A DNA stretch of 64,000 nt from Flavimarina sp. Hel_I_48 (GTDB lineage: Bacteria; Bacteroidota; Bacteroidia; Flavobacteriales; Flavobacteriaceae), in assembly GCF_000733945.1 (NCBI RefSeq), contig NZ_JPOL01000002.1, forward strand, positions 3,597,001-3,661,000. Reading direction: 5' to 3'. The notes below the pieces were generated by a model that saw nothing but the letters and a program-made list of their open reading frames with translations, had not been told where the DNA came from and searched no databases. Shown one piece after another: positions 1 through 64,000 of this stretch (within the stretch, counting starts at the first letter, position 1; each line of letters begins with the position of its first letter). A program made the translations under genes and the position numbers.

Positions 1-511
1 CGATATGCTGGGAATTTTTAAAGGTAAGGCAATAATAAAGTCCCCGATCTTCCAGAAAGGGTTTCTCATCCTTTTTGAGATCAATGTTTACCACCTCAAT
101 TTCTTTTTCCAAGTGGGTCTTGAACCAAATATCCGCCAGTTTTTGCTGGGTTTCATCAAAATCTTCTGCTTGTAAAAGCAAGATGTTATTCTCCCTCAGT
201 TCCGGAAGGATTTCCTTTTTGAATATCTGACCAAAAAGGTCTTGTTGTTCATGAACCTCTGCCAGTATTTTTTTGACCGTTTTGTTAGGGTGCAGGGCAA
301 GTTTTTTACGAATGCTTTTCTCTACGCGTTTCATCTGTCGCAACTGAGATACACGTACCCTAAAATATTCATCTAGATTTGACGAATAAATAGCAAGAAA
401 TTTCATGCGCTCGTAGAGCGGATTGAAGGTTTTATCTTCGGCCTCTTGTAATACCCGTGCATTAAAACTGAGCCAGTTTAAATCGCGGTGCTTGAAAGGT
501 TTTTCGGTCAT
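1..511 (-). CDS. ppk: Polyphosphate kinase 1, N-terminal part (cut by window edge)
   Basis: Reading leftward from an ATG at 511, the frame stays open to the window edge and gives about 170 residues. The N-terminus carries the PPK1 signature: an NWLSFNARVLQEA stretch near residue 12 followed by FLAIYSSNLDEYFRVRV. In the family this N-domain precedes the catalytic core, whose phospho-accepting histidine would lie outside the window. PPK1 polymerises the gamma-phosphate of ATP into polyphosphate. It lies 71 nt downstream of the nucleoside phosphorylase on the same strand and may be read through from it. Identity is clear despite truncation; activity cannot be judged. Confidence 0.9.
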   Translation of the reverse strand, partial: MTEKPFKHRDLNWLSFNARVLQEAEDKTFNPLYERMKFLAIYSSNLDEYFRVRVSQLRQMKRVEKSIRKKLALHPNKTVKKILAEVHEQQDLFGQIFKKEILPELRENNILLLQAEDFDETQQKLADIWFKTHLEKEIEVVNIDLKKDEKPFLEDRGLYYCLTFKNSQHI

Positions 512-582
512 GGGTAGATTTTAATCTGACCAAAAATACAAAAGCCGCTTACATCCAAAATTAAGCTTTTGTTAAAAGAAAG

Positions 583-1455
583 TTAGAGCGATTTTATACG
601 CTCTAAGGCCGATTTTATCATAAAATCGACTGTTTTATCAGCATTTCTGCTGAAAGTTCCCAAAGTTCTATTCGCAAGAATTGCATTAATGGATATAGCG
701 TGGTGACCCAATAGCCTTGACAAGCCATAAATACCGGAAGTTTCCATTTCCAGATTTGTGATTTTGAGCCCCTCGTACCTGAAAGAAGCAATTTTAGAAT
801 TGAGTGTGTCGTCCTGAAGTTTAGCCCGTAACATTCTGCCCTGTGGTGCGTAAAAACCAACATTCGTTGCCGTAAAGCCTATATGGTAATTCGTTTCCGT
901 AAAATGTGTTAGTAAATTTTCATCGGCGGTAATCACATACGGCTGACTTTTTTCTACAGCCCATTTACTGTGTTCGATAAACGCGTTCTGTATTTTAGTG
1001 TTTTGAATATGTTTGCTATCATAAAACTGAAGTAAACTGTCAAAACCTATAGCAAACTGGCTAATTAGTATCGAATCAATTTCGATTTCTGGTTGTATGG
1101 CACCACTTGTACCAAGTCTAATGATTTTTAGCGACTGTAAATTCTCTTTCACACTTCGCGTATTGAAATCTATATTTACAAGGGCATCGAGCTCATTAAG
1201 GACAATGTCTATATTATCTGTACCTATGCCCGTTGAGATAACCGTAATTTCCTTGCCTTTATACGTACCGGTTTGAGCTTTAAATTCTCTTTTCTGTTTT
1301 TTTACGCGTATTGTATCAAAATGCTTCGTAACGTGTTCTACGCGATCAGGATCGCCCACGGTAATCACAATGGGTGCAAGATCTTGTGGTAAAAGATTTA
1401 AATGATAAATACTCCCATCCGCATTAAGGATGAGCTCAGAAGGAGAAAAGGGCAT
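583..1455 (-). CDS. Nucleoside phosphorylase (uridine phosphorylase-like)
   Basis: A 290-residue protein of the PNP/UDP phosphorylase superfamily, which cleaves nucleosides with phosphate to a base plus ribose-1-phosphate in the cytoplasm. The VGDPDRV motif near residue 33 is the family's phosphate-binding loop. STGIGTDN and a later NLEMETSGIYGL segment match the conserved core, the latter including the Glu-Met-Glu that contacts ribose. It sits 5 nt after the DUF1835 gene in a leftward group, so it is probably co-transcribed. The similarity suggests uridine phosphorylase, but base preference cannot be read from sequence. Confidence 0.88.
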   Translation of the reverse strand: MPFSPSELILNADGSIYHLNLLPQDLAPIVITVGDPDRVEHVTKHFDTIRVKKQKREFKAQTGTYKGKEITVISTGIGTDNIDIVLNELDALVNIDFNTRSVKENLQSLKIIRLGTSGAIQPEIEIDSILISQFAIGFDSLLQFYDSKHIQNTKIQNAFIEHSKWAVEKSQPYVITADENLLTHFTETNYHIGFTATNVGFYAPQGRMLRAKLQDDTLNSKIASFRYEGLKITNLEMETSGIYGLSRLLGHHAISINAILANRTLGTFSRNADKTVDFMIKSALERIKSL

Positions 1456-1460
1456 GTTGA

Positions 1461-2393
1461 TTAAAGCTTGAGTAGTTGGTGGTTTTCTGGGCTATATAAG
1501 AAGTCGTACTTGTTAGTGCCTCCGTAGGTTTCATTATTTTTTAGTTCCCGGTAAAAATTATGAGTGCCATCCAGTACAAACTTACCGTTCATGTTAAGTT
1601 CTAGACCTTCCTGACCAATTTGAAAGAAGGGTCGCAATCTATCTATGACTTTGAGAATCATACTATCGCTATATCCATAATATCCCTGATAGCTAAGGGC
1701 ATAACCACATAATTGATGTTCTGAAGTGATGTGTTCACGTTCTATTAAACGCAAAATATTGGTTTCCAAGGTATTTAAACCTGTATCTACATTAGGATAA
1801 CGCTCTATGTGCGCTCGTATACAGCTGGAAAGATATTTGAAATTGGAACTTTTCCGAATTTCCGGCTTCAATTTACTGGGATTATTGCCGCAGTATAATT
1901 GCCAGATAAAATGCGCCATATCCAGGTCATCTTCAGAAAGTCTTATTTTATTTTTATAGTGACTTAGCAATTGTTTTTCGCTGAGGTCTGCAAGGCCGGT
2001 AAGGTCTTTTTCTCCTGGGACGCGACCGCTGCATACCAGGTACAAATTTTCTTTCTTTTTCTGTTGAATAAGATAACTGATTGCTGCAAGCATATTGATA
2101 TGACAGAACAAATCAAATTCAAACCACAGGATGATTTCGTCATAGTGGTTAATAGCATCTAGCTTTTTTAATTGGCTTAAAAATTCCTGTTCGTACAACG
2201 TACTACTAACACCGTACTCTTCTTGAAGAAACTTTTTTCGCAGGGAAATAAACGTATCATTGCCCACTTGAGAAACTGTGGGACCTTCACATAACATCTC
2301 ACGCCAAACTACAATTTCGCCATCCAGATGAATGTTTTCCAGACTTTCTTTCAGGCTATCACCGTTGATAATGTGAAGAATTTTATTGCTCAT
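1461..2393 (-). CDS. DUF1835 domain-containing protein
   Basis: A 310-residue soluble protein opening with LHIINGDSLKESL, the typical start of DUF1835 proteins, which are common in Bacteroidota and Firmicutes and have no settled function. A central WFEFDLFCHINML segment and a C-terminal region resembling the DUF3658 partner domain are visible. There is no signal peptide or membrane segment. It lies 13 nt downstream of the SUI1-family gene and 5 nt upstream of the nucleoside phosphorylase, implying one transcript. The family call is confident; the role is unknown. Confidence 0.8.
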   Translation of the reverse strand: MSNKILHIINGDSLKESLENIHLDGEIVVWREMLCEGPTVSQVGNDTFISLRKKFLQEEYGVSSTLYEQEFLSQLKKLDAINHYDEIILWFEFDLFCHINMLAAISYLIQQKKKENLYLVCSGRVPGEKDLTGLADLSEKQLLSHYKNKIRLSEDDLDMAHFIWQLYCGNNPSKLKPEIRKSSNFKYLSSCIRAHIERYPNVDTGLNTLETNILRLIEREHITSEHQLCGYALSYQGYYGYSDSMILKVIDRLRPFFQIGQEGLELNMNGKFVLDGTHNFYRELKNNETYGGTNKYDFLYSPENHQLLKL

Positions 2394-2406
2394 AATCAGA
2401 AAATTA

Positions 2407-2739
2407 TTATCCGCCCACGCGTTTGACCTTAAACCCTTTATCCTTCAAAAATTTCATGATTTGATCGCGGTAATCGCCCTGGATTAAGATTTGCTCTTTC
2501 TTAAAACTGCCACCCACACCTAACATCGTTTTGAGTTCTTTAGCAAGGATCTTAAAATCTTCATCAGCGCCATTATACCCTTTGATAATCGTTACAGGTT
2601 TGCCTTTGCGTTTTTCATAAACACAATGTAGCGGCTCGTCCTGCATCCATATATCAAGTTTGTTTTCGTTCGTCTCATTCGTTTCTTCCGGAATTTCATG
2701 ATCCGGAAAAAGATTTTTAAGTTGGTCTTTTAAATCCAT
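2407..2739 (-). CDS. SUI1/eIF1-family translation initiation factor (YciH-like)
   Basis: A 110-residue protein whose C-terminal two-thirds match the SUI1 fold: RKGKPVTIIKGYNG, then LAKELKTMLGVGGSFK and a terminal QGDYRDQIMKFLKDKGFKVKR segment. Bacterial YciH proteins resemble eukaryotic eIF1 and influence start-site fidelity in vitro, though their physiological role is unclear. The first ~35 residues are acidic and probably disordered. It lies 8 nt after the 2OG oxygenase gene in a leftward operon. The length is normal for the family. Confidence 0.9.
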   Translation of the reverse strand: MDLKDQLKNLFPDHEIPEETNETNENKLDIWMQDEPLHCVYEKRKGKPVTIIKGYNGADEDFKILAKELKTMLGVGGSFKKEQILIQGDYRDQIMKFLKDKGFKVKRVGG

Positions 2740-2747
2740 TACTAGTA

Positions 2748-3704
2748 TTACTTTTTCTCTTTTATCAGGCCTATATCCACTAGCCGCTGATGTAAAAACG
2801 CTCCCGCAGTGATATCTTCATACGCCTTAGGATGTTCTTCGTTAACGCACAGGTCTAAGCAATTTAAAGGCATCTCACTACGCGGGTGCATGAAGAATGG
2901 TATTGAATATCGTGGTGAGCTCCATTGAACTTTCGGTGGGTTTGCCACTCGATGAATGGTAGAACGAAGTTTATTATTCGTCAAACGTTCAAGCATATCG
3001 CCCACGTTGATTACCAGTTCATCATCCTGGGGAATGGCATCGATCCACTCGCCATCTTTCCGCAGTACTTGAAGTCCACCGGCAGAAGCGCCCATAAGCA
3101 GGGTAATTAGATTAATATCACCGTGTGCCCCGGCACGCACGGCACCTTTAGGCTCATCTGTAATGGGAGGGTAGTGTATAGGGCGCAGGATACTGTTTCC
3201 GTTTTTGGCCCATTTATCGAAATAAAACTCATCAAGACCTATATATAGCGCAAGTGCCCGTAGTACGTAAATACCCGTTTTCTCGAGCATTTTATAGGCT
3301 TGCATACCGGTTTCATTAAAATCCTCAAGTTCTTTTACCTGTACATTGTCTGGATATTTCTCTTTAAGATCAGCATCTGCCTCAGGCTCCTGGCCAAAGT
3401 GCCAGAACTCTTTCAGATCCCCTTCTTTCTTTCCTTTTGCATGCTCTTTTCCGAAGGAAATATAGCCTCGCTGACCATGAAGTTCCTCTATCTCATAATT
3501 TGTCTTAGTCTCTTCGGGAAGGTCAAAAAAATCTTTGATCTCACTGTATAAATGTTCTACAAGTTGATCATCAAGAAAATGGTTTTTAAGCGAAACAAAT
3601 CCTATATCTTCATAGGCACTTCCTAATTCATCTATAAATTTTTGCTTTCTCTCTGGGTCGTCGCTGGTAAAATCTTTAAGATCTACGCTGGGAATGGTGT
3701 TCAT
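2748..3704 (-). CDS. 2-oxoglutarate/Fe(II) oxygenase, isopenicillin N synthase family
   Basis: Predicted 318-residue non-haem iron oxygenase. The double-stranded beta-helix core shows the HGDINLITLL segment (the iron-binding His-x-Asp), a distal STIHRV histidine and an RYSIPFF stretch carrying the Arg-x-Ser that binds 2-oxoglutarate. The N-terminus IPSVDLKDF is the DIOX_N signature. The frame stays open to an earlier ATG at 3824, but those 40 extra residues are unlike the family, and a perfect TAnnTTTG promoter element lies inside them at 3728-3735. I therefore start at 3704. It heads the leftward operon with the SUI1 and DUF1835 genes. Substrate unknown. Confidence 0.85.
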   Translation of the reverse strand: MNTIPSVDLKDFTSDDPERKQKFIDELGSAYEDIGFVSLKNHFLDDQLVEHLYSEIKDFFDLPEETKTNYEIEELHGQRGYISFGKEHAKGKKEGDLKEFWHFGQEPEADADLKEKYPDNVQVKELEDFNETGMQAYKMLEKTGIYVLRALALYIGLDEFYFDKWAKNGNSILRPIHYPPITDEPKGAVRAGAHGDINLITLLMGASAGGLQVLRKDGEWIDAIPQDDELVINVGDMLERLTNNKLRSTIHRVANPPKVQWSSPRYSIPFFMHPRSEMPLNCLDLCVNEEHPKAYEDITAGAFLHQRLVDIGLIKEKK

Positions 3705-3727
3705 AAGTTGAATATACTTTTCTGATT

Positions 3728-3735
3728 CAAAGGTA
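3728..3735 (-). promoter_or_regulatory. Putative -7 promoter element for the oxygenase operon
   Basis: On the minus strand this reads TACCTTTG, a full match to the Bacteroidota -7 consensus TAnnTTTG, 23 nt upstream of the ATG at 3704. No TTG is found at the expected -33 spacing, so support is partial. In A+T-rich DNA such an octamer can occur by chance. Confidence 0.4.
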
Positions 3736-3844
3736 TTAAATTTAAAAGGTATTCTTTTTCGGTATAGAAAATTATAATTAAGTGTTTTATTGTATTCGTA
3801 AAATAAACGCTTAATTTTCAGCATTTGAATAACAAGATACGACT

Positions 3845-5851
3845 ATGCGAGAACATTTTATAGAAGGAAATGAACTTTTTTTCGACCGCGAAAAGCTGTC
3901 AGATGAATGGCTTCTAAAGCTCTATAAAGGAATGTTAGAGCCCCGTCTCATAGAGGAAAAGATGCTGATTTTATTACGTCAGGGGAAAATTTCAAAATGG
4001 TTTAGCGGGATAGGTCAGGAGGCGATTTCCATAGGGGTGACGTCTGCATTGCATGAAGACGAATATATTTTACCCATGCACCGCAATCTAGGTGTATTTA
4101 CGGCCAGGAATATTCCCCTTCATCGCATGTTTTCCCAGTGGCAGGGAACTACGGGCGGATTTACAAAGGGTCGTGACCGTAGTTTTCATTTTGGAACCCA
4201 GCGCTACAAAATCATTGGTATGATCTCGCATTTAGGTCCGCAGTTAGGCGTTGCCTGTGGGATTGCACTTGGTCATAAGTTGCGTAAAGAACAAAAAATA
4301 ACCGCGGTTTTTACAGGTGAGGGCGGTACCAGTGAGGGGGATTTTCATGAGGCGCTCAATGTTGCTTCGGTGTGGGATCTGCCGGTTTTGTTTTGTATAG
4401 AAAATAATGGTTATGGGCTATCAACACCTACCAGGGAGCAGTACCGTTGTGAACATTTGATTGACCGTGCGGTAGGTTATGGTATGGAAGGCCACCAGAT
4501 AAATGGCAATAACATCACTGAGGTTTTTAATCGCATTTCAGAAATCGCCCAGGGCATGCGCGAACATCCCAGACCTGTCCTGATTGAATTTGAAACTTTT
4601 AGGATGCGTGGCCACGAGGAAGCAAGTGGAGTGAAATATGTTCCTTTAGATTTGCTGCAACATTGGGAAAAAAGAGATCCTTTAATCAATTACAGAGCGT
4701 TTTTGATGAATAAAAATCTCCTCAATTTGGACAAAAATGACCTTTTAGAGCAGGAAATCAGGAAAAATATTGACCAAAATCTAGAAATAGCTTTTGCTGA
4801 GAATGCACCCAGTGTTTCTACAGATAACGAACTTCAGGACGTTTATGCACCTTTTAAATTTAAACTGGAAAGTCCGGGGAATAATTCCCGGGAAATTCGG
4901 TTTATTGATGCCATTGCGCAAGCCTTGAAAGAAGCAATGCACAGACATGATAATTGTGTTTTAATGGGACAGGACATTGCAGATTATGGAGGCGTTTTTA
5001 AGATCACGGAAGGTTTTGTAGACACCTTTGGCAAAGATCGCGTACGCAATACACCCATTTGTGAGTCAGCCATCATTGAAGCCGGTATGGGACTTTCTAT
5101 CAATGGTTTTAAGGCAATTATTGAACTACAATTCGCCGATTTTGTATCCTCAGGATTCAATCCTATTGTAAACTACCTGGCAAAATCCCATTATCGCTGG
5201 GGGCAAGTGGCAGATGTTGTTTTGCGCATGCCGTGTGGTGCGGGAGTGGGAGCAGGGCCTTTTCATAGTCAGAGCAATGAAGCCTGGTTTACCCATACCC
5301 CAGGATTAAAAGTGGTATATCCCGCCTTTCCTGCGGATGCAAAAGGACTTTTGATTAGCGCCATTGAGGATCCCAATCCCGTACTTTTCTTTGAACATAA
5401 AGCTTTGTACCGCACGGTTCGCCAAGCGGTGCCGACAGGATATTATAACCTGCCCTTTGGTAAAGCAGCCTTGTTAAATGCGGGTACCCAGATTAGTATC
5501 ATAACCTTTGGTGCACCTGTTCACTGGGCTCTTGAACTTATTGCAGACATGCTCGAAATCTCTATAGCGCTTATTGACTTACGTACGCTTGTACCCTTAG
5601 ATTGGGATGCCATAAATGATACAGTTGTTCAAACCGGTAAAGTACTATTGCTTACCGAAGATAACCTAACCGGTAGTTTTATAACCAGTCTTGCGGCACG
5701 TATAGGCGATGAATGTTTTGAATATTTGGATGCCCCGGTGAAATGCCTGGCAAGTCTCGACACACCCATTCCTTTTGCGAAGGATCTAGAAAACAATTAC
5801 CTCGCAAAAGACAGGTTGAAAAATGCCGTTAAAGAGCTTGTGGATTATTAA
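3845..5851 (+). CDS. Fused alpha/beta 2-oxoacid dehydrogenase E1 component
   Basis: A 668-residue thiamine-diphosphate enzyme with the E1 alpha and beta subunits joined in one chain. In the alpha half (1-340), GEGGTSEGDFHEALN starting at residue 158 and the terminal NN at 187-188 form the ThDP/Mg motif, with GEG in place of the usual GDG. The beta half starts near 350 (REIRFIDAIAQAL) and contains MGQDIADYGG and the EHKALYR region. Fused E1s of this length are known in Bacteroidota and act on branched-chain 2-oxoacids or pyruvate with a separate E2. No E2 or E3 is adjacent. The start is 140 nt from the divergent oxygenase start. Confidence 0.88.
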   Translation: MREHFIEGNELFFDREKLSDEWLLKLYKGMLEPRLIEEKMLILLRQGKISKWFSGIGQEAISIGVTSALHEDEYILPMHRNLGVFTARNIPLHRMFSQWQGTTGGFTKGRDRSFHFGTQRYKIIGMISHLGPQLGVACGIALGHKLRKEQKITAVFTGEGGTSEGDFHEALNVASVWDLPVLFCIENNGYGLSTPTREQYRCEHLIDRAVGYGMEGHQINGNNITEVFNRISEIAQGMREHPRPVLIEFETFRMRGHEEASGVKYVPLDLLQHWEKRDPLINYRAFLMNKNLLNLDKNDLLEQEIRKNIDQNLEIAFAENAPSVSTDNELQDVYAPFKFKLESPGNNSREIRFIDAIAQALKEAMHRHDNCVLMGQDIADYGGVFKITEGFVDTFGKDRVRNTPICESAIIEAGMGLSINGFKAIIELQFADFVSSGFNPIVNYLAKSHYRWGQVADVVLRMPCGAGVGAGPFHSQSNEAWFTHTPGLKVVYPAFPADAKGLLISAIEDPNPVLFFEHKALYRTVRQAVPTGYYNLPFGKAALLNAGTQISIITFGAPVHWALELIADMLEISIALIDLRTLVPLDWDAINDTVVQTGKVLLLTEDNLTGSFITSLAARIGDECFEYLDAPVKCLASLDTPIPFAKDLENNYLAKDRLKNAVKELVDY

Positions 5852-6101
5852 TAAGGATTGACAAACCTTAAAATGGAATAGGATTCTGATAACTAATGGC
5901 TTTTGATTTTTGAGAAGTAAAATCTAATTGAGATAAAAAACAGGTGAAAAGCAATAAATTCGGTTGAAAAATACCAAAAAACCAATTTAAGTACTATTTT
6001 CGCTTAACTTATTTTAACAATTTAAAGTTAAACACTATTAACAAATTTAACTGATTTCCATCCTCATAATATTTTAGCAGCACTAATCAAAACTTGAAAT
6101 T

Positions 6102-6263
6102 ATGCTTCGTTGGACAATTATTTTTATCGTTATAGCGATAATCGCAGCCATTTTTGGATTTGGTGGAATAGCCTCCGGTGCTGAGGATATTGCCAAAATT
6201 CTCTTTTTTATCTTTATCGTACTTTTTCTAATTAGTCTACTTTCGAGACTTTTCAGAAAATAA
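6102..6263 (+). CDS. DUF1328 small membrane protein (YtjA-like)
   Basis: A 53-residue gene below common length cut-offs. It begins [19 protein letters not shown], then [16 protein letters not shown] and a second hydrophobic helix ending in LLSRLFRK. This two-helix plan with a central GFGGIA motif is the DUF1328 family, widespread small inner-membrane proteins of unknown role that are often stress-induced. It stands alone after 250 nt of A+T-rich DNA and 36 nt before the lipoprotein gene at 6300. The strong family match at full length makes it a real gene. Confidence 0.88.
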
Positions 6264-6299
6264 CAGACCAATTTATTCACCTCAATTCAATTGTATTTT

Positions 6300-6782
6300 A
6301 TGAAAAAAATAATCTTTTTAATGTTGGCCTCCTTTCTGGTTCTTTCCTGTGGCACCAGCAAAGTAGTCAAAGAATCCAGAAAAACGCTCAAGGGAAATTG
6401 GACGTTGGATAATATTAATTATGGTGATGCCAATGGCGTTTATGAAGTCGAGCTTTTTGATGATGCTTCGTCTGAATGTTTTGTGGGCAGTACCTGGAGA
6501 TTTATTCCAAACAATAATTTTGGTAACTATGAGATAAATGGCGCAAACTGTTCATCTGGCAAAAGATATTTCGTGTGGACAATCCCAGATGTCAAGAATG
6601 CATCAAGCTATGATATACTTTTAAAACCCACCGACGAGAAAATGAATTCTACCAGAAATAATAAGGGCTATAGGTTATCCCTGGATTATCTTTCTGATGA
6701 TTCTTTGCGCTTTACGCAAACATTGCAGGTAGATGGTAAACCTTTTACGATCTATATGAACTTCACTAAAATTTCAGATTAA
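6300..6782 (+). CDS. Lipocalin-like envelope lipoprotein
   Basis: A 160-residue predicted lipoprotein. The signal peptide MKKIIFLMLASFLVLSC ends in the lipobox LVLSC with Cys17. The mature part begins with a Lys/Arg-rich linker, then LKGNWTLDNINY, a start typical of lipocalin-like domains of Bacteroidota lipoproteins. A reading from TTG at 6291 adds only three residues, and the ATG at 6300 fits the signal peptide. It precedes the OmpA-like lipoprotein by 20 nt and is probably co-transcribed with it. Ligand and role unknown. Confidence 0.8.
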   Translation: MKKIIFLMLASFLVLSCGTSKVVKESRKTLKGNWTLDNINYGDANGVYEVELFDDASSECFVGSTWRFIPNNNFGNYEINGANCSSGKRYFVWTIPDVKNASSYDILLKPTDEKMNSTRNNKGYRLSLDYLSDDSLRFTQTLQVDGKPFTIYMNFTKISD

Positions 6783-6802
6783 TAACTTTATATTTTTATA
6801 TT

Positions 6803-7504
6803 ATGAAAAGAATATTCAAAACAATAGTACCTTTTATGCTTGCGCTGGCTTTAATGACAGGCTGTGAAGCAGTAAAGAATGCCAATAATCAGCAAAAAGG
6901 GACCGTAATAGGGTCTGCCGGTGGAGCAATACTTGGTGCCGTAATAGGTAACAATGTAGGCGGCGGAGGCAACAGTGAACTTGGCGCGGTCATAGGTGGT
7001 GTTGTAGGTGGTGCGGCCGGTAACATTATTGGTAATAAAATGGACAAGCAGGCACAACGGATTGAAGAAGAAATACCGGGTGCTGAGGTAGAGCGTATTG
7101 ATGATGGTATAGTCGTTAATTTTGATGAAAAAAGTGGCGTTTATTTTGCCACTAACAAATACACTATCAATAATGCTTCGGAAGAGACTTTGAATGGATT
7201 GTCCAAGGTTATGAAAGAATATCCCCAGACAAACATACTTGTTGTGGGTCATACGGATAACACCGGTGATGCCAATTACAATATGACACTTTCTAAGAAC
7301 AGGGCAGAGGCTGTGACGAATTATCTGGAGCAGCAGGGACTCTCTGCGGGACGGTTTACAACCCAATGGTACGGTGAAGAGCAACCTAAATATGACAATA
7401 GTACAGCAGACGGCCGTTCAAAAAATCGTAGGGTAACCTTGGCTATTGTGCCTAATCAAGAAATGAAGGAGGAAGCTAAACAACAAGCTGGTGAAGGTCA
7501 ATAA
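6803..7504 (+). CDS. OmpA-family lipoprotein with glycine-zipper region (YiaD-like)
   Basis: A 233-residue protein with a lipoprotein signal (lipobox LMTGC, Cys21). Residues ~33-85 form a Gly-rich, membrane-associating zipper (GGAILGAVIGNN, then GGVVGGAAGNIIGNKMD). The C-terminal domain (~105-220) is a peptidoglycan-binding OmpA-C domain: VVGHTDNTGDANYN carries the ligand-contacting Asp and SKNRRVTL the Arg. It should tether the outer membrane to peptidoglycan. It is the second gene of a lipoprotein pair and is followed by a strong hairpin terminator. Confidence 0.9.
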   Translation: MKRIFKTIVPFMLALALMTGCEAVKNANNQQKGTVIGSAGGAILGAVIGNNVGGGGNSELGAVIGGVVGGAAGNIIGNKMDKQAQRIEEEIPGAEVERIDDGIVVNFDEKSGVYFATNKYTINNASEETLNGLSKVMKEYPQTNILVVGHTDNTGDANYNMTLSKNRAEAVTNYLEQQGLSAGRFTTQWYGEEQPKYDNSTADGRSKNRRVTLAIVPNQEMKEEAKQQAGEGQ

Positions 7505-7524
7505 GATCTTATAAATACAATTAG

Positions 7525-7560
7525 AAAAAAAGGCTGACATATTCATGTCAGCCTTTTTTT
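7525..7560. terminator. Bidirectional intrinsic terminator
   Basis: The inverted repeat AGGCTGACAT / ATGTCAGCCT (7531-7540 and 7545-7554) has a 4-nt loop, is preceded by A7 and followed by T7. It lies between the convergent OmpA-like gene and the acyltransferase gene and can end transcription from both sides. Confidence 0.9.
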
Positions 7561-7587
7561 ATGCACTAGTTTCCCAAAGAGAAAATT

Positions 7588-8223
7588 CTATAAATATTTG
7601 AGCACTTTTCCGGGATTTCCAACAATCACAGCCTTTTCTGGAACGTCACGTATAACTACTGCGCCAACTCCTATAATAGAATTTGCGCCAATACTTTCCA
7701 CACCTGTCATTACAGATGCAGCCATACCAAAATAGGCCCTCAAACCTATGGCAATAGAAGCACCAATATTACATCCTTGAGAAAAAAAGCAACCTTCTGC
7801 GATAACAACGTGATGGGCAATGTTCACGCCCATACTTATCATAGTATAATCTCCTATGCTGGTAAAAGGCATTACATTAGTTGATGGTAAAATATAGACA
7901 GACTTCCCTATGAAAACGTTATCGTGTAAATAAACGCTATCGTGTATAAAAGAAGGGAGGTCATACCCCAATTCTTCATAATACCTTAATAATTCTACCC
8001 TACGTTCATTATTACCCAAAGGTATAAAAATGGCGGTGCCTTTCTGATGCTCCATATATTCGGGTAAAGACTCCACAGAACCTATCACGGGATAGTTGTT
8101 TATTTTTTTATTGAGAAGATCAGGATTACTGTCAAAAAAGCCCTGAACGTCATAAATTTCACTAAGGTAGTTGACATATACTTGACCATATGTACCCGCT
8201 CCTACAATGACACATTTCTTCAT
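7588..8223 (-). CDS. NeuD/PglD-type sugar O/N-acyltransferase (left-handed beta-helix)
   Basis: A 211-residue protein. The N-terminal Rossmann-like half has VIVGAGTYGQVYVNYL and a GFFDSNPDL segment. The C-terminal half has hexapeptide repeats (for example VFIGKSVYILPSTNVMPF, VIAEGCFFSQGCNIGASI) ending in VIRDVPEKAVIVGNPGKVLKYL, as in PglD and NeuD. Such enzymes transfer acetyl groups from acetyl-CoA to a nucleotide sugar, often a 4-amino sugar. It is last in the leftward glycan group, 187 nt after the last ATP-grasp gene. No partner aminotransferase or dehydratase is in the window, so the acceptor is unknown. Confidence 0.85.
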   Translation of the reverse strand: MKKCVIVGAGTYGQVYVNYLSEIYDVQGFFDSNPDLLNKKINNYPVIGSVESLPEYMEHQKGTAIFIPLGNNERRVELLRYYEELGYDLPSFIHDSVYLHDNVFIGKSVYILPSTNVMPFTSIGDYTMISMGVNIAHHVVIAEGCFFSQGCNIGASIAIGLRAYFGMAASVMTGVESIGANSIIGVGAVVIRDVPEKAVIVGNPGKVLKYL

Positions 8224-8410
8224 TATAATTTTTAGTTTTCTAAATGCTGAATTGCGACCCGAAGATGCTCAATCCAAAATTTGTTTTTAAAAGTCTTGTT
8301 AGTTGGTTAAGAAATTATAAATGTTGGTAAAATATAATTCTTAAAAATCTTTTATCATTATAAAATCCCTAAATTTAAAGATACCATTTGAAATTAATTA
8401 CGTCTAATTG

Positions 8411-9439
8411 TTACTTTATTGACGTTATAACCGGTTTTAAGCCTTCCTGATGCGTTTTTTCATAAAGGGTTTTATCCCAGTTATCATTACCTTCCAGGAG
8501 ACTGGGGCCGTCTTTTGTTATAAGTACATCCCATCCCACAGTTCTTACTTCAGGCACAACTAAAGCAGCTTGTTCAATCATAGGCATAACAAGTTCCCAA
8601 TGAGGTATTTTAAAACCTATAAGTGTTTTACCGGTAACCGGATGCTGCGTTTCTGTTTTCGATTTCCTTGGATCTTTAAAAAAAACCGGTGCCAGAATAT
8701 TGCCTGTTTCAGGATCTATTGCCATGGCAATGCCACCTTGATGGAAGTTATCTACAAAACTGTCGTTGCTCATACGCACTAACGGCTTAAGGATCTTGAC
8801 AGGGTTCGATTTATCTACAATACTTACTATACGAAGTGTACTCAGGGCATTCGGTGAAATTTCCTGCAGTAGAGGATGTTGCTCTATAAAAGTATCTATA
8901 AGGTCATATTTTTTATTGAGTGCATAACTGTAAAAGGTATTGAGATCTTTACCACCCACTAAGAAGTCGTCCTTATTTGATCTTGTTACCTCAAATTTTT
9001 CCAATCCTGATCCTGCCTGACCGTTACTTTGTTTGGCCATCAGGGCATTTGGATTATTTTCTATCAACCAGATTTTAAAATCTTCAACGTTCTTATCATC
9101 AGTAATGAAGTAGTTGTGCTTGATAAACTTGTCAAATTTCTTATAGAATGCCTTCTTATTTCTAAAGAATGCAATGCTTTCTTTACTGTTGAGCCTACTT
9201 TGAAATTTATACATAAGCAACGTGCTCGCATGGTTGCTCCTTTCCACTTCTGGCCTGTTGTAAAATTCGAGGTAAAAGTAATCTGAAAAAGAAATATTAT
9301 GTTTCCAGAAAGCCTTTAGCATATCAGTGATAACAGCTACTTTCGACTTGTTCATAACCTTGGCAACATAGCTTATAAAAGCTTGAAGCTTACCAAAATC
9401 TGTTACTTTGAATTGATAGAAAAAATAAAGAATTTTCAT
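8411..9439 (-). CDS. ATP-grasp ligase, sugar-transfer-associated family (copy 1, divergent)
   Basis: A 342-residue protein of the ATPgrasp_ST-type family and the most divergent of five tandem copies. The C-terminal catalytic signature GWDVLITKDGPSLLEGN (302-318) carries the metal-binding Glu and Asn. A central FVDNFHQGGIAMAID segment and a FALMAK-like strand (near 132) belong to the ATP-grasp core. The N-terminal 50 residues are unlike those of copies 3-5, and the tail after EGN (DNWDKTLYEKTH) lacks the ADIAYGG stretch. The family is computationally predicted to join amino or carboxyl groups at ATP expense in glycan loci. It begins 54 nt after copy 2. Substrate unknown. Confidence 0.82.
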   Translation of the reverse strand: MKILYFFYQFKVTDFGKLQAFISYVAKVMNKSKVAVITDMLKAFWKHNISFSDYFYLEFYNRPEVERSNHASTLLMYKFQSRLNSKESIAFFRNKKAFYKKFDKFIKHNYFITDDKNVEDFKIWLIENNPNALMAKQSNGQAGSGLEKFEVTRSNKDDFLVGGKDLNTFYSYALNKKYDLIDTFIEQHPLLQEISPNALSTLRIVSIVDKSNPVKILKPLVRMSNDSFVDNFHQGGIAMAIDPETGNILAPVFFKDPRKSKTETQHPVTGKTLIGFKIPHWELVMPMIEQAALVVPEVRTVGWDVLITKDGPSLLEGNDNWDKTLYEKTHQEGLKPVITSIK

Positions 9440-9493
9440 TTAGACGGTTTTCTTATTATAAATGCCATTCATGTTAATACTGTTGAACAGAAG

Positions 9494-10519
9494 TTAGGCA
9501 TCTTCAAAAACTTTTTTCATAAGAGGGTTTTGAAGCAGGCCACCGTGTGCAATATCAACACCAAACCAGGAGTTATTATCATTACCCTCAATAAGGGTTG
9601 GACCATCTTCAGCTATTGCGATATCCCATCCTACGATACGCTCAGGAATAGAATCATTGACCTGATCAATTAATGTACAGGCTTGCTTAAAGTAGGGTAT
9701 TTTAAATCCATCCAACATAAAATCAGTTTCAGGATGTTTTTCGAAAACCAGACCACCAAATTTCATTGCCTGATTTCCCACACCTTTTAAGCGGCCACTA
9801 TCCAGATCTATATTTACATAAAACCCACCAGAACTTGAATTGTCTACCACACTGCCATTGTTGCCAAAACGCATCATTGCAGATAATATATGGTTCTTGT
9901 TCTCACTATCCCTAAAAGTGGTAAAACGTATGCTATTGATACTTTTTGAATAAATTTTATTCACTTCTGTATGTTGGCTGATCACTTCTTGAAATATCGC
10001 ATTTCCGGCCATAAGCTGTAGGCCATGGGAACTGATCATTGCCTTGAGATTTTCAAGATTTAGAAGATAACAATCTTTGCCTCCCTTCTCATCCAGTGGC
10101 TTTACAAAAAGGCCTTTTGAATTTGAATTTTTCAGGTAATCTGATAAAAAAGCTTCCAATTCTATATTAGATTGAATTTCAACCTTATTTGAATTGAAGA
10201 CAAAATTATTCCCGAAATTATATCCATGAAGTTTTGGAGTAGGGAGTTTATTATATTCCAAGTGATAGGCAAAAAATAGCTTATTGCGTAAAATACCGGC
10301 ATAAATAGGCTTATGTAAGACTTTTGAGTTACTGATCTTATCAATTTCTTTACTGCTGAGATAATCGAGATAATTAGTAATCTCTTTACGATATAGGCGC
10401 TTGCCTATATAAACTTTGGGCAGCTCTTTTTTAACCAAAGAAAAACGCCCCATTTCATAGAGCATTTTGAAGAAGCCTTTTTTGTTTTTATCTTTTAAAA
10501 ATATACTTACCCTACTCAT
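9494..10519 (-). CDS. ATP-grasp ligase, sugar-transfer-associated family (copy 2)
   Basis: A 341-residue paralogue with the full set of motifs: the nucleotide-binding strand GLFVKPLDEKGGKDCYLL (136-153), SINSIRFTTFRD, the VVDNSSSGGFYVNID segment (224-238), and GWDIAIAEDGPTLIEGN (297-313) with catalytic Glu/Asn. The tail contains VDIAHGGLLQNPLM, matching copies 4 and 5. Its first codon overlaps the end of copy 3 by 4 nt (ATGA type), so the two are translationally coupled. No signal peptide or membrane segment is seen, so it should be cytoplasmic. The ligated substrate cannot be told from sequence. Confidence 0.85.
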   Translation of the reverse strand: MSRVSIFLKDKNKKGFFKMLYEMGRFSLVKKELPKVYIGKRLYRKEITNYLDYLSSKEIDKISNSKVLHKPIYAGILRNKLFFAYHLEYNKLPTPKLHGYNFGNNFVFNSNKVEIQSNIELEAFLSDYLKNSNSKGLFVKPLDEKGGKDCYLLNLENLKAMISSHGLQLMAGNAIFQEVISQHTEVNKIYSKSINSIRFTTFRDSENKNHILSAMMRFGNNGSVVDNSSSGGFYVNIDLDSGRLKGVGNQAMKFGGLVFEKHPETDFMLDGFKIPYFKQACTLIDQVNDSIPERIVGWDIAIAEDGPTLIEGNDNNSWFGVDIAHGGLLQNPLMKKVFEDA

Positions 10520-11562
10520 TTTGAATATATTTCATTTAGTATTTCTCGTCCTATAGCACTGCTCTTGAAACCGTGCGGGCTTTCTCTCAAACGGGGGGAA
10601 CCATTACCTTCTATTAGAACGGGACCATTTGCTGCTATGGCAACATCCCAGCCTATATAGCGATCTGGCACGAATTTCATACAATCAAAAACCAATTGTT
10701 TTGCTGCTTCAAAATGGGGGATTATAAATCCTTCAAATGGATGTTCACTGTTGGGATGCTCTAAATATATATTGGCCATATTGAGACCACTTGCCCGCTT
10801 AAATCCTTTTTCATAAAGTTGTCCGGTCTCAATATTTACAGGTACGCCTATCCCGCCAGCTGAACTATTATCAATCACACTACCATTTGCACCAAAGCGG
10901 ATATAGCATGTTCTGATATGCTTTTTATTATCACGATCTATATAGGTTTCAAACCTCATTGTATTTAAACTATGCCCATAGATTTTATTGAGTTCGGCAT
11001 GTTGAAGAACTGTTTCCTGATGGATGAACGAGCCATTTAACAGTATAGGTTCTATTTCCTCCAGTTTTGCCTCTAGATCGCCAAGTTTTAATAGGAAACA
11101 ATCCGCACCTCCATGTGCTCCATGATCCTTAAGAAATAGACTGTCTTTTTGAGATTCCTGCATTACCTTTCTAAAAAATTGAATAAGATCAGCTGTAGTT
11201 TCCAATCGTTCGAATTTGCTTTTATGGAAAAATAGTTTTTCAACATTATAGCTGGGCATTTCGGGTATGGATAGACCACATTTCTCAAAATACAAGGCAG
11301 AGGCCAGTTTGTTTTTTAAAAGTGTGGTATACTCAAGTCTGTGCAGTTTTGGTGAAGAGTTTATGGCAATGATCTCATCAAGCGTAAGAAAGTCTTTATA
11401 GTTGCCCGAAGATTCCAGGTACATGAATGTTTTTACGTAATACGTAGGTATTCTTTTATTTTGAATACTCAAGGTGATTACCTCTTTGATAATTTTGCTC
11501 CAACTTTTTTTTGGATTATTATCTTCTCGAATTTGATTGAACCTTGCCAGAAAGAACTTCAT
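10516..11562 (-). CDS. ATP-grasp ligase, sugar-transfer-associated family (copy 3)
   Basis: A 348-residue paralogue. Motifs: SLFLKDHGAHGGADCFLL (141-158), LNTMRFETYID, VIDNSSAGGIGVPVNI (229-244), GWDVAIAANGPVLIEGN (304-320). It is closest to copy 4 across the whole N-terminal half (for example KNKLASALYFEKCGLSIP against KNKLSSALYFEECGLPIP). Its tail differs: GSPRLRESPHGFK replaces the Ala-Asp-Ile-Ala segment of copies 2, 4 and 5, which suggests a different acceptor or lid. It starts 44 nt after copy 4 and overlaps copy 2 by 4 nt. Confidence 0.85.
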   Translation of the reverse strand: MKFFLARFNQIREDNNPKKSWSKIIKEVITLSIQNKRIPTYYVKTFMYLESSGNYKDFLTLDEIIAINSSPKLHRLEYTTLLKNKLASALYFEKCGLSIPEMPSYNVEKLFFHKSKFERLETTADLIQFFRKVMQESQKDSLFLKDHGAHGGADCFLLKLGDLEAKLEEIEPILLNGSFIHQETVLQHAELNKIYGHSLNTMRFETYIDRDNKKHIRTCYIRFGANGSVIDNSSAGGIGVPVNIETGQLYEKGFKRASGLNMANIYLEHPNSEHPFEGFIIPHFEAAKQLVFDCMKFVPDRYIGWDVAIAANGPVLIEGNGSPRLRESPHGFKSSAIGREILNEIYSK

Positions 11563-11606
11563 GGGGCGTGTATAAATTTGTTATCAGAATAGAATAAGGT
11601 TTCAGC

Positions 11607-12710
11607 TTAATCAATATTCTTGAAATACATGATTTTGTCTCTATGAATACCAGTTTTATAAGCTTCATCTAATATTTCTGAATAGAGCGGATGCTTTTTG
11701 TAGCCACCATATGCGATATCAGCCACCATAATGTGGGGCGCGGCATTACCTTCAACGATTATAGGCCCGTCTGATGAGATTGCAATATCCCAACCTATAT
11801 AGCGTTCTGGGACAAATTCCATAGCTTTTAAAACAAGATCACAAGCTTCCTTGTATAAGGGTATTTCTGCATTTTCCAGCTCAAACTGGGTGCTGGGATG
11901 ATGCGTAAAAGTTTTTGCACCACTATTGGCCGCAAGTTTTTGATATCCCTTGCCTTGAAGTCTTCCTGTTTCCTGATTAATGGAAACAAAAAATCCGCCG
12001 GCTCCAGCATTATCTACCACATTGTCACCTACTCCAAAACGGATATAACTGGAAACTATATGTGACTTTTTTTCTTTGTCAATATAGGTTTCAAACCGTA
12101 TCGTGTTGAGGCAACTGGAGTTGATTGCGTTGAGACTATCATGCTGCTTTATCGTTTCCTGATAAATGAATGACCTTTTTAAGAGTCTAGGACCAATTTT
12201 CTCAAGCTGATCCCGAAGACCTTCTTTTTTGATTAGATAACATCCCGCTCCACCACTTTCTGCAAACTCTTTTACAAAAAGACTCTCATGGTTTTCATCT
12301 TCAAAAACGCCTGACAAAAGGGAATAAAGATCATCTAGAGTATGAATTTCGATTGTTTTTTCCTTTGTAAAGAAAACCTGTTCTACGTTGTAAAGTGGCA
12401 TTTTTGGAATAGGAAGTCCACATTCTTCAAAATAAAGAGCACTTGATAATTTATTTTTTAAAAGCGTATGATAGCCTATAGAATGTAGATTTTTTGAGAA
12501 ACGTACCTGTACTTCCTCTTCAAGTGTCAAATAATTAGCATAATCACCAGAGTCTGATCGGTACAAGAATTTGGAGGCGTAATGAAAAGGGAATTTTTTT
12601 TCTGAAAGAATACTTTTAGTTAATTCCCGACTAATTTTTAAGGCACTTTTCTTCTTGCTATCATCTTTTATGATCATACGCAACCTACCGGTGTAATTGT
12701 TTAAACTCAT
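11607..12710 (-). CDS. ATP-grasp ligase, sugar-transfer-associated family (copy 4)
   Basis: The longest copy, at 367 residues. Motifs: SLFVKEFAESGGAGCYLI (143-160), LNTIRFETYID (201-211), VVDNAGAGGFFVSI (231-244), GWDIAISSDGPIIVEGN (306-322), then the tail MVADIAYGGYKKHPL and a 20-residue C-terminal extension not seen in the other copies. The N-terminus MSLNNYTGRLRMIIKDDSKK aligns with copy 5 started at 13774, supporting both starts. It is 17 nt after copy 5. An ATP-dependent amide or peptide-like ligation in the cytoplasm is expected from the family; the substrate is unknown. Confidence 0.85.
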   Translation of the reverse strand: MSLNNYTGRLRMIIKDDSKKKSALKISRELTKSILSEKKFPFHYASKFLYRSDSGDYANYLTLEEEVQVRFSKNLHSIGYHTLLKNKLSSALYFEECGLPIPKMPLYNVEQVFFTKEKTIEIHTLDDLYSLLSGVFEDENHESLFVKEFAESGGAGCYLIKKEGLRDQLEKIGPRLLKRSFIYQETIKQHDSLNAINSSCLNTIRFETYIDKEKKSHIVSSYIRFGVGDNVVDNAGAGGFFVSINQETGRLQGKGYQKLAANSGAKTFTHHPSTQFELENAEIPLYKEACDLVLKAMEFVPERYIGWDIAISSDGPIIVEGNAAPHIMVADIAYGGYKKHPLYSEILDEAYKTGIHRDKIMYFKNID

Positions 12711-12727
12711 TGTAGAAGTTTTGGGTT

Positions 12728-13774
12728 TTATTTCTGGCTGTGAATGTCATTCATGATTCTCCGCATTACAGGATTTTTCAAAAGTCCACCGTAGGCAATA
12801 TCAGCAGTTTGCATACCGGGATTTTCATTGCCTTCTATAAGTAGCGGACCAGTGGGTGTAATGGCAATATCCCAACCTGTAAACCCATCCGGGATATAGC
12901 TTAATGCATCAAAAACCATTGCACAAGCTTCCTGAAAATAAGGAATTTTAAAATCTTTGAAGATAAAGTTGGTATCGGGATGTTGAAAGTATAAATTTCC
13001 CCCGGCTTTCATAGACTGGTGTGCATCCTCTTTAAGCATTCCTTTCTCCATGTCAACTGCTACATACATACCACCGCCACTGGCATTGTCTACAATATTT
13101 CCACCTCTACCAAAACGCATAAATGCTGAGATTATATGAGATTTACCTTCTTGGTCTATATGTGAAATGAAACGTATCGTATTTATGCTATGTGGATAAA
13201 TTTCACTTATTGCAGGATGCTGTTTTGCGATTTCCTGATGTACAAAGCTACGAAGATAAAAATTTTGGTTCCTGATGGATTCCTCGAGGTTTTGTAGTGT
13301 TAATAAATAACAACCTTTTCCCCCATGGGCAGCAATTTCTTTTATAAAAACACCTTTTTCGCCTGTTTTTTCCAGGACATTTCTATAGAATTCTATTACC
13401 TTTTCATCATTATCTAAATGACGAATCTGATTGTTAAATACAAAAGATCTGTTTAAATTATAACTGATTAATCTGGGGACAGTAAGCGCGTTGTTCTCAC
13501 AGTAAAGAGCAAAACTTAATTTGTTTTTTAGTAAAGATGAAGTTTCAAAATTGTGTAAAAATTTTGCGCTTTTTAACAGATAGAATTCTTTTATGCTAAG
13601 ATAATCTTTGTAGTTTTTTCTATCAGCTCTATATAAATATTTCCCGCCGTAATAGAAGGCAAGTTCCTTTTTTGCCAGACTAAGCACTAAAACCTCTTTT
13701 GCTATTTTAAAGAGGCTTTTTTTCTTGCTTTTATCCTTCAGTATTAGTTTTACCTGGTTGAAATTAAGTGTCAT
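12728..13774 (-). CDS. ATP-grasp ligase, sugar-transfer-associated family (copy 5, first in operon)
   Basis: Predicted 348-residue first gene of the ATP-grasp array. From this start, GVFIKEIAAHGGKGCYLL lies near residue 141, INTIRFISHID near 197, NIVDNASGGGMYVAVD near 226 and GWDIAITPTGPLLIEGN at 300-316, followed by QTADIAYGGLLKNPVM. The frame is open to a TTG at 13813, but that codon falls inside the -7 promoter element, whereas the ATG at 13774 gives MTLNFNQVKLILKDKSKKK, aligned with copy 4. It is separated by 242 nt from the sugar transferase upstream. Confidence 0.86.
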   Translation of the reverse strand: MTLNFNQVKLILKDKSKKKSLFKIAKEVLVLSLAKKELAFYYGGKYLYRADRKNYKDYLSIKEFYLLKSAKFLHNFETSSLLKNKLSFALYCENNALTVPRLISYNLNRSFVFNNQIRHLDNDEKVIEFYRNVLEKTGEKGVFIKEIAAHGGKGCYLLTLQNLEESIRNQNFYLRSFVHQEIAKQHPAISEIYPHSINTIRFISHIDQEGKSHIISAFMRFGRGGNIVDNASGGGMYVAVDMEKGMLKEDAHQSMKAGGNLYFQHPDTNFIFKDFKIPYFQEACAMVFDALSYIPDGFTGWDIAITPTGPLLIEGNENPGMQTADIAYGGLLKNPVMRRIMNDIHSQK

Positions 13775-13810
13775 GCGTAATAATGTCAGAATTGTAATTT
13801 TTTGGGTCAG

Positions 13811-13843
13811 CAAATCTACTTTAGCGTGTTTTTATAAAGACAA
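13811..13843 (-). promoter_or_regulatory. Promoter of the ATP-grasp array (TTG-N22-TAGATTTG)
   Basis: On the minus strand TTG (13843-13841), a 22-nt spacer and TAGATTTG (13818-13811) match the flavobacterial consensus TTG-N17-23-TAnnTTTG in full. Transcription would start near 13805, about 30 nt before the ATG at 13774. This makes the array a unit that can be expressed independently of the upstream sugar transferase. Confidence 0.6.
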
Positions 13844-14016
13844 CATTGAAAGGAATATGCTCAACTTAAATATTATAGTAGCAGTTGAATACTATCGTTT
13901 GCGTGAATGTAAACATCTATAAAATAAAAGATTAAATTGTAGGTAGTAGTATATTATAGTTGTTAAGCATATTTATCCCGATTATCAGCCTCATAGTTTA
14001 CAAATGAGTCTTTTTT

Positions 14017-14631
14017 TTAAGAATTCTTCGCTGTTCCCATAAATTCTTCCATAGTTACTTCTTCCGAAGCGGAGATACCTTCTGATTTAAATACTTTAAT
14101 AACTGTTTTGAATAATATCTGTAAATCTAGCATAAAGCCTATATTATTCACGTACCAGACATCGTATTTAAATTTTTCCTCCCAGGAGATGGTATTCCTC
14201 CCATTGATCTGTGCCCAACCCGTAATACCTGGACGCACATCGTGCCTATGTTGTTGTTGTTCATTGTAACGCGTTAAATAGGCGACACGTAAAGGTCGTG
14301 GTCCCACGATACTCATCTGCCCTTTTATAACATTGAGTAGCTGGGGGATCTCATCAAGCGAGGATTTGCGTACAAAAGCACCAAGTTTTGTAATACGCAA
14401 ATGGTCAGGAAGTAAGTTACCATTGGCATCCTTTTTATCGTTCATTGATTTGAACTTGATAATATTAAATACCTTACCGTTCAATCCCGGTCTAGGTTGA
14501 TAGAAGAAAGGTTTCCCTTCATTACTTCTATAAAGAAGTACACATACAACAAGGAAAATAGGGGATAAGAGAATAAAGGCAATGCTTGCGCACAATATAT
14601 CTAAAGCCGGCTTTATTAATTTTACGTACAT
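14017..14631 (-). CDS. Bacterial sugar transferase (PglC/WcaJ catalytic domain type)
   Basis: A 204-residue membrane enzyme that moves a sugar-1-phosphate from a nucleotide sugar onto undecaprenyl phosphate, starting a lipid-linked glycan. One N-terminal hydrophobic segment (~9-32, ending VCVLLYRS) is followed by FFYQPRPGLNGKVFNIIKFK, SLDEIPQLLNVIKGQMSIVG, PRPLR and the PGITGWAQINGRN signature. It is the short monotopic form lacking the extra membrane domain of WcaJ. It lies 40 nt downstream of the GT4 gene. As the only such gene in the window, it may prime the main exopolysaccharide cluster 13 kb away. Confidence 0.92.
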   Translation of the reverse strand: MYVKLIKPALDILCASIAFILLSPIFLVVCVLLYRSNEGKPFFYQPRPGLNGKVFNIIKFKSMNDKKDANGNLLPDHLRITKLGAFVRKSSLDEIPQLLNVIKGQMSIVGPRPLRVAYLTRYNEQQQHRHDVRPGITGWAQINGRNTISWEEKFKYDVWYVNNIGFMLDLQILFKTVIKVFKSEGISASEEVTMEEFMGTAKNS

Positions 14632-14671
14632 AAGGATTTATATATAGAATTGAAAGAAAGATTACGTTAGA

Positions 14672-15832
14672 TTACGCATCCTCTTTTTCCAGATTTTTGT
14701 ATTCCTGTAAAATCGCTTCCCAAACCTTTTTTTGGTCAAAAAGCCTTACAATACGTTCTCTGGCAACGTTTTTCATTTGTGTGGTTATCTCAGGGTTCTC
14801 TATCATTTTTTCAATAGCAGCTTCAATGGCAGAAGCATCTTTAACAGGAATGATCGTACCATTGATACCTTCTTCAATAATCTCATTGCAGCCGTTGATA
14901 TCACTTACTATGCTAGCTAGGCTCATCGCACCGGCCTGCAGCACAACATTGGGAAAACCTTCGCGGTAACTAGGGAAAACCAGCACATCGCTCACTGCAA
15001 AAAAGGGTCTCACATCATCCTGCCAACCTAAAGAAATAATAGCTTTGTTAGTGGCTATTTCTTCTTCGGCTTCTGGACTGATGGGGTCAAGGTCCTTTTC
15101 ATAGGGCCCTACCATGAGCAATTTAAGGTGATCATACTTTTTGCTCAATTTATGAAAAGCTTCCATAAGTTCATTGATCCCTTTGTCACGCACAATCCTA
15201 CCCACAAAAACCAAAATGAGATCGTTTGGTTTAATGCCCAATTTATTTTTTAATTGCTCCTTTTCTTCCGTCGTACTTACATCTGGGCTGAAAATGCTGG
15301 TGTTTATACCATTTGAACTTCCATTCGCCAGTACCTTAAGTTTTTCAGGTTTAGTGAATTTGTGTTCCAATATTATGTCTTCAAGGCCTTTTGAGTTGGG
15401 GTACACTTTTGTGGCACAGGCATAGGTAAGGCGTTCCACTTGATTTAGGATAGTGCGTTTAGTACCTGTCGCTTCAACAAGTGGTAATCCTGCAACCGTA
15501 TGTAACCTGTGCTTTACGCCAGCCATTTTTGCTGCCATCATACCCACAATACCCGCTTTTGGGGTATGGGTATGTACAATAAATGGTTTTTCACGTTTTA
15601 ATACTTTGTATAACTTGAAAAGGGAGGAGAGGTCCTGGACAGGTGTTATTACGCGGGTCATTTCCAGATCAATGGTGTCTATCCCTTCATTATCGCGTAC
15701 TTTTTGCATATTTTCCTTAGCCCCGGCAATACCAATAACGTGATAGAACTGATTCATAAATCGCAATTGTCCCTTTAACAAGATCCATAGGGATCCTGAA
15801 ACGGTAGTAATTCTAATCAATTTCTTTTTCAT
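14672..15832 (-). CDS. Glycosyltransferase family 4 (PglA/WbpT-like)
   Basis: A 386-residue GT-B fold enzyme. The N-terminal domain has HTHTPKAGIVGMMAAKMAG and AGLPLVEATGTKR. The C-terminal donor-binding domain has VFVGRIVRDKGINELMEAF and FPSYREGFPNVVLQAGAM, where the usual EX7E motif has Gln in the second position, as seen in some GT4s of short N-glycan-like loci. It likely adds a sugar to the lipid-linked product of the neighbouring PglC-type transferase. It heads the leftward group; the 366 nt upstream hold no convincing gene. Confidence 0.9.
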   Translation of the reverse strand: MKKKLIRITTVSGSLWILLKGQLRFMNQFYHVIGIAGAKENMQKVRDNEGIDTIDLEMTRVITPVQDLSSLFKLYKVLKREKPFIVHTHTPKAGIVGMMAAKMAGVKHRLHTVAGLPLVEATGTKRTILNQVERLTYACATKVYPNSKGLEDIILEHKFTKPEKLKVLANGSSNGINTSIFSPDVSTTEEKEQLKNKLGIKPNDLILVFVGRIVRDKGINELMEAFHKLSKKYDHLKLLMVGPYEKDLDPISPEAEEEIATNKAIISLGWQDDVRPFFAVSDVLVFPSYREGFPNVVLQAGAMSLASIVSDINGCNEIIEEGINGTIIPVKDASAIEAAIEKMIENPEITTQMKNVARERIVRLFDQKKVWEAILQEYKNLEKEDA

Positions 15833-16198
15833 GGGCCTTAACTGATTTGGATTTGCAAATATGCAAGAATTAATTAAAACTGTCTAATAGCTTATTGGCT
15901 TTCACTTTTATTTTTAAAAAACATTGAAACATTTGATTATCAAAATATTGTCTGCTTTGTATAATATGATAATACTGGTTCAGTGTAATAAACTTTTTGA
16001 ATTCCCTTATCGCATTTAAAAAAAATGCAAAATAGGTTGGTTGAAACTGTAGCTTCAAATATTAAAACCGAAATTCTTTAGCACCGGTCATAGAAATCAT
16101 AAGAACATATTCATCCTGCTATTTCACAATTGATTTATTACATTTTTGATGGTTCTATTGCGATGTTGTTTTATATATAAACGCTAACTTTCCACATA
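15833..16198. other. Intergenic region between divergent glycan and PKS loci
   Basis: A+T-rich DNA between the divergent GT4 and FAD-oxidoreductase genes. I see no convincing gene. At the right end, TAACTTTC (16185-16192) is one mismatch from TAnnTTTG, with a TTG at 16166-16168 (16-nt spacer). If used, the start of transcription would lie almost at the ATG of the PKS operon. Confidence 0.4.
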
Positions 16199-17320
16199 AT
16201 GGAATCACAAGAAGTTCATATAGTGGGTGGCGGTCTCTCCGGCCTCATAACGGCGATGCACCTTTTAAAAAATGGTTTTGAGGTGACCGTATATGAGCGT
16301 AACCCATACCCCAAGCATAAGGTTTGCGGGGAGTATATTTCAAATGAAGTCCTTCCCTATCTTAAAAGTCTTGGTATTGACCCACAGCGTCATGGTGCGG
16401 TAACACTAAAAAAATTGCAGTGTAGTAGCGCAAAGGGCAGGGGGGTGGTCGTTGATCTTCCTCTGGGAGGTTTTGGGCTTAGCCGTTATACTCTAGATCA
16501 TATTATTTACAAAGAGGTACTTCTGGCCGGCGGAAAAGTTTTAAAGGAACAGGTGGAAAATATTCTGTTTTATGACCATACGTTTGAGATCAAAACATAT
16601 TCTGGCAAAACATTTAAAGCGGATATTGTTGTGGGAGCTTACGGGAAACGTGCCAACCTTGATATCACGCTTTCGCGGAAATTTATTCAGCAGAAATCAC
16701 CCTGGATGGCCGTAAAATCGCATTATAAGGCTGATTTTCAGTCAGATTTGGTGGGTTTGCATAACTTTGATGGTGGTTATTGCGGTATTTCAAATGTGGA
16801 ACACGGCCTCGTCAATGTATGCTATCTTGCACAGTTGAATTCCTTTCAGCAGTATAAAGACCTTACTATTTACCAGGAGCAAGTACTTCGGAAAAATAAA
16901 TATTTAAATGATTTTTTCAAAAATGCGATTTCCGTTTTTGAAAAACCATTAACCATAAGTCAGATTTCCTTTGATCGCAAAGAACGGGTTGCAAATCACA
17001 TTTTGATGTGTGGCGATAGCGCAAGTTTAATTCATCCGCTTTGTGGTAATGGTATGGCCATGGCAATCATGGGGGCACGCATTCTAAGTACCTGCATCAT
17101 AAAAAACCGACAAAATAGAGGTACCCGCCAGGAGCTAGAAAATGCATATACCCAGCAGTGGGAAAACGAATTTAGAGCACGGTTGCAATGGGGCAGAGGG
17201 CTACAGCGCATCCTGATAAAGCCAATGGCGGCAAATCTGGGTATAGCCACCATGCAACATACGCCCCGGCTTTTTAAAAAGCTAATAGAACAAACCCACG
17301 GAAAAATGGAAAGCGTATGA
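16199..17320 (+). CDS. FAD-dependent oxidoreductase (UbiH / geranylgeranyl-reductase-like)
   Basis: A 373-residue flavoprotein, first gene of the type III PKS operon. VHIVGGGLSGLITAMHLL (7-24) is the FAD-binding GxGxxG fold, followed by VYERN and a KHKVCGEYIS segment typical of this subfamily. MCGDSASLIHPLCGNGMAMA is the second FAD motif (GD). Such enzymes hydroxylate or reduce hydrophobic rings or polyenes. Its stop overlaps the methyltransferase start by 4 nt, indicating coupled translation. It probably tailors the polyketide, but whether it oxidises or reduces is not decidable here. Confidence 0.87.
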   Translation: MESQEVHIVGGGLSGLITAMHLLKNGFEVTVYERNPYPKHKVCGEYISNEVLPYLKSLGIDPQRHGAVTLKKLQCSSAKGRGVVVDLPLGGFGLSRYTLDHIIYKEVLLAGGKVLKEQVENILFYDHTFEIKTYSGKTFKADIVVGAYGKRANLDITLSRKFIQQKSPWMAVKSHYKADFQSDLVGLHNFDGGYCGISNVEHGLVNVCYLAQLNSFQQYKDLTIYQEQVLRKNKYLNDFFKNAISVFEKPLTISQISFDRKERVANHILMCGDSASLIHPLCGNGMAMAIMGARILSTCIIKNRQNRGTRQELENAYTQQWENEFRARLQWGRGLQRILIKPMAANLGIATMQHTPRLFKKLIEQTHGKMESV

Positions 17321-18018
17321 AAACCCGTATTCTAAAACCAGAACTGATGGATGATCCACAGTTGGAAGAGTCAAAGCTTCATGCGGCTTTACAGGATGTG
17401 ACCCTGGTCAATAAATGGTTGGGTGGTCAGCAAATTACCTTAGACGGAATAGACTATTTTTTCAAGAAATACCCTCAAAAATCCTATACGATTGCTGATT
17501 TGGGCTGCGGAGATGGCGAAATACTTCGGAAAATGGCCGTTTTTTGCCAAAAAAAAGGTATAAATGCGAGTTTTGTAGGTTTTGACCTTAATGCGAAAAG
17601 TATCGTCCTTGCCCAAAAGCGGTCTATAGAGTTTCCTGAGATCAGTTTTAGGCAACAGGACATCCTAAAACTTGGCGAGAAAGAGGAAGTTTTTGATATC
17701 ATGACAAGTACCTTAACCATGCACCATTTTACAGATGAAGAAATCCTGAATTTCCTTCGCTTTTTTGAACAACGTTCCACTTTGGGATGGGTAATCAATG
17801 ATTTACAGCGAAGCCGGACGGCTGCGGTGCTTTTCCGCGCATTTAGCGGTGTATTTATGAAAACGAAAATTGCACGTTACGATGGCCTTGTTTCCATAGG
17901 GCGCGCATTCACAAAAAAAGAATTGATAATTTTCGCCACTAAGCTCGGTTTAGAGCATTATAAACTGAAATGGCGATGGGCTTTTAGATATTTATGGATA
18001 GTAGACAGCAAAGCGTAA
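17317..18018 (+). CDS. Class I SAM-dependent methyltransferase
   Basis: A 233-residue enzyme with motif I IADLGCGDGEILRKM (59-73), a following acidic strand FVGFDLNAKSIVLAQ and TSTLTMHHFTDEEILNFL as motif IV/V. It overlaps the FAD gene by 4 nt and the PKS by 25 nt, so it belongs to the same transcript. In comparable loci such an enzyme O- or C-methylates the polyketide ring. There is no membrane segment, unlike the isoprenylcysteine-type methyltransferases paired with Bacillus type III PKSs. Confidence 0.88.
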   Translation: MKTRILKPELMDDPQLEESKLHAALQDVTLVNKWLGGQQITLDGIDYFFKKYPQKSYTIADLGCGDGEILRKMAVFCQKKGINASFVGFDLNAKSIVLAQKRSIEFPEISFRQQDILKLGEKEEVFDIMTSTLTMHHFTDEEILNFLRFFEQRSTLGWVINDLQRSRTAAVLFRAFSGVFMKTKIARYDGLVSIGRAFTKKELIIFATKLGLEHYKLKWRWAFRYLWIVDSKA

Positions 18019-19067
18019 AAATTGTAGGGGTAACTAAAGAACTACCTCAATTTTCCCGGGAAACACCAGATATAATGCCGTTATTGGACGGTTGGTTGGT
18101 AAATAAAGACGAGCGTTTCAAACGAAAAGTAAAAAAGATTTTTGGCAATGCAGCGGTAGATAAGCGCTATAGTATCATGTCACCAGAGGAGGTTTTTTCT
18201 GCTACTTCTTTTGAGGAAAAGAATGACATTTATATACGAGAAGTCATAAAACTAGGGGAAAAGGTACTTGACAAAGCCCTAAAAAAAGTACAATGGAACG
18301 CTACGGATCTTGACTATATCATCACGGTGAGCTGCACTGGCATAATGATCCCTTCACTTGACGCTTATCTTATCAACAGCTTACAACTGCGTCAGGATGT
18401 GGTACGCTTGCCGGTAACTGAAATGGGTTGTGCAGCCGGAATTTCTGCAATGGTATATGCTAATGAGTTTTTAAAGGCCAATCCGGGTAAACGCGCTGCG
18501 ATCATTGCTGTTGAAAGCCCCACCGCAACGTTTCAGCTTGATGATTATTCCATGGCAAATGTGGTGAGTGCGGCTATCTTTGGAGATGGTGCTGCCTGTG
18601 CCTTACTTTCTTCTCACGAGGAAGATCACGGCCCACAGATTGTTGATACTGGGATGTATCATTTTTATGATGCGGAGCAGATGATGGGATTCAGTCTTAC
18701 GAATATGGGACTTAAAATGATACTTGATCCTGCTGTTCCCGATACTATTGCTGAACATTTCCCTATGATTATCCATCCGTTTTTAGAGAAAAACGCACTA
18801 AAAATTGAAGATATTGACCATTTAATTTTTCATCCTGGCGGAAAAAAAATTGTGCAAACGGTGGAAGCGCTTTTCGGTGAAATGGGTAAAAATATAGATA
18901 ACACTAAAGAGGTTCTTCGCCTGTACGGCAATATGAGCAGCGTTACCGTTTTGTACGTTTTAGAACGTTTTATGGAACGCGGCATGCAGCCGGGCGACCA
19001 CGGACTTATGTTGAGTTTTGGCCCTGGCTTTTCCGCGCAGCGGGTTTTACTGAAATCCCCTGATTGA
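17994..19067 (+). CDS. Type III polyketide synthase (chalcone synthase superfamily)
   Basis: A 357-residue thiolase-fold enzyme with the complete catalytic triad: Cys146 in EMGCAAGISAM, His280 in IFHPGGKKIV and Asn313 in YGNMSSVTVL. The GFGPG-like loop SFGPGFSAQR (341-350) is intact. It would extend a CoA or acyl starter with malonyl-CoA units and cyclise it to a pyrone, resorcinol or phloroglucinol. It overlaps the methyltransferase by 25 nt and is 55 nt from the FabI-like reductase. Similar FAD/methyltransferase/PKS groups occur in other flavobacteria; I know of no established product for them. Confidence 0.93.
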   Translation: MDSRQQSVKIVGVTKELPQFSRETPDIMPLLDGWLVNKDERFKRKVKKIFGNAAVDKRYSIMSPEEVFSATSFEEKNDIYIREVIKLGEKVLDKALKKVQWNATDLDYIITVSCTGIMIPSLDAYLINSLQLRQDVVRLPVTEMGCAAGISAMVYANEFLKANPGKRAAIIAVESPTATFQLDDYSMANVVSAAIFGDGAACALLSSHEEDHGPQIVDTGMYHFYDAEQMMGFSLTNMGLKMILDPAVPDTIAEHFPMIIHPFLEKNALKIEDIDHLIFHPGGKKIVQTVEALFGEMGKNIDNTKEVLRLYGNMSSVTVLYVLERFMERGMQPGDHGLMLSFGPGFSAQRVLLKSPD

Positions 19068-19122
19068 AAAAAGACGATTATAGGCTGTTTCTTATTACTT
19101 ATCATTTTATGGATTACTATTT

Positions 19123-19929
19123 ATGAGCACCAGAAATTTCAATACAGAAGAAAAAAATAATTACTGGGCACTTATTCTGGGAGGAAGTTCAGGATTGGGT
19201 CTTGCCTCTGCAAAAAAATTAGCTGCTCACGGTATGCATATTTGCATAGTACATAGAACACGGCGCAGCAAATTGGCCGTCTTTGAAGCAGAAAAACAAA
19301 GTATACGTTCTTATGGAAATCAGGTGACTGATTTTAACTGTGACGCCCTTGATCCTGTAGCGCGCGAGAAAATACTTGATTTTTTAAAAAAGGAAAAAGC
19401 ACGGGTTTATGTTTTATTGCACAGTATAGCAAAGGGAAATCTTAAACCAATATATTCAGAGGAAAAGGTTGAAAATACGCTTAATGGGAAGGATTTTTCA
19501 TTAACGGTAGATGCAATGGCGATAAGTCTATATGACTGGAGCAATGTTTTGAGGAATGCCGGGCTATTTTCTGATAAAGCCCGCATACTTTCATTTACCA
19601 GTATGGGCAGTCGCAAACCGCTTCCCAACTATGCCGCGGTTTCCACTGCAAAAGCTGCCCTGGAGGCGATCACGCGAAGTCTCGCTTACGAGTTGGCACC
19701 ACTGGGCATAACCGCAAACTGCATACAGGCCGGCGTAACAGATACCGAAAGTTTGCGTCTAATTCCCGGTAACGAACGTTTAAAGCAGGAAGCCCTAAAA
19801 TTAAATCCAAATAACCGCCTTACCACGCCAGAAGATGTTGCCGCGGTAGTGTATTTATTATCCCTGCCAGAGGCGCGGTGGATCAATGGGGCTATCATCC
19901 CGGTAGATGGTGGGGAGCACTTATTGTAG
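19123..19929 (+). CDS. FabI-like SDR (enoyl-ACP reductase family)
   Basis: A 268-residue short-chain dehydrogenase. The cofactor loop is GGSSGLG (20-26), and the catalytic residues are Tyr170 and Lys177 (NYAAVSTAK). This is the Tyr-x6-Lys spacing of FabI/FabL enoyl reductases rather than the Tyr-x3-Lys of typical SDRs. The C-terminal EAITRSLAYELAPLGITANC and WINGAIIPVDGGEHLL segments are standard. Placement after the PKS suggests a dedicated role in starter supply or in reducing a double bond. It could instead be a FabI paralogue with a general role. Confidence 0.85.
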   Translation: MSTRNFNTEEKNNYWALILGGSSGLGLASAKKLAAHGMHICIVHRTRRSKLAVFEAEKQSIRSYGNQVTDFNCDALDPVAREKILDFLKKEKARVYVLLHSIAKGNLKPIYSEEKVENTLNGKDFSLTVDAMAISLYDWSNVLRNAGLFSDKARILSFTSMGSRKPLPNYAAVSTAKAALEAITRSLAYELAPLGITANCIQAGVTDTESLRLIPGNERLKQEALKLNPNNRLTTPEDVAAVVYLLSLPEARWINGAIIPVDGGEHLL

Positions 19930-20051
19930 ATTACCTTCCCTATGGACAAATAATTTTACAAATAGCATTGTAATTTTCAGTCTTGTGTTAAGTGTTTAAG
20001 CGAAATTTTCTATTTTATATACCAATAGATAACCAGAATAATAAATGAATA

Positions 20052-21086
20052 ATGAGAATAGATTTAAGAAGTGATACCCTGACCCGTCCTACGCCAGCAA
20101 TGCTAGATGCTATGATGACCGCAAAAGTGGGGGATGATGTATATAAGGAAGATCCCACGGTAAATGCACTTGAAGAAAAAATAGCAGATCTTTTTGGCAT
20201 GGATTCCGCTTTATATTTTCCTACCGGAAGTATGACCAATCAAGCGGCTATTAAAATGCACACCCAGCCCGGTGAAGAACTTATTGCCGATAAATATGCC
20301 CATATTTATAATTATGAAGGGGGCGGTATCTCCTTTAACAGTGGAGTTTCCTGTAGGCTAGCCGATGGAAAGCGTGGAATGATCACTGCAGATCAGGTGA
20401 AAACGTGTATAAATCCGCCAGATTTCTATCATAGTCCGCTTACTTCCCTGGTCTGTCTTGAGAATACGACCAATAAAGGTGGCGGAGCATGTTATGATTT
20501 CAGTGAAATTTTAGAAATTAGAAAAGTGTGCGACGATCATGGCCTGGGCCTTCACCTTGACGGTGCGCGGCTTTGGAATGCGCTGGTAGCCACGGATGAA
20601 TCTCCTAAAGACTATGGGAAAGTTTTTGATACCATCTCGGTATGTCTTTCCAAAGGCTTGGGAGCTCCCATGGGTTCGGTTCTCGTAGGAAAGAAGGAAC
20701 TAATGAAAAAAGCGATGCGAGTACGCAAAGTCCTGGGTGGTGGTATGCGACAAGGTGGTTATATGGCCGCTGCCGGTATTTATGCAATTGATAACCACTG
20801 GCAGCGTATGGAGGAAGATCATCAACGCGCTAAAGAACTTTCTGAGCTATTGAATAAACATGAAGCGGTCGCTAGTGTTGATCCCGTGGAAACAAATATC
20901 CTTATATTCAATTTAAAGCAGGGTGTTGATGAAAGTTCTTTTTTAGAATCTTTAAAGAAAAATGATATTTATATCAGTAATCTTGGTCCTGGCAAACTAC
21001 GTATCGTGACACATTATGATTATACTCAGGAAATGCATGAAAAACTGCTTGATTTCTTTAAAAATCAAACGATTTTCGCTCAATAA
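20052..21086 (+). CDS. ltaE: Low-specificity L-threonine aldolase
   Basis: A 344-residue PLP enzyme of fold type I that cleaves L-threonine or allo-threonine to glycine and acetaldehyde. The N-terminus DLRSDTLTRPTPAMLDAM is diagnostic. HLDGARLWNALVA carries the PLP-contacting Asp, and the Schiff-base Lys is K201 in SVCLSKGLGAPMGSVLVG. The length is normal. It lies 30 nt upstream of the aspartic-protease-like gene, with which it may share a transcript despite no functional link. Confidence 0.94.
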   Translation: MRIDLRSDTLTRPTPAMLDAMMTAKVGDDVYKEDPTVNALEEKIADLFGMDSALYFPTGSMTNQAAIKMHTQPGEELIADKYAHIYNYEGGGISFNSGVSCRLADGKRGMITADQVKTCINPPDFYHSPLTSLVCLENTTNKGGGACYDFSEILEIRKVCDDHGLGLHLDGARLWNALVATDESPKDYGKVFDTISVCLSKGLGAPMGSVLVGKKELMKKAMRVRKVLGGGMRQGGYMAAAGIYAIDNHWQRMEEDHQRAKELSELLNKHEAVASVDPVETNILIFNLKQGVDESSFLESLKKNDIYISNLGPGKLRIVTHYDYTQEMHEKLLDFFKNQTIFAQ

Positions 21087-21116
21087 ATACTGTTTATTTA
21101 CCTAAAAAGCCATTTT

Positions 21117-21989
21117 ATGAGATTAAATATATCCCTACTACTTTTATTAATAGGTCCATTGATATATGCACAACAACTGGAAGAGCCCGTGATTGTTCCG
21201 TTTCAATTATCACCTAACGGACATATTATGATAAGTGCAAAAATAAATGGTGTGGAAGGCAATTTTATTTTTGATACAGGAGCCGGGTTACATTTATTGA
21301 CCAAAAAATTTGCGGATAAGGTTAAAAATTTAAATAAAACCCAACATTTTTATACAGGTCACCGCGCCACCGGTGAAGCATTGGAAATTGATTTATGGAA
21401 AGCCGAAAGTTTAACTATAGAAACATTGAACTTAAAGAATCAGATTGTTGCTGTATATGATATTGATTTTCCACTGGATGGATTAATTTCCCTCACGTCA
21501 TTTAAAGAGCGTGCGGTAACGATAGATTATAAGGAGAAACATCTTGTTTTAGAAACACAGAATTCGCTTGATAAACGCGAAAAAAAATCCGCTTTTCAAA
21601 TGCCTTTGCAGATTACTAATGTTCGGGATATCGAGATAGGTATTTCAACAGCAGTTGTGGTCAATGATAGTTTGGTACTTGATGTGGGATTAGATAGTGG
21701 TGCAGGCAATGATGTATATCGCTTTAACGCGCGTTATATGCCGATTTTAGGAGTTGATTCCACTACGATAGATAATCAGTTTAGGCCCAGTTATTTCAAC
21801 CCTGAAGAGGGAAATATGTATTATACAACAACACTATCAAACCTGAGCAATTCTGGCAAAAATGTGGATAAAAAACAATTTAAAGCTACCTTTATACAAG
21901 GATTGCTTTATGAGGGGATTATGAGTATTAACTGGATAGGTGAAGTACTTACCATTGATATCGCAAACAAAAGATTACTTGTTCAATAA
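21117..21989 (+). CDS. Secreted pepsin/retropepsin-like aspartic protease family protein
   Basis: A 290-residue protein with a Sec signal peptide (MRLNISLLLLLIGPLIYAQ). The first half has FIFDTGAGLHLLTK (51-64), the Asp-Thr-Gly catalytic motif. The second half has LDVGLDSGAGNDVYRF with Asp-Ser-Gly at 193-195, so both lobes of a pseudo-dimeric active site seem present in one chain. Bacterial proteins of this type are often annotated as aspartyl protease, with little biochemistry. It lies between the threonine aldolase (30 nt) and the Tat oxidoreductase (23 nt). Confidence 0.78.
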   Translation: MRLNISLLLLLIGPLIYAQQLEEPVIVPFQLSPNGHIMISAKINGVEGNFIFDTGAGLHLLTKKFADKVKNLNKTQHFYTGHRATGEALEIDLWKAESLTIETLNLKNQIVAVYDIDFPLDGLISLTSFKERAVTIDYKEKHLVLETQNSLDKREKKSAFQMPLQITNVRDIEIGISTAVVVNDSLVLDVGLDSGAGNDVYRFNARYMPILGVDSTTIDNQFRPSYFNPEEGNMYYTTTLSNLSNSGKNVDKKQFKATFIQGLLYEGIMSINWIGEVLTIDIANKRLLVQ

Positions 21990-22012
21990 ATCAATTATTA
22001 AAATTTCAAATT

Positions 22013-23365
22013 ATGGTCAATAATAGACGTCATTTTATTAAAAAAAGCGCTGCTGGGGTATTGGGCGGCAGCCTTTCTTTCTTTTTTCCAATGGAACTTA
22101 TAGCCGCAATGCGGAAAAATGTAAGTCCTAATGATCGTATACAGGTTGGTTTAATAGGATGTAAAGGTATGGGTTTTTCTGATTTAAGTTCTATGCTGAA
22201 AATCAACGAAATCGATGTCGTTGCGCTTTGTGACATAGACGATAGTGTACTTGCAGAACGAACTAAGGATCTTGAAAAAGCAGGCATAAAACCGCCTAAA
22301 AAGTATAAAGATTACCGAAAATTATTAGAAGATCAAGATATTGATGTTGTCATCATTGGTACTCCAGACCATTGGCATTGTTTGCAGCTTATGGATGCCC
22401 TTGAAGCAGGTAAAGATGTGTATTGTGAGAAACCCATCGCAAATACCATTGAAGAAAGTATGCTCATGCGGCAAAAAGTCAATGGTAGTGATAAAATCGT
22501 GCAAATAGGGCAGTGGCAAAGGAGCCAGCCCCATTTTAGGGAAGCTATAGATTACGTCCATTCGGGAAAATTGGGGAATATTCGGTTGGCAAAAGCATGG
22601 GCGTATCAAGGTTGGATGCAATCCATTCCTGTACTTCCAGATGCGCCCGTTCCTCAAGGGGTAGACTACGATATGTGGCTTGGTCCCGCTCAGCAGCGTC
22701 CATTTAATCCCAACAGATTTCATTTTAACTTTAGATGGTTTTGGGACTATGCCGGTGGTCTCATGACAGATTGGGGCGTCCATCTGCTTGATTATGCGCT
22801 ATATGGTATGAAGGCCGGAACGCCAAAATCTGTTATGGCCATGGGAGGTAAATTCGCGTACCCAGATGATGCCGCTCAAACCCCAGATAGTTTGCAGACT
22901 GTTTTTGAATATGATGATTTTTCTATTTTATGGGAGCATGCCACGGGTATAGATAACGGTAATTATGGGCGTGATCACGGGATTTCATTTATTGGCAACA
23001 ATGGTACTTTAGTTTTAGATAGGAACGGTTGGGAAGTAATCCCAGAAGTAGGTCACGATAGTTGGAACAAATTAAAAGATCAACCAAAACTAGAGCGTAT
23101 TCCTCTTCAAAAAAGTTCGGCCAGCGGGCTTGACTTGCATACAGTAAACTTTATTGATGCAGTTCAAAGTAGAGATGCTTCTAGCCTCAACGCACCTATT
23201 CAAGTAGGTTATGACGCAGCACTCATAAGCCACTTTGGCAATGTTGCCTATAGGACAGGAGATAGATTGTACTGGGATACGGCCAAGAAGCGTTTCACTG
23301 ACAACGAGGCCAATAAATATGTCAAAGCCAAGTACCATAATGGATGGGAGTTACCTAAAATTTAA
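22013..23365 (+). CDS. Tat-exported Gfo/Idh/MocA family oxidoreductase
   Basis: A 450-residue protein. NRRHFIKKSAAGVLGG (4-19) is a twin-arginine signal, so the cofactor-bound enzyme should be exported folded. The Rossmann part has VGLIGCKGMG and VALCDID, then VIIGTPDHWHCLQLMDALEAG and YCEKPIANT, the family's catalytic Lys motif. WFWDYAGGLMTDWGVHLLD is the second-domain signature. Such Bacteroidota proteins act on sugars or cyclitols at the periplasmic face. It ends the 20-23 kb run and is followed by a long hairpin. Confidence 0.9.
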   Translation: MVNNRRHFIKKSAAGVLGGSLSFFFPMELIAAMRKNVSPNDRIQVGLIGCKGMGFSDLSSMLKINEIDVVALCDIDDSVLAERTKDLEKAGIKPPKKYKDYRKLLEDQDIDVVIIGTPDHWHCLQLMDALEAGKDVYCEKPIANTIEESMLMRQKVNGSDKIVQIGQWQRSQPHFREAIDYVHSGKLGNIRLAKAWAYQGWMQSIPVLPDAPVPQGVDYDMWLGPAQQRPFNPNRFHFNFRWFWDYAGGLMTDWGVHLLDYALYGMKAGTPKSVMAMGGKFAYPDDAAQTPDSLQTVFEYDDFSILWEHATGIDNGNYGRDHGISFIGNNGTLVLDRNGWEVIPEVGHDSWNKLKDQPKLERIPLQKSSASGLDLHTVNFIDAVQSRDASSLNAPIQVGYDAALISHFGNVAYRTGDRLYWDTAKKRFTDNEANKYVKAKYHNGWELPKI

Positions 23366-23567
23366 ATAATTCGCTTATTCCGTCAAAAATCAGGAATTAT
23401 ATATAGCAAAATAAAGAAGACTTATTCCTTTTCTCACGTATGTGTTGAGAGTATATGTCTTAAATAATATAGATGTACTGCTAAGGCGCTATAGTTTGCT
23501 TGCGGTATAGTGTTATACCTATATTATAGAAATTGGGACGCTTCGGTTTTGTTCCGTAAACTTCTAA

Positions 23568-23617
23568 ATAATAGAATCCCGGATTAAAACATTTGTTTTA
23601 ATCCGGGATTCTATTAT
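23568..23617. terminator. Perfect 23-bp hairpin between convergent genes
   Basis: Arms at 23568-23590 and 23595-23617 are fully complementary with a 4-nt loop. The core is GAATCCCGGATTAAAAC pairing with GTTTTAATCCGGGATTC. It lies between the convergent oxidoreductase and malectin genes. There is no clean T-run on either side, so it may act as a 3'-end stabiliser or processing site as well as a terminator. Confidence 0.6.
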
Positions 23618-23624
23618 AAAAATA

Positions 23625-23641
23625 TTTCCGTTTAACGGAAA
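23625..23641 (-). terminator. Short hairpin after the malectin/kelch gene
   Basis: TTTCCGT / ACGGAAA (23625-23631 and 23635-23641) with a TTA loop, 9 nt beyond the malectin gene stop on the minus strand. Stability is modest and there is no long T-run, so it is weak as a stand-alone terminator. Confidence 0.35.
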
Positions 23642-23650
23642 CCCTGACTA

Positions 23651-26600
23651 TTAGTTTTTAATAAACTTGATTACTTTCTTAGAAGATGCATCTTTTACAA
23701 TCTCAACAAAATAAATACCCGTCTGTAGAGAACTCGTTTCAAGAGTATATGAGGTATCAAAGGCGTTATATTTTTTAGAAATCAATGTTGCCCCGTTTAT
23801 ATTTTTGACAGCTATCTCTAGGGAACGCTCCGTATCACCAATTCCTGTAAGGGTAATATTATCTTTAGTGGGATTTGGATATACTGTAATGGATTCCCCA
23901 AAACGATCTCCATTAGAAAGATTTGCATCTTCTTCAATAGTACTTAGCGTTGTTTCTGGCTCTATGCGCAAGAAGCGTGTATTATCCCTTAGATCTGATT
24001 CGCTATAACCACCATTTGCTACTATTAATTTATCATCAAAAATTCCCGCTACAGGAGCCAATAGTCGTTCTGGGAGTTCGCAACGCTGCGTCCATTGATC
24101 AATAGCTGGATCGTATTCTGTAATATCATCGAAAAAGAAAATACCGCGACGACCTCCTATAATTATAATTTTACCATTATGGACAAGGGTACACGGTTCA
24201 AAATGAGAACGGTCTGCGAATAAATTTCGTTTCCGTGTCCAGGTATCAGTTGCAGGATCATAAACATGAAGGTAGCGCAAGTACTGTTTTTCATAATCGT
24301 GGCCGTATTGACCACCAATTGCATAAATAAGACCATTAACAGTAGCCGCGCTCAAGTGGTTTCGTCCATAAGGTAATGGAGCAGCAGGAATCCAACCTGC
24401 GGCAAGATTTTCGGGGTCTAGTACGTAGTGTTCATCAACATCTGTGGTACGATCTGGTAAAAGGCCACCAAAGAAATGGATTTTACCATTTGCATATGCT
24501 GCAGCACCTGATCCACGCGGTGCGGGTAGGGATGGTCCTGCCCTCCAGGAATCCGTTGAGGTACTGTAGATTTGAACCTTAGCTGTTGCGACACCTGGAT
24601 TGTTACCAATAAAACCGCCTATAAGCCAAACATCGTCATTAACTTGGGCTTTCCCCATATGAGTTGCGGGAAATGGCATAGGAGCACCTGTAGTCCAAGT
24701 ATTATTTTTCACATCGTAAATTTCAGTCACACCCGTAATAATAAAATTATCGAGAAAACCTGCAAACGAGTATAATTTATCTCCTACAGTAGCAGATTGT
24801 GCTTCAAGCTTTTTTAGTTTACTGGGAGCTAATTCTGTCCATGCACAAGGATCTTGTCCCTCTTCACCAAGTTCACCATTGCCGTATAACTGAATACCGC
24901 AAAGTTGGGGTCTGTTTACAGTGGCGCCAAAATTTAAATTGAGTTCGCCATCGCTTACATTGACAGTATATGTTCGCGTGAGGGCAGTTCCCGTGCCCAC
25001 TTCTTTGGTAATATCAAAACCTTCAATTGCACTCTCGTTCTCTAGTTTGTAATTGAAAACACGTTTTCCTATTCCGCCTGGCCCACTTTTAGGAGCACCA
25101 AACCACAATTCAGCGAAATGCAATTTGACCTGATAGGTACCATTAGTTACTGGAAATGCATAGCTAAAATTGCCCTGATCATTGTTTGTGCTACGTTCAG
25201 ATTTATAAAGTGCCTGTATATTCGTGTTTTTGATTTCGTTAAAGGTAGTAGTGCTGGTTTTGGAAGAGCCCGTAGTGTATGCATCCTTCTGAAATACAGT
25301 ACCGTTTAGGGTTAAGCTAGGACCCCCTACATTAAAGCTAGCCATTAGTGGAAATTCATCTTCCTTACGCTCATTTTCTTTGAAAACTTCGATCGCCGCA
25401 ATTTTTGGACGATCTTTAGAGGCACTAAAGTCAATGTTTAGAATCCCGTCTTTAACAGATGTACTATATGTTTTTATTGAAGCTGTCATAGTACCCAACT
25501 CCTTGATCATATCTAAATCTACCAGTTTAGCTTTATTTTCAACATTTACACTGAAGATGCGTTTGTTTACGCCTCCTGAGCCACCACCCGGAACACCCCA
25601 GTAGATTTCGGCAAAATGGAGCGCAACACGATATTCTCCATTTTTTACCGGTATGGCGTAGCCAAAACTTCCCTTATCAACACCTGCTGAACGCTCAGAT
25701 TTGTAAAGTTCGTCTTCCGTAGTATTTTTGATATCTTCAATTTGTTGATTTTCAAATACTGAGGTTTTCCCCGTAAAGTAAGTATCGGCAAGAAAATTTT
25801 TTCCATTTACAACGAGGGCAGAGCTTCCGGCATTTATACGAGTTACCGCTGTATCATCAACCGGATCTACTTTGATGATCTCGATGGCAGAAATTTTAGG
25901 TTCGTCTTTTGTGGATGTGAGATCTATGTTTAACTTACCATCTCTAACATTTACGCTATAAGATTTGATTAGAGCGGTTTCTGAACCCACTTCTCTTATA
26001 ATATCCAGGTCTGACAACCTCTTTTGATTTTCAATGGAAATATTGATGAGCCGTTTTCCTTTGCCTCCTGAGCCACCTCCCGTTGCGCCCCAGTAAATTT
26101 CGGCAAAATGGCATTTAACTTTATAGTTGCCATTTTCAACAGGGATAGTATAGGAAAATCCACCACTGCCGGTACCTGTAGATCGCTCTGACCTGTAGAT
26201 TGCATCTTTCTCAGTATCATGTATGGCAGGAATACCATAATTTGTATACTTTCTTCCACCATTAAAATAGCTATCTGCACTAAAGCTCATACCATCAATT
26301 TCGATTTGCGGTCCGCCCGTATTGATACGTATTGCTTCTGGTTCATTAGCCTCTGGTTCTTCAATAATTTCCAGTGCAGAAAGTTTAGGTTGGTCTTTAG
26401 AGCCGATAAAATCTATATTGAGGATACCATCTCGTACAGTGACCAAATATTCTTTTTGCAGGGCATTCATAGTTCCCACTTCTTTAATGATATCAAGACT
26501 GTTGAGAACTTTTTGGTTTTCTAAGGTTGCGCTAAAAACACGTTTGCCATTGCCACCAGAACCGCCGTTTGTGGATCCCCAATAAATTTCAGCGAAATGA

Positions 26601-26971
26601 AGTTTAACCTTAAATGTTCCATTTGGAACGGGTATGGCATAATTAAAGGTATTTTTATTGGCAATCGTACTGCGTTCAGTCAAATAAAGGTCATCGCGAG
26701 TGGTATTCCCTATATCCTTGATATGGTCATTTTTAAAAGTTTTACCATCACCCTTGTAGTAATTATCTTTGATGAAATGTTCATTCCCATACCGTATCTC
26801 ATCACCACCACTATTAATCCGTAACACAAAAGGATCATCCTTAATCTCTGAAGTAGTATCAGATGTGTCATTTGTAGAAGGGTTATTGGATATGTTAGAG
26901 AAAGACGTCACTGAAGTGAAGGAGGTGACCGTAATGGTAAATAAAAGAATGTAATTTGAAAAAAATCTCAT
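23651..26971 (-). CDS. Secreted malectin(x4)-kelch protein with T9SS type A sorting domain
   Basis: An 1106-residue exported protein. Residues 1-23 form a signal peptide, then a Ser/Thr/Asp-rich linker. Four malectin-like carbohydrate-binding repeats follow at about 48-203, 212-366, 376-530 and 543-697, each with a HFAEIYWG-like core (HFAELWFG in the fourth). A kelch beta-propeller occupies ~710-1000 (VWLIGGFIGNN, IHFFGGLLPDR, IYAIGGQYGH, IIIIGGRRG). The C-terminus (~1028-1106, YPNPTKDNITL to KVIKFIKN) is a type A T9SS sorting domain, so the protein should be surface-attached or released. It probably binds glycan. It is monocistronic. Confidence 0.9.
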   Translation of the reverse strand: MRFFSNYILLFTITVTSFTSVTSFSNISNNPSTNDTSDTTSEIKDDPFVLRINSGGDEIRYGNEHFIKDNYYKGDGKTFKNDHIKDIGNTTRDDLYLTERSTIANKNTFNYAIPVPNGTFKVKLHFAEIYWGSTNGGSGGNGKRVFSATLENQKVLNSLDIIKEVGTMNALQKEYLVTVRDGILNIDFIGSKDQPKLSALEIIEEPEANEPEAIRINTGGPQIEIDGMSFSADSYFNGGRKYTNYGIPAIHDTEKDAIYRSERSTGTGSGGFSYTIPVENGNYKVKCHFAEIYWGATGGGSGGKGKRLINISIENQKRLSDLDIIREVGSETALIKSYSVNVRDGKLNIDLTSTKDEPKISAIEIIKVDPVDDTAVTRINAGSSALVVNGKNFLADTYFTGKTSVFENQQIEDIKNTTEDELYKSERSAGVDKGSFGYAIPVKNGEYRVALHFAEIYWGVPGGGSGGVNKRIFSVNVENKAKLVDLDMIKELGTMTASIKTYSTSVKDGILNIDFSASKDRPKIAAIEVFKENERKEDEFPLMASFNVGGPSLTLNGTVFQKDAYTTGSSKTSTTTFNEIKNTNIQALYKSERSTNNDQGNFSYAFPVTNGTYQVKLHFAELWFGAPKSGPGGIGKRVFNYKLENESAIEGFDITKEVGTGTALTRTYTVNVSDGELNLNFGATVNRPQLCGIQLYGNGELGEEGQDPCAWTELAPSKLKKLEAQSATVGDKLYSFAGFLDNFIITGVTEIYDVKNNTWTTGAPMPFPATHMGKAQVNDDVWLIGGFIGNNPGVATAKVQIYSTSTDSWRAGPSLPAPRGSGAAAYANGKIHFFGGLLPDRTTDVDEHYVLDPENLAAGWIPAAPLPYGRNHLSAATVNGLIYAIGGQYGHDYEKQYLRYLHVYDPATDTWTRKRNLFADRSHFEPCTLVHNGKIIIIGGRRGIFFFDDITEYDPAIDQWTQRCELPERLLAPVAGIFDDKLIVANGGYSESDLRDNTRFLRIEPETTLSTIEEDANLSNGDRFGESITVYPNPTKDNITLTGIGDTERSLEIAVKNINGATLISKKYNAFDTSYTLETSSLQTGIYFVEIVKDASSKKVIKFIKN

Positions 26972-27341
26972 TTTTTGGGGGTGTAATAGTTTTGAATATA
27001 ATAAATGCTTAGAATACTTCGTTTTCTATTTTCAGTAAAAACAGTGCGAAGATAACTGAAAAATTTTCCTACAAATATTTTTTAGCTAAAACGCACATTT
27101 CTTTGATTAAGTGATAATTTTAAGCTATAAAATTTTAGAATGTCAGCAAAGTGTCTTATGTACAGAGTAAAGAAAAGCATTTTCAATTTGTTTTGAATTA
27201 ATAAAAATTGACTGCTATCAAAGGTTTGTTATAGGTATATATCCCTTGATTTTACGAAAAATGTAAAAAGGAAATGAATTAGCGTAGGGCTTATTTCAAA
27301 TTTATTATTCATCTTTGCGCCGTATTTGAAAAATAAATTCA
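26972..27341. other. Intergenic region between divergent malectin and exopolysaccharide genes
   Basis: Divergent promoter region with no supported gene. Near the left side lies the malectin promoter (27047-27074, minus). Near the right end CATCTTTG (27310-27317, plus) is one mismatch from the -7 element, 24 nt before the epimerase ATG, and may drive the sugar-nucleotide genes. Confidence 0.4.
27047..27074 (-). promoter_or_regulatory. Putative promoter of the malectin/kelch gene
   Basis: On the minus strand TTG (27074-27072), a 17-nt spacer and TATCTTCG (27054-27047) fit TTG-N17-23-TAnnTTTG with one mismatch. It would leave a leader of roughly 70 nt before the ATG at 26971. Confidence 0.4.
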
Positions 27342-28349
27342 ATGAATGTTAACTCTTTTAAAGAGCTTGAAAGCAAGCATGTTCTGGTTACAGGTGGTGC
27401 AGGCTTTATAGGTTCCAATCTGGCTGAAAAGCTAATAGATTTAGGTGCTCATGTCGTATGTCTTGATAATTTTGCTACAGGTCATCGTAGAAATTTAAAC
27501 AGACTTATTAATAATGAGCGTTTTAAGCTTATTGAAGGAGATATACGCGATCTTGAAACTTGTAAAAAAGCCTGTGAGGGGATTGACTTTGTTTTGCATG
27601 AAGCAGCTCTGGGCTCTGTTCCTCGTTCACTTAAAGATCCTATTACAAGCAATGATGTAAATGTGGGAGGTTTTCTAAATATGCTAGTGGCCGCAAAAGA
27701 GGCAAATGTTAAACGTTTTGTTTATGCGGCAAGTTCATCAACGTATGGCGATTCTAAAGCATTGCCAAAAGAAGAAGATAATATAGGTAAACCGTTATCC
27801 CCTTACGCGATTACAAAATATGTCAATGAACTATATGCTGATATTTTTCATAATGCCTATGATTTAGACACTGTAGGATTGCGTTATTTCAATGTTTTTG
27901 GAAGAAAACAAGATCCTAATGGAGCCTACGCGGCTGTTATCCCTAAATTTGTTATGCAGCTAATGGCGCATGAATCACCGGTTATAAATGGAGATGGAAA
28001 CTTTTCAAGGGATTTTACTTACATTGATAACGTGGTGCAGATGAATTTGCTTGCACTTACTGTTAAAGATTCAAAAGCACTAAATCAGATATACAATACT
28101 GCATTTGGAGAGCGAACGACCCTTAATGAGCTCGTTGTTGCCTTAAAGAAAAACCTATGCAAGTTTGATACAAAGATTGCTGATATTGACCCGACTTATG
28201 GTGAGAACCGGGCAGGGGACATACCACATTCCCTTGCGTCTGTGGACAAAGCCAAGAGGTTATTAGGTTATGCGCCAGAATATGACATCCAAGAAGGACT
28301 GCAGGAGGCTGTTACCTGGTACTGGGAAAATTTAAGTGATAAAAAATAA
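27342..28349 (+). CDS. UDP-N-acetylhexosamine 4-epimerase (WbpP-like SDR)
   Basis: A 335-residue extended [18 protein letters not shown] (17-31) binds NAD, and the catalytic pair is Tyr155 and Lys159 (SPYAITKY) with the upstream AASSSTYGD Ser/Thr. Length and the [22 protein letters not shown] segment match WbpP-type epimerases that interconvert UDP-GlcNAc and UDP-GalNAc. It is first in the rightward exopolysaccharide locus and 32 nt upstream of a nucleotide-sugar dehydrogenase, so the pair should make UDP-GalNAcA. GalE-type substrate use cannot be excluded. Confidence 0.88.
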
Positions 28350-28381
28350 TACCCCATTTTTATAAATTTGAATATTACAAA

Positions 28382-29662
28382 ATGAAAGAAATTAAAATCG
28401 CTATTATAGGTCTGGGCTACGTGGGACTTCCTCTCGCACGATTATTTGCTACTAAGTATGCAGTTGTTGGCTTCGATATTAATCAAAAAAGGATTGCATC
28501 GTTACAAAAAGGGCACGATGATACTCTAGAAGTTGAAGATGATGTGCTACAGGGTGTAATGAAGAAAGGGTCTGACGACAAAAATGGCCTTTATTGTTCT
28601 GCACAGCTTGAGGATATTGAGGATTGTAACTATTATATTGTTACTGTCCCTACTCCAGTAGATAAAAATAACAGACCAGACCTCACTCCCCTTTACAAAG
28701 CCAGTGAAACAGTAGGCAAAGTGCTTAGCAAAGGTGACATTGTTATCTATGAATCCACGGTTTATCCAGGAGTTACGGAAGAAGATTGCGTTCCTGTTCT
28801 TGAACGCCAAAGTGGATTGAAGTACAATACTGATTTTTTTGCTGGTTATTCCCCAGAACGTATAAATCCAGGTGATAAAGAACATACAGTTGATAAGATA
28901 CTTAAGGTAACATCAGGATCAACACCTGAGGTTGCTGAGAAAGTAAATGCATTGTATGCAACGGTCATTACAGGAGGGACATATCTTGCAGCATCAATAA
29001 AAGTTGCGGAGGCCGCGAAAGTAATAGAAAATTCACAACGCGATATTAATATCGCTTTCGTAAATGAACTTGCTAAAATCTTCAATCTTATGAAGATAGA
29101 TACTTCCGAAGTTCTTGCAGCGGCTGGTACAAAATGGAATTTCCTGCCTTTTAAGCCTGGTCTAGTGGGTGGGCATTGTATAGGTGTAGATCCCTACTAT
29201 TTAGCACAGAAAGCTCAGGAATTTGGTTACCATCCAGAGATTATTTTAGCCGGAAGACGTCTTAATGATAGTATGGGACAATATGTAGCTTCTGAAATAA
29301 TTAAACTAATGGTGCAGAAGGATATTAAAATAAAGGCTTCTAAAGTATTGATTTTAGGTTTTACATTTAAAGAAAATTGTCCTGATGTTCGCAATACACG
29401 TGTAGTTGATGTGGTTGAAAGTTTGAAAGAATTCGGGGTTGATATTACTATTTTTGACCCTTGGGCAAGTTCAGAAGATGTACATCATGAATATGGTCTT
29501 ACAACAACCAAGCAAAAACCTACAGATAAATTCGATGCAGTTGTTCTTACAGTCGCGCACAACGAATTCCTAGCAATGGACCTGAAAGATTTTATGAAGG
29601 ATGAAGCAGTCCTTTACGATGTAAAATCTATTTTGACAGAGCCTGTTAGTGGACGTCTATAA
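28382..29662 (+). CDS. UDP-N-acetyl-D-galactosamine/glucosamine dehydrogenase (TviB/WbpO-like)
   Basis: A 426-residue NAD-dependent 6-dehydrogenase that oxidises a UDP-HexNAc to the uronic acid. AIIGLGYVGLPLARLF (7-22) is the NAD site. YESTVYPGVTEEDCVPVLE and GYSPERINPGD are typical of TviB/WbpO. The catalytic Cys is C266 in LVGGHCIGVDPYYL. The C-terminal FTFKENCPDVRNTRVVDVV segment is conserved. Next to the epimerase gene it predicts an acidic GalNAcA-type sugar in the polymer. Confidence 0.92.
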   Translation: MKEIKIAIIGLGYVGLPLARLFATKYAVVGFDINQKRIASLQKGHDDTLEVEDDVLQGVMKKGSDDKNGLYCSAQLEDIEDCNYYIVTVPTPVDKNNRPDLTPLYKASETVGKVLSKGDIVIYESTVYPGVTEEDCVPVLERQSGLKYNTDFFAGYSPERINPGDKEHTVDKILKVTSGSTPEVAEKVNALYATVITGGTYLAASIKVAEAAKVIENSQRDINIAFVNELAKIFNLMKIDTSEVLAAAGTKWNFLPFKPGLVGGHCIGVDPYYLAQKAQEFGYHPEIILAGRRLNDSMGQYVASEIIKLMVQKDIKIKASKVLILGFTFKENCPDVRNTRVVDVVESLKEFGVDITIFDPWASSEDVHHEYGLTTTKQKPTDKFDAVVLTVAHNEFLAMDLKDFMKDEAVLYDVKSILTEPVSGRL

Positions 29663-30008
29663 ATCTAGTAAAGAAATAATATATTAATTTAAATTGATTA
29701 AGCACTATTTTGTTTACTGACTTATCTTTTGTTTATTTATGCTGTTTGCGTATTGTCTATGTTTGGTGTGAACCGTTAAATAAGAATAAATAAAGATTTA
29801 TGTGATCTTTTTCAAAAGATAATAAACGGGAAGTCTGCACATCTAATACACTTGCTTTCAAGTTTAAGTAGGAGGGTTCTGAGGTTAACTTTATCATTCT
29901 AATATAAGCTTCAAATTGCAACGATATGTATCTTTGAAAATTATCGTTACTTTTAAACCCCGCAAATCATACTATGAATATTGACGATTATAAATTTACT
30001 ACAACGCT
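29663..30008. other. Gap before the flippase gene, with probable promoter and leader
   Basis: A+T-rich stretch splitting sugar-nucleotide genes from assembly genes. TATCTTTG at 29929-29936 is a full TAnnTTTG match with no TTG at the right spacing. It is followed by a 12-codon leader frame (29974-30012). Nothing else was recognised. Confidence 0.4.
29929..29936 (+). promoter_or_regulatory. Putative -7 element for the flippase/assembly operon
   Basis: TATCTTTG matches TAnnTTTG exactly and lies 72 nt before the flippase start codon. No -33 TTG is present at 17-23 nt. A start of transcription near 29943 would include the small leader frame at 29974. Confidence 0.4.
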
Positions 30009-30012
30009 TTGA
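29974..30012 (+). CDS. Possible 12-residue leader peptide overlapping the flippase start
   Basis: The frame MNIDDYKFTTTL runs from an ATG at 29974 to a TGA at 30010-30012. Its stop overlaps the TTG start codon of the flippase at 30009-30011. The overlap could couple translation to a weak start codon. The peptide is too short to judge and may be chance. Confidence 0.3.
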   Translation: MNIDDYKFTTTL

Positions 30013-31532
30013 GTCAAATTAAAAAGGGCGCTGCGCTCAATTACATAAATATTGTTTTGACCAACATCGTTGGTCTGGTTCTTACTCCCTTCATAATTTC
30101 CCAACTGGGACAATCTGAATATGGATTGTACATTATGGTGGGTGCACTGGTCAGTGGTTTATCTGTTTTAGACATTGGTATTGGTAATGCTGTGGTGCGT
30201 TTTACTGCTAAGTATAGAGCTGAGGAAGATAAAAAAGGTGAAGAGAACTTCTTAGCCACTGTCTTTTACATATATACCGCGATTTCTTTAATCATCTCCA
30301 TCGCAGGTATCGTACTCTATTTCAATCTGGATTTGCTATATGATCAGACCTTCACCTCGGAAGAGTTAAGGAAGACAAAAATCATGTTTGCTATACTTAT
30401 ATTCAACCTTGCACTAACCTTACCTGGAAGTGTTTTTGGTGCATATTGCTCAGCCTATGAGCAATTTGTATATCCTAAAACGGTTAAAATAACGAGGTAT
30501 ATAATTCGTTCGCTACTTGTAGTGGGTATCTTAATGTATGGTGCCGGCGCTATTAGTCTTGTAATAGTTGATACTTTAATGGGAATTAGCGTAGTGGTTG
30601 CAAATGCCAATTATTGCTTTAAGAAACTTGATATAAAGATTAAATTACATAGTCTTCAAAAATCCCTTATTTTCAGTATTTTTTCATATTCGATTTGGAT
30701 ATTCGTTTTTGCAATCGTGAGTCGCTTACAGTGGCAGGCGGGTCAAATAGTGCTAGGTACTGTAGATAGCCCTGCGGTGGTAGGTATATTTTCGGTAGGT
30801 GTGACCTTAGGTACATATTACGGGGCCTTTTCAACAGCTATCTCAAGTGTGTTTTTACCTCGTGCCACAAAAATGTTTGTAAAGAGTGCTAGTGGTGAGG
30901 AGCTTACAGATATGATGATCAAAATAGGTAGGATTTCATTATTGGTTTTGTTCTACATTCTTATCGCATTTTTCCTCTATGGAGAGCAATTTGTATATTT
31001 ATGGGTGGGATCTACCTATACTGATACTTTTTCCGAAATTTATTGGATCGCTGTATTGATCATGCTAGCTTATACAATACCATTAGTACAAAATTTTGGA
31101 AACGCAACACTTGAAGCTCAGAATAAATTACGTTTTAAGGCTATATTATATCTTGTATTTGCAGTACTAGGCGCTGGATTTGGATATTACTTAGCACAGT
31201 CTTACGGTGCAATAGGTATGATCTGTGGTACTATTAGTGGATGGGTCGTTGTTCAAATAGTAATGAATTTTTATTATCATAATGTTATTAATCTTAATAT
31301 TATAAGGTTTTTTAAAGAATTAGCCCATAAAATTTTGCCAAGTGCACTTGTTGCATTGGCCTTAGGTTATGCTATACGCTATATACCGGGCGAAGGATGG
31401 TTGAATTTTGTGTTAAAGGCCGTTTTATTTAGTATTTGCTATATGGGCATTATTTATAAGTTTGGTACTATTCCCTACGAAAAGAACCTCTTTCAAAATT
31501 CTTTTAATACGCTAAGAAAAAATAAATTTTAA
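30009..31532 (+). CDS. wzx: Wzx-type polysaccharide flippase (MATE/MOP superfamily)
   Basis: A 507-residue polytopic membrane protein with about 12-14 hydrophobic helices, which moves undecaprenyl-linked repeat units across the inner membrane. The N-terminus KKGAALNYINIVLTNIVGL is typical of Wzx/RfbX proteins. The only start that keeps the first helix is a TTG at 30009, because an in-frame stop lies shortly upstream and the next ATG falls inside membrane helices. The stop is 3 nt before the QueC-like gene, so they are co-translated. It defines a Wzx/Wzy pathway together with the EpsG-like polymerase at 36175. Confidence 0.9.
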   Translation: MSQIKKGAALNYINIVLTNIVGLVLTPFIISQLGQSEYGLYIMVGALVSGLSVLDIGIGNAVVRFTAKYRAEEDKKGEENFLATVFYIYTAISLIISIAGIVLYFNLDLLYDQTFTSEELRKTKIMFAILIFNLALTLPGSVFGAYCSAYEQFVYPKTVKITRYIIRSLLVVGILMYGAGAISLVIVDTLMGISVVVANANYCFKKLDIKIKLHSLQKSLIFSIFSYSIWIFVFAIVSRLQWQAGQIVLGTVDSPAVVGIFSVGVTLGTYYGAFSTAISSVFLPRATKMFVKSASGEELTDMMIKIGRISLLVLFYILIAFFLYGEQFVYLWVGSTYTDTFSEIYWIAVLIMLAYTIPLVQNFGNATLEAQNKLRFKAILYLVFAVLGAGFGYYLAQSYGAIGMICGTISGWVVVQIVMNFYYHNVINLNIIRFFKELAHKILPSALVALALGYAIRYIPGEGWLNFVLKAVLFSICYMGIIYKFGTIPYEKNLFQNSFNTLRKNKF

Positions 31533-31535
31533 AAA

Positions 31536-32813
31536 GTGGAAAGTTTTAAATTATTAAATATCTCTTTTAGTCTTGAAGGTCGAAAGATTAATTACGAGTA
31601 TGAATATAGTAAAGGACTATCTTTTTACTTTGTAGATAAACATAGATATTATACTACCTACGATACTGATATTTCAGACACACCACGTTCCTTAGCTATA
31701 ATTCCATTGTTGGCTAATATAATGCCCATTTCTTGGTTGGTAGGATTTGATGTGTATGTGGATGAAATTGATGAAAATTTTGAATCCTCTTTAAATGTTC
31801 TAAAAGAGCAATTTAAAGGATTTCACCCTGATAAGGAACTCGGTGGGAAATTGCATTATAATAAAAAAGTAAAAAATGTCATCAATAATGATGGTGTTGC
31901 TCAGCTTTTTAGTGGAGGTTTGGATTCTTGGGATACTTTTACGCGTAATTATGATAAAGATCCATTTCTTATCTCTATTCACGGCGCAGATGTTCCTATA
32001 AAGGATACGGCAACATGGGAAAAGTTTAAGCGTTTTAATTCTCAGGAACCTATAGTAAATCAGGACAAGCTACATTATATCGAAACCAATTTACGGGACT
32101 TTTACACCTATAAATTGGATGTTTTGGCAGATCTTGGCTGGTGGGGAACTGTACAACATGGCATGGCCCTTATAGGGGTCTTAGCACCACTAAGCTACAA
32201 ATTTGGCTTTAGGTTTATAAATATTGCAGCTTCGGCAACCTCGGAAGTTACTTATACCTGGGGATCTTCTCCAAAGATTGATGAAAATATGCTCTGGGCA
32301 AACACGGTGGTATATCATGAAGGGTATCACCTAAACAGAACCCAAAAGGTTGAAAATGTTGTTGATTTTGTTAAAAGTCAGAATGTTCCACTCAAATTGA
32401 GAGTTTGCTATTCAGACTTACGGGATGGCTATAATTGTAATATTTGTGCCAAATGTCAACGTACCATTCTAACCCTCATATTGCTTAATGAAGATCCTAA
32501 AAAATACGGTTTTCATATCGTTAAAGATTTCTATAAAAGACTTATGGATAATTTTAACGATGAAACTGTAATGACAGAGGGTGTCAAATATCAATGGCAA
32601 TGTCTTCAGGACATGGCAAAAAAATCAACTGATTTTTTTGTAGCCTATGATCAGGAAAAAGAGGCTAAAGGTATTGCAGATTTTGCTGCGATAGATCTTG
32701 ATGAAGTAGTAAATAAGAATGCTAGTAGCGTAAATAGAAAAAAACATTTAAAGTTTATTCTGCGTAAGAAATTCTCAGGCCTTTATAATATATATCAAAG
32801 ATTAAAAAAGTAA
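31536..32813 (+). CDS. QueC-like PP-loop ATPase embedded in the exopolysaccharide operon
   Basis: A 425-residue protein with a GTG start. Residues 122-131 (AQLFSGGLDS) hold the PP-loop SGGxDS of ATP pyrophosphatases. The helix HGMALIGVLAPLSYKFGF and INIAASA resemble QueC. Cys291, Cys301, Cys304 and Cys307 (NCNICAKC) form a C-X9-C-X2-C-X2-C cluster like the zinc site of QueC. The N-terminal ~115 residues are extra and unrecognised. QueC makes the nitrile of the queuosine precursor preQ0 by activating a carboxylate with ATP, and here an analogous amidation or nitrile step on a sugar is conceivable. Distance to neighbours (3 and 11 nt) ties it to polysaccharide assembly. Confidence 0.75.
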   Translation: MESFKLLNISFSLEGRKINYEYEYSKGLSFYFVDKHRYYTTYDTDISDTPRSLAIIPLLANIMPISWLVGFDVYVDEIDENFESSLNVLKEQFKGFHPDKELGGKLHYNKKVKNVINNDGVAQLFSGGLDSWDTFTRNYDKDPFLISIHGADVPIKDTATWEKFKRFNSQEPIVNQDKLHYIETNLRDFYTYKLDVLADLGWWGTVQHGMALIGVLAPLSYKFGFRFINIAASATSEVTYTWGSSPKIDENMLWANTVVYHEGYHLNRTQKVENVVDFVKSQNVPLKLRVCYSDLRDGYNCNICAKCQRTILTLILLNEDPKKYGFHIVKDFYKRLMDNFNDETVMTEGVKYQWQCLQDMAKKSTDFFVAYDQEKEAKGIADFAAIDLDEVVNKNASSVNRKKHLKFILRKKFSGLYNIYQRLKK

Positions 32814-32824
32814 AGTCATAACTT

Positions 32825-33808
32825 ATGAAATACGGTTTATTAACATACACGGGACAGCATACTTATAATGTAGGTGATTATGTTCAAAGCCTTGCTGCAA
32901 GACAGTATTTGCCAAAGGTAGATCTACTTATGAATCGCGAAAAACTAGGGGAGTATAAAGGCGATCCTATTAAGCTTATAGCAAATGGATGGTGGACCCA
33001 CAATATTCATCACTGGGTACCTAGTGAAGCTATAGATCCATTATTTGTATCTTTTCATATGAATAATACTGCCGCTCCATTTATGTTAAGCGAAAAGGGT
33101 ATTGCATATCTTAAAAAACACGCTCCAATAGGTTGTAGAGATAAATTTACAGCACAGATTTTGAATGAAAAGGGTATTGAAGCTTATTTTACCGGCTGCC
33201 TAACCCTGACACTTGATAATTACAAAGTGGATGATTCGCTTAGAGGTGACGATATCTATATTGTAGATCCTTTCTATAACTATCCTAACAGCTCAGATAT
33301 CACGGCAAACTTGAAGAATGCTGCACGCGGTGTAGTGAGTGGCGATATATTTAATCTTGGGAAGATCAACAAGACTTTAAAAAAAATCATAGATCCTGAG
33401 CTTTTAAAATCCGCCAATTATGTAACTCAGGTATTGCCAGAAGGAAAGCAAACTGATGAAGAAAAATTCGCTTACGCTGAGGACTGTCTTAAAAAATATG
33501 CTAAAGCTAAACTTGTAATCACTTCACGTATACATGCTGCTTTACCATGTCTTGCAATGGGAACTCCAGTAATATTTATGAATGCCTTCAACTCTTTTGT
33601 TGACACTTGCAGATTTGATGGAATTTTGGAATTATTCAATCGTGTTGACGTTGCTGATGATGGTAGCTGGACGACTAATTTTGATCTAAAGGGCAAAATT
33701 AACAAGGATACCATGGTAACCAATTATGGATTACACACAAAACTTGCAGAACCTTTAAAAGAGAAGTGTCGTGCCTTTATTGCTTCCGAAAAAAATGCCG
33801 AGAAATAA
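32825..33808 (+). CDS. Polysaccharide pyruvyl transferase family protein
   Basis: A 327-residue protein with the family's N-terminal GLLTYTGQHTYNVGDYVQSL and the C-terminal donor-site motif SRIHAALPCLAMGTPVIFM. Members transfer enolpyruvate from PEP to form a pyruvate ketal on a glycan, adding negative charge; some relatives act as glycosyltransferase-like proteins. It lies 11 nt after the QueC-like gene and 6 nt before a GT4. No signal peptide, so it acts in the cytoplasm on the lipid-linked unit or a precursor. Confidence 0.87.
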   Translation: MKYGLLTYTGQHTYNVGDYVQSLAARQYLPKVDLLMNREKLGEYKGDPIKLIANGWWTHNIHHWVPSEAIDPLFVSFHMNNTAAPFMLSEKGIAYLKKHAPIGCRDKFTAQILNEKGIEAYFTGCLTLTLDNYKVDDSLRGDDIYIVDPFYNYPNSSDITANLKNAARGVVSGDIFNLGKINKTLKKIIDPELLKSANYVTQVLPEGKQTDEEKFAYAEDCLKKYAKAKLVITSRIHAALPCLAMGTPVIFMNAFNSFVDTCRFDGILELFNRVDVADDGSWTTNFDLKGKINKDTMVTNYGLHTKLAEPLKEKCRAFIASEKNAEK

Positions 33809-33814
33809 AAATCT

Positions 33815-34921
33815 ATGCGTTTACTTTATATAACCAATCAAATCTGTGGTTCTGGCGGTCTTGAGAGAGTACTTTCAATAAAAGCCAGTTATTTAGCTGA
33901 TGTTTTAGGTTATGAGGTTCATCTTATCACATTAAATCAAGGGAAAGCATCACTTTTCTATAAGTTTAGTGAGAAATTGCAATACCATGACATAAGTGTA
34001 AAGGGAAATGCGCTAAGTTATACATATAGGTATGTATCAAAAATCAACCAAAGTATAAAGGAAATCGAACCAGACATAATTTCGGTTTGTGATGATGGTT
34101 TAAAGGGAATGCTGCTGCCCTTGGTAGTAAACAAGGATATAGCTAAAATCTATGAAAGGCATGTTTCAAAAAATATTGAGATAAAAAGCGAAACCCCAAC
34201 CTTATTTCAGCGTCTTAAAACGCGTCTGGTATTCTCCTTGATGCATTATGGAGCTAAAAAGTTTGATCGCTTTATCGTATTGACTAAAGGGAACGCCAAA
34301 GAGTGGAAACTATCCAATATTCAGGTAATTTCTAACCCTCTTTCCTTTTATCCCGAGCTGCCCTCAAATTTAGAAGGGAAAAAAGTACTCGCCGTGGGTA
34401 GGCATGCATTTCAAAAAGGTTATGACAGGCTCTTACAGAGTTGGAGTCTTGTAAATAATTCTGGAATAGGGAATTGGAATCTGAATGTTTATGGGAAAAT
34501 TGACAACGCATTAGGGTATATTAAGCAGGCACAGGAAATGGATATAGAAGATTCTGTTTCCTTTCATAATCCTGTTAAAAATATAGAAGAAAAATATCTT
34601 GAATCATCCATTTATGTTATGTCCTCCCGTTACGAAGGATTTGGGATGGTTCTCATAGAGGCAATGGCTTATGGTATACCTTGTATTTCTTATGATTGTC
34701 CGTATGGTCCAAGTGATATTATAACAGACGGTAAGGATGGTTTTTTAGTTCCAAACGGGGATATTGAAGTTTTCTCTGAAAAATTGATTCTTTTAATGAA
34801 CAATGAGTCTCTAAGGAAAACAATGGGAGAGAAAGCCAGAAGCAAAGCATTAAATTATTCTCCAGATCAAATTATGCCTATTTGGGATAATTTATTTAAA
34901 AATCTTATACATGTATCCTGA
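33815..34921 (+). CDS. Glycosyltransferase family 4
   Basis: A 368-residue GT-B enzyme. The N-terminal NQICGSGGLERVLSIKASYL is typical. In the donor domain VLAVGRHAFQKGYDRLLQSW and SSRYEGFGMVLIEAMAYG give the complete EX7E motif. CPYGPSDIITDGKDGFLVP recalls amylovoran- and galactose-transferring GT4 members. It is in the rightward assembly operon, 6 nt after the pyruvyl transferase, and overlaps the next GT4 by 11 nt. Donor and linkage unknown. Confidence 0.9.
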   Translation: MRLLYITNQICGSGGLERVLSIKASYLADVLGYEVHLITLNQGKASLFYKFSEKLQYHDISVKGNALSYTYRYVSKINQSIKEIEPDIISVCDDGLKGMLLPLVVNKDIAKIYERHVSKNIEIKSETPTLFQRLKTRLVFSLMHYGAKKFDRFIVLTKGNAKEWKLSNIQVISNPLSFYPELPSNLEGKKVLAVGRHAFQKGYDRLLQSWSLVNNSGIGNWNLNVYGKIDNALGYIKQAQEMDIEDSVSFHNPVKNIEEKYLESSIYVMSSRYEGFGMVLIEAMAYGIPCISYDCPYGPSDIITDGKDGFLVPNGDIEVFSEKLILLMNNESLRKTMGEKARSKALNYSPDQIMPIWDNLFKNLIHVS

Positions 34922-36140
34922 AGTAGTTAATAAGAGAATTCTTTTAATACTTCCTTACGGTAGTGTAGGGGGTATGGAGCGTCTTGCACTAACGTTTTAT
35001 GAATATTACAAATCCTTGGGTTTTGTGGTAAAAGCAGTTAAATTTATAAAACTGGAGAGTGATATTATAAATTTTTATGAGGATGAAATTTTCCTCAGTT
35101 CTAAAGATTTTAGTGATATGTCCTCCTTTGAACGCTACGCATTTTATTTAAAAAGCCCTATTGCCCTTAGAAAAGTTATTAAGAATAATGCCATCACTCA
35201 TTCGATTGCATTTGGGGATATGGCTAATTTATTCAGTTCACTTACTTTTACAAAAGAATTTAAGATAGGGAGCATACATGCATTAAAAAGTGTAGAGTTA
35301 TCAAGTTCAACTCCTTTTAACCATTTAATAAAGATGGGGTACAAATCGAGTTATAAGCATTTAAATAAACTGGTATGCATAAGCAAATCCATTAATAAGG
35401 ATTTAGTCGAAAATTGTGGATATCGATTTAAAAATATTGAGGTTATATATAACCCTCATGACATAAAGAAAATAGTTACGCTTAGTGAAGAAGCAATAGA
35501 TGATAGTCAGGAGTTTGAGCTATTTAGTAAAGCTTCAATACTATTTCTGGGTAGGCTTTCGGTACAAAAGGCTCCCTGGCATTTGATCAATTCCTTTAAG
35601 TTAGTTGTGAAATCGCATCCTGACGCTAATCTTGTTTTCATAGGGGACGGGGATTATCAGGTTTCAAACTATATAAAAAAGCTTGCAAAATTTTTAGAAG
35701 TAGATAATAAGATATTCTTTTTAGGAAGAAAGAAAAATCCATACAAATATCTTAAAAAGGCAAGTTGCCTGGCTCTTACATCTAATTATGAAGGAACGCC
35801 AAATGTTATTGTAGAGTCTATCGCCTTAGGAACTCCTGTAATATCCTCTTTTTGTACAACGGGTATACTGGAATTAATGGCTATTGATGACACCCTCACG
35901 TACAACAATGAAGGAATTTTAAGGACAGATGCCGGAACGATAACTCCTAATTTTTATGAAGGTACACTAGAAGTTCCTCAGTCATTACCAGATCATCCTT
36001 CCAAAAAGGAAATATTATTTGCAGAAGGCTTGAAAGAAATTTTAAGTGCTCAGGAGATTGAAAATACAGCGGTTAAACAGCAACAACAACTTTTAAATAA
36101 ATTTAATCTTGAAATTATTGCACAGCAATATCTCAATTAA
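34911..36140 (+). CDS. Glycosyltransferase family 4
   Basis: A 409-residue GT-B enzyme starting inside the previous GT4 gene. LILPYGSVGGMERLALTFYE opens the acceptor domain, and SILFLGRLSVQKAPWHLINS with LTSNYEGTPNVIVESIALG gives the donor site with EX7E (Glu and Glu). It differs from the previous GT4 enough to have a different specificity. The 11-nt overlap implies coupled translation. The long C-terminal part (~320-409), with TPNFYEGTLEVPQS, is an insert specific to this protein. Confidence 0.88.
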   Translation: MYPEVVNKRILLILPYGSVGGMERLALTFYEYYKSLGFVVKAVKFIKLESDIINFYEDEIFLSSKDFSDMSSFERYAFYLKSPIALRKVIKNNAITHSIAFGDMANLFSSLTFTKEFKIGSIHALKSVELSSSTPFNHLIKMGYKSSYKHLNKLVCISKSINKDLVENCGYRFKNIEVIYNPHDIKKIVTLSEEAIDDSQEFELFSKASILFLGRLSVQKAPWHLINSFKLVVKSHPDANLVFIGDGDYQVSNYIKKLAKFLEVDNKIFFLGRKKNPYKYLKKASCLALTSNYEGTPNVIVESIALGTPVISSFCTTGILELMAIDDTLTYNNEGILRTDAGTITPNFYEGTLEVPQSLPDHPSKKEILFAEGLKEILSAQEIENTAVKQQQQLLNKFNLEIIAQQYLN

Positions 36141-36174
36141 TTTATCTCAAGTTAACTGGTTATAATTATAATTC

Positions 36175-37254
36175 ATGATTGATTTTATACCTCTTGAGTA
36201 TTACTCTAAAATTTATATTAACTTCTGTTTGCTATTGGTCGTATTAACAGTAGTTCATGCTTACCTGCTTGACCTTGATGATAAAAGAAATCTAGTTTAT
36301 TTAAATATCACAGGCTATACCTTACTTGTATTTATTGTTATTTACATGGGTTGGCGTCCTGTAAGTGGTAAGTATTTTATAGATATGAGTACTTATGCGC
36401 ATCATTACCGTTATTATCAAGCCGGTAATCCCATCATTTCGCAGAAGGATGTCTTTTTCCATATTTTTATGTTGACCTGCTCTAAGATCATGACGGTCAA
36501 CAATTTCTTTTTGGTTTGCGCTATGGTCTATATCTTACCCATGTATAGGGTGTCAAAAAAGCTCTTCAAGGAATATTGGTTTTATGCATTTTTGGTTTTT
36601 ATCGTCTCCTTTCAATTTTGGCCATACGGAGTAAATGGAATTAGAAACGGAATGGGAACATCGCTGTTTTTGTTGGGTGTCTCTTTTTATGATAAGAAAT
36701 TTTGGATGGGCATAGCATTATTATTTGCTGTTCTCGTGCATCAGAGTTTATTGCTTCCCGTTCTGGCGTTTCTCGGGACTTTCATTTATAATAAGCCTAA
36801 ATCTTTCTTGATAGGTTGGCTTATAACCATTCCCTTATCTCTAGGGGCTGGAAGTGTTTTTGAAACCATATTCACGGCTATGGGATTTGCCGAAGATCGC
36901 CTGGGTGCCTATCTCAATGGGGAAGAGTCTTCTGGGGGTTTCCGTTTTGATTTCCTTCTTTATAGTGCCTCGGCTGTTTTTACAGGTTGGTACTTTATTT
37001 TTAAAAGAGATTTTAATGATAAAGTGTACAATCATATATTCAATACCTATTTATTGATAAATGCCTTTTGGATTTTAGTCATAAGGGCCAATTTTTCTAA
37101 CCGTTTTGCATATTTGTCTTGGTTTATGATTGGCCTGGTAATTATATATCCATTCTTAAAAGAGCGATTCTATATTTATCAGCATGTCGTCATAGGTAGG
37201 GTATTGCTTCTTTATTTTGGTTTCACGTATTTCATGTATACCATCTATTACTAA
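36175..37254 (+). CDS. wzy: EpsG-family polymerase (Wzy-like)
   Basis: A 359-residue membrane protein with about 9-10 hydrophobic helices and a periplasmic loop carrying the family-like RPVSGKYFIDMSTYAHHYR stretch. WPYGVNGIRNGMGTSLFLLG and LLFAVLVHQSLLLPVLAFLG match EpsG-type proteins (Asn-Gly-x-Arg-x-Gly and the helix histidine). Such proteins polymerise lipid-linked repeat units. It is the only polymerase candidate here and pairs with the flippase at 30009. Confidence 0.87.
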   Translation: MIDFIPLEYYSKIYINFCLLLVVLTVVHAYLLDLDDKRNLVYLNITGYTLLVFIVIYMGWRPVSGKYFIDMSTYAHHYRYYQAGNPIISQKDVFFHIFMLTCSKIMTVNNFFLVCAMVYILPMYRVSKKLFKEYWFYAFLVFIVSFQFWPYGVNGIRNGMGTSLFLLGVSFYDKKFWMGIALLFAVLVHQSLLLPVLAFLGTFIYNKPKSFLIGWLITIPLSLGAGSVFETIFTAMGFAEDRLGAYLNGEESSGGFRFDFLLYSASAVFTGWYFIFKRDFNDKVYNHIFNTYLLINAFWILVIRANFSNRFAYLSWFMIGLVIIYPFLKERFYIYQHVVIGRVLLLYFGFTYFMYTIYY

Positions 37255-37265
37255 AATTCATTACC

Positions 37266-38267
37266 ATGCTACAAGTAAGTATTATCATACCCATGTATAA
37301 TGTGTCTCATTTTCTAAAAACATGCGTGGAATCTGTATTAGATCAACATATGGATGATAACGCATTTGAGGTTCTAATGATTGATGATGGCTCCCCGGAT
37401 GATAGCAAAATAGTTGCAGAGAAACTTGCTGAAAAACATGCATTTATAAATGTTTTTTCTCAGGAAAATAAAGGTTTGGGAGGTGCCCGAAATACGGGAA
37501 TAAAAAATGCCAGTGGTAAATATCTCGTTTTTTTGGATGCAGATGATATTTTGATCTCTGATCAATTATTAGATATTATTCAAATAGCACAGGTGAATGC
37601 GTTGGATATCCTTGAATTCGGTGCGCAGCATATCAATGAAAGTGGAGAAGTTCTAACGACCATTGCAATAGATGGTAAAGGAGAGGTATTGTCAGGCATG
37701 AATTATTATAATGCTACTAAATACATGAATTCAGCCTGTAACAAGCTATACAGGACAGAATTCATGCGTAATAATAACCTACTGTTTCTGGAACAGATTT
37801 ATGCCGAAGATTTTGAATTTAATACAAGATCTTTATTCTTTGCCGAAAGGGTTATGGCAACTAACACTATTGCAGCGCAATTTTTGCAGTCTACGGGTTC
37901 CATAACAAGAAATAGGGATAAGGATAAAAAAGACAAATATGTAGAGGATCTACAAACCATATTGACAAAAATTGATAGTTTCAGGCAGGATCAGAAGAGC
38001 AATACTTCCGTAGATAAAAAGCTAATGGATAACTACTTTATGGAGCGAATATCTATGGGTAACCTGGGTCTTTTCTTTTTTCTTTTCAAAAACAACTACT
38101 CTTATAAAGAAATAAAAGAAATTCGTAAAAATTTAATAGAAAAGAATTTGTATCAAAATTCCTACAAAGTCTCAGATAAAAATCGGGATCTATTTAGAAG
38201 AGTATTACTAAAAAATTTCTTCTTATTTAGATTCATACAGCCACTCAAAAAAGCTATTGGTCAATAG
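37266..38267 (+). CDS. Glycosyltransferase family 2
   Basis: A 333-residue GT-A enzyme. VSIIIPMYNVSHFLKTCVES (4-23) starts the fold, IDDGSPDDSK is the nucleotide site and YLVFLDADDIL the DXD metal site. The C-terminal third is basic and amphipathic and may lie against the membrane. It is last in the rightward assembly operon and converges on the CapK-like gene with only 4 nt between stops. It belongs to the same broad subfamily as the three GT2s at 44.7-47.9 kb, with clear divergence. Confidence 0.9.
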   Translation: MLQVSIIIPMYNVSHFLKTCVESVLDQHMDDNAFEVLMIDDGSPDDSKIVAEKLAEKHAFINVFSQENKGLGGARNTGIKNASGKYLVFLDADDILISDQLLDIIQIAQVNALDILEFGAQHINESGEVLTTIAIDGKGEVLSGMNYYNATKYMNSACNKLYRTEFMRNNNLLFLEQIYAEDFEFNTRSLFFAERVMATNTIAAQFLQSTGSITRNRDKDKKDKYVEDLQTILTKIDSFRQDQKSNTSVDKKLMDNYFMERISMGNLGLFFFLFKNNYSYKEIKEIRKNLIEKNLYQNSYKVSDKNRDLFRRVLLKNFFLFRFIQPLKKAIGQ

Positions 38268-38271
38268 GCCG

Positions 38272-39645
38272 TTATCCTATAAGATGCTTTACTGAATTTT
38301 TTACTAATCTAAATTTCCCACTTTTTTCTACATCTATGGTATCCACCTCAGAAATGGTTATCTGCATTTTTCTACCTACGCGTAATTTTATATTCTCAAT
38401 CAGCTTACCCTCTTCCTTTTTATTGTAAATGATGGGATTCGTCTCAATTTTGACAATGATCGCATTTAATTCATCCTGTATGATTTGCATTCTGTGAACG
38501 CCTTCAATATCCTTCAATACGTTAGAAATGTTTCCTAGATTTATTTTTCCATTCTCTGGAGAATATATAAAGTCATCAATTCTTCCCAGTATTTTTTCTA
38601 CTAATGGATTATTATTGCCACAAGAACAGGTGTTTTGAGAAAGTTTTATTCTATCACCTACATCGTAGCGAAGTAGGGGAGTACCATAAGAAGTAAAGGA
38701 TGTTACAATGAGTCTACCTTCCTGTGCATCATTATCATTGTTATCTAAAACTTCAAGAATCCCACTTTGCATCTCAATATGTAGGTTGTGGTTTTTACAT
38801 TCAAAAATAAAAGGGGCGCCTTCAGAGGCAGAATATTGATCATACAAATTGGTATTAAAAAAGCGTTCAATATTTTGTCGTATCTGCGGTGTTACCGTTT
38901 CTGAAGTCGTAAAAACAGCTTTGATCGTATTTTCAGGAAAATCCAGGTTGTTTTTAAGACCATAGAGGGCAATTTCTGCAATAGAACTGGGAAAACCTGA
39001 AATATACTCTGGCTTAAACTTTTTAAGATTTTCTATATAATATTTTAAATACTCATTCTTAATATGGAATGTGGAGTAGTAGCGTACATTGTGGTAATGG
39101 TCTGTTTTCCAAAAACGATCCTTTTTGAGATCATTTTCCGTTAGAATGTCCTTACCTGAAAACCAGGCGGTTTTTTTTCCCAGTTCGTAACCATACCAGG
39201 ACCTAAAATAATCCAGTAAAGCAAAACGTTCTTCAATATTTTCATGCGTATAATAAACTTTTAGGGATTTTCCCGTTGTGCCACCGGTCTGAGAAGTTAT
39301 TCCTTCTTTGTTTATCGTATTAAGAGTGTCAATATTTCTAATAAGTTCCTGCTTAGTCAGTATGGGCAGTTTTTTTAGGTTACTAATTTTATTAGCTTTA
39401 GGTATAGCCTTTAAAATAGGATTAAAATACTCACTGTTTTTACTAACATAGTCTATAAAGGCAGTATATTTTTTAGATTGATTGCTTTTTAATTGCTCTA
39501 ATGAACTGTGGCGATTGGCTTCAAATTCTGCTTTGAACTCCTTGTATTTCCCTCCAAAACGCGCCTTATTTGCTTTTAAATTGTAAAGAGTTATAAGTAG
39601 GTCCTGAATAAAATAAGGTGCTTTTTTATATATAGAATATTTCAT
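38272..39645 (-). CDS. Adenylate-forming CapK/phenylacetate-CoA-ligase-like enzyme
   Basis: A 457-residue enzyme of the PaaK/CapK group. TSQTGGTTGKSLKVYYT (117-133) is the phosphate-binding loop, YDQYSASEGAPF the adenylate motif, and LRYDVGDRIKL the ribose-binding Asp. CSCGNNNPLVEKILGRIDDF adds a Cys pair near the hinge, and the small C-terminal domain is present. CapK-like proteins sit in many capsule loci and are thought to activate an acyl group for attachment to the polymer. It is encoded opposite to the operon next to it. The acyl substrate is unknown. Confidence 0.87.
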   Translation of the reverse strand: MKYSIYKKAPYFIQDLLITLYNLKANKARFGGKYKEFKAEFEANRHSSLEQLKSNQSKKYTAFIDYVSKNSEYFNPILKAIPKANKISNLKKLPILTKQELIRNIDTLNTINKEGITSQTGGTTGKSLKVYYTHENIEERFALLDYFRSWYGYELGKKTAWFSGKDILTENDLKKDRFWKTDHYHNVRYYSTFHIKNEYLKYYIENLKKFKPEYISGFPSSIAEIALYGLKNNLDFPENTIKAVFTTSETVTPQIRQNIERFFNTNLYDQYSASEGAPFIFECKNHNLHIEMQSGILEVLDNNDNDAQEGRLIVTSFTSYGTPLLRYDVGDRIKLSQNTCSCGNNNPLVEKILGRIDDFIYSPENGKINLGNISNVLKDIEGVHRMQIIQDELNAIIVKIETNPIIYNKKEEGKLIENIKLRVGRKMQITISEVDTIDVEKSGKFRLVKNSVKHLIG

Positions 39646-39779
39646 AGTAGTGAATGAAGAAGCAAACCAGGTTTAACAAATGGATATAGTTGCTTCAGTA
39701 ATAAATAGCCAGCAAAATTAAATCTTATAGTACAAACAAACTGAAAAATTTGATCAATAAATCATCTCATTCTTAAATA

Positions 39780-39821
39780 TTGAGAAGGAGCTCAGATACT
39801 TAAATCTAAACTCCTTTTCAA
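39780..39821 (-). terminator. Weak hairpin after the first beta-helix gene
   Basis: TTGAGAAGGAG (39780-39790) pairs with CTCCTTTTCAA (39811-39821) with one G-T pair and a 20-nt loop. It lies 40 nt beyond the minus-strand stop of the gene ending at 39862. No T-run follows. Confidence 0.3.
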
Positions 39822-39861
39822 AATGAAAATTAATAGTCCAGTACATTACTGGAGGTCTTTA

Positions 39862-41799
39862 TTAAAGACATTCATTGTTTTGTTCCTCAATATCCTCCCA
39901 TTTAGTGCTTTCCTGTACTCTTATACATTGTTTGTTAGAAGGTACTGCAATAGCATTGTTCAGAAGTGCAATATCTTTGTTTTCATTTATGAGGTATATA
40001 CCATCTCTATTCTCTGAGGAAATAAAGTTGTCCTCAATTATCGAATTTTTAGAATCCCAAATTTGTATTCCGGTATTCACGGTGTTTTTCATCAAGGAAA
40101 CTCCATTACTGTTAGATATTAAGCCGTGGTATGAGGAATTAAACTCATTGTCTACTAGGTGCGTGCAAAATTTTTCTTGCCCTTCTTTCAAATTAATTAA
40201 ATCAAATCTGAAAGGGTTATTAACAACATCTATAGTATTGTTCTTGAAGAGTACACGGTTAACCGAAGTATAATGTATAAAGATACCACGACTCTTAGGA
40301 TCTGTACTTGTGATGGTGTTATTAATGATTTTTGTATTAGAGAAATCCTTACCACTTATTCCTGTCCCGCAATTTTTTATGGTATTATTAGAAACCATGT
40401 GATCGTCTCCATATATCGACATGGCAACATTAAAGCCTTCAATATAATTACCGGTAACAGTGTTGTTAGAAATCGTGCGAGAGTCTCTCATTCCCAGTCC
40501 CATAGCAAGTTCACTTTCTTTGCGGGCTACCATTCTATTATTTCTTATGATCGAATTGTTGGTATATTTATAGCCTATACCATCTTCTACGTCATTGTTT
40601 TCAATTGTTATGTTATCGCCCACAGCAATTAGAAAACCACCTCTTGCACCTTCACGCTCAATATTGTTTCTCAATATGACATTTTTAATTTTTTCATAAG
40701 GTACTATTTTTCCATTTTCGCGTTTTCTATAAGCTTCAATATCGATAGCAAATTTTGGGTTAGTTCCTTTTGATTTAGGAGTATCAACCCCAGATCTATA
40801 GAACTCACTGTCTTCTACAATAATATTGTAACCATCAGTAATGGCCAGATTATTACGTCTACTAGAATCAAATACACAATTTTTGATCACAATATCGTGA
40901 GCGGGTATATAATTGGATTTAAAAGCAAATCCTAAACTGTGAACAACTAGACCATCTCCGGTTGCATTAATCATTTTTACACCATCCACAACCGCAAAAG
41001 TAGCAGAATGTAAATCTAAAAGATGTCCCCATTCATGGCTGCCGTATCCTACATACTCGTGTTCATCACGATCTCCATGTAACACACCACCCTTAATAGT
41101 AGCATTTGAGACATTTCTAATAGCTAATAAGCTAGTTTTTTTGGAACTATTTGGAAATGTCCTTAAGTGCGTATTATCGGTCATTTCCAATGTAAAATCA
41201 CCTGGAACATTAATAGCCTCTACGGAAGGGTAGAAATTGGGGTTTGTAGGATGCGTAACTTCTGTAATTTCAAAATAGGCATCAAATTCATCAATTTTAA
41301 AAGTGTGTGCTCCCATACCTTTTACTATTTTCATCAATTCTTCTAAACGGATGCGGTTGTGAAGTGCATTTCTAAAAGTTGTCCTTCCTTGAGTAAGGTC
41401 CCAGCGATCAGCTTCAAAATTGAAGACAGGTTGGATCAGATCTGCGCTTCCTTCAATTTCTAAATCCTTATTTAATAATTGGCCATCTATTTTACCGTTA
41501 TCAAAGACTAAAACACCATTTACGATATCACCTCCATCGTATGTCAAGGTTACATTCTTCTTCAACTGTATAGTTTTGCCATCCAGATCAATGATACAGT
41601 TTATGGCTTTTTCAGTTCCCTCTTTGATATTGGAAAGTTCAAAATCGCAGTTCTGTACGGTACCAGATTTTTTTTCATGAAGTTCTGCAGTGATTGCGTT
41701 TAATTCTTCGTTTGTTAGATCTACAATAGACTCTTCTGCACATGATGCTAGAAATAAGGAGCTTAATGTTAAAATGAAGTAATACTTAAAATTGCTCAT
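39862..41799 (-). CDS. Surface lipoprotein with right-handed parallel beta-helix (paralogue A)
   Basis: A 645-residue lipoprotein with lipobox LFLASC (Cys20). An Asn-rich series of ~22-residue turns (for example NNTIKNCGTG, NNTITSTDPK) forms a right-handed parallel beta-helix over ~220-640, as in pectate lyases and C5-epimerases. Conserved polar stretches shared with the neighbouring paralogue are HGDRDEHEY (241-249), SHEWG (254-258), SRRNNLAITDG and KGTNPKFAIDIEA, and they may mark an active site. The N-terminal ~120 residues contain a smaller repeat. Within a uronic-acid exopolysaccharide locus, a lyase or epimerase acting on that polymer is a reasonable guess. Confidence 0.82.
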   Translation of the reverse strand: MSNFKYYFILTLSSLFLASCAEESIVDLTNEELNAITAELHEKKSGTVQNCDFELSNIKEGTEKAINCIIDLDGKTIQLKKNVTLTYDGGDIVNGVLVFDNGKIDGQLLNKDLEIEGSADLIQPVFNFEADRWDLTQGRTTFRNALHNRIRLEELMKIVKGMGAHTFKIDEFDAYFEITEVTHPTNPNFYPSVEAINVPGDFTLEMTDNTHLRTFPNSSKKTSLLAIRNVSNATIKGGVLHGDRDEHEYVGYGSHEWGHLLDLHSATFAVVDGVKMINATGDGLVVHSLGFAFKSNYIPAHDIVIKNCVFDSSRRNNLAITDGYNIIVEDSEFYRSGVDTPKSKGTNPKFAIDIEAYRKRENGKIVPYEKIKNVILRNNIEREGARGGFLIAVGDNITIENNDVEDGIGYKYTNNSIIRNNRMVARKESELAMGLGMRDSRTISNNTVTGNYIEGFNVAMSIYGDDHMVSNNTIKNCGTGISGKDFSNTKIINNTITSTDPKSRGIFIHYTSVNRVLFKNNTIDVVNNPFRFDLINLKEGQEKFCTHLVDNEFNSSYHGLISNSNGVSLMKNTVNTGIQIWDSKNSIIEDNFISSENRDGIYLINENKDIALLNNAIAVPSNKQCIRVQESTKWEDIEEQNNECL

Positions 41800-42030
41800 A
41801 AGACTTGGGGTTAAGAGTAAATATTAATTTATACGACAATAGTACAACTAATATCGTTTAAAAGCAAATACATCTTAATAAAATCTTAAATTTTAACATA
41901 ATTTAATATTAACGTCTATAAATTAGTGTTAACGATATTCTTAATATTAACAAAAAAATTAACAGGTATACAATTTTATTATTCGTTTTTTGAATGGTCT
42001 GCAGTTATTTCAGAAAAAACTGTTTAAACA

Positions 42031-42064
42031 AAAAAAAGCGGGATATCTGATGATATCCCGCTTT
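42031..42064 (-). terminator. Intrinsic terminator of beta-helix gene B
   Basis: A 13-bp stem AAAGCGGGATATC / GATATCCCGCTTT (42035-42047 and 42052-42064) with a TGAT loop. On the minus strand it is followed by a run of seven T. It ends the gene whose stop is at 42084 and separates it from paralogue A. Confidence 0.88.
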
Positions 42065-42083
42065 GACTTTAAAAAGATTAATC

Positions 42084-44027
42084 TTATCTATTCATATACC
42101 TCCAGGTGTTGCCCCGTTCTGTAATTTCACCGTCATCTTGTGAAGAGTCTTCAACGGTACCTTTATTGGTTCTATGAGCAATAATAGTATTGTAGAATAC
42201 TTCTATATTCGTACTGTTTCCTCTAAAATGCAGTGTAGGATAGTTATCACTGCTGCCATCTATTTCATTTCTTTTAAAAGATACATTTCCTGCATCTTGA
42301 ATACGTACTGAAGTACTTATCTCATTGTTTTCGAACGTTAGATTGTGCGCATTGAAAATCTGGGAATAATACCAAGCAGAGGTGAAACTGTTGTCTTTAA
42401 CAAGGATGTTGTAGTTTTTCTCCTTTGATGTTCTATTCACATAGGTGAAATTGAATGGTGCTCCTAATACGTCAATTTCGTTAGAATTGAATTCGCTATC
42501 CTCAATAGTCGTAAAGTGTGCGAAAATACCCCTGCTTCCATTAATATCACTTTTAACAACATTACCATTGATCTTGTTGAATTTAATATCCTTGACAAAG
42601 ATACCTTCATTACAGTTGATTATTTTATTGTCATAAACTGTATTCTCTCTACCATAAAGGATAATTCCAAGATCATAATCTTCCATGGTATTCCCATAGA
42701 TTTTGTTGTTGCTGATAGTTTCAGTACCGCTAATACCACCTCTAATAGCGTTTAGGTTGCCTTTCTTTTTAGCTTTAAAAGTATTGTTTCGAATTATGGT
42801 TCCTTTAGAATACTTATAAGATATGGATTGTTCCATCTGATTTCCTTCAAAAACCACATTGTCACCAATAGATACTAAGAAACCACCACGCTGACTTCCT
42901 GATTCTACATTGTTTCTTATTATCAATCCATCTACTCTTTCGTAGTATTTGATTTTACCGTTTACGCGCTCTCTGTGAGCCTCTACGTCAATACCAAATC
43001 TCGGATTTGTTCCTTTAGATTTATCGGTGTCAACACCAGCATCTTTAAAGGTGCTGTTCTCCACGATCAAATTCTGACCGTCTGTTATGGAAAGATTGTT
43101 GCGTCGGTTTGTATCAAATAAACAGCCGTCAATCGTTATATTTTTTGCTGGTTGGTAATCATCCTGCCACGTGAATTTTAGACTGTGAATGGTCATACCA
43201 TCACCAGCCGCTTCGCTCATACTAACGTTTTGTACTGTAGAATTTTGCGCACCTTCAATTTCAAAAAGAATACCCCACTCATGGCTACCGCCTCCGTAGG
43301 TATGGCTATCCCTATCACCGTGTAAGTGACCTCCTTCTACTTTAGCATTAGTAACGCCTCTCATACCTAGTAAAGCATAACGCTCGTGGTTATTTGGATA
43401 TACACGTAAATGAGTATTGTCACTCATCTTAAGGGTAAAATTCGAAGGTATTGATACCCCTTCTTCAGCAGAATACCAGTTGGGATTGTCATATTCATTA
43501 CCAACGTAAAGGTAAGCGTCCATTGTGCCAATTTCTAGAGTGTTTCCACCTAGCTCTTTTACTTGATCAATAGCTTCACGTATCGCTAGTTTATTTTCCT
43601 TGGCATTATTTCGACTCGTCCATCCTTGAACGATTCCCCATTGTGAAGGATTGAATTGTACTGTATTATTAGATAACTGAACATTGCCTGTTATTTTAAG
43701 TCCTTTACTCAACAAACGACCATCTATAGTACCACCATCAAAATTTAATATTCCATTGGAAAGGCTACCACCATCGTATTTGAGATTAGCTCCTTTTGGA
43801 AGATTTATAGTTTTACCACCTAGATCAGATAAACAATCTAAATCTAAAGTAGTGTTACTTACCATTGCTAAGAGGTTTTCTCCACAAGGGCTTGATGAGC
43901 GATTTTTTTCTAGAGATAAGTCTGCAGTTTGTATTGCCAACTCATCACTAGCTAAATCGTCAGACGAGCAAGATGATAGTGCGAACACGATAAGAGTGGC
44001 GAATAATGATGTGAGATTTTTTCTCAT
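42084..44027 (-). CDS. Surface lipoprotein with right-handed parallel beta-helix (paralogue B)
   Basis: A 647-residue paralogue of the neighbouring lipoprotein. Lipobox ALSSC (Cys20) is followed by SSDDLAS, an acidic stretch of the kind that directs Bacteroidota lipoproteins to the cell surface. The shared signatures are HGDRDSHTY (236-244), SHEWG (248-252), TNRRNNLSITDG and KGTNPRFGIDVEA; the rest of the helix turns have diverged. It has its own terminator and a 285-nt gap to paralogue A, so the two can be expressed separately. Enzymatic role on the locus polymer is inferred only. Confidence 0.82.
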   Translation of the reverse strand: MRKNLTSLFATLIVFALSSCSSDDLASDELAIQTADLSLEKNRSSSPCGENLLAMVSNTTLDLDCLSDLGGKTINLPKGANLKYDGGSLSNGILNFDGGTIDGRLLSKGLKITGNVQLSNNTVQFNPSQWGIVQGWTSRNNAKENKLAIREAIDQVKELGGNTLEIGTMDAYLYVGNEYDNPNWYSAEEGVSIPSNFTLKMSDNTHLRVYPNNHERYALLGMRGVTNAKVEGGHLHGDRDSHTYGGGSHEWGILFEIEGAQNSTVQNVSMSEAAGDGMTIHSLKFTWQDDYQPAKNITIDGCLFDTNRRNNLSITDGQNLIVENSTFKDAGVDTDKSKGTNPRFGIDVEAHRERVNGKIKYYERVDGLIIRNNVESGSQRGGFLVSIGDNVVFEGNQMEQSISYKYSKGTIIRNNTFKAKKKGNLNAIRGGISGTETISNNKIYGNTMEDYDLGIILYGRENTVYDNKIINCNEGIFVKDIKFNKINGNVVKSDINGSRGIFAHFTTIEDSEFNSNEIDVLGAPFNFTYVNRTSKEKNYNILVKDNSFTSAWYYSQIFNAHNLTFENNEISTSVRIQDAGNVSFKRNEIDGSSDNYPTLHFRGNSTNIEVFYNTIIAHRTNKGTVEDSSQDDGEITERGNTWRYMNR

Positions 44028-44675
44028 GTTTTAAATTAATTAAGGTTTTAGTTTGATTTTTACATTCTATTACCAATAATTTAAATGCTATACATTTAAA
44101 AATTATGGGGTTACTAAAAATGAGATATTATAATTATATCTTAATAAGTCATTTGATGGATTAGAAGTGAAAACCGTACCATTAGAACAAATTTCCGGTA
44201 ATTTATATAAGTATTTGATATACAGGTATTTATAAATTAATTTAAAAAAAGTTATATATGTGTATATTGATGATTTGTGTGGAATTTGATCTATATGTGT
44301 AGAAATAGACCACACTGTGTGAAGAAAATGGATTATATGTAAATGCACATAAACCTAATAATATGTCATTTTGTCGATATTATTTATAGATTTTTGTCGG
44401 TACATCTAATGATTATAACTAGTGATCCTTATATTTGGCACCTAAGGATCGTAAGAATTTTCTTTGATGTAGTATTTGAGGTTATTTATATTTAGTAATG
44501 ACTGTTGATCATTAAAAATAGGCTATTATTAAGAATCTCTGAGGTGATCCAATTTTCTAAATATCATTTTAGGTAGTATGTTTGTTGACTTGAAATAAAA
44601 ACTATATCAAATCCTTGAGCAGTGAGTTTTAAATAATAAGACACGCAGAGCTTTAATAAAAATTAACCGCCTTTC
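44028..44675. other. Long A+T-rich non-coding region
   Basis: A 648-nt gap between the divergent beta-helix B and GT2 genes, visibly richer in A+T than its flanks. I find no convincing gene; an 81-codon leftward frame at 44103-44348 is low-complexity and unlike known proteins. TATGTTTG at 44577-44584 matches the -7 promoter element on the plus strand, 91 nt before the GT2 ATG, without a -33 TTG. It may hold regulatory sites or decayed sequence. Confidence 0.35.
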
Positions 44676-45695
44676 ATGAAGTTAAGTATATTGATACCTG
44701 TATATAATGCTGAGCTATATATAGGGCGTTGTTTAGATAGCTTGCTAGATCAAAATATACCTTATAAGGATTATGAGATTCTATTGAGGGATGATGGTTC
44801 GACTGATAAAAGTATAGAGGTTATAGAATCTTACGTAAGGAAGACATCTAATATAAAACTGGTAAAAGATACTAATAAGGGCGCTTATGTACAGCGTAAC
44901 TTGCTTATAGAGCAAGCCGAAGGGGACTATATATATCTTATGGATGCGGATGATTATTTATTGCGCAATAGTCTTAAGGTGGTTTTGGACATGGCGCTTA
45001 AGTATGATTTAGATCTTTCCTGTTTTGATATGAAATTAGCATCTTGGGATGATGCTGTAGATCCTCAGTTACAGCAGGATGATCTTATAAATTTTAAAGA
45101 GGAAATTATTTCAGGCGCAACCTTTTTAGAGGAGAATCCAGTTATGCGCTATGAGATCTGGTGGTATATTATAAGGAAAGAGTTTTTAAAGGATACTGGC
45201 ATAGTGTTCAATGAAAATAGATATCACCAGGATGTTCTATTTACCATAAACCTGCTATTAAAAGCAGAAAAAATAGTATTTGTACCTATCGTAATATACT
45301 ATTACTTTCAGTCTACTGGTTCAATCATGCGCACCCAAAGTCGAGAACATGCTAACCGATTGATTGATGCGAGTAAAAGATTGATTTTTGATCTCAATGA
45401 GTTGATAAAAAAATCAAGGGACGATTATCAGAGAAAATCCCTCACACAGAGTTTGATGGCTACGCGTGATAAATTTTCTTTTTATCTACTTGTTAAATTA
45501 ATTAAAGCAGGATATAAACTGAAAGATATAGATAAACTCTCTAGTTATCTTCAGACTGTTGATAGCTATCCCATAAAATACTATAATGGTGCGGATATGA
45601 GTTCGAAAAAATTCAAAAAACTGAATTTACTAATTCATAATAGATTTTTATTGCAAATATATTTGTCTGTAATGAAAACTGGTTTGATAAAATAA
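44676..45695 (+). CDS. Glycosyltransferase family 2 (tandem copy 1)
   Basis: A 339-residue GT-A enzyme. LSILIPVYNAELYIGRCLDS, RDDGSTDKSIEVIE and DYIYLMDADDYLL give the fold, nucleotide site and DXD. It shares with the GT2 at 46914 the LLDQNI element and an EIWWYIIRKEFLKDTG segment (AWWYMVKRDFILDTG there), so they are paralogues. The acceptor region ends in a basic helix. It begins a rightward run of three, separated by 5 nt from the next. Confidence 0.9.
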   Translation: MKLSILIPVYNAELYIGRCLDSLLDQNIPYKDYEILLRDDGSTDKSIEVIESYVRKTSNIKLVKDTNKGAYVQRNLLIEQAEGDYIYLMDADDYLLRNSLKVVLDMALKYDLDLSCFDMKLASWDDAVDPQLQQDDLINFKEEIISGATFLEENPVMRYEIWWYIIRKEFLKDTGIVFNENRYHQDVLFTINLLLKAEKIVFVPIVIYYYFQSTGSIMRTQSREHANRLIDASKRLIFDLNELIKKSRDDYQRKSLTQSLMATRDKFSFYLLVKLIKAGYKLKDIDKLSSYLQTVDSYPIKYYNGADMSSKKFKKLNLLIHNRFLLQIYLSVMKTGLIK

Positions 45696-45700
45696 TCGCG

Positions 45701-46729
45701 ATGACCTTAAGCATAATTATACCTGTATACAACTCGGAGAAATTCATAGAACGCGCAGTTGCCAGCTTAATGAGACAAAATTTAAATGAAGATCAATTTG
45801 AAATTCTCCTTGTAAATGATGGTTCAAAAGACGATTCTTTAAAAATTTGTAAACATTTAGAGCATAACCACACTAACATACACGCTTATACCAAAGAAAA
45901 TGGAGGTACAGGGGATACTCGTAATTTTGGTTTAGATAGGGCATCTGGTAAATACATCTATTTTCTAGATGTAGATGATTATCTGGCAGATGATACCCTG
46001 CCGAAGGTTCTAAAAAACTTAGAAGAGAATGAACTTGATATTATAACCTTTCAGTCTATTAAAACAACCTCAATAGATCGCAATAAATCACAACCAATTA
46101 ATCCTATTGAAGGTAATTCAAACGTCATGGACGGAATTTGCTATTTGGCTAAGAATAGTTTTGATTTTGAGGTATGGCGTTTTATTACAAATAGGAAATT
46201 CCTTATAAAGACTGATCTCCGTTTCGAGTCTGATCGATTATTGGAAGATGCGTATTTTACCATTAGGCTTTATATGGCTGCCAGACGTGCTATGAAGCTA
46301 CCCCTAGACGTACATCGCTATGTGCAGGAATCTACTTCTGCGTTACATCGTACTGGTGAGGAACAAAATAATAGAATTATAAACGACCTCGTTGTAATTG
46401 CCAGTCAATATGAGAATTTAATCAATGAGTATAAAAATATCGATCACATTTGTAAGAGCGGCTTTCTGGAAGTTTTAGAAAGGAAAAAACAGTTTTTCAT
46501 ATATTATAGTGTTGTGCGTGCTTATAGCGGAAATGTACCTTTTGAGAGGGTCTGGTCAATGTTACAACAAATGAAAAAAATTGACGCATATCCATTTGAT
46601 AAGATAGAAACCATGGACGATCCCCTTGCAAAAAAGCTTCAATATATATTCAATCGAAAAGCACTTTTATATATATTATTTAATGGGTTTAGGCCCGTTT
46701 TAAACCTCAAAAAGAAACTTCGTGGTTAA
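45701..46729 (+). CDS. Glycosyltransferase family 2 (tandem copy 2)
   Basis: A 342-residue paralogue. LSIIIPVYNSEKFIERAVAS, NDGSKDDSLKI and KYIYFLDVDDYLA are the donor-site motifs (DVDD replaces DADD). FEVWRFITNRKFLIKTDLRF aligns with the Trp-rich acceptor segment of copies 1 and 3. It is 5 nt after copy 1, so co-transcribed, and followed by a 184-nt gap. Donor sugar cannot be predicted. Confidence 0.9.
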   Translation: MTLSIIIPVYNSEKFIERAVASLMRQNLNEDQFEILLVNDGSKDDSLKICKHLEHNHTNIHAYTKENGGTGDTRNFGLDRASGKYIYFLDVDDYLADDTLPKVLKNLEENELDIITFQSIKTTSIDRNKSQPINPIEGNSNVMDGICYLAKNSFDFEVWRFITNRKFLIKTDLRFESDRLLEDAYFTIRLYMAARRAMKLPLDVHRYVQESTSALHRTGEEQNNRIINDLVVIASQYENLINEYKNIDHICKSGFLEVLERKKQFFIYYSVVRAYSGNVPFERVWSMLQQMKKIDAYPFDKIETMDDPLAKKLQYIFNRKALLYILFNGFRPVLNLKKKLRG

Positions 46730-46913
46730 TAATTCGAGATATTTTTATCTGTAATTTTTGATTTCAATTCTTTTACAAAGCATTTGAAAATAATTATAAC
46801 AAGGATGATCGTATAAATTATGGTGACCTTTTACTTCTTCTTTGTTTATAATTTATGTTTGCAGTTATAGCCTACACCTAGTGTGTTTTTTAATCCTTTA
46901 TCCTAATTAAATT

Positions 46914-47924
46914 ATGTTATTAAGTATTGTGGTTCCAGTATATAATGGAGAAAAATATCTTGGCCGTTGTGTAGATAGTCTGCTTGATCAAAACATTGAT
47001 GCAAAGGATTTTGAAATAATACTTATCAATGATGGCTCTAAAGACAATTCCTTACAAATAGCCAGGGAATATGAAAAGAAACATGATCAAATAAGAGTAA
47101 TTGATCAAACGAATATTGGCCTTGGGGCGACCCGCAACGTAGGGATTAAACAAGCTGCGGGTATATATCTTTATTTTATAGATGTTGACGATTATCTGGC
47201 TGCTGGCATGCTCAAAACAGTCTTGGATCAGGCAATTAAGAATAAGCTTGAAATTATAACTTTTAAGACCTTAATGGTTACCGCAGATTCCTATCACCCT
47301 AAATCTCAAAATTCAGGAAATCGATCCCCAGAGCTTACAGTGACAGATGGTATGACATATATAGGTGATTTAAGCTATAAAAATGAAGCCTGGTGGTATA
47401 TGGTGAAACGTGATTTTATTCTTGATACAGGACTTTCTTTTGTAGAGGGTAAATGGATGGAGGATGCTGTGTATACTACAAGTCTCTTTATGGAGGCAAA
47501 ACGTATGGCGCATATCCCCTTTGATGTGCACAGATATGTGAAAGCCCCCAATTCTATTTTAACTAACAAAGAGCCTTCTCACTATATAAAGGTGATTTAC
47601 GATACGGAGTACGTGATTAAGGAATTTGGTCGGCTAATTGAGCAAGCCAAAAAACATCCTAAACAACAAAAATGCATCAATAGACTGCAGACACGTCAGG
47701 ATTCATTTGTCTTCTTTGTAATTATTCGCGTTTTAAAGTCGCAACTTACTTTTAAAGAGCTTTGGGAAATGTTGATGCGAATAAAACAAGTTGGGGGATA
47801 CCCAATAAAACATTTTATAGGAGAAGAATACAATAAACCTGTCTATAAAGTTCTTACCCCGCTTTTCAATAATAAAATCACGCTTAAAGCGCTTTTCCAT
47901 TCCTTCCGACTTGCAAAGCGTTGA
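46914..47924 (+). CDS. Glycosyltransferase family 2 (tandem copy 3)
   Basis: A 336-residue paralogue. LSIVVPVYNGEKYLGRCVDS, NDGSKDNSLQIA and YLYFIDVDDYLA are the GT-A motifs, and NEAWWYMVKRDFILDTG the shared acceptor segment. It is closest to copy 1 in the N-terminus and to copy 2 in the DVDD site. A 184-nt gap from copy 2 suggests possible separate expression, but I see no clear promoter. It is the last glycan gene of the main locus. Confidence 0.9.
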   Translation: MLLSIVVPVYNGEKYLGRCVDSLLDQNIDAKDFEIILINDGSKDNSLQIAREYEKKHDQIRVIDQTNIGLGATRNVGIKQAAGIYLYFIDVDDYLAAGMLKTVLDQAIKNKLEIITFKTLMVTADSYHPKSQNSGNRSPELTVTDGMTYIGDLSYKNEAWWYMVKRDFILDTGLSFVEGKWMEDAVYTTSLFMEAKRMAHIPFDVHRYVKAPNSILTNKEPSHYIKVIYDTEYVIKEFGRLIEQAKKHPKQQKCINRLQTRQDSFVFFVIIRVLKSQLTFKELWEMLMRIKQVGGYPIKHFIGEEYNKPVYKVLTPLFNNKITLKALFHSFRLAKR

Positions 47925-48029
47925 TTTTTTAAACAAAGTTATTTGGAAAATTCAATAGAAAATTCTTCTTTTCTGAATATAGTGATTTAAAATTTATATA
48001 GGTACTTTTTCTATAAGTTATCAGTAGTT

Positions 48030-48704
48030 TTACAACAAATAAGCAAGGCCTATTCCTACCAGTATGGCGGCAAACTTTGAAGTGTTAAATTGATGGTTTT
48101 TAGAGCTTTCAAAAAGAATAGTAGTTGAAATATGTAGTAGTACACCCACAACCATGGCACTTATCCTAATTTTCCACAACGTGCTCCATATTGATAATGT
48201 TGCCAGATAACTTCCCAATGGTGTCATTAATGCAAAAACAATCAGAAAAAATGCGATCTGCGTCTTGCTTATATTTGAAAGCAATAAAAAGGAACTGATT
48301 ATTACCGCAATAGGTATTTTGTGTATGACAATACCGTAAAGTAAATCTGTATTGTCTGTAAGCGGAAATCCTTCCAATAGACTGTGAAGGCTAAGGCTTA
48401 ATAAAAGCAGCCAGGGTATCGTGGTTCTGCTGGCATCTGCATGCATATGGCCGTGTTCTGCCCCATGGGAAAGAAATTCAAGCAATAATTGCAATACAAG
48501 GCCCAGCATTATAAAAATCCCCACATCTTCTATACCAGAGCTATACAGTTCTGGTAAAAATTCAAAAATCGTAATGGATAGTAAAAATGCACCACTAAAG
48601 GATAATAGTAATTTTACTCCCTTAGAAACACTGGGTTTGAAAATTAAAGTAATGGCAAAGCCAGCAACAACTGCAATAATGGGCAGGATAAAGGTCAAAT
48701 TCAA
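48030..48704 (-). CDS. ZIP-family metal transporter
   Basis: A 224-residue membrane protein with about seven to eight helices. A His-rich loop SHGAEHGHMHADA lies between helices 3 and 4. LSLSLHSLLEGFPL and VIHKIPIAVIISSFLL carry the ZIP metal-site residues (His and Glu-Gly in helix IV, His-Lys-x-Pro in helix V). It imports zinc, iron or related divalent metals into the cytoplasm. It is encoded alone, opposite the RNA methyltransferase, outside the polysaccharide locus. Confidence 0.9.
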   Translation of the reverse strand: MNLTFILPIIAVVAGFAITLIFKPSVSKGVKLLLSFSGAFLLSITIFEFLPELYSSGIEDVGIFIMLGLVLQLLLEFLSHGAEHGHMHADASRTTIPWLLLLSLSLHSLLEGFPLTDNTDLLYGIVIHKIPIAVIISSFLLLSNISKTQIAFFLIVFALMTPLGSYLATLSIWSTLWKIRISAMVVGVLLHISTTILFESSKNHQFNTSKFAAILVGIGLAYLL

Positions 48705-48842
48705 TTTGAAATTTTCTTTTTTACGCTTGATTGATTTAAAATATCAACCTTAGCAGCATTGTTTAAACGGTGAATGAAGTAAGTTATTTCAAGTCTGCAA
48801 CATTACAATTGCTGCAAGCCCTGTAAGCATACAAAATTAACC

Positions 48843-48850
48843 TATTTTTG
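48843..48850 (+). promoter_or_regulatory. Putative -7 element of the RNA methyltransferase gene
   Basis: TATTTTTG matches TAnnTTTG and is 17 nt before the ATG. No TTG lies at the expected upstream spacing. Confidence 0.35.
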
Positions 48851-48867
48851 CAACCTAAATTTTTATA

Positions 48868-50019
48868 ATGGAAGCAAACTTTAACATGCTGGCCAAAACG
48901 CTTTTCGGTTTTGAAGATCTTTTGGCGGGAGAGCTACGCCAGTTAGGCGCAAGTAATATTGAAACAGGCGTGCGCAGCGTTAGTTTTAGTGGAGACAAAG
49001 GGTTTATGTACAAAGCAAACCTTTGTTGCCGCACCGCTATAAAAATTTTAAAACCTATTGCCAACTTTACGGTCCGTAATGAAGAGGATCTTTATAAAGC
49101 GGTAAAAAGTATTGACTGGAGCGAGTATATGGCCCTTGATGATACCTTTGCAATAAACGGTACTGTTAACGGCCCTCATTTTACCCATAGCCAATACGTT
49201 GCGCTCAAGGCGAAAGATGCGCTGGTAGATCAATTTAGGGAGCGTTCTGGAGCGCGGCCTAATGTAGATCTCAAATTTCCTGATCTCAGTATTGATATCC
49301 ATATCAATTACAATAGCTGTACGATTTCACTTGATAGTTCTGGTGTTTCCCTGCATCAGAGAGGTTACCGTCTTGCAACTAATATTGCCCCTATCAACGA
49401 AGTTCTGGCAGCGGGATTACTTATGATGAGTGGCTGGAAAGGGCAAACGGATTTTCTGGACCCCATGTGTGGTAGCGGTACCATGCTTATAGAAGCAGCA
49501 ATGATCGCATGTAATGTTCCGCCTAATTTAAACCGAAAGCAATTTGGTTTTGAAAACTGGAACGATTGGGATCCAGACCTATTTGATACTATTGAAGAAG
49601 CCGCACTTCAAAAAATCCGTGAATTTCATTTTACCATAAAAGGATATGATAAAGCTCCTTCTGCAATAGAAAAAGCCCGCGAAAACATAAAAAATGCAGA
49701 GCTTGAAGAATTTATTACCGTAGAACACGAAGATTTTTTCAAGACTGAAAAAACTACGGAGCGTAGGCTTCAAATGGTCTTTAACCCTCCTTATGGAGAA
49801 AGACTTGCCATTGAGATGGAATCCTTTTATAAAGAGATAGGGGATACCTTGAAGCAGAATTATCCCGGTACACAGGCTTGGTTCATTACCTCTAACCTTG
49901 AAGCTTTAAAGCATGTAGGTTTACGAACCTCTAAAAAAATCAAAGTTTATAATGGCAAACTGGAATCTCGTTTGGTTAAATACGATATTTATGAAGGGAC
50001 TAAAAAAGATAGGGAGTAG
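48868..50019 (+). CDS. THUMP-domain class I RNA methyltransferase (RlmL N-domain-like)
   Basis: A 383-residue protein. The N-terminal THUMP region (~45-150) binds RNA. The catalytic part has DFLDPMCGSGTMLIEAAMIA (196-215) for SAM and FNPPYGERL with NPPYG at 306-310, the motif of N2-guanine methyltransferases. It resembles the RlmL half of RlmKL, which methylates 23S rRNA, and lacks the RlmK half. It is monocistronic by context. Confidence 0.92.
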   Translation: MEANFNMLAKTLFGFEDLLAGELRQLGASNIETGVRSVSFSGDKGFMYKANLCCRTAIKILKPIANFTVRNEEDLYKAVKSIDWSEYMALDDTFAINGTVNGPHFTHSQYVALKAKDALVDQFRERSGARPNVDLKFPDLSIDIHINYNSCTISLDSSGVSLHQRGYRLATNIAPINEVLAAGLLMMSGWKGQTDFLDPMCGSGTMLIEAAMIACNVPPNLNRKQFGFENWNDWDPDLFDTIEEAALQKIREFHFTIKGYDKAPSAIEKARENIKNAELEEFITVEHEDFFKTEKTTERRLQMVFNPPYGERLAIEMESFYKEIGDTLKQNYPGTQAWFITSNLEALKHVGLRTSKKIKVYNGKLESRLVKYDIYEGTKKDRE

Positions 50020-50130
50020 AAGAACTACAGATCATATCTACAGCTAGTATTTAGACAGAAGTATCTATCTGCTTTTTGTTCCAATTAATTATTGCTAATT
50101 GTTTTAGTGCGATAATCAACAAATTACCAC

Positions 50131-50138
50131 TATATTTG
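50131..50138 (+). promoter_or_regulatory. Putative -7 element of typA
   Basis: TATATTTG is a full TAnnTTTG match, 23 nt before the typA ATG, followed by GCGCC, a layout seen before other housekeeping genes here. No TTG is present at 17-23 nt upstream. Confidence 0.4.
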
Positions 50139-50161
50139 CGCCCTCAAAAAAGGCCATCCTT

Positions 50162-51955
50162 ATGAATATCAAAAATGTAGCGATTATTGCCCACGTTGAC
50201 CACGGTAAAACCACACTGGTGGACAAAATAATGTACCATTGTCAACTTTTTCGTGAAAACGAAAATACCGGTGATCTTATCCTCGATAACAATGATCTGG
50301 AACGCGAACGTGGTATTACCATCACCTCAAAAAACGTTTCGGTAATCTATAAAGACACAAAAATTAATATTATTGATACCCCTGGTCACGCCGACTTTGG
50401 CGGGGAAGTTGAAAGGGTATTGAACATGGCAGACGGTGTTTTGCTGCTAGTGGATGCCTTTGAAGGACCCATGCCGCAGACACGTTTTGTACTACAAAAA
50501 GCGATTGACCTTGGTTTAAAACCTTGCGTTGTCGTAAATAAAGTTGATAAGGAAAATTGTACTCCGGAAGAAGTTCATGAGAAGGTTTTTGACCTTATGT
50601 TTGAATTGGGTGCTGAAGAGTGGCAGCTTGATTTTCCAACCGTTTATGGTTCGGCCAAAAACAACTGGATGAGTGAGGACTGGGAAAAACCAACCGACAA
50701 TATCGAGCCTCTTCTTGATATGGTTATTGAGCATATACCGGCACCTACTATTAAGGAAGGTACAACGCAAATGCTCATTACTTCTTTAGACTTTTCTTCG
50801 TTTACCGGTCGTATTGCCATAGGTCGTTTACAGCGAGGCGCTTTAAAAGAGGGGATGAATATATCACTCGTTAAGCGTGATGGTACCATTAAGAAATCAA
50901 GAATTAAAGAGTTACACACTTTTGAAGGTCTGGGCCGTTTAAAAGTTGAAGAGGTACAGGCAGGAGATATTTGTGCACTTGTGGGCCTTGAAGGTTTTGA
51001 GATAGGCGATACCGTTGCCGATGCTGAAAATCCCGAAGCCTTGCAAACTATTGCTATTGACGAGCCTACTATGAGTATGCTTTTCACCATCAATGATTCA
51101 CCGTTCTTTGGTAAAGATGGTAAATTCGTGACATCACGTCATATCAAAGACCGTCTGGCAAAAGAACTTGAAAAAAACCTTGCACTTCGTGTTGAAGAAA
51201 CCAATAGTGCAGATAAATTTATGGTTTTTGGACGTGGGGTATTGCACCTTTCTGTCTTGATCGAAACCATGCGTAGGGAAGGTTATGAACTTCAGATAGG
51301 TCAGCCACAGGTAATTATCAAAGAAATTGACGGTGTTAAATGTGAGCCTATTGAAGAGTTGACTATAGATTTACCGGAGAATGTTTCTGGTAAAGCGGTT
51401 GAGTTCGTTTCTATCCGTAAGGGTGAAATGATCAGTATGGAAGCTAAAGGTGATCGTATGGTCTGCCAGTTTTTAATCCCTTCCCGTGGTATTATCGGTT
51501 TGCGTAATCAATTGCTTACCGCAACTGCCGGTGAAGCGATCATGGCGCACCGTTATAAAGAATACCAACCATTAAAAGGTGATATTCCTGGACGTAACAA
51601 CGGTTCATTGGTTTCTATGGAAAAAGGTCAGGCGATTCCTTATTCAATTGATAAACTGCAGGACCGTGGTAAATTTTTCGTTGATCCAGGTGAAGATATC
51701 TACGAAGGTCAGGTGATAGGTGAAAACAGCCGTCAGGATGATATGGCCGTAAATATTACCAAAACCAAAAAACTTTCTAACGTACGTTCTTCGGGAGCTG
51801 ATGACAAAGCGAAGATCGTTCCTGCAATTAAATTTTCTTTAGAAGAAGCTTTGGAATATATTCAAAAAGATGAATATGTTGAAGTAACACCTAATCACTT
51901 AAGGTTACGTAAAATTTACTTAACGGAAAACGATAGAAAACGTAATAAAATCTAG
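50162..51955 (+). CDS. typA: Ribosome-associated GTPase TypA/BipA
   Basis: A 597-residue translational GTPase. [20 protein letters not shown] (5-24) is G1, the ERERGITI stretch switch [20 protein letters not shown]3 and [11 protein letters not shown]4. The EF-G-like domains III and V follow, with [20 protein letters not shown] and the BipA-specific C-terminal domain. TypA helps assemble the 50S subunit and cope with cold or stress. Length is standard. It is followed by a strong terminator, so it is monocistronic. Confidence 0.97.
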
Positions 51956-51989
51956 TATTATTATTTAATAATCAGTCATTTATATATAG

Positions 51990-52018
51990 AAAAAGCACCC
52001 CTTAGGGTGCTTTTTTTT
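51990..52018 (+). terminator. Intrinsic terminator of typA
   Basis: AAAAGCACCC (51991-52000), CTTA loop, GGGTGC then T8 (52005-52018), 35 nt after the typA stop. Confidence 0.92.
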
Positions 52019-52200
52019 GTTATAGGCTGCCCATTTTGATTTGTCAATATTCTGACCTTAAAGGCGATTTATAGCCTGTTTTCACTACTTTTTCGATCAA
52101 GTTCTGGGCTATAATAATTAGATGGAACTTGTTCAAAAATATTTTACATAAATTGATGCAACTTTTTAAGGATTTGAACATCTATTAATAAATACATTAT

Positions 52201-52560
52201 ATGAAAAAAACATATACAAGTATACGTATTGCTTTATTTGCAATAGTTGTCTTTAGTTGTTCTGATGACGACGACAGTTCTTATCCCGTATACGATCGCG
52301 AGGTTACCGTAGCGCAAAATGACAGTATTCTTGTAGATCTTGGAGCCTATCCCATTGAAGGTGGAAGAGAAATTAGTGAGGAAGCACGCCATGCAAAAAC
52401 AAGTGAACTCCGCGCAGGAAACTATTTCTATAAACCCGAAATAGACTTTATGTGTGAAGATCAAGTGGAAATCACAAGTTATGGTTCTACAGGGGGGAAT
52501 GATATTTTTCCAACGGGCGTAGTGCGAATAACGTTACTTGTGAGTGTAGCAACCGATTAA
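52201..52560 (+). CDS. Small surface lipoprotein, unknown function
   Basis: A 119-residue protein. The signal peptide ends in VVFSC (Cys20), followed at once by SDDDDSS, a strong acidic surface-export signal for Bacteroidota lipoproteins. The mature domain is ~95 residues without a family I recognise; one segment (EEARHAKTSELRAGNYFYKP) looks helical, the rest beta-rich. It is isolated between the typA terminator and a bidirectional terminator. Coding is supported by the signal peptide and full-length frame. Confidence 0.75.
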   Translation: MKKTYTSIRIALFAIVVFSCSDDDDSSYPVYDREVTVAQNDSILVDLGAYPIEGGREISEEARHAKTSELRAGNYFYKPEIDFMCEDQVEITSYGSTGGNDIFPTGVVRITLLVSVATD

Positions 52561-52581
52561 TAAATTAAAGTAGAGAACATA

Positions 52582-52618
52582 AAAAAAGCCCTTTTGCAAT
52601 ATGCAAAAGGGCTTTTTT
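52582..52618. terminator. Bidirectional intrinsic terminator
   Basis: AGCCCTTTTGCA / TGCAAAAGGGCT with a 3-nt loop, flanked by A7 and T6. It lies between the convergent lipoprotein gene and OsmC gene and serves both. Confidence 0.92.
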
Positions 52619-52637
52619 GAAGTATATATTCTAAATA

Positions 52638-53057
52638 CTAGGACTTAAAAGTTACTTTTAAGCTTATGTCTGCATTGAAAAGTTTTGATACAGGACATAC
52701 TTTCTTAGCCTTTTCAGCATATTCTGTAAATTTTGCTTCATCTATACCAGATACTTTACCGGTAACGTCCAGTTCGATTTTAGTGATTTCACCATCCTCA
52801 AAGGTTACATGCGCTTTAGTATCTAAGCTATCAGCCTTGATATCATCTTCGGTCATTAGACCGCTCAATTGCATTGTATAGCAGCCCGCGTGTGCAGCAC
52901 CTAACAATTCTTCTGGGTTTGTACCTGCGTCATCTTTAAAACGGGTTTTGTATTCATAACGGGCATCATTTAGCGCTCCACTTTCTGTAGATAAGCTGCC
53001 TGTTCCATCTTTTATCTTTCCTTCCCAGTGTGCTGATGCATTTCTTGTAAACTTCAT
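52638..53057 (-). CDS. OsmC-family peroxiredoxin
   Basis: A 139-residue protein with the OsmC/Ohr fold. GTNPEELLGAAHAGCYTMQL (near 43-62) contains the peroxidatic Cys, and KVCPVSKLFNADISLKV contains the second, resolving Cys. OsmC proteins reduce organic hydroperoxides using a redox-active Cys pair. It is monocistronic, with a terminator at its end and a perfect 26-bp palindrome 53 nt before its start that could be an operator. Confidence 0.94.
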   Translation of the reverse strand: MKFTRNASAHWEGKIKDGTGSLSTESGALNDARYEYKTRFKDDAGTNPEELLGAAHAGCYTMQLSGLMTEDDIKADSLDTKAHVTFEDGEITKIELDVTGKVSGIDEAKFTEYAEKAKKVCPVSKLFNADISLKVTFKS

Positions 53058-53109
53058 ACTATATTGTTTAAATTATTATCTATTTATTGATAACAAATTA
53101 GAGAAAACA

Positions 53110-53135
53110 AACTTCAATTTTATAAAATTGAAGTT
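53110..53135. promoter_or_regulatory. Perfect 26-bp palindrome upstream of the OsmC gene
   Basis: AACTTCAATTTTA (53110-53122) is followed without spacer by its exact reverse complement (53123-53135). A spacer-free palindrome of this length before a peroxide-defence gene fits a dimeric repressor site. It also lies 54 nt beyond the amidohydrolase stop, so a weak terminator is the alternative. Confidence 0.5.
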
Positions 53136-53189
53136 AATTGAGATAGTATTAATATTTAACCTCACACGCATCACTGCAACAATCCAGAG

Positions 53190-54815
53190 TTAATGTACTT
53201 TCTTCCCACCTATAAATGTTTCCGAAACTTTTAATTGTGGCAATTGTTCTTCTGATGCGTTCATGAGATCCGTATCCATTACAATAAAGTCGGCAAATTT
53301 TCCTGGTTCAATACTTCCCTTTTCTTTTTCCTCGAAATTGGCATGGGCCGCCCAGATTGTCATTCCGCGTAATGCTTCTTCGCGGCTCAATTTGTCTTCT
53401 GGCTGAAAACCTCCTTCGGGAAACGCCTCAAGATCTTTACGTGCTACGGCGGCATAAAAAGTATAAAAGGGATTGACCTGTTCCACAGGAAAATCTGTTC
53501 CCAGAGCCACCGTTCCAGATTCATCCAGTAATTTCTTATACGCGTATGCACCTTCCATACGGCGTGCGCCCAGCCGATCTTCTGCCCAGTACATATCGCT
53601 CGTTGCATGTGTGGGCTGCACACTTGGGATAATATTGTCATCAAAATAGTCAAAATCTTCATTTGATATCACCTGTGCATGCTCCACACGCCAGCGAGCG
53701 TCTGTTTTATCCGCAAGTGCCTCGGCATATGCTTTGAGGACTACCGTATTGGCACTGTCGCCTATGGCGTGTGTGTTCATCTGAAAATCAGTCTCTGCTA
53801 TTTTCTGGGCGAGATCGTAAATGCTATCTACTGGAGTGACCATGGCACCTAGATGATTTTCCCTATCGGAATAAGGTTCGCGCAGGGCAGCACCACGTGA
53901 TCCCAAAGCGCCATCGCCATAAACTTTTACGGAGCGAACATTAAGTTTTTCCGTTTTATAAATGCCATTTTTAAGGTAAAAGTCGCGATCTTCTGGTGTA
54001 TTGCTCACCATAGCATAAATACGCATTTTTAGTGCATCTGTTTTTTGCAGACTATCCATAAGTTCTATGGTTTCCCGGGAGATTCCCGCATCGTCCACGG
54101 TCGTGAGCCCATAATTAAAACAATACTCCTGAGCATCCAGTAAGGCCTGGATTTGCTTTTCCCGACTCATTTTTGGCATTATCGCATCAATCAGTCCCAT
54201 GGGGCTGTCAATGAGAACACCTGATATCTTATTGTCAATTTTGACGATTTCACCCCCATTTACGCTGGTTTTTGAGTCGATTTTTGCCATATTCAGCGCT
54301 TTTTGATTGACTAAATACGCGTGACCGTCTATGCGTTGCAGCACCACGGGAATATCTGGGAATATGGAATCCAGTTTTTCCTTCGTCGGAAAGTTTTTTT
54401 CTATCCAGTCGTTCTGGTCCCATCCGCGGCCGTAAATAAAATCGGCTGGTTTTTCTTTTTGAAACGCAACAACTCGGTCAATGACGTCATCATAACTTTG
54501 AGTTCCTACCAGGTCAACGGACTGTAAACTGGTTCCAAAGCGATAAAAATGACAGTGGGCATCTATAAGGCCCGGATAAATCATTTGGCCTTTACCATCT
54601 ATGTTTTCCCCGGCAGTATAGGTTTCATTAATTTCCTTAGAAGTTCCCACGGCAATAAACTTCCCGTCCTTGACGGCAAAAGCTTCCGCTTTTGAGAATT
54701 TGGAATTCACGGTGTATACCGTGGCATTGGTGAGAATTAAATCAGCTTCTTGTTTTTCTTTTTGGTTACAGGAAATAATCAAAAGGCTAAATAGCGCTAG
54801 GTAGAGGTATTTCAT
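53190..54815 (-). CDS. Amidohydrolase lipoprotein (YtcJ-like, amidohydrolase_3)
   Basis: A 541-residue metal hydrolase. MKYLYLALFSLLIISC is a lipoprotein signal with Cys16, so the enzyme is probably attached to the periplasmic or outer membrane. YPGLIDAHCHFYRFG carries the His-x-His metal site, WRVEHAQVIS a further metal His, and TVALGTDFPVEQVNPF the catalytic Asp. A longer reading from a TTG at 54869 would start inside a palindromic repeat and bury the signal, so the ATG at 54815 is preferred. Natural substrate unknown. Confidence 0.9.
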   Translation of the reverse strand: MKYLYLALFSLLIISCNQKEKQEADLILTNATVYTVNSKFSKAEAFAVKDGKFIAVGTSKEINETYTAGENIDGKGQMIYPGLIDAHCHFYRFGTSLQSVDLVGTQSYDDVIDRVVAFQKEKPADFIYGRGWDQNDWIEKNFPTKEKLDSIFPDIPVVLQRIDGHAYLVNQKALNMAKIDSKTSVNGGEIVKIDNKISGVLIDSPMGLIDAIMPKMSREKQIQALLDAQEYCFNYGLTTVDDAGISRETIELMDSLQKTDALKMRIYAMVSNTPEDRDFYLKNGIYKTEKLNVRSVKVYGDGALGSRGAALREPYSDRENHLGAMVTPVDSIYDLAQKIAETDFQMNTHAIGDSANTVVLKAYAEALADKTDARWRVEHAQVISNEDFDYFDDNIIPSVQPTHATSDMYWAEDRLGARRMEGAYAYKKLLDESGTVALGTDFPVEQVNPFYTFYAAVARKDLEAFPEGGFQPEDKLSREEALRGMTIWAAHANFEEKEKGSIEPGKFADFIVMDTDLMNASEEQLPQLKVSETFIGGKKVH

Positions 54816-54850
54816 AAGTTGAATTGTTTTTGTGAAAGTACGAAAAAGTT

Positions 54851-54966
54851 CCCCACCCAACCTCCCCAAAGGGGAGGAGCTACTATTATGAGATTTCTTC
54901 AGTTGGAATCTCCCCTCCTTAGGACTCGCATCCTACGAGCGCAGGGAGAGGAATGCGCAAGGGAGG
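54851..54966. repeat. G/C-rich palindromic intergenic element
   Basis: A 116-nt element unlike the A+T-rich surroundings. CCTCCCCAAAGGGGAGG (54861-54877) is a perfect hairpin. A second part (54909-54966) contains CTCCC/GGGAG, TCCTTAGGA and CTCG/CGAG inverted repeats and ends GGGAGGATT. Only one copy lies in this window. From general knowledge, elements starting like this are scattered in other Bacteroidota genomes, but that needs a search. Confidence 0.55.
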
Positions 54967-54967
54967 A

Positions 54968-56722
54968 TTACCAGTCAAATTTATAAGTAGCGCCCAGCAG
55001 TGCCTGGAAGCCCTGTACGGGTGTGTTTAGCCATTTTTCATAAGAATTATCAAGAATGTTATTCACCCTGGCAAAAACCGATAGTTGCTCATTAAAGCGG
55101 TAACCCAGATGGGCGTTTGCATCAAAGTAGCTGTCTAACGTGACCGTGGTTGCATTAGGACTTATAAATGGACCGGTAATGGCTGTTTGATCTTTACGCT
55201 CGCCCATTAAAAACAATGTTGTTCCCGCATACCACTGTTCCGAAATCTGGTAGTCACCAAAAAGGGATGCTTTGTAGTCTGGTCTGTTCCATGCTTCGGC
55301 GATGCCATCTGTGTCGTAAGAGAAATATTCGGCATTCAGACGTAGCTTAAAGTTGCTGTTCACATCGGCATTGATTTCCCCAAAAAAAGAAGTGGTGCGT
55401 GCATTGGCAAAAATTACCCCATAGGAATTTCCGTATTGATAATCCTGATTCCCTAGATTTCCGGCACCGTCTTCATAGCGCGGGTTGTTCAGGAAAAAGG
55501 CTTCATTATCCTGAGCACCGTAACTACCACGTAGGTTATAGCTAAGGGCATTGGAGAGTTTACCTTTTACCCCTAAATAGGCAGTGTATTTTTCATCTGT
55601 AGGCGCCATATTCTGTAAAGTAGGCGATACGAATGGATTTTGCTGTACAAAGTCACGGTAACTGTTTTGCTTGAGCCCACCTTCTACACCGGCATAGGGT
55701 GTGAAATATTCATCTGCGAGGCGATACGATGCCGAAACTTGAGGATAGAAATAAAAGTCGGTATCACTATTTTCTGTATCGAGATCTACCGCTACGGTAA
55801 CGCCCATATCTAAAGTGAGGTTATCCCGTAATATTTGCAAGGATGGCGAACCTGAAACAAGCAGGTGACTGTAGTTTATTTCCTGAGAATTGTTGTAGTT
55901 ACGGTCAAAGCTTCCGTTTACATAATCTGCTTTAAAATTCAGGTTTATCTTCTCATCAGTAATCGGGAACTCTATTTTGGGTTCTATGATAGCGCGTATT
56001 TCAGAAGAATTTTCGCTATCGCCAAAGTAACGTACCGTTGCCGTGGCACCGTCAAAAAAGGATTCCTGCACATCTACCGTAGTGGTAAGCCCGGCGCCGT
56101 AAAAACTGTGGGTGGGATCAATACCATTGATAAGTTGTGGCGTTGCCAGGCGGGTTAGTTCATCAATACCGTACCAGTTGTAAAGTTGATGTTCAAGCTC
56201 CAGATCTGTGATCCAGTTTACATAACGATCACGTGAAGTGTAGTTGAAGTTAAGGTTCGTATCATAAAATTTATCATCAAGCAATACATCTTCAATACCT
56301 CCCTGTGACGAATTGTGATTAAGGTAAATGCCAAAATTGCGATCACGGTCTATCTCAAAGTTGGTATAAAATTCGGCCAGCGCGCTTTGATAGGTGCCAA
56401 AGCCCAGCGTGGCGTAATTATCATACAATTTAGGCGGCTTTATTTTTTCGATCTCTTCCGCACGGCCTTTTGCAGGAGTAAACGTAGAGGCTACCGGTAC
56501 TGAAAAGATTCCGTAAGTGACTTTCTTCTTTGCGGTATTTACAGAATCGCTTAATTGTGGAGTGGCTTTGACCTTGAATGCATCGCCTATTTCTGGAGTG
56601 TAAGGTTTTACAACATTAACCACTTCTGTGCCCAGATTGTCCTTGTCCTGCGCAAAACCGGGCAGGGTGAAAAGGAGTAGGGTGGCTGCGGAAATATATA
56701 AAGGCTTCAAATTTATAATCAT
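54968..56722 (-). CDS. TonB-dependent-receptor-like outer-membrane beta-barrel
   Basis: A 584-residue outer-membrane protein. MIINLKPLYISAATLLLFTLPGFA is a Sec signal; a longer start at 56746 adds eight residues before it. No full TonB plug is seen, so this is the barrel-only form. Alternating beta-strands run from YATLGFGTYQSALAEFY to LSVFARVNNILDNSYEKWL and the terminal GFQALLGATYKFDW, which ends in aromatic Trp as barrels do. It follows the TPR gene by 94 nt on the same strand, a pairing seen in other Bacteroidota. Cargo unknown. Confidence 0.82.
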   Translation of the reverse strand: MIINLKPLYISAATLLLFTLPGFAQDKDNLGTEVVNVVKPYTPEIGDAFKVKATPQLSDSVNTAKKKVTYGIFSVPVASTFTPAKGRAEEIEKIKPPKLYDNYATLGFGTYQSALAEFYTNFEIDRDRNFGIYLNHNSSQGGIEDVLLDDKFYDTNLNFNYTSRDRYVNWITDLELEHQLYNWYGIDELTRLATPQLINGIDPTHSFYGAGLTTTVDVQESFFDGATATVRYFGDSENSSEIRAIIEPKIEFPITDEKINLNFKADYVNGSFDRNYNNSQEINYSHLLVSGSPSLQILRDNLTLDMGVTVAVDLDTENSDTDFYFYPQVSASYRLADEYFTPYAGVEGGLKQNSYRDFVQQNPFVSPTLQNMAPTDEKYTAYLGVKGKLSNALSYNLRGSYGAQDNEAFFLNNPRYEDGAGNLGNQDYQYGNSYGVIFANARTTSFFGEINADVNSNFKLRLNAEYFSYDTDGIAEAWNRPDYKASLFGDYQISEQWYAGTTLFLMGERKDQTAITGPFISPNATTVTLDSYFDANAHLGYRFNEQLSVFARVNNILDNSYEKWLNTPVQGFQALLGATYKFDW

Positions 56723-56816
56723 GGAATTGGTTTGGATAATTATCATTATAATGCGCTAAAAACTAGTATTTGGGGCAGTTTTTTGACCTTTTAAGGTCGA
56801 AAACAGCTTCGTATTT

Positions 56817-59800
56817 CTAGTTTTCCTGTACGGAAGCATTGGTTTTTGATTCGGCTGCTTTGATTTTGACCTGTTCTGCTCTTGCGGCGGCAACAAGTTC
56901 TGGATAGTCACTAAAGTTGCTGATCACGTTATCAAGGATGTACGTGGCCTGATACGCGTCTTTGAGGGCGTAAAAGTTTTTGGCCATAAGTAAAAGTCCT
57001 TTTCCGCCATAAACTTTATAACCGCTGTAATCTTTAGCAAGCTTTTGTACCGCGTCGTTAGATCCTTTAAAATCGTTTTCTTTGTTTTTAAAATACGCAT
57101 CGTAATAAAGTGCTTCCGCTCCCAGTTCGCCGGTGGCGATTTTTTGTACTTGCGCGTAGGCTTCTTTTGCTCGGGGTTCATTTCCGGTTTGCATGGCGCT
57201 GCGGGCGATAATCACCTGCGCATCACTTTTAACGTTGTTGTCGATCTTGGAATTCGCCAGTACTTTTTCCGCATACGCCACCGCTTTATCATATTGCTTT
57301 CCTTCGGAATAGGATTTCATCAGGTTGCTCTGTGCAAAAATGGTGTTCTGCGCAATGTCAGACTCTTTTTCTAAACGGCTCAGGACAGGAATGGCAGCGG
57401 TATAATTTTTTTCGCTCAGATAAACTTGTCCCAGACGGGCAAGTGCCTGCTCTGTAAACTCGCTGCGCTCTTTAGCAAGTACAAACTTGTAATGTGGAAT
57501 GGTCTTTTCAAACTGGTTTTCTGAAAAATAGAGTTGACCCAGATAAAAATGAGCCTCCAGGGCACGTTGTCCAGTAGGATATTGTTGCAGGTATTCTTCA
57601 AACTGCGCACGGGCATTGTCACCTTTGTTTTCCACAAACTGCTTTTCCGCGGAAGCGAAAGCGGCATCATCCAACTCTGAATCTTCTACAGAAATATAGT
57701 TTAGCGTATTTGCCCAGCGGCCAAATTCATCCACCTGACCCAAGTCAATATAGATTAACTTGGCAGAAGCAACCGCTTGCACCCCTTCTGGCGTACCGGG
57801 AAAATCTGTGGCAACCTTTTTAAAGATATTAAGCGCCTCATCGCTACGGCTGGTATTATCATAAATAAGGGCTTTTTTAAGTAATGCTTTTGAAACAAAC
57901 TTGCTCTGCGGAATCTCTGCGACCAATTTATCATAGGCATCAATCCCTTCCTGATTCTTTTGTAGGGAAACATAGGTATTTCCCAGTTCATAAAGGGCAT
58001 CATCACGATAACTTGATGCTGGGAAACGCGAGGTAAAATCACGCAATCCCTCAATTTTATCGTTCTTGCGATCCACAAAACCATAACTGATGGCTTTTTG
58101 AAAAGCGGCATAGTCCCGCTCTGCACCAGGGATTTCAAGAGCAGCATTGTATGCTTCCATCGCTGGCCAGTATTTGCTATCTATAAAGTAACTGTCGCCC
58201 AGGCGCATGTATGCGTCACCTTTGCGTACCTCGTCAGCAATCCCAGACTTTGCATAGCGATCAAAGTACCGGGCTGCTTCACTATAATTTCTTTTTTTGA
58301 AATAGGCGTAACCTAAATTATAGGGAAGGTTTTCATATTCTGGTAGGCTACGGGCAGCACTGCTGGCTTCAAATTGATTGAAGGTTGCAATGGCCGCGTC
58401 AATACGGTTTACATTGTATTCACTTTCTGCTTTCCAATAGAGCGCTTTTGAGTTCAATTCGGCATTTTCGGGATATTTTAGTGCTTTTGTAAAGCTTACC
58501 ACGGCATCATCATATTTACCGGCATTGTACTGATCAATACCGTAATAAAAAGCAACTTGTTGAAAAGCGGCAGGATCTTTAAAGTCTGCGCTGCTTTCAA
58601 AGAGGCCCATGGCCGCCTCATAATTTTTAGAAGTCAGGTAACTGTCTATCAGAAGGGATTCCATTTCCTGCTTTTGCGGTGCATCCTGATATGTGGCGAG
58701 AAAGCTGGTAATAACTTTTGGTGGTGCCTCATAGGCATTACCGATTTCATAGCTCAACTTGGCATAATTATAATAGCTGTCTTCTTTGATTTTAGCATCA
58801 AAATCCATCTCTGAAGCATTCCTAAAGGCATTTAAAGCTTCTTGTTTGCGACCAGTTTTCAAGTACGCGTCGGCCAAATGGTAGTATGCATTTTGAGCCA
58901 CACTGTTCTTTCCATCCACAATTTTATTAAATTCGCTGATGGCCTGTTCAAATTCTCCTTGCTTGTAATAGGTATATCCTAGCTGATAATAGTCGGTATT
59001 GGTCCATTTACCGCGATCTCCTTTATATTCTTTAAGGTAGGGAAGCGCTTCGGCATATTGTTCAAGGTTGAAATAACTTTCACCAATGATTTTGTTCAGT
59101 TCTGAAACTTCGCGGCGATCTGCCGTGGCAAGTTTTTCTTTCGCCTGGGTAATGGCTTCCTGAAAGTTGCCCGATTTAAAAGCAAGGTCTGACTTAAAGT
59201 AGGAAAGTTCTTCCTGCTCGCCCTCTTCAGCTTCTACTTCTTCAAAAAGCTCTTTTGCCTGATCATAATCGTCGTTGCCATAAGCAATAAAACCTTCGTA
59301 ATATTTTGCGCGCGGGCCATATTTTTCAGAATCGTGCACACGGGCAAAGTAGGCAAGTGCTTCTTCTGGCTGGCGGGTTTTAAAATGTACATACCCCATA
59401 TTAAAGTTGTAGCGTTCCTGCTCTTTACCACTCAAATTGCCTACCTGGGTCTGCTCGTACCACTTTTTGGCTTTGCCGTAATTCCCATTTTCAAAATAGT
59501 AATCGGCAACATCTTTAAAAGCTGAATTGCGCTTGGTGCTTGTAGGATAATCCTCAACAAAGTGCTGCATAAGCTGATCTGCACCTTGTTGATTCAAACG
59601 TACCGCCGCATTTGCAATATAGTATGCACAGTCTGCTTTTACGGTTGCATCTGTTGCTTGTTCCTTAACTTGTTCAAAAAGTGCCTGTGCCGGCAGGTAT
59701 TGCTGGTTGCTGTATAGCGTAAGCGCCTTGTTATACTGTACCAGGTCGTTAGTAAAAGCGGCCGATTGCTGGGCGCTCAGTGGCTCCACGCTTAGGAGTA

Positions 59801-59834
59801 TAAATAGGGAAAACGTGAGAAATCTATAAATCAT
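56817..59834 (-). CDS. Large periplasmic tetratricopeptide-repeat protein
   Basis: A 1005-residue protein with signal peptide MIYRFLTFSLFILLSVEPLSA, then about 20 or more TPR-like units from residue ~30 to ~990 (for example AYYHLADAYLKTGRKQEALN, ALYWKAESEYNVNRIDAAI, ALARLGQVYLSEKNYTAAIP). Repeats are Tyr/Ala-rich at the standard positions. There is no enzymatic domain. TPR solenoids scaffold protein complexes, and adjacency to the outer-membrane barrel suggests a periplasmic partner or assembly role. It is the first gene of the pair. Confidence 0.9.
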   Translation of the reverse strand: MIYRFLTFSLFILLSVEPLSAQQSAAFTNDLVQYNKALTLYSNQQYLPAQALFEQVKEQATDATVKADCAYYIANAAVRLNQQGADQLMQHFVEDYPTSTKRNSAFKDVADYYFENGNYGKAKKWYEQTQVGNLSGKEQERYNFNMGYVHFKTRQPEEALAYFARVHDSEKYGPRAKYYEGFIAYGNDDYDQAKELFEEVEAEEGEQEELSYFKSDLAFKSGNFQEAITQAKEKLATADRREVSELNKIIGESYFNLEQYAEALPYLKEYKGDRGKWTNTDYYQLGYTYYKQGEFEQAISEFNKIVDGKNSVAQNAYYHLADAYLKTGRKQEALNAFRNASEMDFDAKIKEDSYYNYAKLSYEIGNAYEAPPKVITSFLATYQDAPQKQEMESLLIDSYLTSKNYEAAMGLFESSADFKDPAAFQQVAFYYGIDQYNAGKYDDAVVSFTKALKYPENAELNSKALYWKAESEYNVNRIDAAIATFNQFEASSAARSLPEYENLPYNLGYAYFKKRNYSEAARYFDRYAKSGIADEVRKGDAYMRLGDSYFIDSKYWPAMEAYNAALEIPGAERDYAAFQKAISYGFVDRKNDKIEGLRDFTSRFPASSYRDDALYELGNTYVSLQKNQEGIDAYDKLVAEIPQSKFVSKALLKKALIYDNTSRSDEALNIFKKVATDFPGTPEGVQAVASAKLIYIDLGQVDEFGRWANTLNYISVEDSELDDAAFASAEKQFVENKGDNARAQFEEYLQQYPTGQRALEAHFYLGQLYFSENQFEKTIPHYKFVLAKERSEFTEQALARLGQVYLSEKNYTAAIPVLSRLEKESDIAQNTIFAQSNLMKSYSEGKQYDKAVAYAEKVLANSKIDNNVKSDAQVIIARSAMQTGNEPRAKEAYAQVQKIATGELGAEALYYDAYFKNKENDFKGSNDAVQKLAKDYSGYKVYGGKGLLLMAKNFYALKDAYQATYILDNVISNFSDYPELVAAARAEQVKIKAAESKTNASVQEN

Positions 59835-59881
59835 AGAATAATATTTGCGGTTGTTTTGTCAGTATTGCAATATAAACGGCC

Positions 59882-59889
59882 CAAAGTTA
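59882..59889 (-). promoter_or_regulatory. Putative -7 element of the TPR/barrel operon
   Basis: On the minus strand TAACTTTG is a full TAnnTTTG match, 47 nt upstream of the TPR gene ATG. The nearest TTG is 26 nt further upstream, slightly beyond the usual spacing. Confidence 0.42.
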
Positions 59890-60105
59890 GTGGCTTTTTG
59901 ATTGCTATAACGCTACAAAAGTGCGATAATTATGTTAAGATGAAGATTGGTTTTGTATGAGAATAGTTATCAATGTAAAGAGACGTTAGAAATGATGTTC
60001 TCTATCGCGTTTTCTTTGTTGGAAGTGATATACAGGATGTAGCTTTGAACTTTTTAATTGTATTTTGGACGGCTCAATGCATATGCCTCTGTAAAATGGG
60101 ATTTA

Positions 60106-61443
60106 ATGACTAGAAAACAGGCGATTTTTATTCTTTTAGGCTTGGGGATATTGTGTCGAATAGCCAGTTGGTTTGCCTACACCTGGTCTGTTTCTATTTT
60201 TAATGACACGGAAACCTATACCTTACTTGCACAAAAAATTATTGATGGAGCGCTTATAGGTTACAATGGGGAGCGCACGCCTATGTATCCTTTGATCATC
60301 GTATTAAGTGGGCTAAACCTGCACCTGGTCGTTCTGATACAATGTATTTTCGGACTTTTATCTTCTTATTTTGTGTTTGATTCCACGAGCAGGATAACCT
60401 CTAATTTAAAGGTTGGTTTAGCTGCGGGAGTCGTTTTTACTTCTTTTCTTAATATCATTTTCTTTGAATTTTCCATTCTTAGTGAAACGCTGAGTTTATT
60501 TCTTTTCACCTGCGTAGTATGGCTCTATATTCGTTTTGAGTTTTATAAAGGAATTTTTAGCCTAAAAGGTTCAATTTATTTAAGTTTATCCTTGGCGGCG
60601 TTGTTTCTGACTCGTCCATTCTTTCTTTATTTTTCACTGGTTATTTCAGGAACAGTATTTCTTCGCTACATTTTAACCCGATGGAAATTTTCTGTACTAC
60701 ACGCCACGGTAATCTTATTGCCTACAATGCTCTGTTTCCTGAGTTGGAGCAGCCTCAATTATAAAAATACGGGCGCTTTTGTGGTGACTTCTTATTATGG
60801 AATAAACCTCTCCCAGGCCACAATGCCATTTTTTGAAAAAGCGCCAGATGAGCACCGGCTGATCAGGGATATTTATGTGGCGCACCGCGATACCATGTTA
60901 GCAAACGAGGAAGATGCAGCGATGGCCATTTGGCGGGCGCTTCCAGAACTTGAGGAGAAGACGGGCAAGGATTTACCGCAGCTATCGGCAGAACTCGCAA
61001 GTATTTCCCGGAACCTGATCAAAGAACATCCTATAGATTATCTAAAATTATCCGCGCGTTCCTGGGTGCTGTTTTGGCGCAGTTCCTTTTATATGGTTCC
61101 AGAAAACTTCAGAAATAGCAACTGGCGGACCGCTTTTGATAATTTTTGGTCGCTGCAGCGCAAAGGTGTGGTTCTCGCGCATATTTGCCTTTTGTGTGGT
61201 TTTTTACTACTTATTTACAAGGTTTTTAAGCAAAAAGCGCATTTTTTTGATCCCCTTTTTCTCATTGCCATAAGTGTGGTACTTGCTTCTGTGGCGCAGG
61301 CGCTCGTTACTTATGGGAACAATAGCCGGTTTGCCGTTCCGTTCTTTGGTGCGGTGCTTGTTTTTGCTTTTGTTTTTATTTTTAGAATGTACACTTTCTT
61401 TCGCCAAAAGCGGAAAACCATAAAGAAGGGATCAGGCTCCTGA
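60106..61443 (+). CDS. Polytopic membrane glycosyltransferase (GT39/ArnT-like), hypothetical
   Basis: A 445-residue inner-membrane protein with about 10-11 hydrophobic helices. The first periplasmic loop has NDTETYTLLAQKI, an acidic pair like the catalytic Asp/Glu of GT-C enzymes that use polyprenyl-phosphate sugars. NGERTPMYPLIIVLSGLN is the next conserved-looking loop. A TTG at 60058 would extend it by 16 polar residues, but the ATG at 60106 starts right before the first helix. It is 45 nt upstream of ftsE. The acceptor could be lipid or protein; certainty is moderate. Confidence 0.75.
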   Translation: MTRKQAIFILLGLGILCRIASWFAYTWSVSIFNDTETYTLLAQKIIDGALIGYNGERTPMYPLIIVLSGLNLHLVVLIQCIFGLLSSYFVFDSTSRITSNLKVGLAAGVVFTSFLNIIFFEFSILSETLSLFLFTCVVWLYIRFEFYKGIFSLKGSIYLSLSLAALFLTRPFFLYFSLVISGTVFLRYILTRWKFSVLHATVILLPTMLCFLSWSSLNYKNTGAFVVTSYYGINLSQATMPFFEKAPDEHRLIRDIYVAHRDTMLANEEDAAMAIWRALPELEEKTGKDLPQLSAELASISRNLIKEHPIDYLKLSARSWVLFWRSSFYMVPENFRNSNWRTAFDNFWSLQRKGVVLAHICLLCGFLLLIYKVFKQKAHFFDPLFLIAISVVLASVAQALVTYGNNSRFAVPFFGAVLVFAFVFIFRMYTFFRQKRKTIKKGSGS

Positions 61444-61452
61444 AATTTATGC

Positions 61453-61460
61453 TATTTTTG
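61453..61460 (+). promoter_or_regulatory. Putative -7 element of ftsE
   Basis: TATTTTTG matches TAnnTTTG, 28 nt before the ftsE ATG and 10 nt after the stop of the preceding gene. No -33 TTG is seen. Confidence 0.35.
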
Positions 61461-61488
61461 ACGTGAATTTCTTTAATCCCTGTTTTTT

Positions 61489-62175
61489 ATGTCCCAGACG
61501 GAAGTACTTCACCTTAACAATGCCTCCATTTTTCAGCGTGAAAACCTGATTCTTTCTAACGTGAGCATTACCATAAACAAGGGCGAATTTGTCTATTTGA
61601 TAGGAAAAACAGGTTCTGGAAAGAGCAGTTTTATGAAAACCCTGTATGGCGATCTTCCACTTCAGGAAGGGCAGGGGCGCATCGTAGACTTTGATCTCGC
61701 CGAATTGAAAGAACGTCAAATCCCTTTTTTAAGACGAAAGTTGGGCGTTGTATTTCAGGATTTTAAATTGCTCAATGACCGTAATGTGGCAGATAATCTG
61801 GGATTTGTTCTTAAAGCGACCGGCTGGAAGGACAAAAAGGAAATGCAACAGCGCATCGATACGGTACTTGATAAGGTTGATATGAAAACCAAAGGTTTCA
61901 AGTTTCCGTACCAGCTTTCGGGAGGGGAACAGCAGCGTGTGGCAATTGCCCGTGCCTTGCTCAATAATCCCGAGCTTATCCTTGCAGATGAACCTACCGG
62001 AAATCTGGATCCGCAGACGTCGGTTGAAGTAATGGGCGTACTGCGCGACCTCAATAAAAACGGCAATACCATTTTAATGGCTACCCACGATTATGCACTA
62101 TTGCTAAAATTTCCCTCAAAAACATTAAAATGCGACGGGAGCAAGATTTTTGAAGTGGTGCAAAAAACCATTTAA
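61489..62175 (+). CDS. ftsE: Cell division ATP-binding protein FtsE
   Basis: A 228-residue ABC ATPase. [19 protein letters not shown] is Walker [21 protein letters not shown] the Q-loop region with the FtsE-like KLLNDRNV sequence, [16 protein letters not shown] the signature and [13 protein letters not shown]alker B. With FtsX it links the divisome to peptidoglycan hydrolases. No ftsX is adjacent; Bacteroidota often encode it elsewhere. It is followed 83 nt later by two GT2 genes. Confidence 0.92.
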
Positions 62176-62258
62176 TGAGCTCATCGCGCAACTGGTCATG
62201 AACAGTTCCATATCTTGGTAGGACTTAAATTGCTTATACATCAACAAACCACCACGTA

Positions 62259-63146
62259 GTGATTTCTATTCTGATCCCTGTCTTTAATTACAATGTGGTG
62301 CCCCTGGTTTATGCGGTCAATGAGCAGATAAAAAATCTACAGCATCCCTATGAGATTATTGTTCTGGATGATCATTCTACTAATCTCAATATGGAAAGTG
62401 CCAATAGTAAAATTGGAACAATCCCGCAGGTAACATATCTAAAAGCTCCCAGAAATAAAGGTCGGTCAGCAACACGACATGCGCTCGCACAAGCCGCAAC
62501 TTCAGAATGGCTTCTTTTTCTGGATGCTGATGTCATGCCTTCTTCTCCCCAGTTTATTAAAAAGTATCTCGAAAATCATAAAAAAGCATCCATCGTTTAT
62601 GGCGGAATCACTTACACTTCCCAAAGTCCAAAAGATCATATTTTACGTTACAAATATGGTAGGGAGCGAGAAGCGCAACCCGTAGCGCAGCGTTTGAAAA
62701 ATCCTTATATCAGTATAATTTCGCAAGGGTTTTTAATTAACAAAAACCTCTTTTTAAAAGTGAATCCGTATAAAGAAAACCGCTACGGACTTGATGTGCT
62801 TTTTACCCATAATTTGAAAAAGGAGGCGGCCAGCGTTTTACATATTGACAATCCTGTTGTTCATGAAGGGCTGGAAACCGGTCAAAAATTCATTGAAAAG
62901 TCCGAAAAAGCAGTGCAATCGCTGCTATTTTTAACTGAAAACGGCCAAATTCCCGAAGATCATTATCGCATTCAAAAAGTGGCTTTAAGACTTAGAAAAT
63001 GGAAGCTAAGTGGTTTATTTACTAAAAGTCTAGCTATCTTTAAAAAGAAAATGGTCAAAAACCTTCTTTCTAAAAACCCATCACTCTTTATTTTTGATGT
63101 CTATCGTTTGCATAAATTTCTAGAAAAACAAAAGCCCCATGCCTGA
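62259..63146 (+). CDS. Glycosyltransferase family 2
   Basis: A 295-residue GT-A enzyme. The N-terminus ISILIPVFNYN and VLDDHSTNL form the nucleotide site, NKGRSATRHALAQ and LLFLDADVMPSS the DXD. It starts with GTG at 62259; an in-frame stop 33 nt upstream excludes a much longer form. The C-terminal basic segment is probably membrane-associated. Its last codons overlap the next GT2 by 8 nt, implying coupling. Role in a second glycan or glycolipid pathway is inferred. Confidence 0.87.
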   Translation: MISILIPVFNYNVVPLVYAVNEQIKNLQHPYEIIVLDDHSTNLNMESANSKIGTIPQVTYLKAPRNKGRSATRHALAQAATSEWLLFLDADVMPSSPQFIKKYLENHKKASIVYGGITYTSQSPKDHILRYKYGREREAQPVAQRLKNPYISIISQGFLINKNLFLKVNPYKENRYGLDVLFTHNLKKEAASVLHIDNPVVHEGLETGQKFIEKSEKAVQSLLFLTENGQIPEDHYRIQKVALRLRKWKLSGLFTKSLAIFKKKMVKNLLSKNPSLFIFDVYRLHKFLEKQKPHA

Positions 63147-64000
63147 AATTTCGGTAGTTGTTCCCATTTTCAATAAAGCGGCATATTTAAAACAGACGAT
63201 ACAATCGGTTTTAAACCAGACATTTTCTGACTTTGAAATCCTCGCGGTCAACGACGGTTCCACAGATGGAAGCCTTCATATTTTGAAAGATTTTCAGGAT
63301 GCGAGGTTGCGTATAATCGATCAAGAAAACAGCGGACTCTCCAGTGCCAGGAATGTGGGAATCAGGGAAGCCACAGGTGAAGTTATTGCATTGCTAGATG
63401 CAGATGATCTCTGGAAGCCACAACATCTCAACAACCTCATTTTTCTAAGTCAGCATTTTACGGAAGCGCATCTTTATGGTACCGGCTATGAGGAATATTT
63501 TCCGAAAGGAAAAGTGGTAAAACCGAATATTAATCGGCCAAAACAGACCGAAAAACCCCATATTATCACTGATTTTTTTGAAGCCAACATACAGCAACCG
63601 CTCGTCGTGCCCAGTAGTTTTGCTTTCAGGAAGGTTATAGTAAATGAAATAGGTGGATTTGACCCTAAAATCTCTTATTCTGAAGATGTGGATTTCTACA
63701 TTCGGGCCAACTTAAAATACCGTTTTGCCTACCAACCAGAAATTACCTGCCGCTACATCATGGAATCTGTGAATCAGATCACGCGCAGCCGAAAAAGCGA
63801 CCGGATTATTCCAGAGTTTCAGCGGTATCTGGACGAAAACCCAAGTCATTTAAGCTTAAAACAGTACATCAACCTTAAACGCTATTTCCTGGCGATTTTC
63901 TATAAAATTGAAAACCGGCCAGATCTTTTCCGCGAAATGCGTGCTACAATAGATACCTCTTTATTGAACACAAAGCAACGCCAACTTTTAAACGCGCCTA
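63139..64000 (+). CDS. Glycosyltransferase family 2 (cut by window edge)
   Basis: 287 codons are visible from an ATG at 63139 to the window end with no stop. ISVVVPIFNKAAYLKQTIQS, VNDGSTDGSLHIL and EVIALLDADDLWKPQHL are the GT-A motifs, and FDPKISYSEDVDFYIRANLK is the conserved acceptor-side Glu-Asp segment. It starts inside the previous GT2 gene by 8 nt. The C-terminus is missing, so only the family can be stated. Confidence 0.9.
   Translation, partial: MPEISVVVPIFNKAAYLKQTIQSVLNQTFSDFEILAVNDGSTDGSLHILKDFQDARLRIIDQENSGLSSARNVGIREATGEVIALLDADDLWKPQHLNNLIFLSQHFTEAHLYGTGYEEYFPKGKVVKPNINRPKQTEKPHIITDFFEANIQQPLVVPSSFAFRKVIVNEIGGFDPKISYSEDVDFYIRANLKYRFAYQPEITCRYIMESVNQITRSRKSDRIIPEFQRYLDENPSHLSLKQYINLKRYFLAIFYKIENRPDLFREMRATIDTSLLNTKQRQLLNAP

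What the first reader, a model, noticed from the sequence alone, without database searches (positions are those of the whole stretch)
8411..13774. Five consecutive ATP-grasp ligase paralogues in a glycan locus
Seen: five adjacent genes on one strand, 341-367 residues each, all with GWD-x-GP-x-EGN and VDN-x-GG segments, spaced 54, -4, 44 and 17 nt, between a PglC-type sugar transferase and a PglD/NeuD acyltransferase. Family knowledge: this ATP-grasp type is predicted from comparative genomics to form amide or peptide-like bonds in polysaccharide loci; I know of no settled biochemistry. Inference: five ligases in series could add an ordered set of amino acids or other amines to a lipid-linked sugar, a non-ribosomal peptide-like decoration of the glycan.
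Basis: partly seen in the sequence, partly recalled or inferred. Interest (0 to 1): 0.82.

Follow-up and report, generated by a model that had tools for sequence, protein, structure and literature searches.

The report
Five-ligase array in a sugar operon
A marine bacterium carries a compact eight-gene sugar operon with five different, apparently intact enzymes of a kind expected to join acids to amines, which may hang a small peptide-like side group on a surface sugar; their activity is not yet known.

Summary
Five adjacent minus-strand genes (8411-13774) are all PF14397 (ATPgrasp_ST; 132-156 bits, cut-off 31.4) and the only such genes found in the genome. With a GT4, a short PglC-type transferase and a PglD/NeuD-type acyltransferase they form an eight-gene island seen in 2 of 13 genomes of the genus; in the other 11 the flanking genes lie about 95-171 nt apart.

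The copies are not recent duplicates: W1-W4 are 34-44% identical, W5 23-25%. Each has an orthologue in the same order in a Leeuwenhoekiella MAG, and five orthologue groups separate in a 50-row tree. All keep the expected ATP and metal residues. Models of W1 and W5 resemble ArgX/LysX, RimK and Ddl most. Some W5 relatives are fused to PglC or PglD; sister operons hold one or two ligases with ANL or FemAB-like enzymes.

Best reading: five non-redundant carboxylate-amine ligases decorating a lipid- or nucleotide-linked sugar. Ordered addition of several residues is plausible but unproven. Arrays of four or five also occur, apparently independently, in another Bacteroidota family: a new variant of a known kind.

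The parts
14672..15832 (-). GT4 glycosyltransferase, first gene of the operon
   Evidence: PF00534 117.8 bits; 84% identical to the MAG copy; a GT like it (348-512 bits) within six genes of the ligase in 15 of 77 related loci
14017..14631 (-). Short PglC-type phosphoglycosyl transferase (204 aa)
   Evidence: PF02397 207.4 bits; the only short one of the 5 PF02397 frames found in the genome at E <= 1e-20, the others being 449-466 aa
12728..13774 (-). Ligase W1, ATPgrasp_ST
11607..12710 (-). Ligase W2, ATPgrasp_ST
   Evidence: PF14397 138.4 bits; orthologue group g2
10516..11562 (-). Ligase W3, ATPgrasp_ST, fastest-changing copy (49% to its MAG orthologue)
   Evidence: PF14397 132.1 bits; identity; orthologue group g3
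9494..10519 (-). Ligase W4, ATPgrasp_ST; in one clade with the single ligases of Aquimarina-type loci
   Evidence: PF14397 143.4 bits; trees
8411..9439 (-). Ligase W5, ATPgrasp_ST, deeply divergent type; a few relatives are fused to PglC or PglD
   Evidence: PF14397 153.5 bits; fusions P0055, P0057, P0083; AlphaFold2 pLDDT 95.0
7588..8223 (-). PglD/NeuD-type hexapeptide acyltransferase, last gene of the operon
   Evidence: PglD_N 40.7 bits, Hexapep 41.9 bits; TIGR03570 159.9 bits, cut-off 160.8
6803..7504 (+). OmpA-like gene, left flank of the island (name from sequence by eye)
   Evidence: present in 13 of 13 genus genomes
16199..17320 (+). FAD-dependent oxidoreductase gene, right flank of the island
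   Evidence: FAD_binding_3 38.7 bits; present in 13 of 13 genus genomes; match ends 95-171 nt from those of the OmpA-like gene in the 11 genomes without the island

Best explanation
An eight-gene glycan-decoration island. Inferred mechanism: the PglC-type enzyme loads a sugar phosphate on undecaprenyl phosphate, the GT4 adds a second sugar, and PglD N-acylates an amino sugar. Five intact, non-redundant ATP-grasp carboxylate-amine ligases then build amide bonds on this unit, each via an acyl phosphate made from ATP. The W5 type probably acts closest to the sugar and W1-W4 add or extend with different substrates. Shown here: family, fold (W1, W5), conserved residues, separate orthology, island structure, fusions. 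Inferred: amide chemistry, the acceptor, the number of residues, the order.
For: All five are PF14397. 29 positions, including K85, K145, R201, R220, D229, N230, D302, E314, N316 (W1 numbering), are invariant in the 29 proteins of the five orthologue groups compared. D302, E314 and N316 line up with D, E and N of RimK in a weak profile hit. Models of W1 and W5 match ArgX, RimK and LysX best, Ddl next. Each copy falls in its own orthologue group (4 label changes, the minimum; ultrafast bootstrap 90-100%). Gene order is conserved in L063. Three of 120 listed W5 homologues are fused: P0055 and P0057 to PglC, P0083 to PglD. A Flavivirga sister operon (L072) has GT4, W5-type, W4-like, PglC, then a PglD-FemAB protein and five PF13480 (FemAB/GNAT-like) genes. 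In L141 ligases are interspersed with three PGA_cap capsule genes.
Against: No measured activity for this family was found. The operon has no sugar-nucleotide, flippase or polymerase gene of its own. Solved relatives found by fold are only 7-19% identical, with Foldseek TM-scores under 0.5 to the query in the listed rows, and biotin carboxylases and other ATP-grasp enzymes that make no amide also appear among the rows. None of the 120 listed W1 homologues carries a partner domain. W3 changes fast. The loop differences between groups are compatible with different substrates but do not prove them. Our operon lacks the ANL-like enzyme that accompanies the ligase in 23 of 77 related loci.
Confidence: 0.55

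Rival explanations
1. The ligases act in parallel, not in series: each amidates a different sugar (for example GalNAcA carboxyls or 4-amino groups) of one repeating unit, or the same site with alternative acids, giving a mixed decoration.
For: TviB-like (566.4 bits, cut-off 592) and TviC-like (393.1 bits, cut-off 760) genes that could supply UDP-GalNAcA lie 11.5 kb away with Wzx-, EpsG- and GT-like genes. An ATP-grasp domain of another family, Cj1438C, amidates GlcA in Campylobacter (passages). Residues after N316 differ by orthologue group.
Against: Fusions join W5-type ligases to PglC and PglD, which are expected to handle the first sugar. The operon has one GT only.
Confidence: 0.25
2. The operon makes a soluble or lipid-linked small glycopeptide (a secondary metabolite) rather than decorating a surface polysaccharide.
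For: Island without export genes, seen in 2 of 13 genus genomes. Linked peptide ligases often build peptide-derived secondary metabolites (statement in PMC4431377, passage, which names O-antigen as well).
Against: PglC-type transferase in the operon and PglC fusions. A PF01943 Wzx-like gene stands in the same window. Some related loci hold PGA_cap, EpsG, PF01943 or pyruvyl transferase genes.
Confidence: 0.12
3. Dosage or redundancy: tandem duplicates with the same function, or some copies acting only as scaffold subunits.
For: Tandem arrays arise repeatedly. W3 evolves fastest.
Against: 34-44% and 23-25% identity between copies and five separate orthologue groups with the catalytic residues kept.
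Confidence: 0.08

Closest known systems
Pfam PF14397 ATPgrasp_ST (sugar-transfer associated ATP-grasp)
   Same: All five proteins belong by score; the sugar-transfer context is the family's name-giving feature.
   Different: Usually one copy per place: of 65 genomes with a match among 397 of the taxonomic family, only this one has a run of five and three have runs of two (counted by eye). Five separate lineages in one operon were not found described in the searches done.
TupA-like ATP-grasp amidoligase Cj1438C, Campylobacter jejuni capsule
   Same: ATP-grasp enzyme in a polysaccharide locus, reported to form an amide with the C6-carboxylate of glucuronic acid (PMC11800379, passages).
   Different: The Pfam scan lists only PF14397 for the five at E <= 0.001. 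There it is one domain fused to a glycosyltransferase, not an array. The two were not compared directly.
RimK and LysX/ArgX amino-acid ligases
   Same: Best solved fold matches; metal residues align with RimK in a weak hit.
   Different: 14-19% identity in the RimK, LysX and ArgX rows; protein or carrier-protein substrates (recalled); no PF08443 hit at E <= 0.001 for the five.
TIGR02291 alpha-L-glutamate ligase-like proteins (RloC may be one)
   Same: Weak profile similarity, best for W5 at 47.2 bits. RloC is an uncharacterized ATP-grasp gene in an operon with stress and biofilm phenotypes (PMC12239564, passages); that it belongs to TIGR02291 is my inference.
   Different: Far below the 314.2-bit cut-off; the rlo operon has a protease and an inactive transglutaminase instead of sugar genes.

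Membership tests
PF14397 ATPgrasp_ST | Profile score over the curated cut-off of 31.4 bits | tested here: met
   132.1-155.6 bits for all five
PF14397 ATPgrasp_ST | ATP-grasp fold | tested here: met
   Models of W1 and W5; Foldseek and VIA matches to RimK, ArgX, Ddl. W2-W4 were not modelled.
PF14397 ATPgrasp_ST | ATP and metal residues kept | tested here: met
   29 invariant positions in 29 proteins; D, E and N aligned with RimK, whole-sequence E 0.033, the stretch alone not significant; residue roles recalled
PF14397 ATPgrasp_ST | Genomic link to sugar transfer | tested here: met
   GT4, PglC-type and PglD-type genes in the operon; fusions of W5 relatives
Carboxylate-amine (amide) ligases | ATP-dependent amide bond formation | not testable with these tools
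   needs an assay
TupA-like ATP-grasp (PF14305, accession recalled) | Profile match | tested here: inconclusive
   only PF14397 listed at E <= 0.001 for all five; that the TupA model is in the scanned library was not checked
TIGR02291 alpha-L-glutamate ligase-like | Score over 314.2 bits | tested here: not met
   at most 47.2 bits; no hit for W1
RimK (PF08443) | Profile match | tested here: not met
   no hit at E <= 0.001 for the five; the model is in the library, as it hits another protein
NeuD/PglD acetyltransferase (TIGR03570), gene 7588-8223 | Score over 160.8 bits | tested here: inconclusive
   159.9 bits, 0.9 under the cut-off; PglD_N and Hexapep over theirs
PglC-type transferase, gene 14017-14631 | PF02397 domain in a short protein; sugar specificity | tested here: inconclusive
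   domain 207.4 bits, 204 aa; no NCBIfam model over its cut-off, so the sugar is open

The most novel reading that the evidence does not exclude
The array is a template-free assembly line of stand-alone ATP-grasp ligases that puts a defined hetero-oligoamide (up to five residues) on a PglC-primed, PglD-acylated sugar, with gene set reflecting residue set. In the Flavivirga sister operon most of the same job is done by tandem FemAB-like enzymes, so the two enzyme classes are interchangeable modules for glycan-borne peptides in Bacteroidota.
Probability: 0.3. Interest if true: 0.8.

Novelty: new variant of a known kind. Interest (0 to 1): 0.56.

Why it matters
PF14397 is a named family for which no measured activity turned up here. 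A self-contained island with five divergent, apparently intact members and only three partner genes is a compact system in which to measure that chemistry. If the ligases work in series, bacteria can write short peptide-like codes on surface sugars without ribosomes or large synthetases.

Tried and rejected
Recent tandem duplication: rejected, since copies are 23-44% identical and each groups with its own orthologue. Decay of some copies: rejected on residues; W3 is the fastest but intact. A dN/dS test failed: dS came out saturated (over 2) or not computable for all eight gene pairs, so I claim nothing from it. Uniqueness of a five-run: rejected, since G528 holds five in 5.7 kb, and G679, G588 and G774 four each (one run is cut by a contig start, and the G774 run is broken by a RimK-like gene). 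The G528 five form one clade of their own, on a long branch. Sequence search of the PDB with the five-row profile found nothing at E <= 0.01. FemAB-like reading of L072 genes: one of the five PF13480 genes also has a FemAB_like hit, the fused protein has a FemAB hit, and one gene tried against PDB sequences found nothing, so this is profile evidence only. Terminal repeats of the island: the longest direct match is 10 nt, within the shuffled range (maximum 12). Promoter scan 39 sites against 31.5 (sd 6.2) in shuffles, terminators 6 against 6.0: uninformative. Paper searches for sugar-transfer associated plus ATP-grasp, PF14397, FemAB plus ATP-grasp plus polysaccharide, and ATP-grasp plus O-antigen plus amide linkage gave 0 papers each; the library lacks most subscription journals. 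A search for Leeuwenhoekiella exopolysaccharide gave 5 listings, none opened. The Iyer 2009 amidoligase paper and Riegert 2022 are not held; I saw them only as references.

Weak points of the survey: searches scored at most six candidates per genome, so longer runs could be undercounted, and one search did not list the other island carrier G012 among its matches. At the laxer E <= 0.001 the family rings in 7 of 14 control genomes (over the cut-off in 2), so counts use E <= 1e-15, where it rings in 0 of 14. The 80 loci are the best of 574 confirmed and lean to close relatives; of L064-L142 (79 loci) 77 kept a ligase call in the context count. Runs were counted by eye. For the 50-row tree I chose 27 proteins of the five groups and 23 others, leaving out further orthologues; one ungrouped row (P0010) lies inside group 5. 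That proteins share a contig was inferred from equal contig length. Empty-site gaps are distances between match ends.
Full report
Observation. Every one scores far over the PF14397 cut-off and a search of the genome finds no other member at E <= 0.001. Identity is 34-44% among W1-W4 and 23-25% between W5 and the rest.

Island. Upstream are a PF02397 PglC-type transferase and a GT4; downstream is a PglD/NeuD-type protein. The GT4 (E <= 1e-60) and PglD (E <= 1e-20) occur in 2 of 13 genomes of the genus, ours included. The flanking OmpA-like and FAD oxidoreductase genes occur in 13 of 13. In the 11 without the operon their match ends are 95-171 nt apart; here the genes are 8694 nt apart. The eight genes therefore entered, or were lost, as a unit. 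The second carrier is contig DRGP01000170.1, a Leeuwenhoekiella MAG (L063), contained in the fetched G012 contig, with the same eight genes in the same order. Orthologue identity is 62, 58, 49, 70 and 56% for W1-W5 against 84, 79 and 77% for GT4, PglC and PglD, so the ligases change faster than their partners. That MAG has a further, solitary ligase on another contig, next to an ANL-like enzyme (L086).

Separate lineages. In a 50-row tree five orthologue groups (27 proteins) need 4 changes, the least possible, with ultrafast bootstrap 90, 98, 100, 100 and 100% for groups 1 to 5; group 1 is the weakest (SH-aLRT 58). Two more contig lengths (6263 and 6136 nt) each carry one member of all five groups, and a 12399-nt one carries five more distant members; sharing a contig is inferred from equal length. 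W5-type proteins form a deep separate clade. W4 falls in one clade with the single ligases of Aquimarina-type loci.

Catalysis. 29 positions are invariant in 29 proteins of the five groups (10, 7, 2, 4 and 6 proteins). They include K85, K145, R201, R220, D229, N230, G234, G235, D302, E314 and N316. In a weak profile hit (whole-sequence E 0.033, the stretch alone not significant) D302, E314 and N316 fall on D, E and N of RimK; that these bind metal is recalled. Ten positions are fixed inside groups 1, 2, 4 and 5 but show three or more residues between them, and four of the ten (319, 320, 321, 331) follow N316; group 3, with two proteins, was left out of that count. In Ddl this loop touches the substrate (recalled), so different substrates are a fair inference.

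Functional links. Among the 120 listed W5 homologues (of 327 at E <= 1e-10) two (P0055, P0057) are fused to a PglC-type domain and one (P0083) to a PglD-type one, by precomputed Pfam and by eye; of the 120 listed W1 homologues (of 276) none shows a PglC, PglD or other sugar-enzyme domain. In 15 of 77 related loci a GT like ours (348-512 bits) lies within six genes of the ligase, and in 12 of these 15 a PglC-like gene too. A Flavivirga locus (L072) has GT4, W5-type, W4-like, PglC, then PglD fused to FemAB and five PF13480 (FemAB/GNAT-like) genes. In 23 of 77 loci an enzyme of one family lies within two genes of the ligase; it is ANL-like by weak NCBIfam hits under the cut-offs and by a PDB match to phenylacetate-CoA ligase, E 1.2e-8. 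Our operon lacks it, though a distant relative sits at 38272-39645. In a Bacteroidales locus (L141) ligases are interspersed with three PGA_cap genes. In contrast, many of the 77 loci show none of GT, PglC or PglD like ours within six genes, so the family also works in other settings.

Copy number elsewhere. Of 397 genomes of the taxonomic family, 65 have PF14397 at E <= 1e-15; one (ours) has a run of five and three have runs of two. Of 395 genomes drawn from the phylum, 30 have it; besides ours G528 has a run of five, and G679, G588 and G774 have four, the last broken by a RimK-like gene, with shorter runs in others. The five of G528 form one clade and three of the four in G774 another, pointing to independent expansion, although those branches are long.

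Sugar supply. No nucleotide-sugar genes lie in the operon. Elsewhere the genome has a 649-aa PF02719 protein beside a DegT aminotransferase (L168), a possible source of UDP-4-amino sugar. Other PglD-like proteins exist: one on C1 (PglD_N 37.6 bits), one at L169:9369 by a 48-bit match to ours, and a 23.5-bit PglD_N match inside the PF02719 frame, so our PglD need not be the only one serving that pathway. In the same window, 27342-47924, are TviC-like (393.1 bits, cut-off 760) and TviB-like (566.4, cut-off 592) genes, Wzx- and EpsG/Wzy-like genes and several GTs. Acceptors could be a 4-amino group or a GalNAcA carboxyl; the data do not decide.

Literature. Linked peptide ligases in one operon are said to catalyse successive ligations in several pathways, including O-antigen and teichuronopeptide (statement in PMC4431377, passage). 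Cj1438C is reported as an amide ligase on GlcA (PMC11800379, passages). So the general idea is old; the five-lineage island and its sister operons are what is new here, as far as the searches reach.

Verdict. Confirmed observation; interpretation partly supported; new variant of a known kind.

Noticed in passing
window 27342-47924: A Wzx/Wzy-type polysaccharide locus with TviC/TviB-like genes (possible UDP-GalNAcA supply), EpsG-like polymerase, pyruvyl-transferase-like gene and several glycosyltransferases (the GT2 genes after 44676 by eye).
   Followed up: partly
window 38272-39645 (-): ANL/PaaK-like protein without a Pfam hit, distantly related to the one paired with single ATPgrasp_ST ligases in other Flavobacteriaceae.
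   Followed up: partly
window 39862-44027 (-): Two adjacent similar proteins of about 645 aa; the first has right-handed beta-helix hits, the second looks alike by eye.
   Followed up: no
window 16199-19929 (+): FAD oxidoreductase, methyltransferase-like gene, DpgA-like polyketide synthase (191 bits, cut-off 425) and a short-chain-dehydrogenase-like gene in a row, also in L063 (the second and fourth named by eye).
   Followed up: no
L072:11679-19506: PglD fused to FemAB followed by five PF13480 (FemAB/GNAT-like) genes in tandem, in an operon with GT4, two ATPgrasp_ST ligases and PglC (Flavivirga sp.).
   Followed up: partly
L141:9650-18721: ATPgrasp_ST genes interspersed with three PGA_cap capsule genes in a Bacteroidales MAG.
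   Followed up: no
L144:5684-11400: Four ATPgrasp_ST ligases with a RimK-like ATP-grasp gene (342 aa) in between, downstream of an EpsG-like gene.
   Followed up: no
L152:7200-9962: PglD-type gene next to an ATPgrasp_ST pair, one W5-type and one not, in another genus of the family.
   Followed up: no
window 23651-26971 (-): 1106-aa protein with repeated segments of similar sequence and a likely secretion-type C-terminal end, seen by eye only.
   Followed up: no
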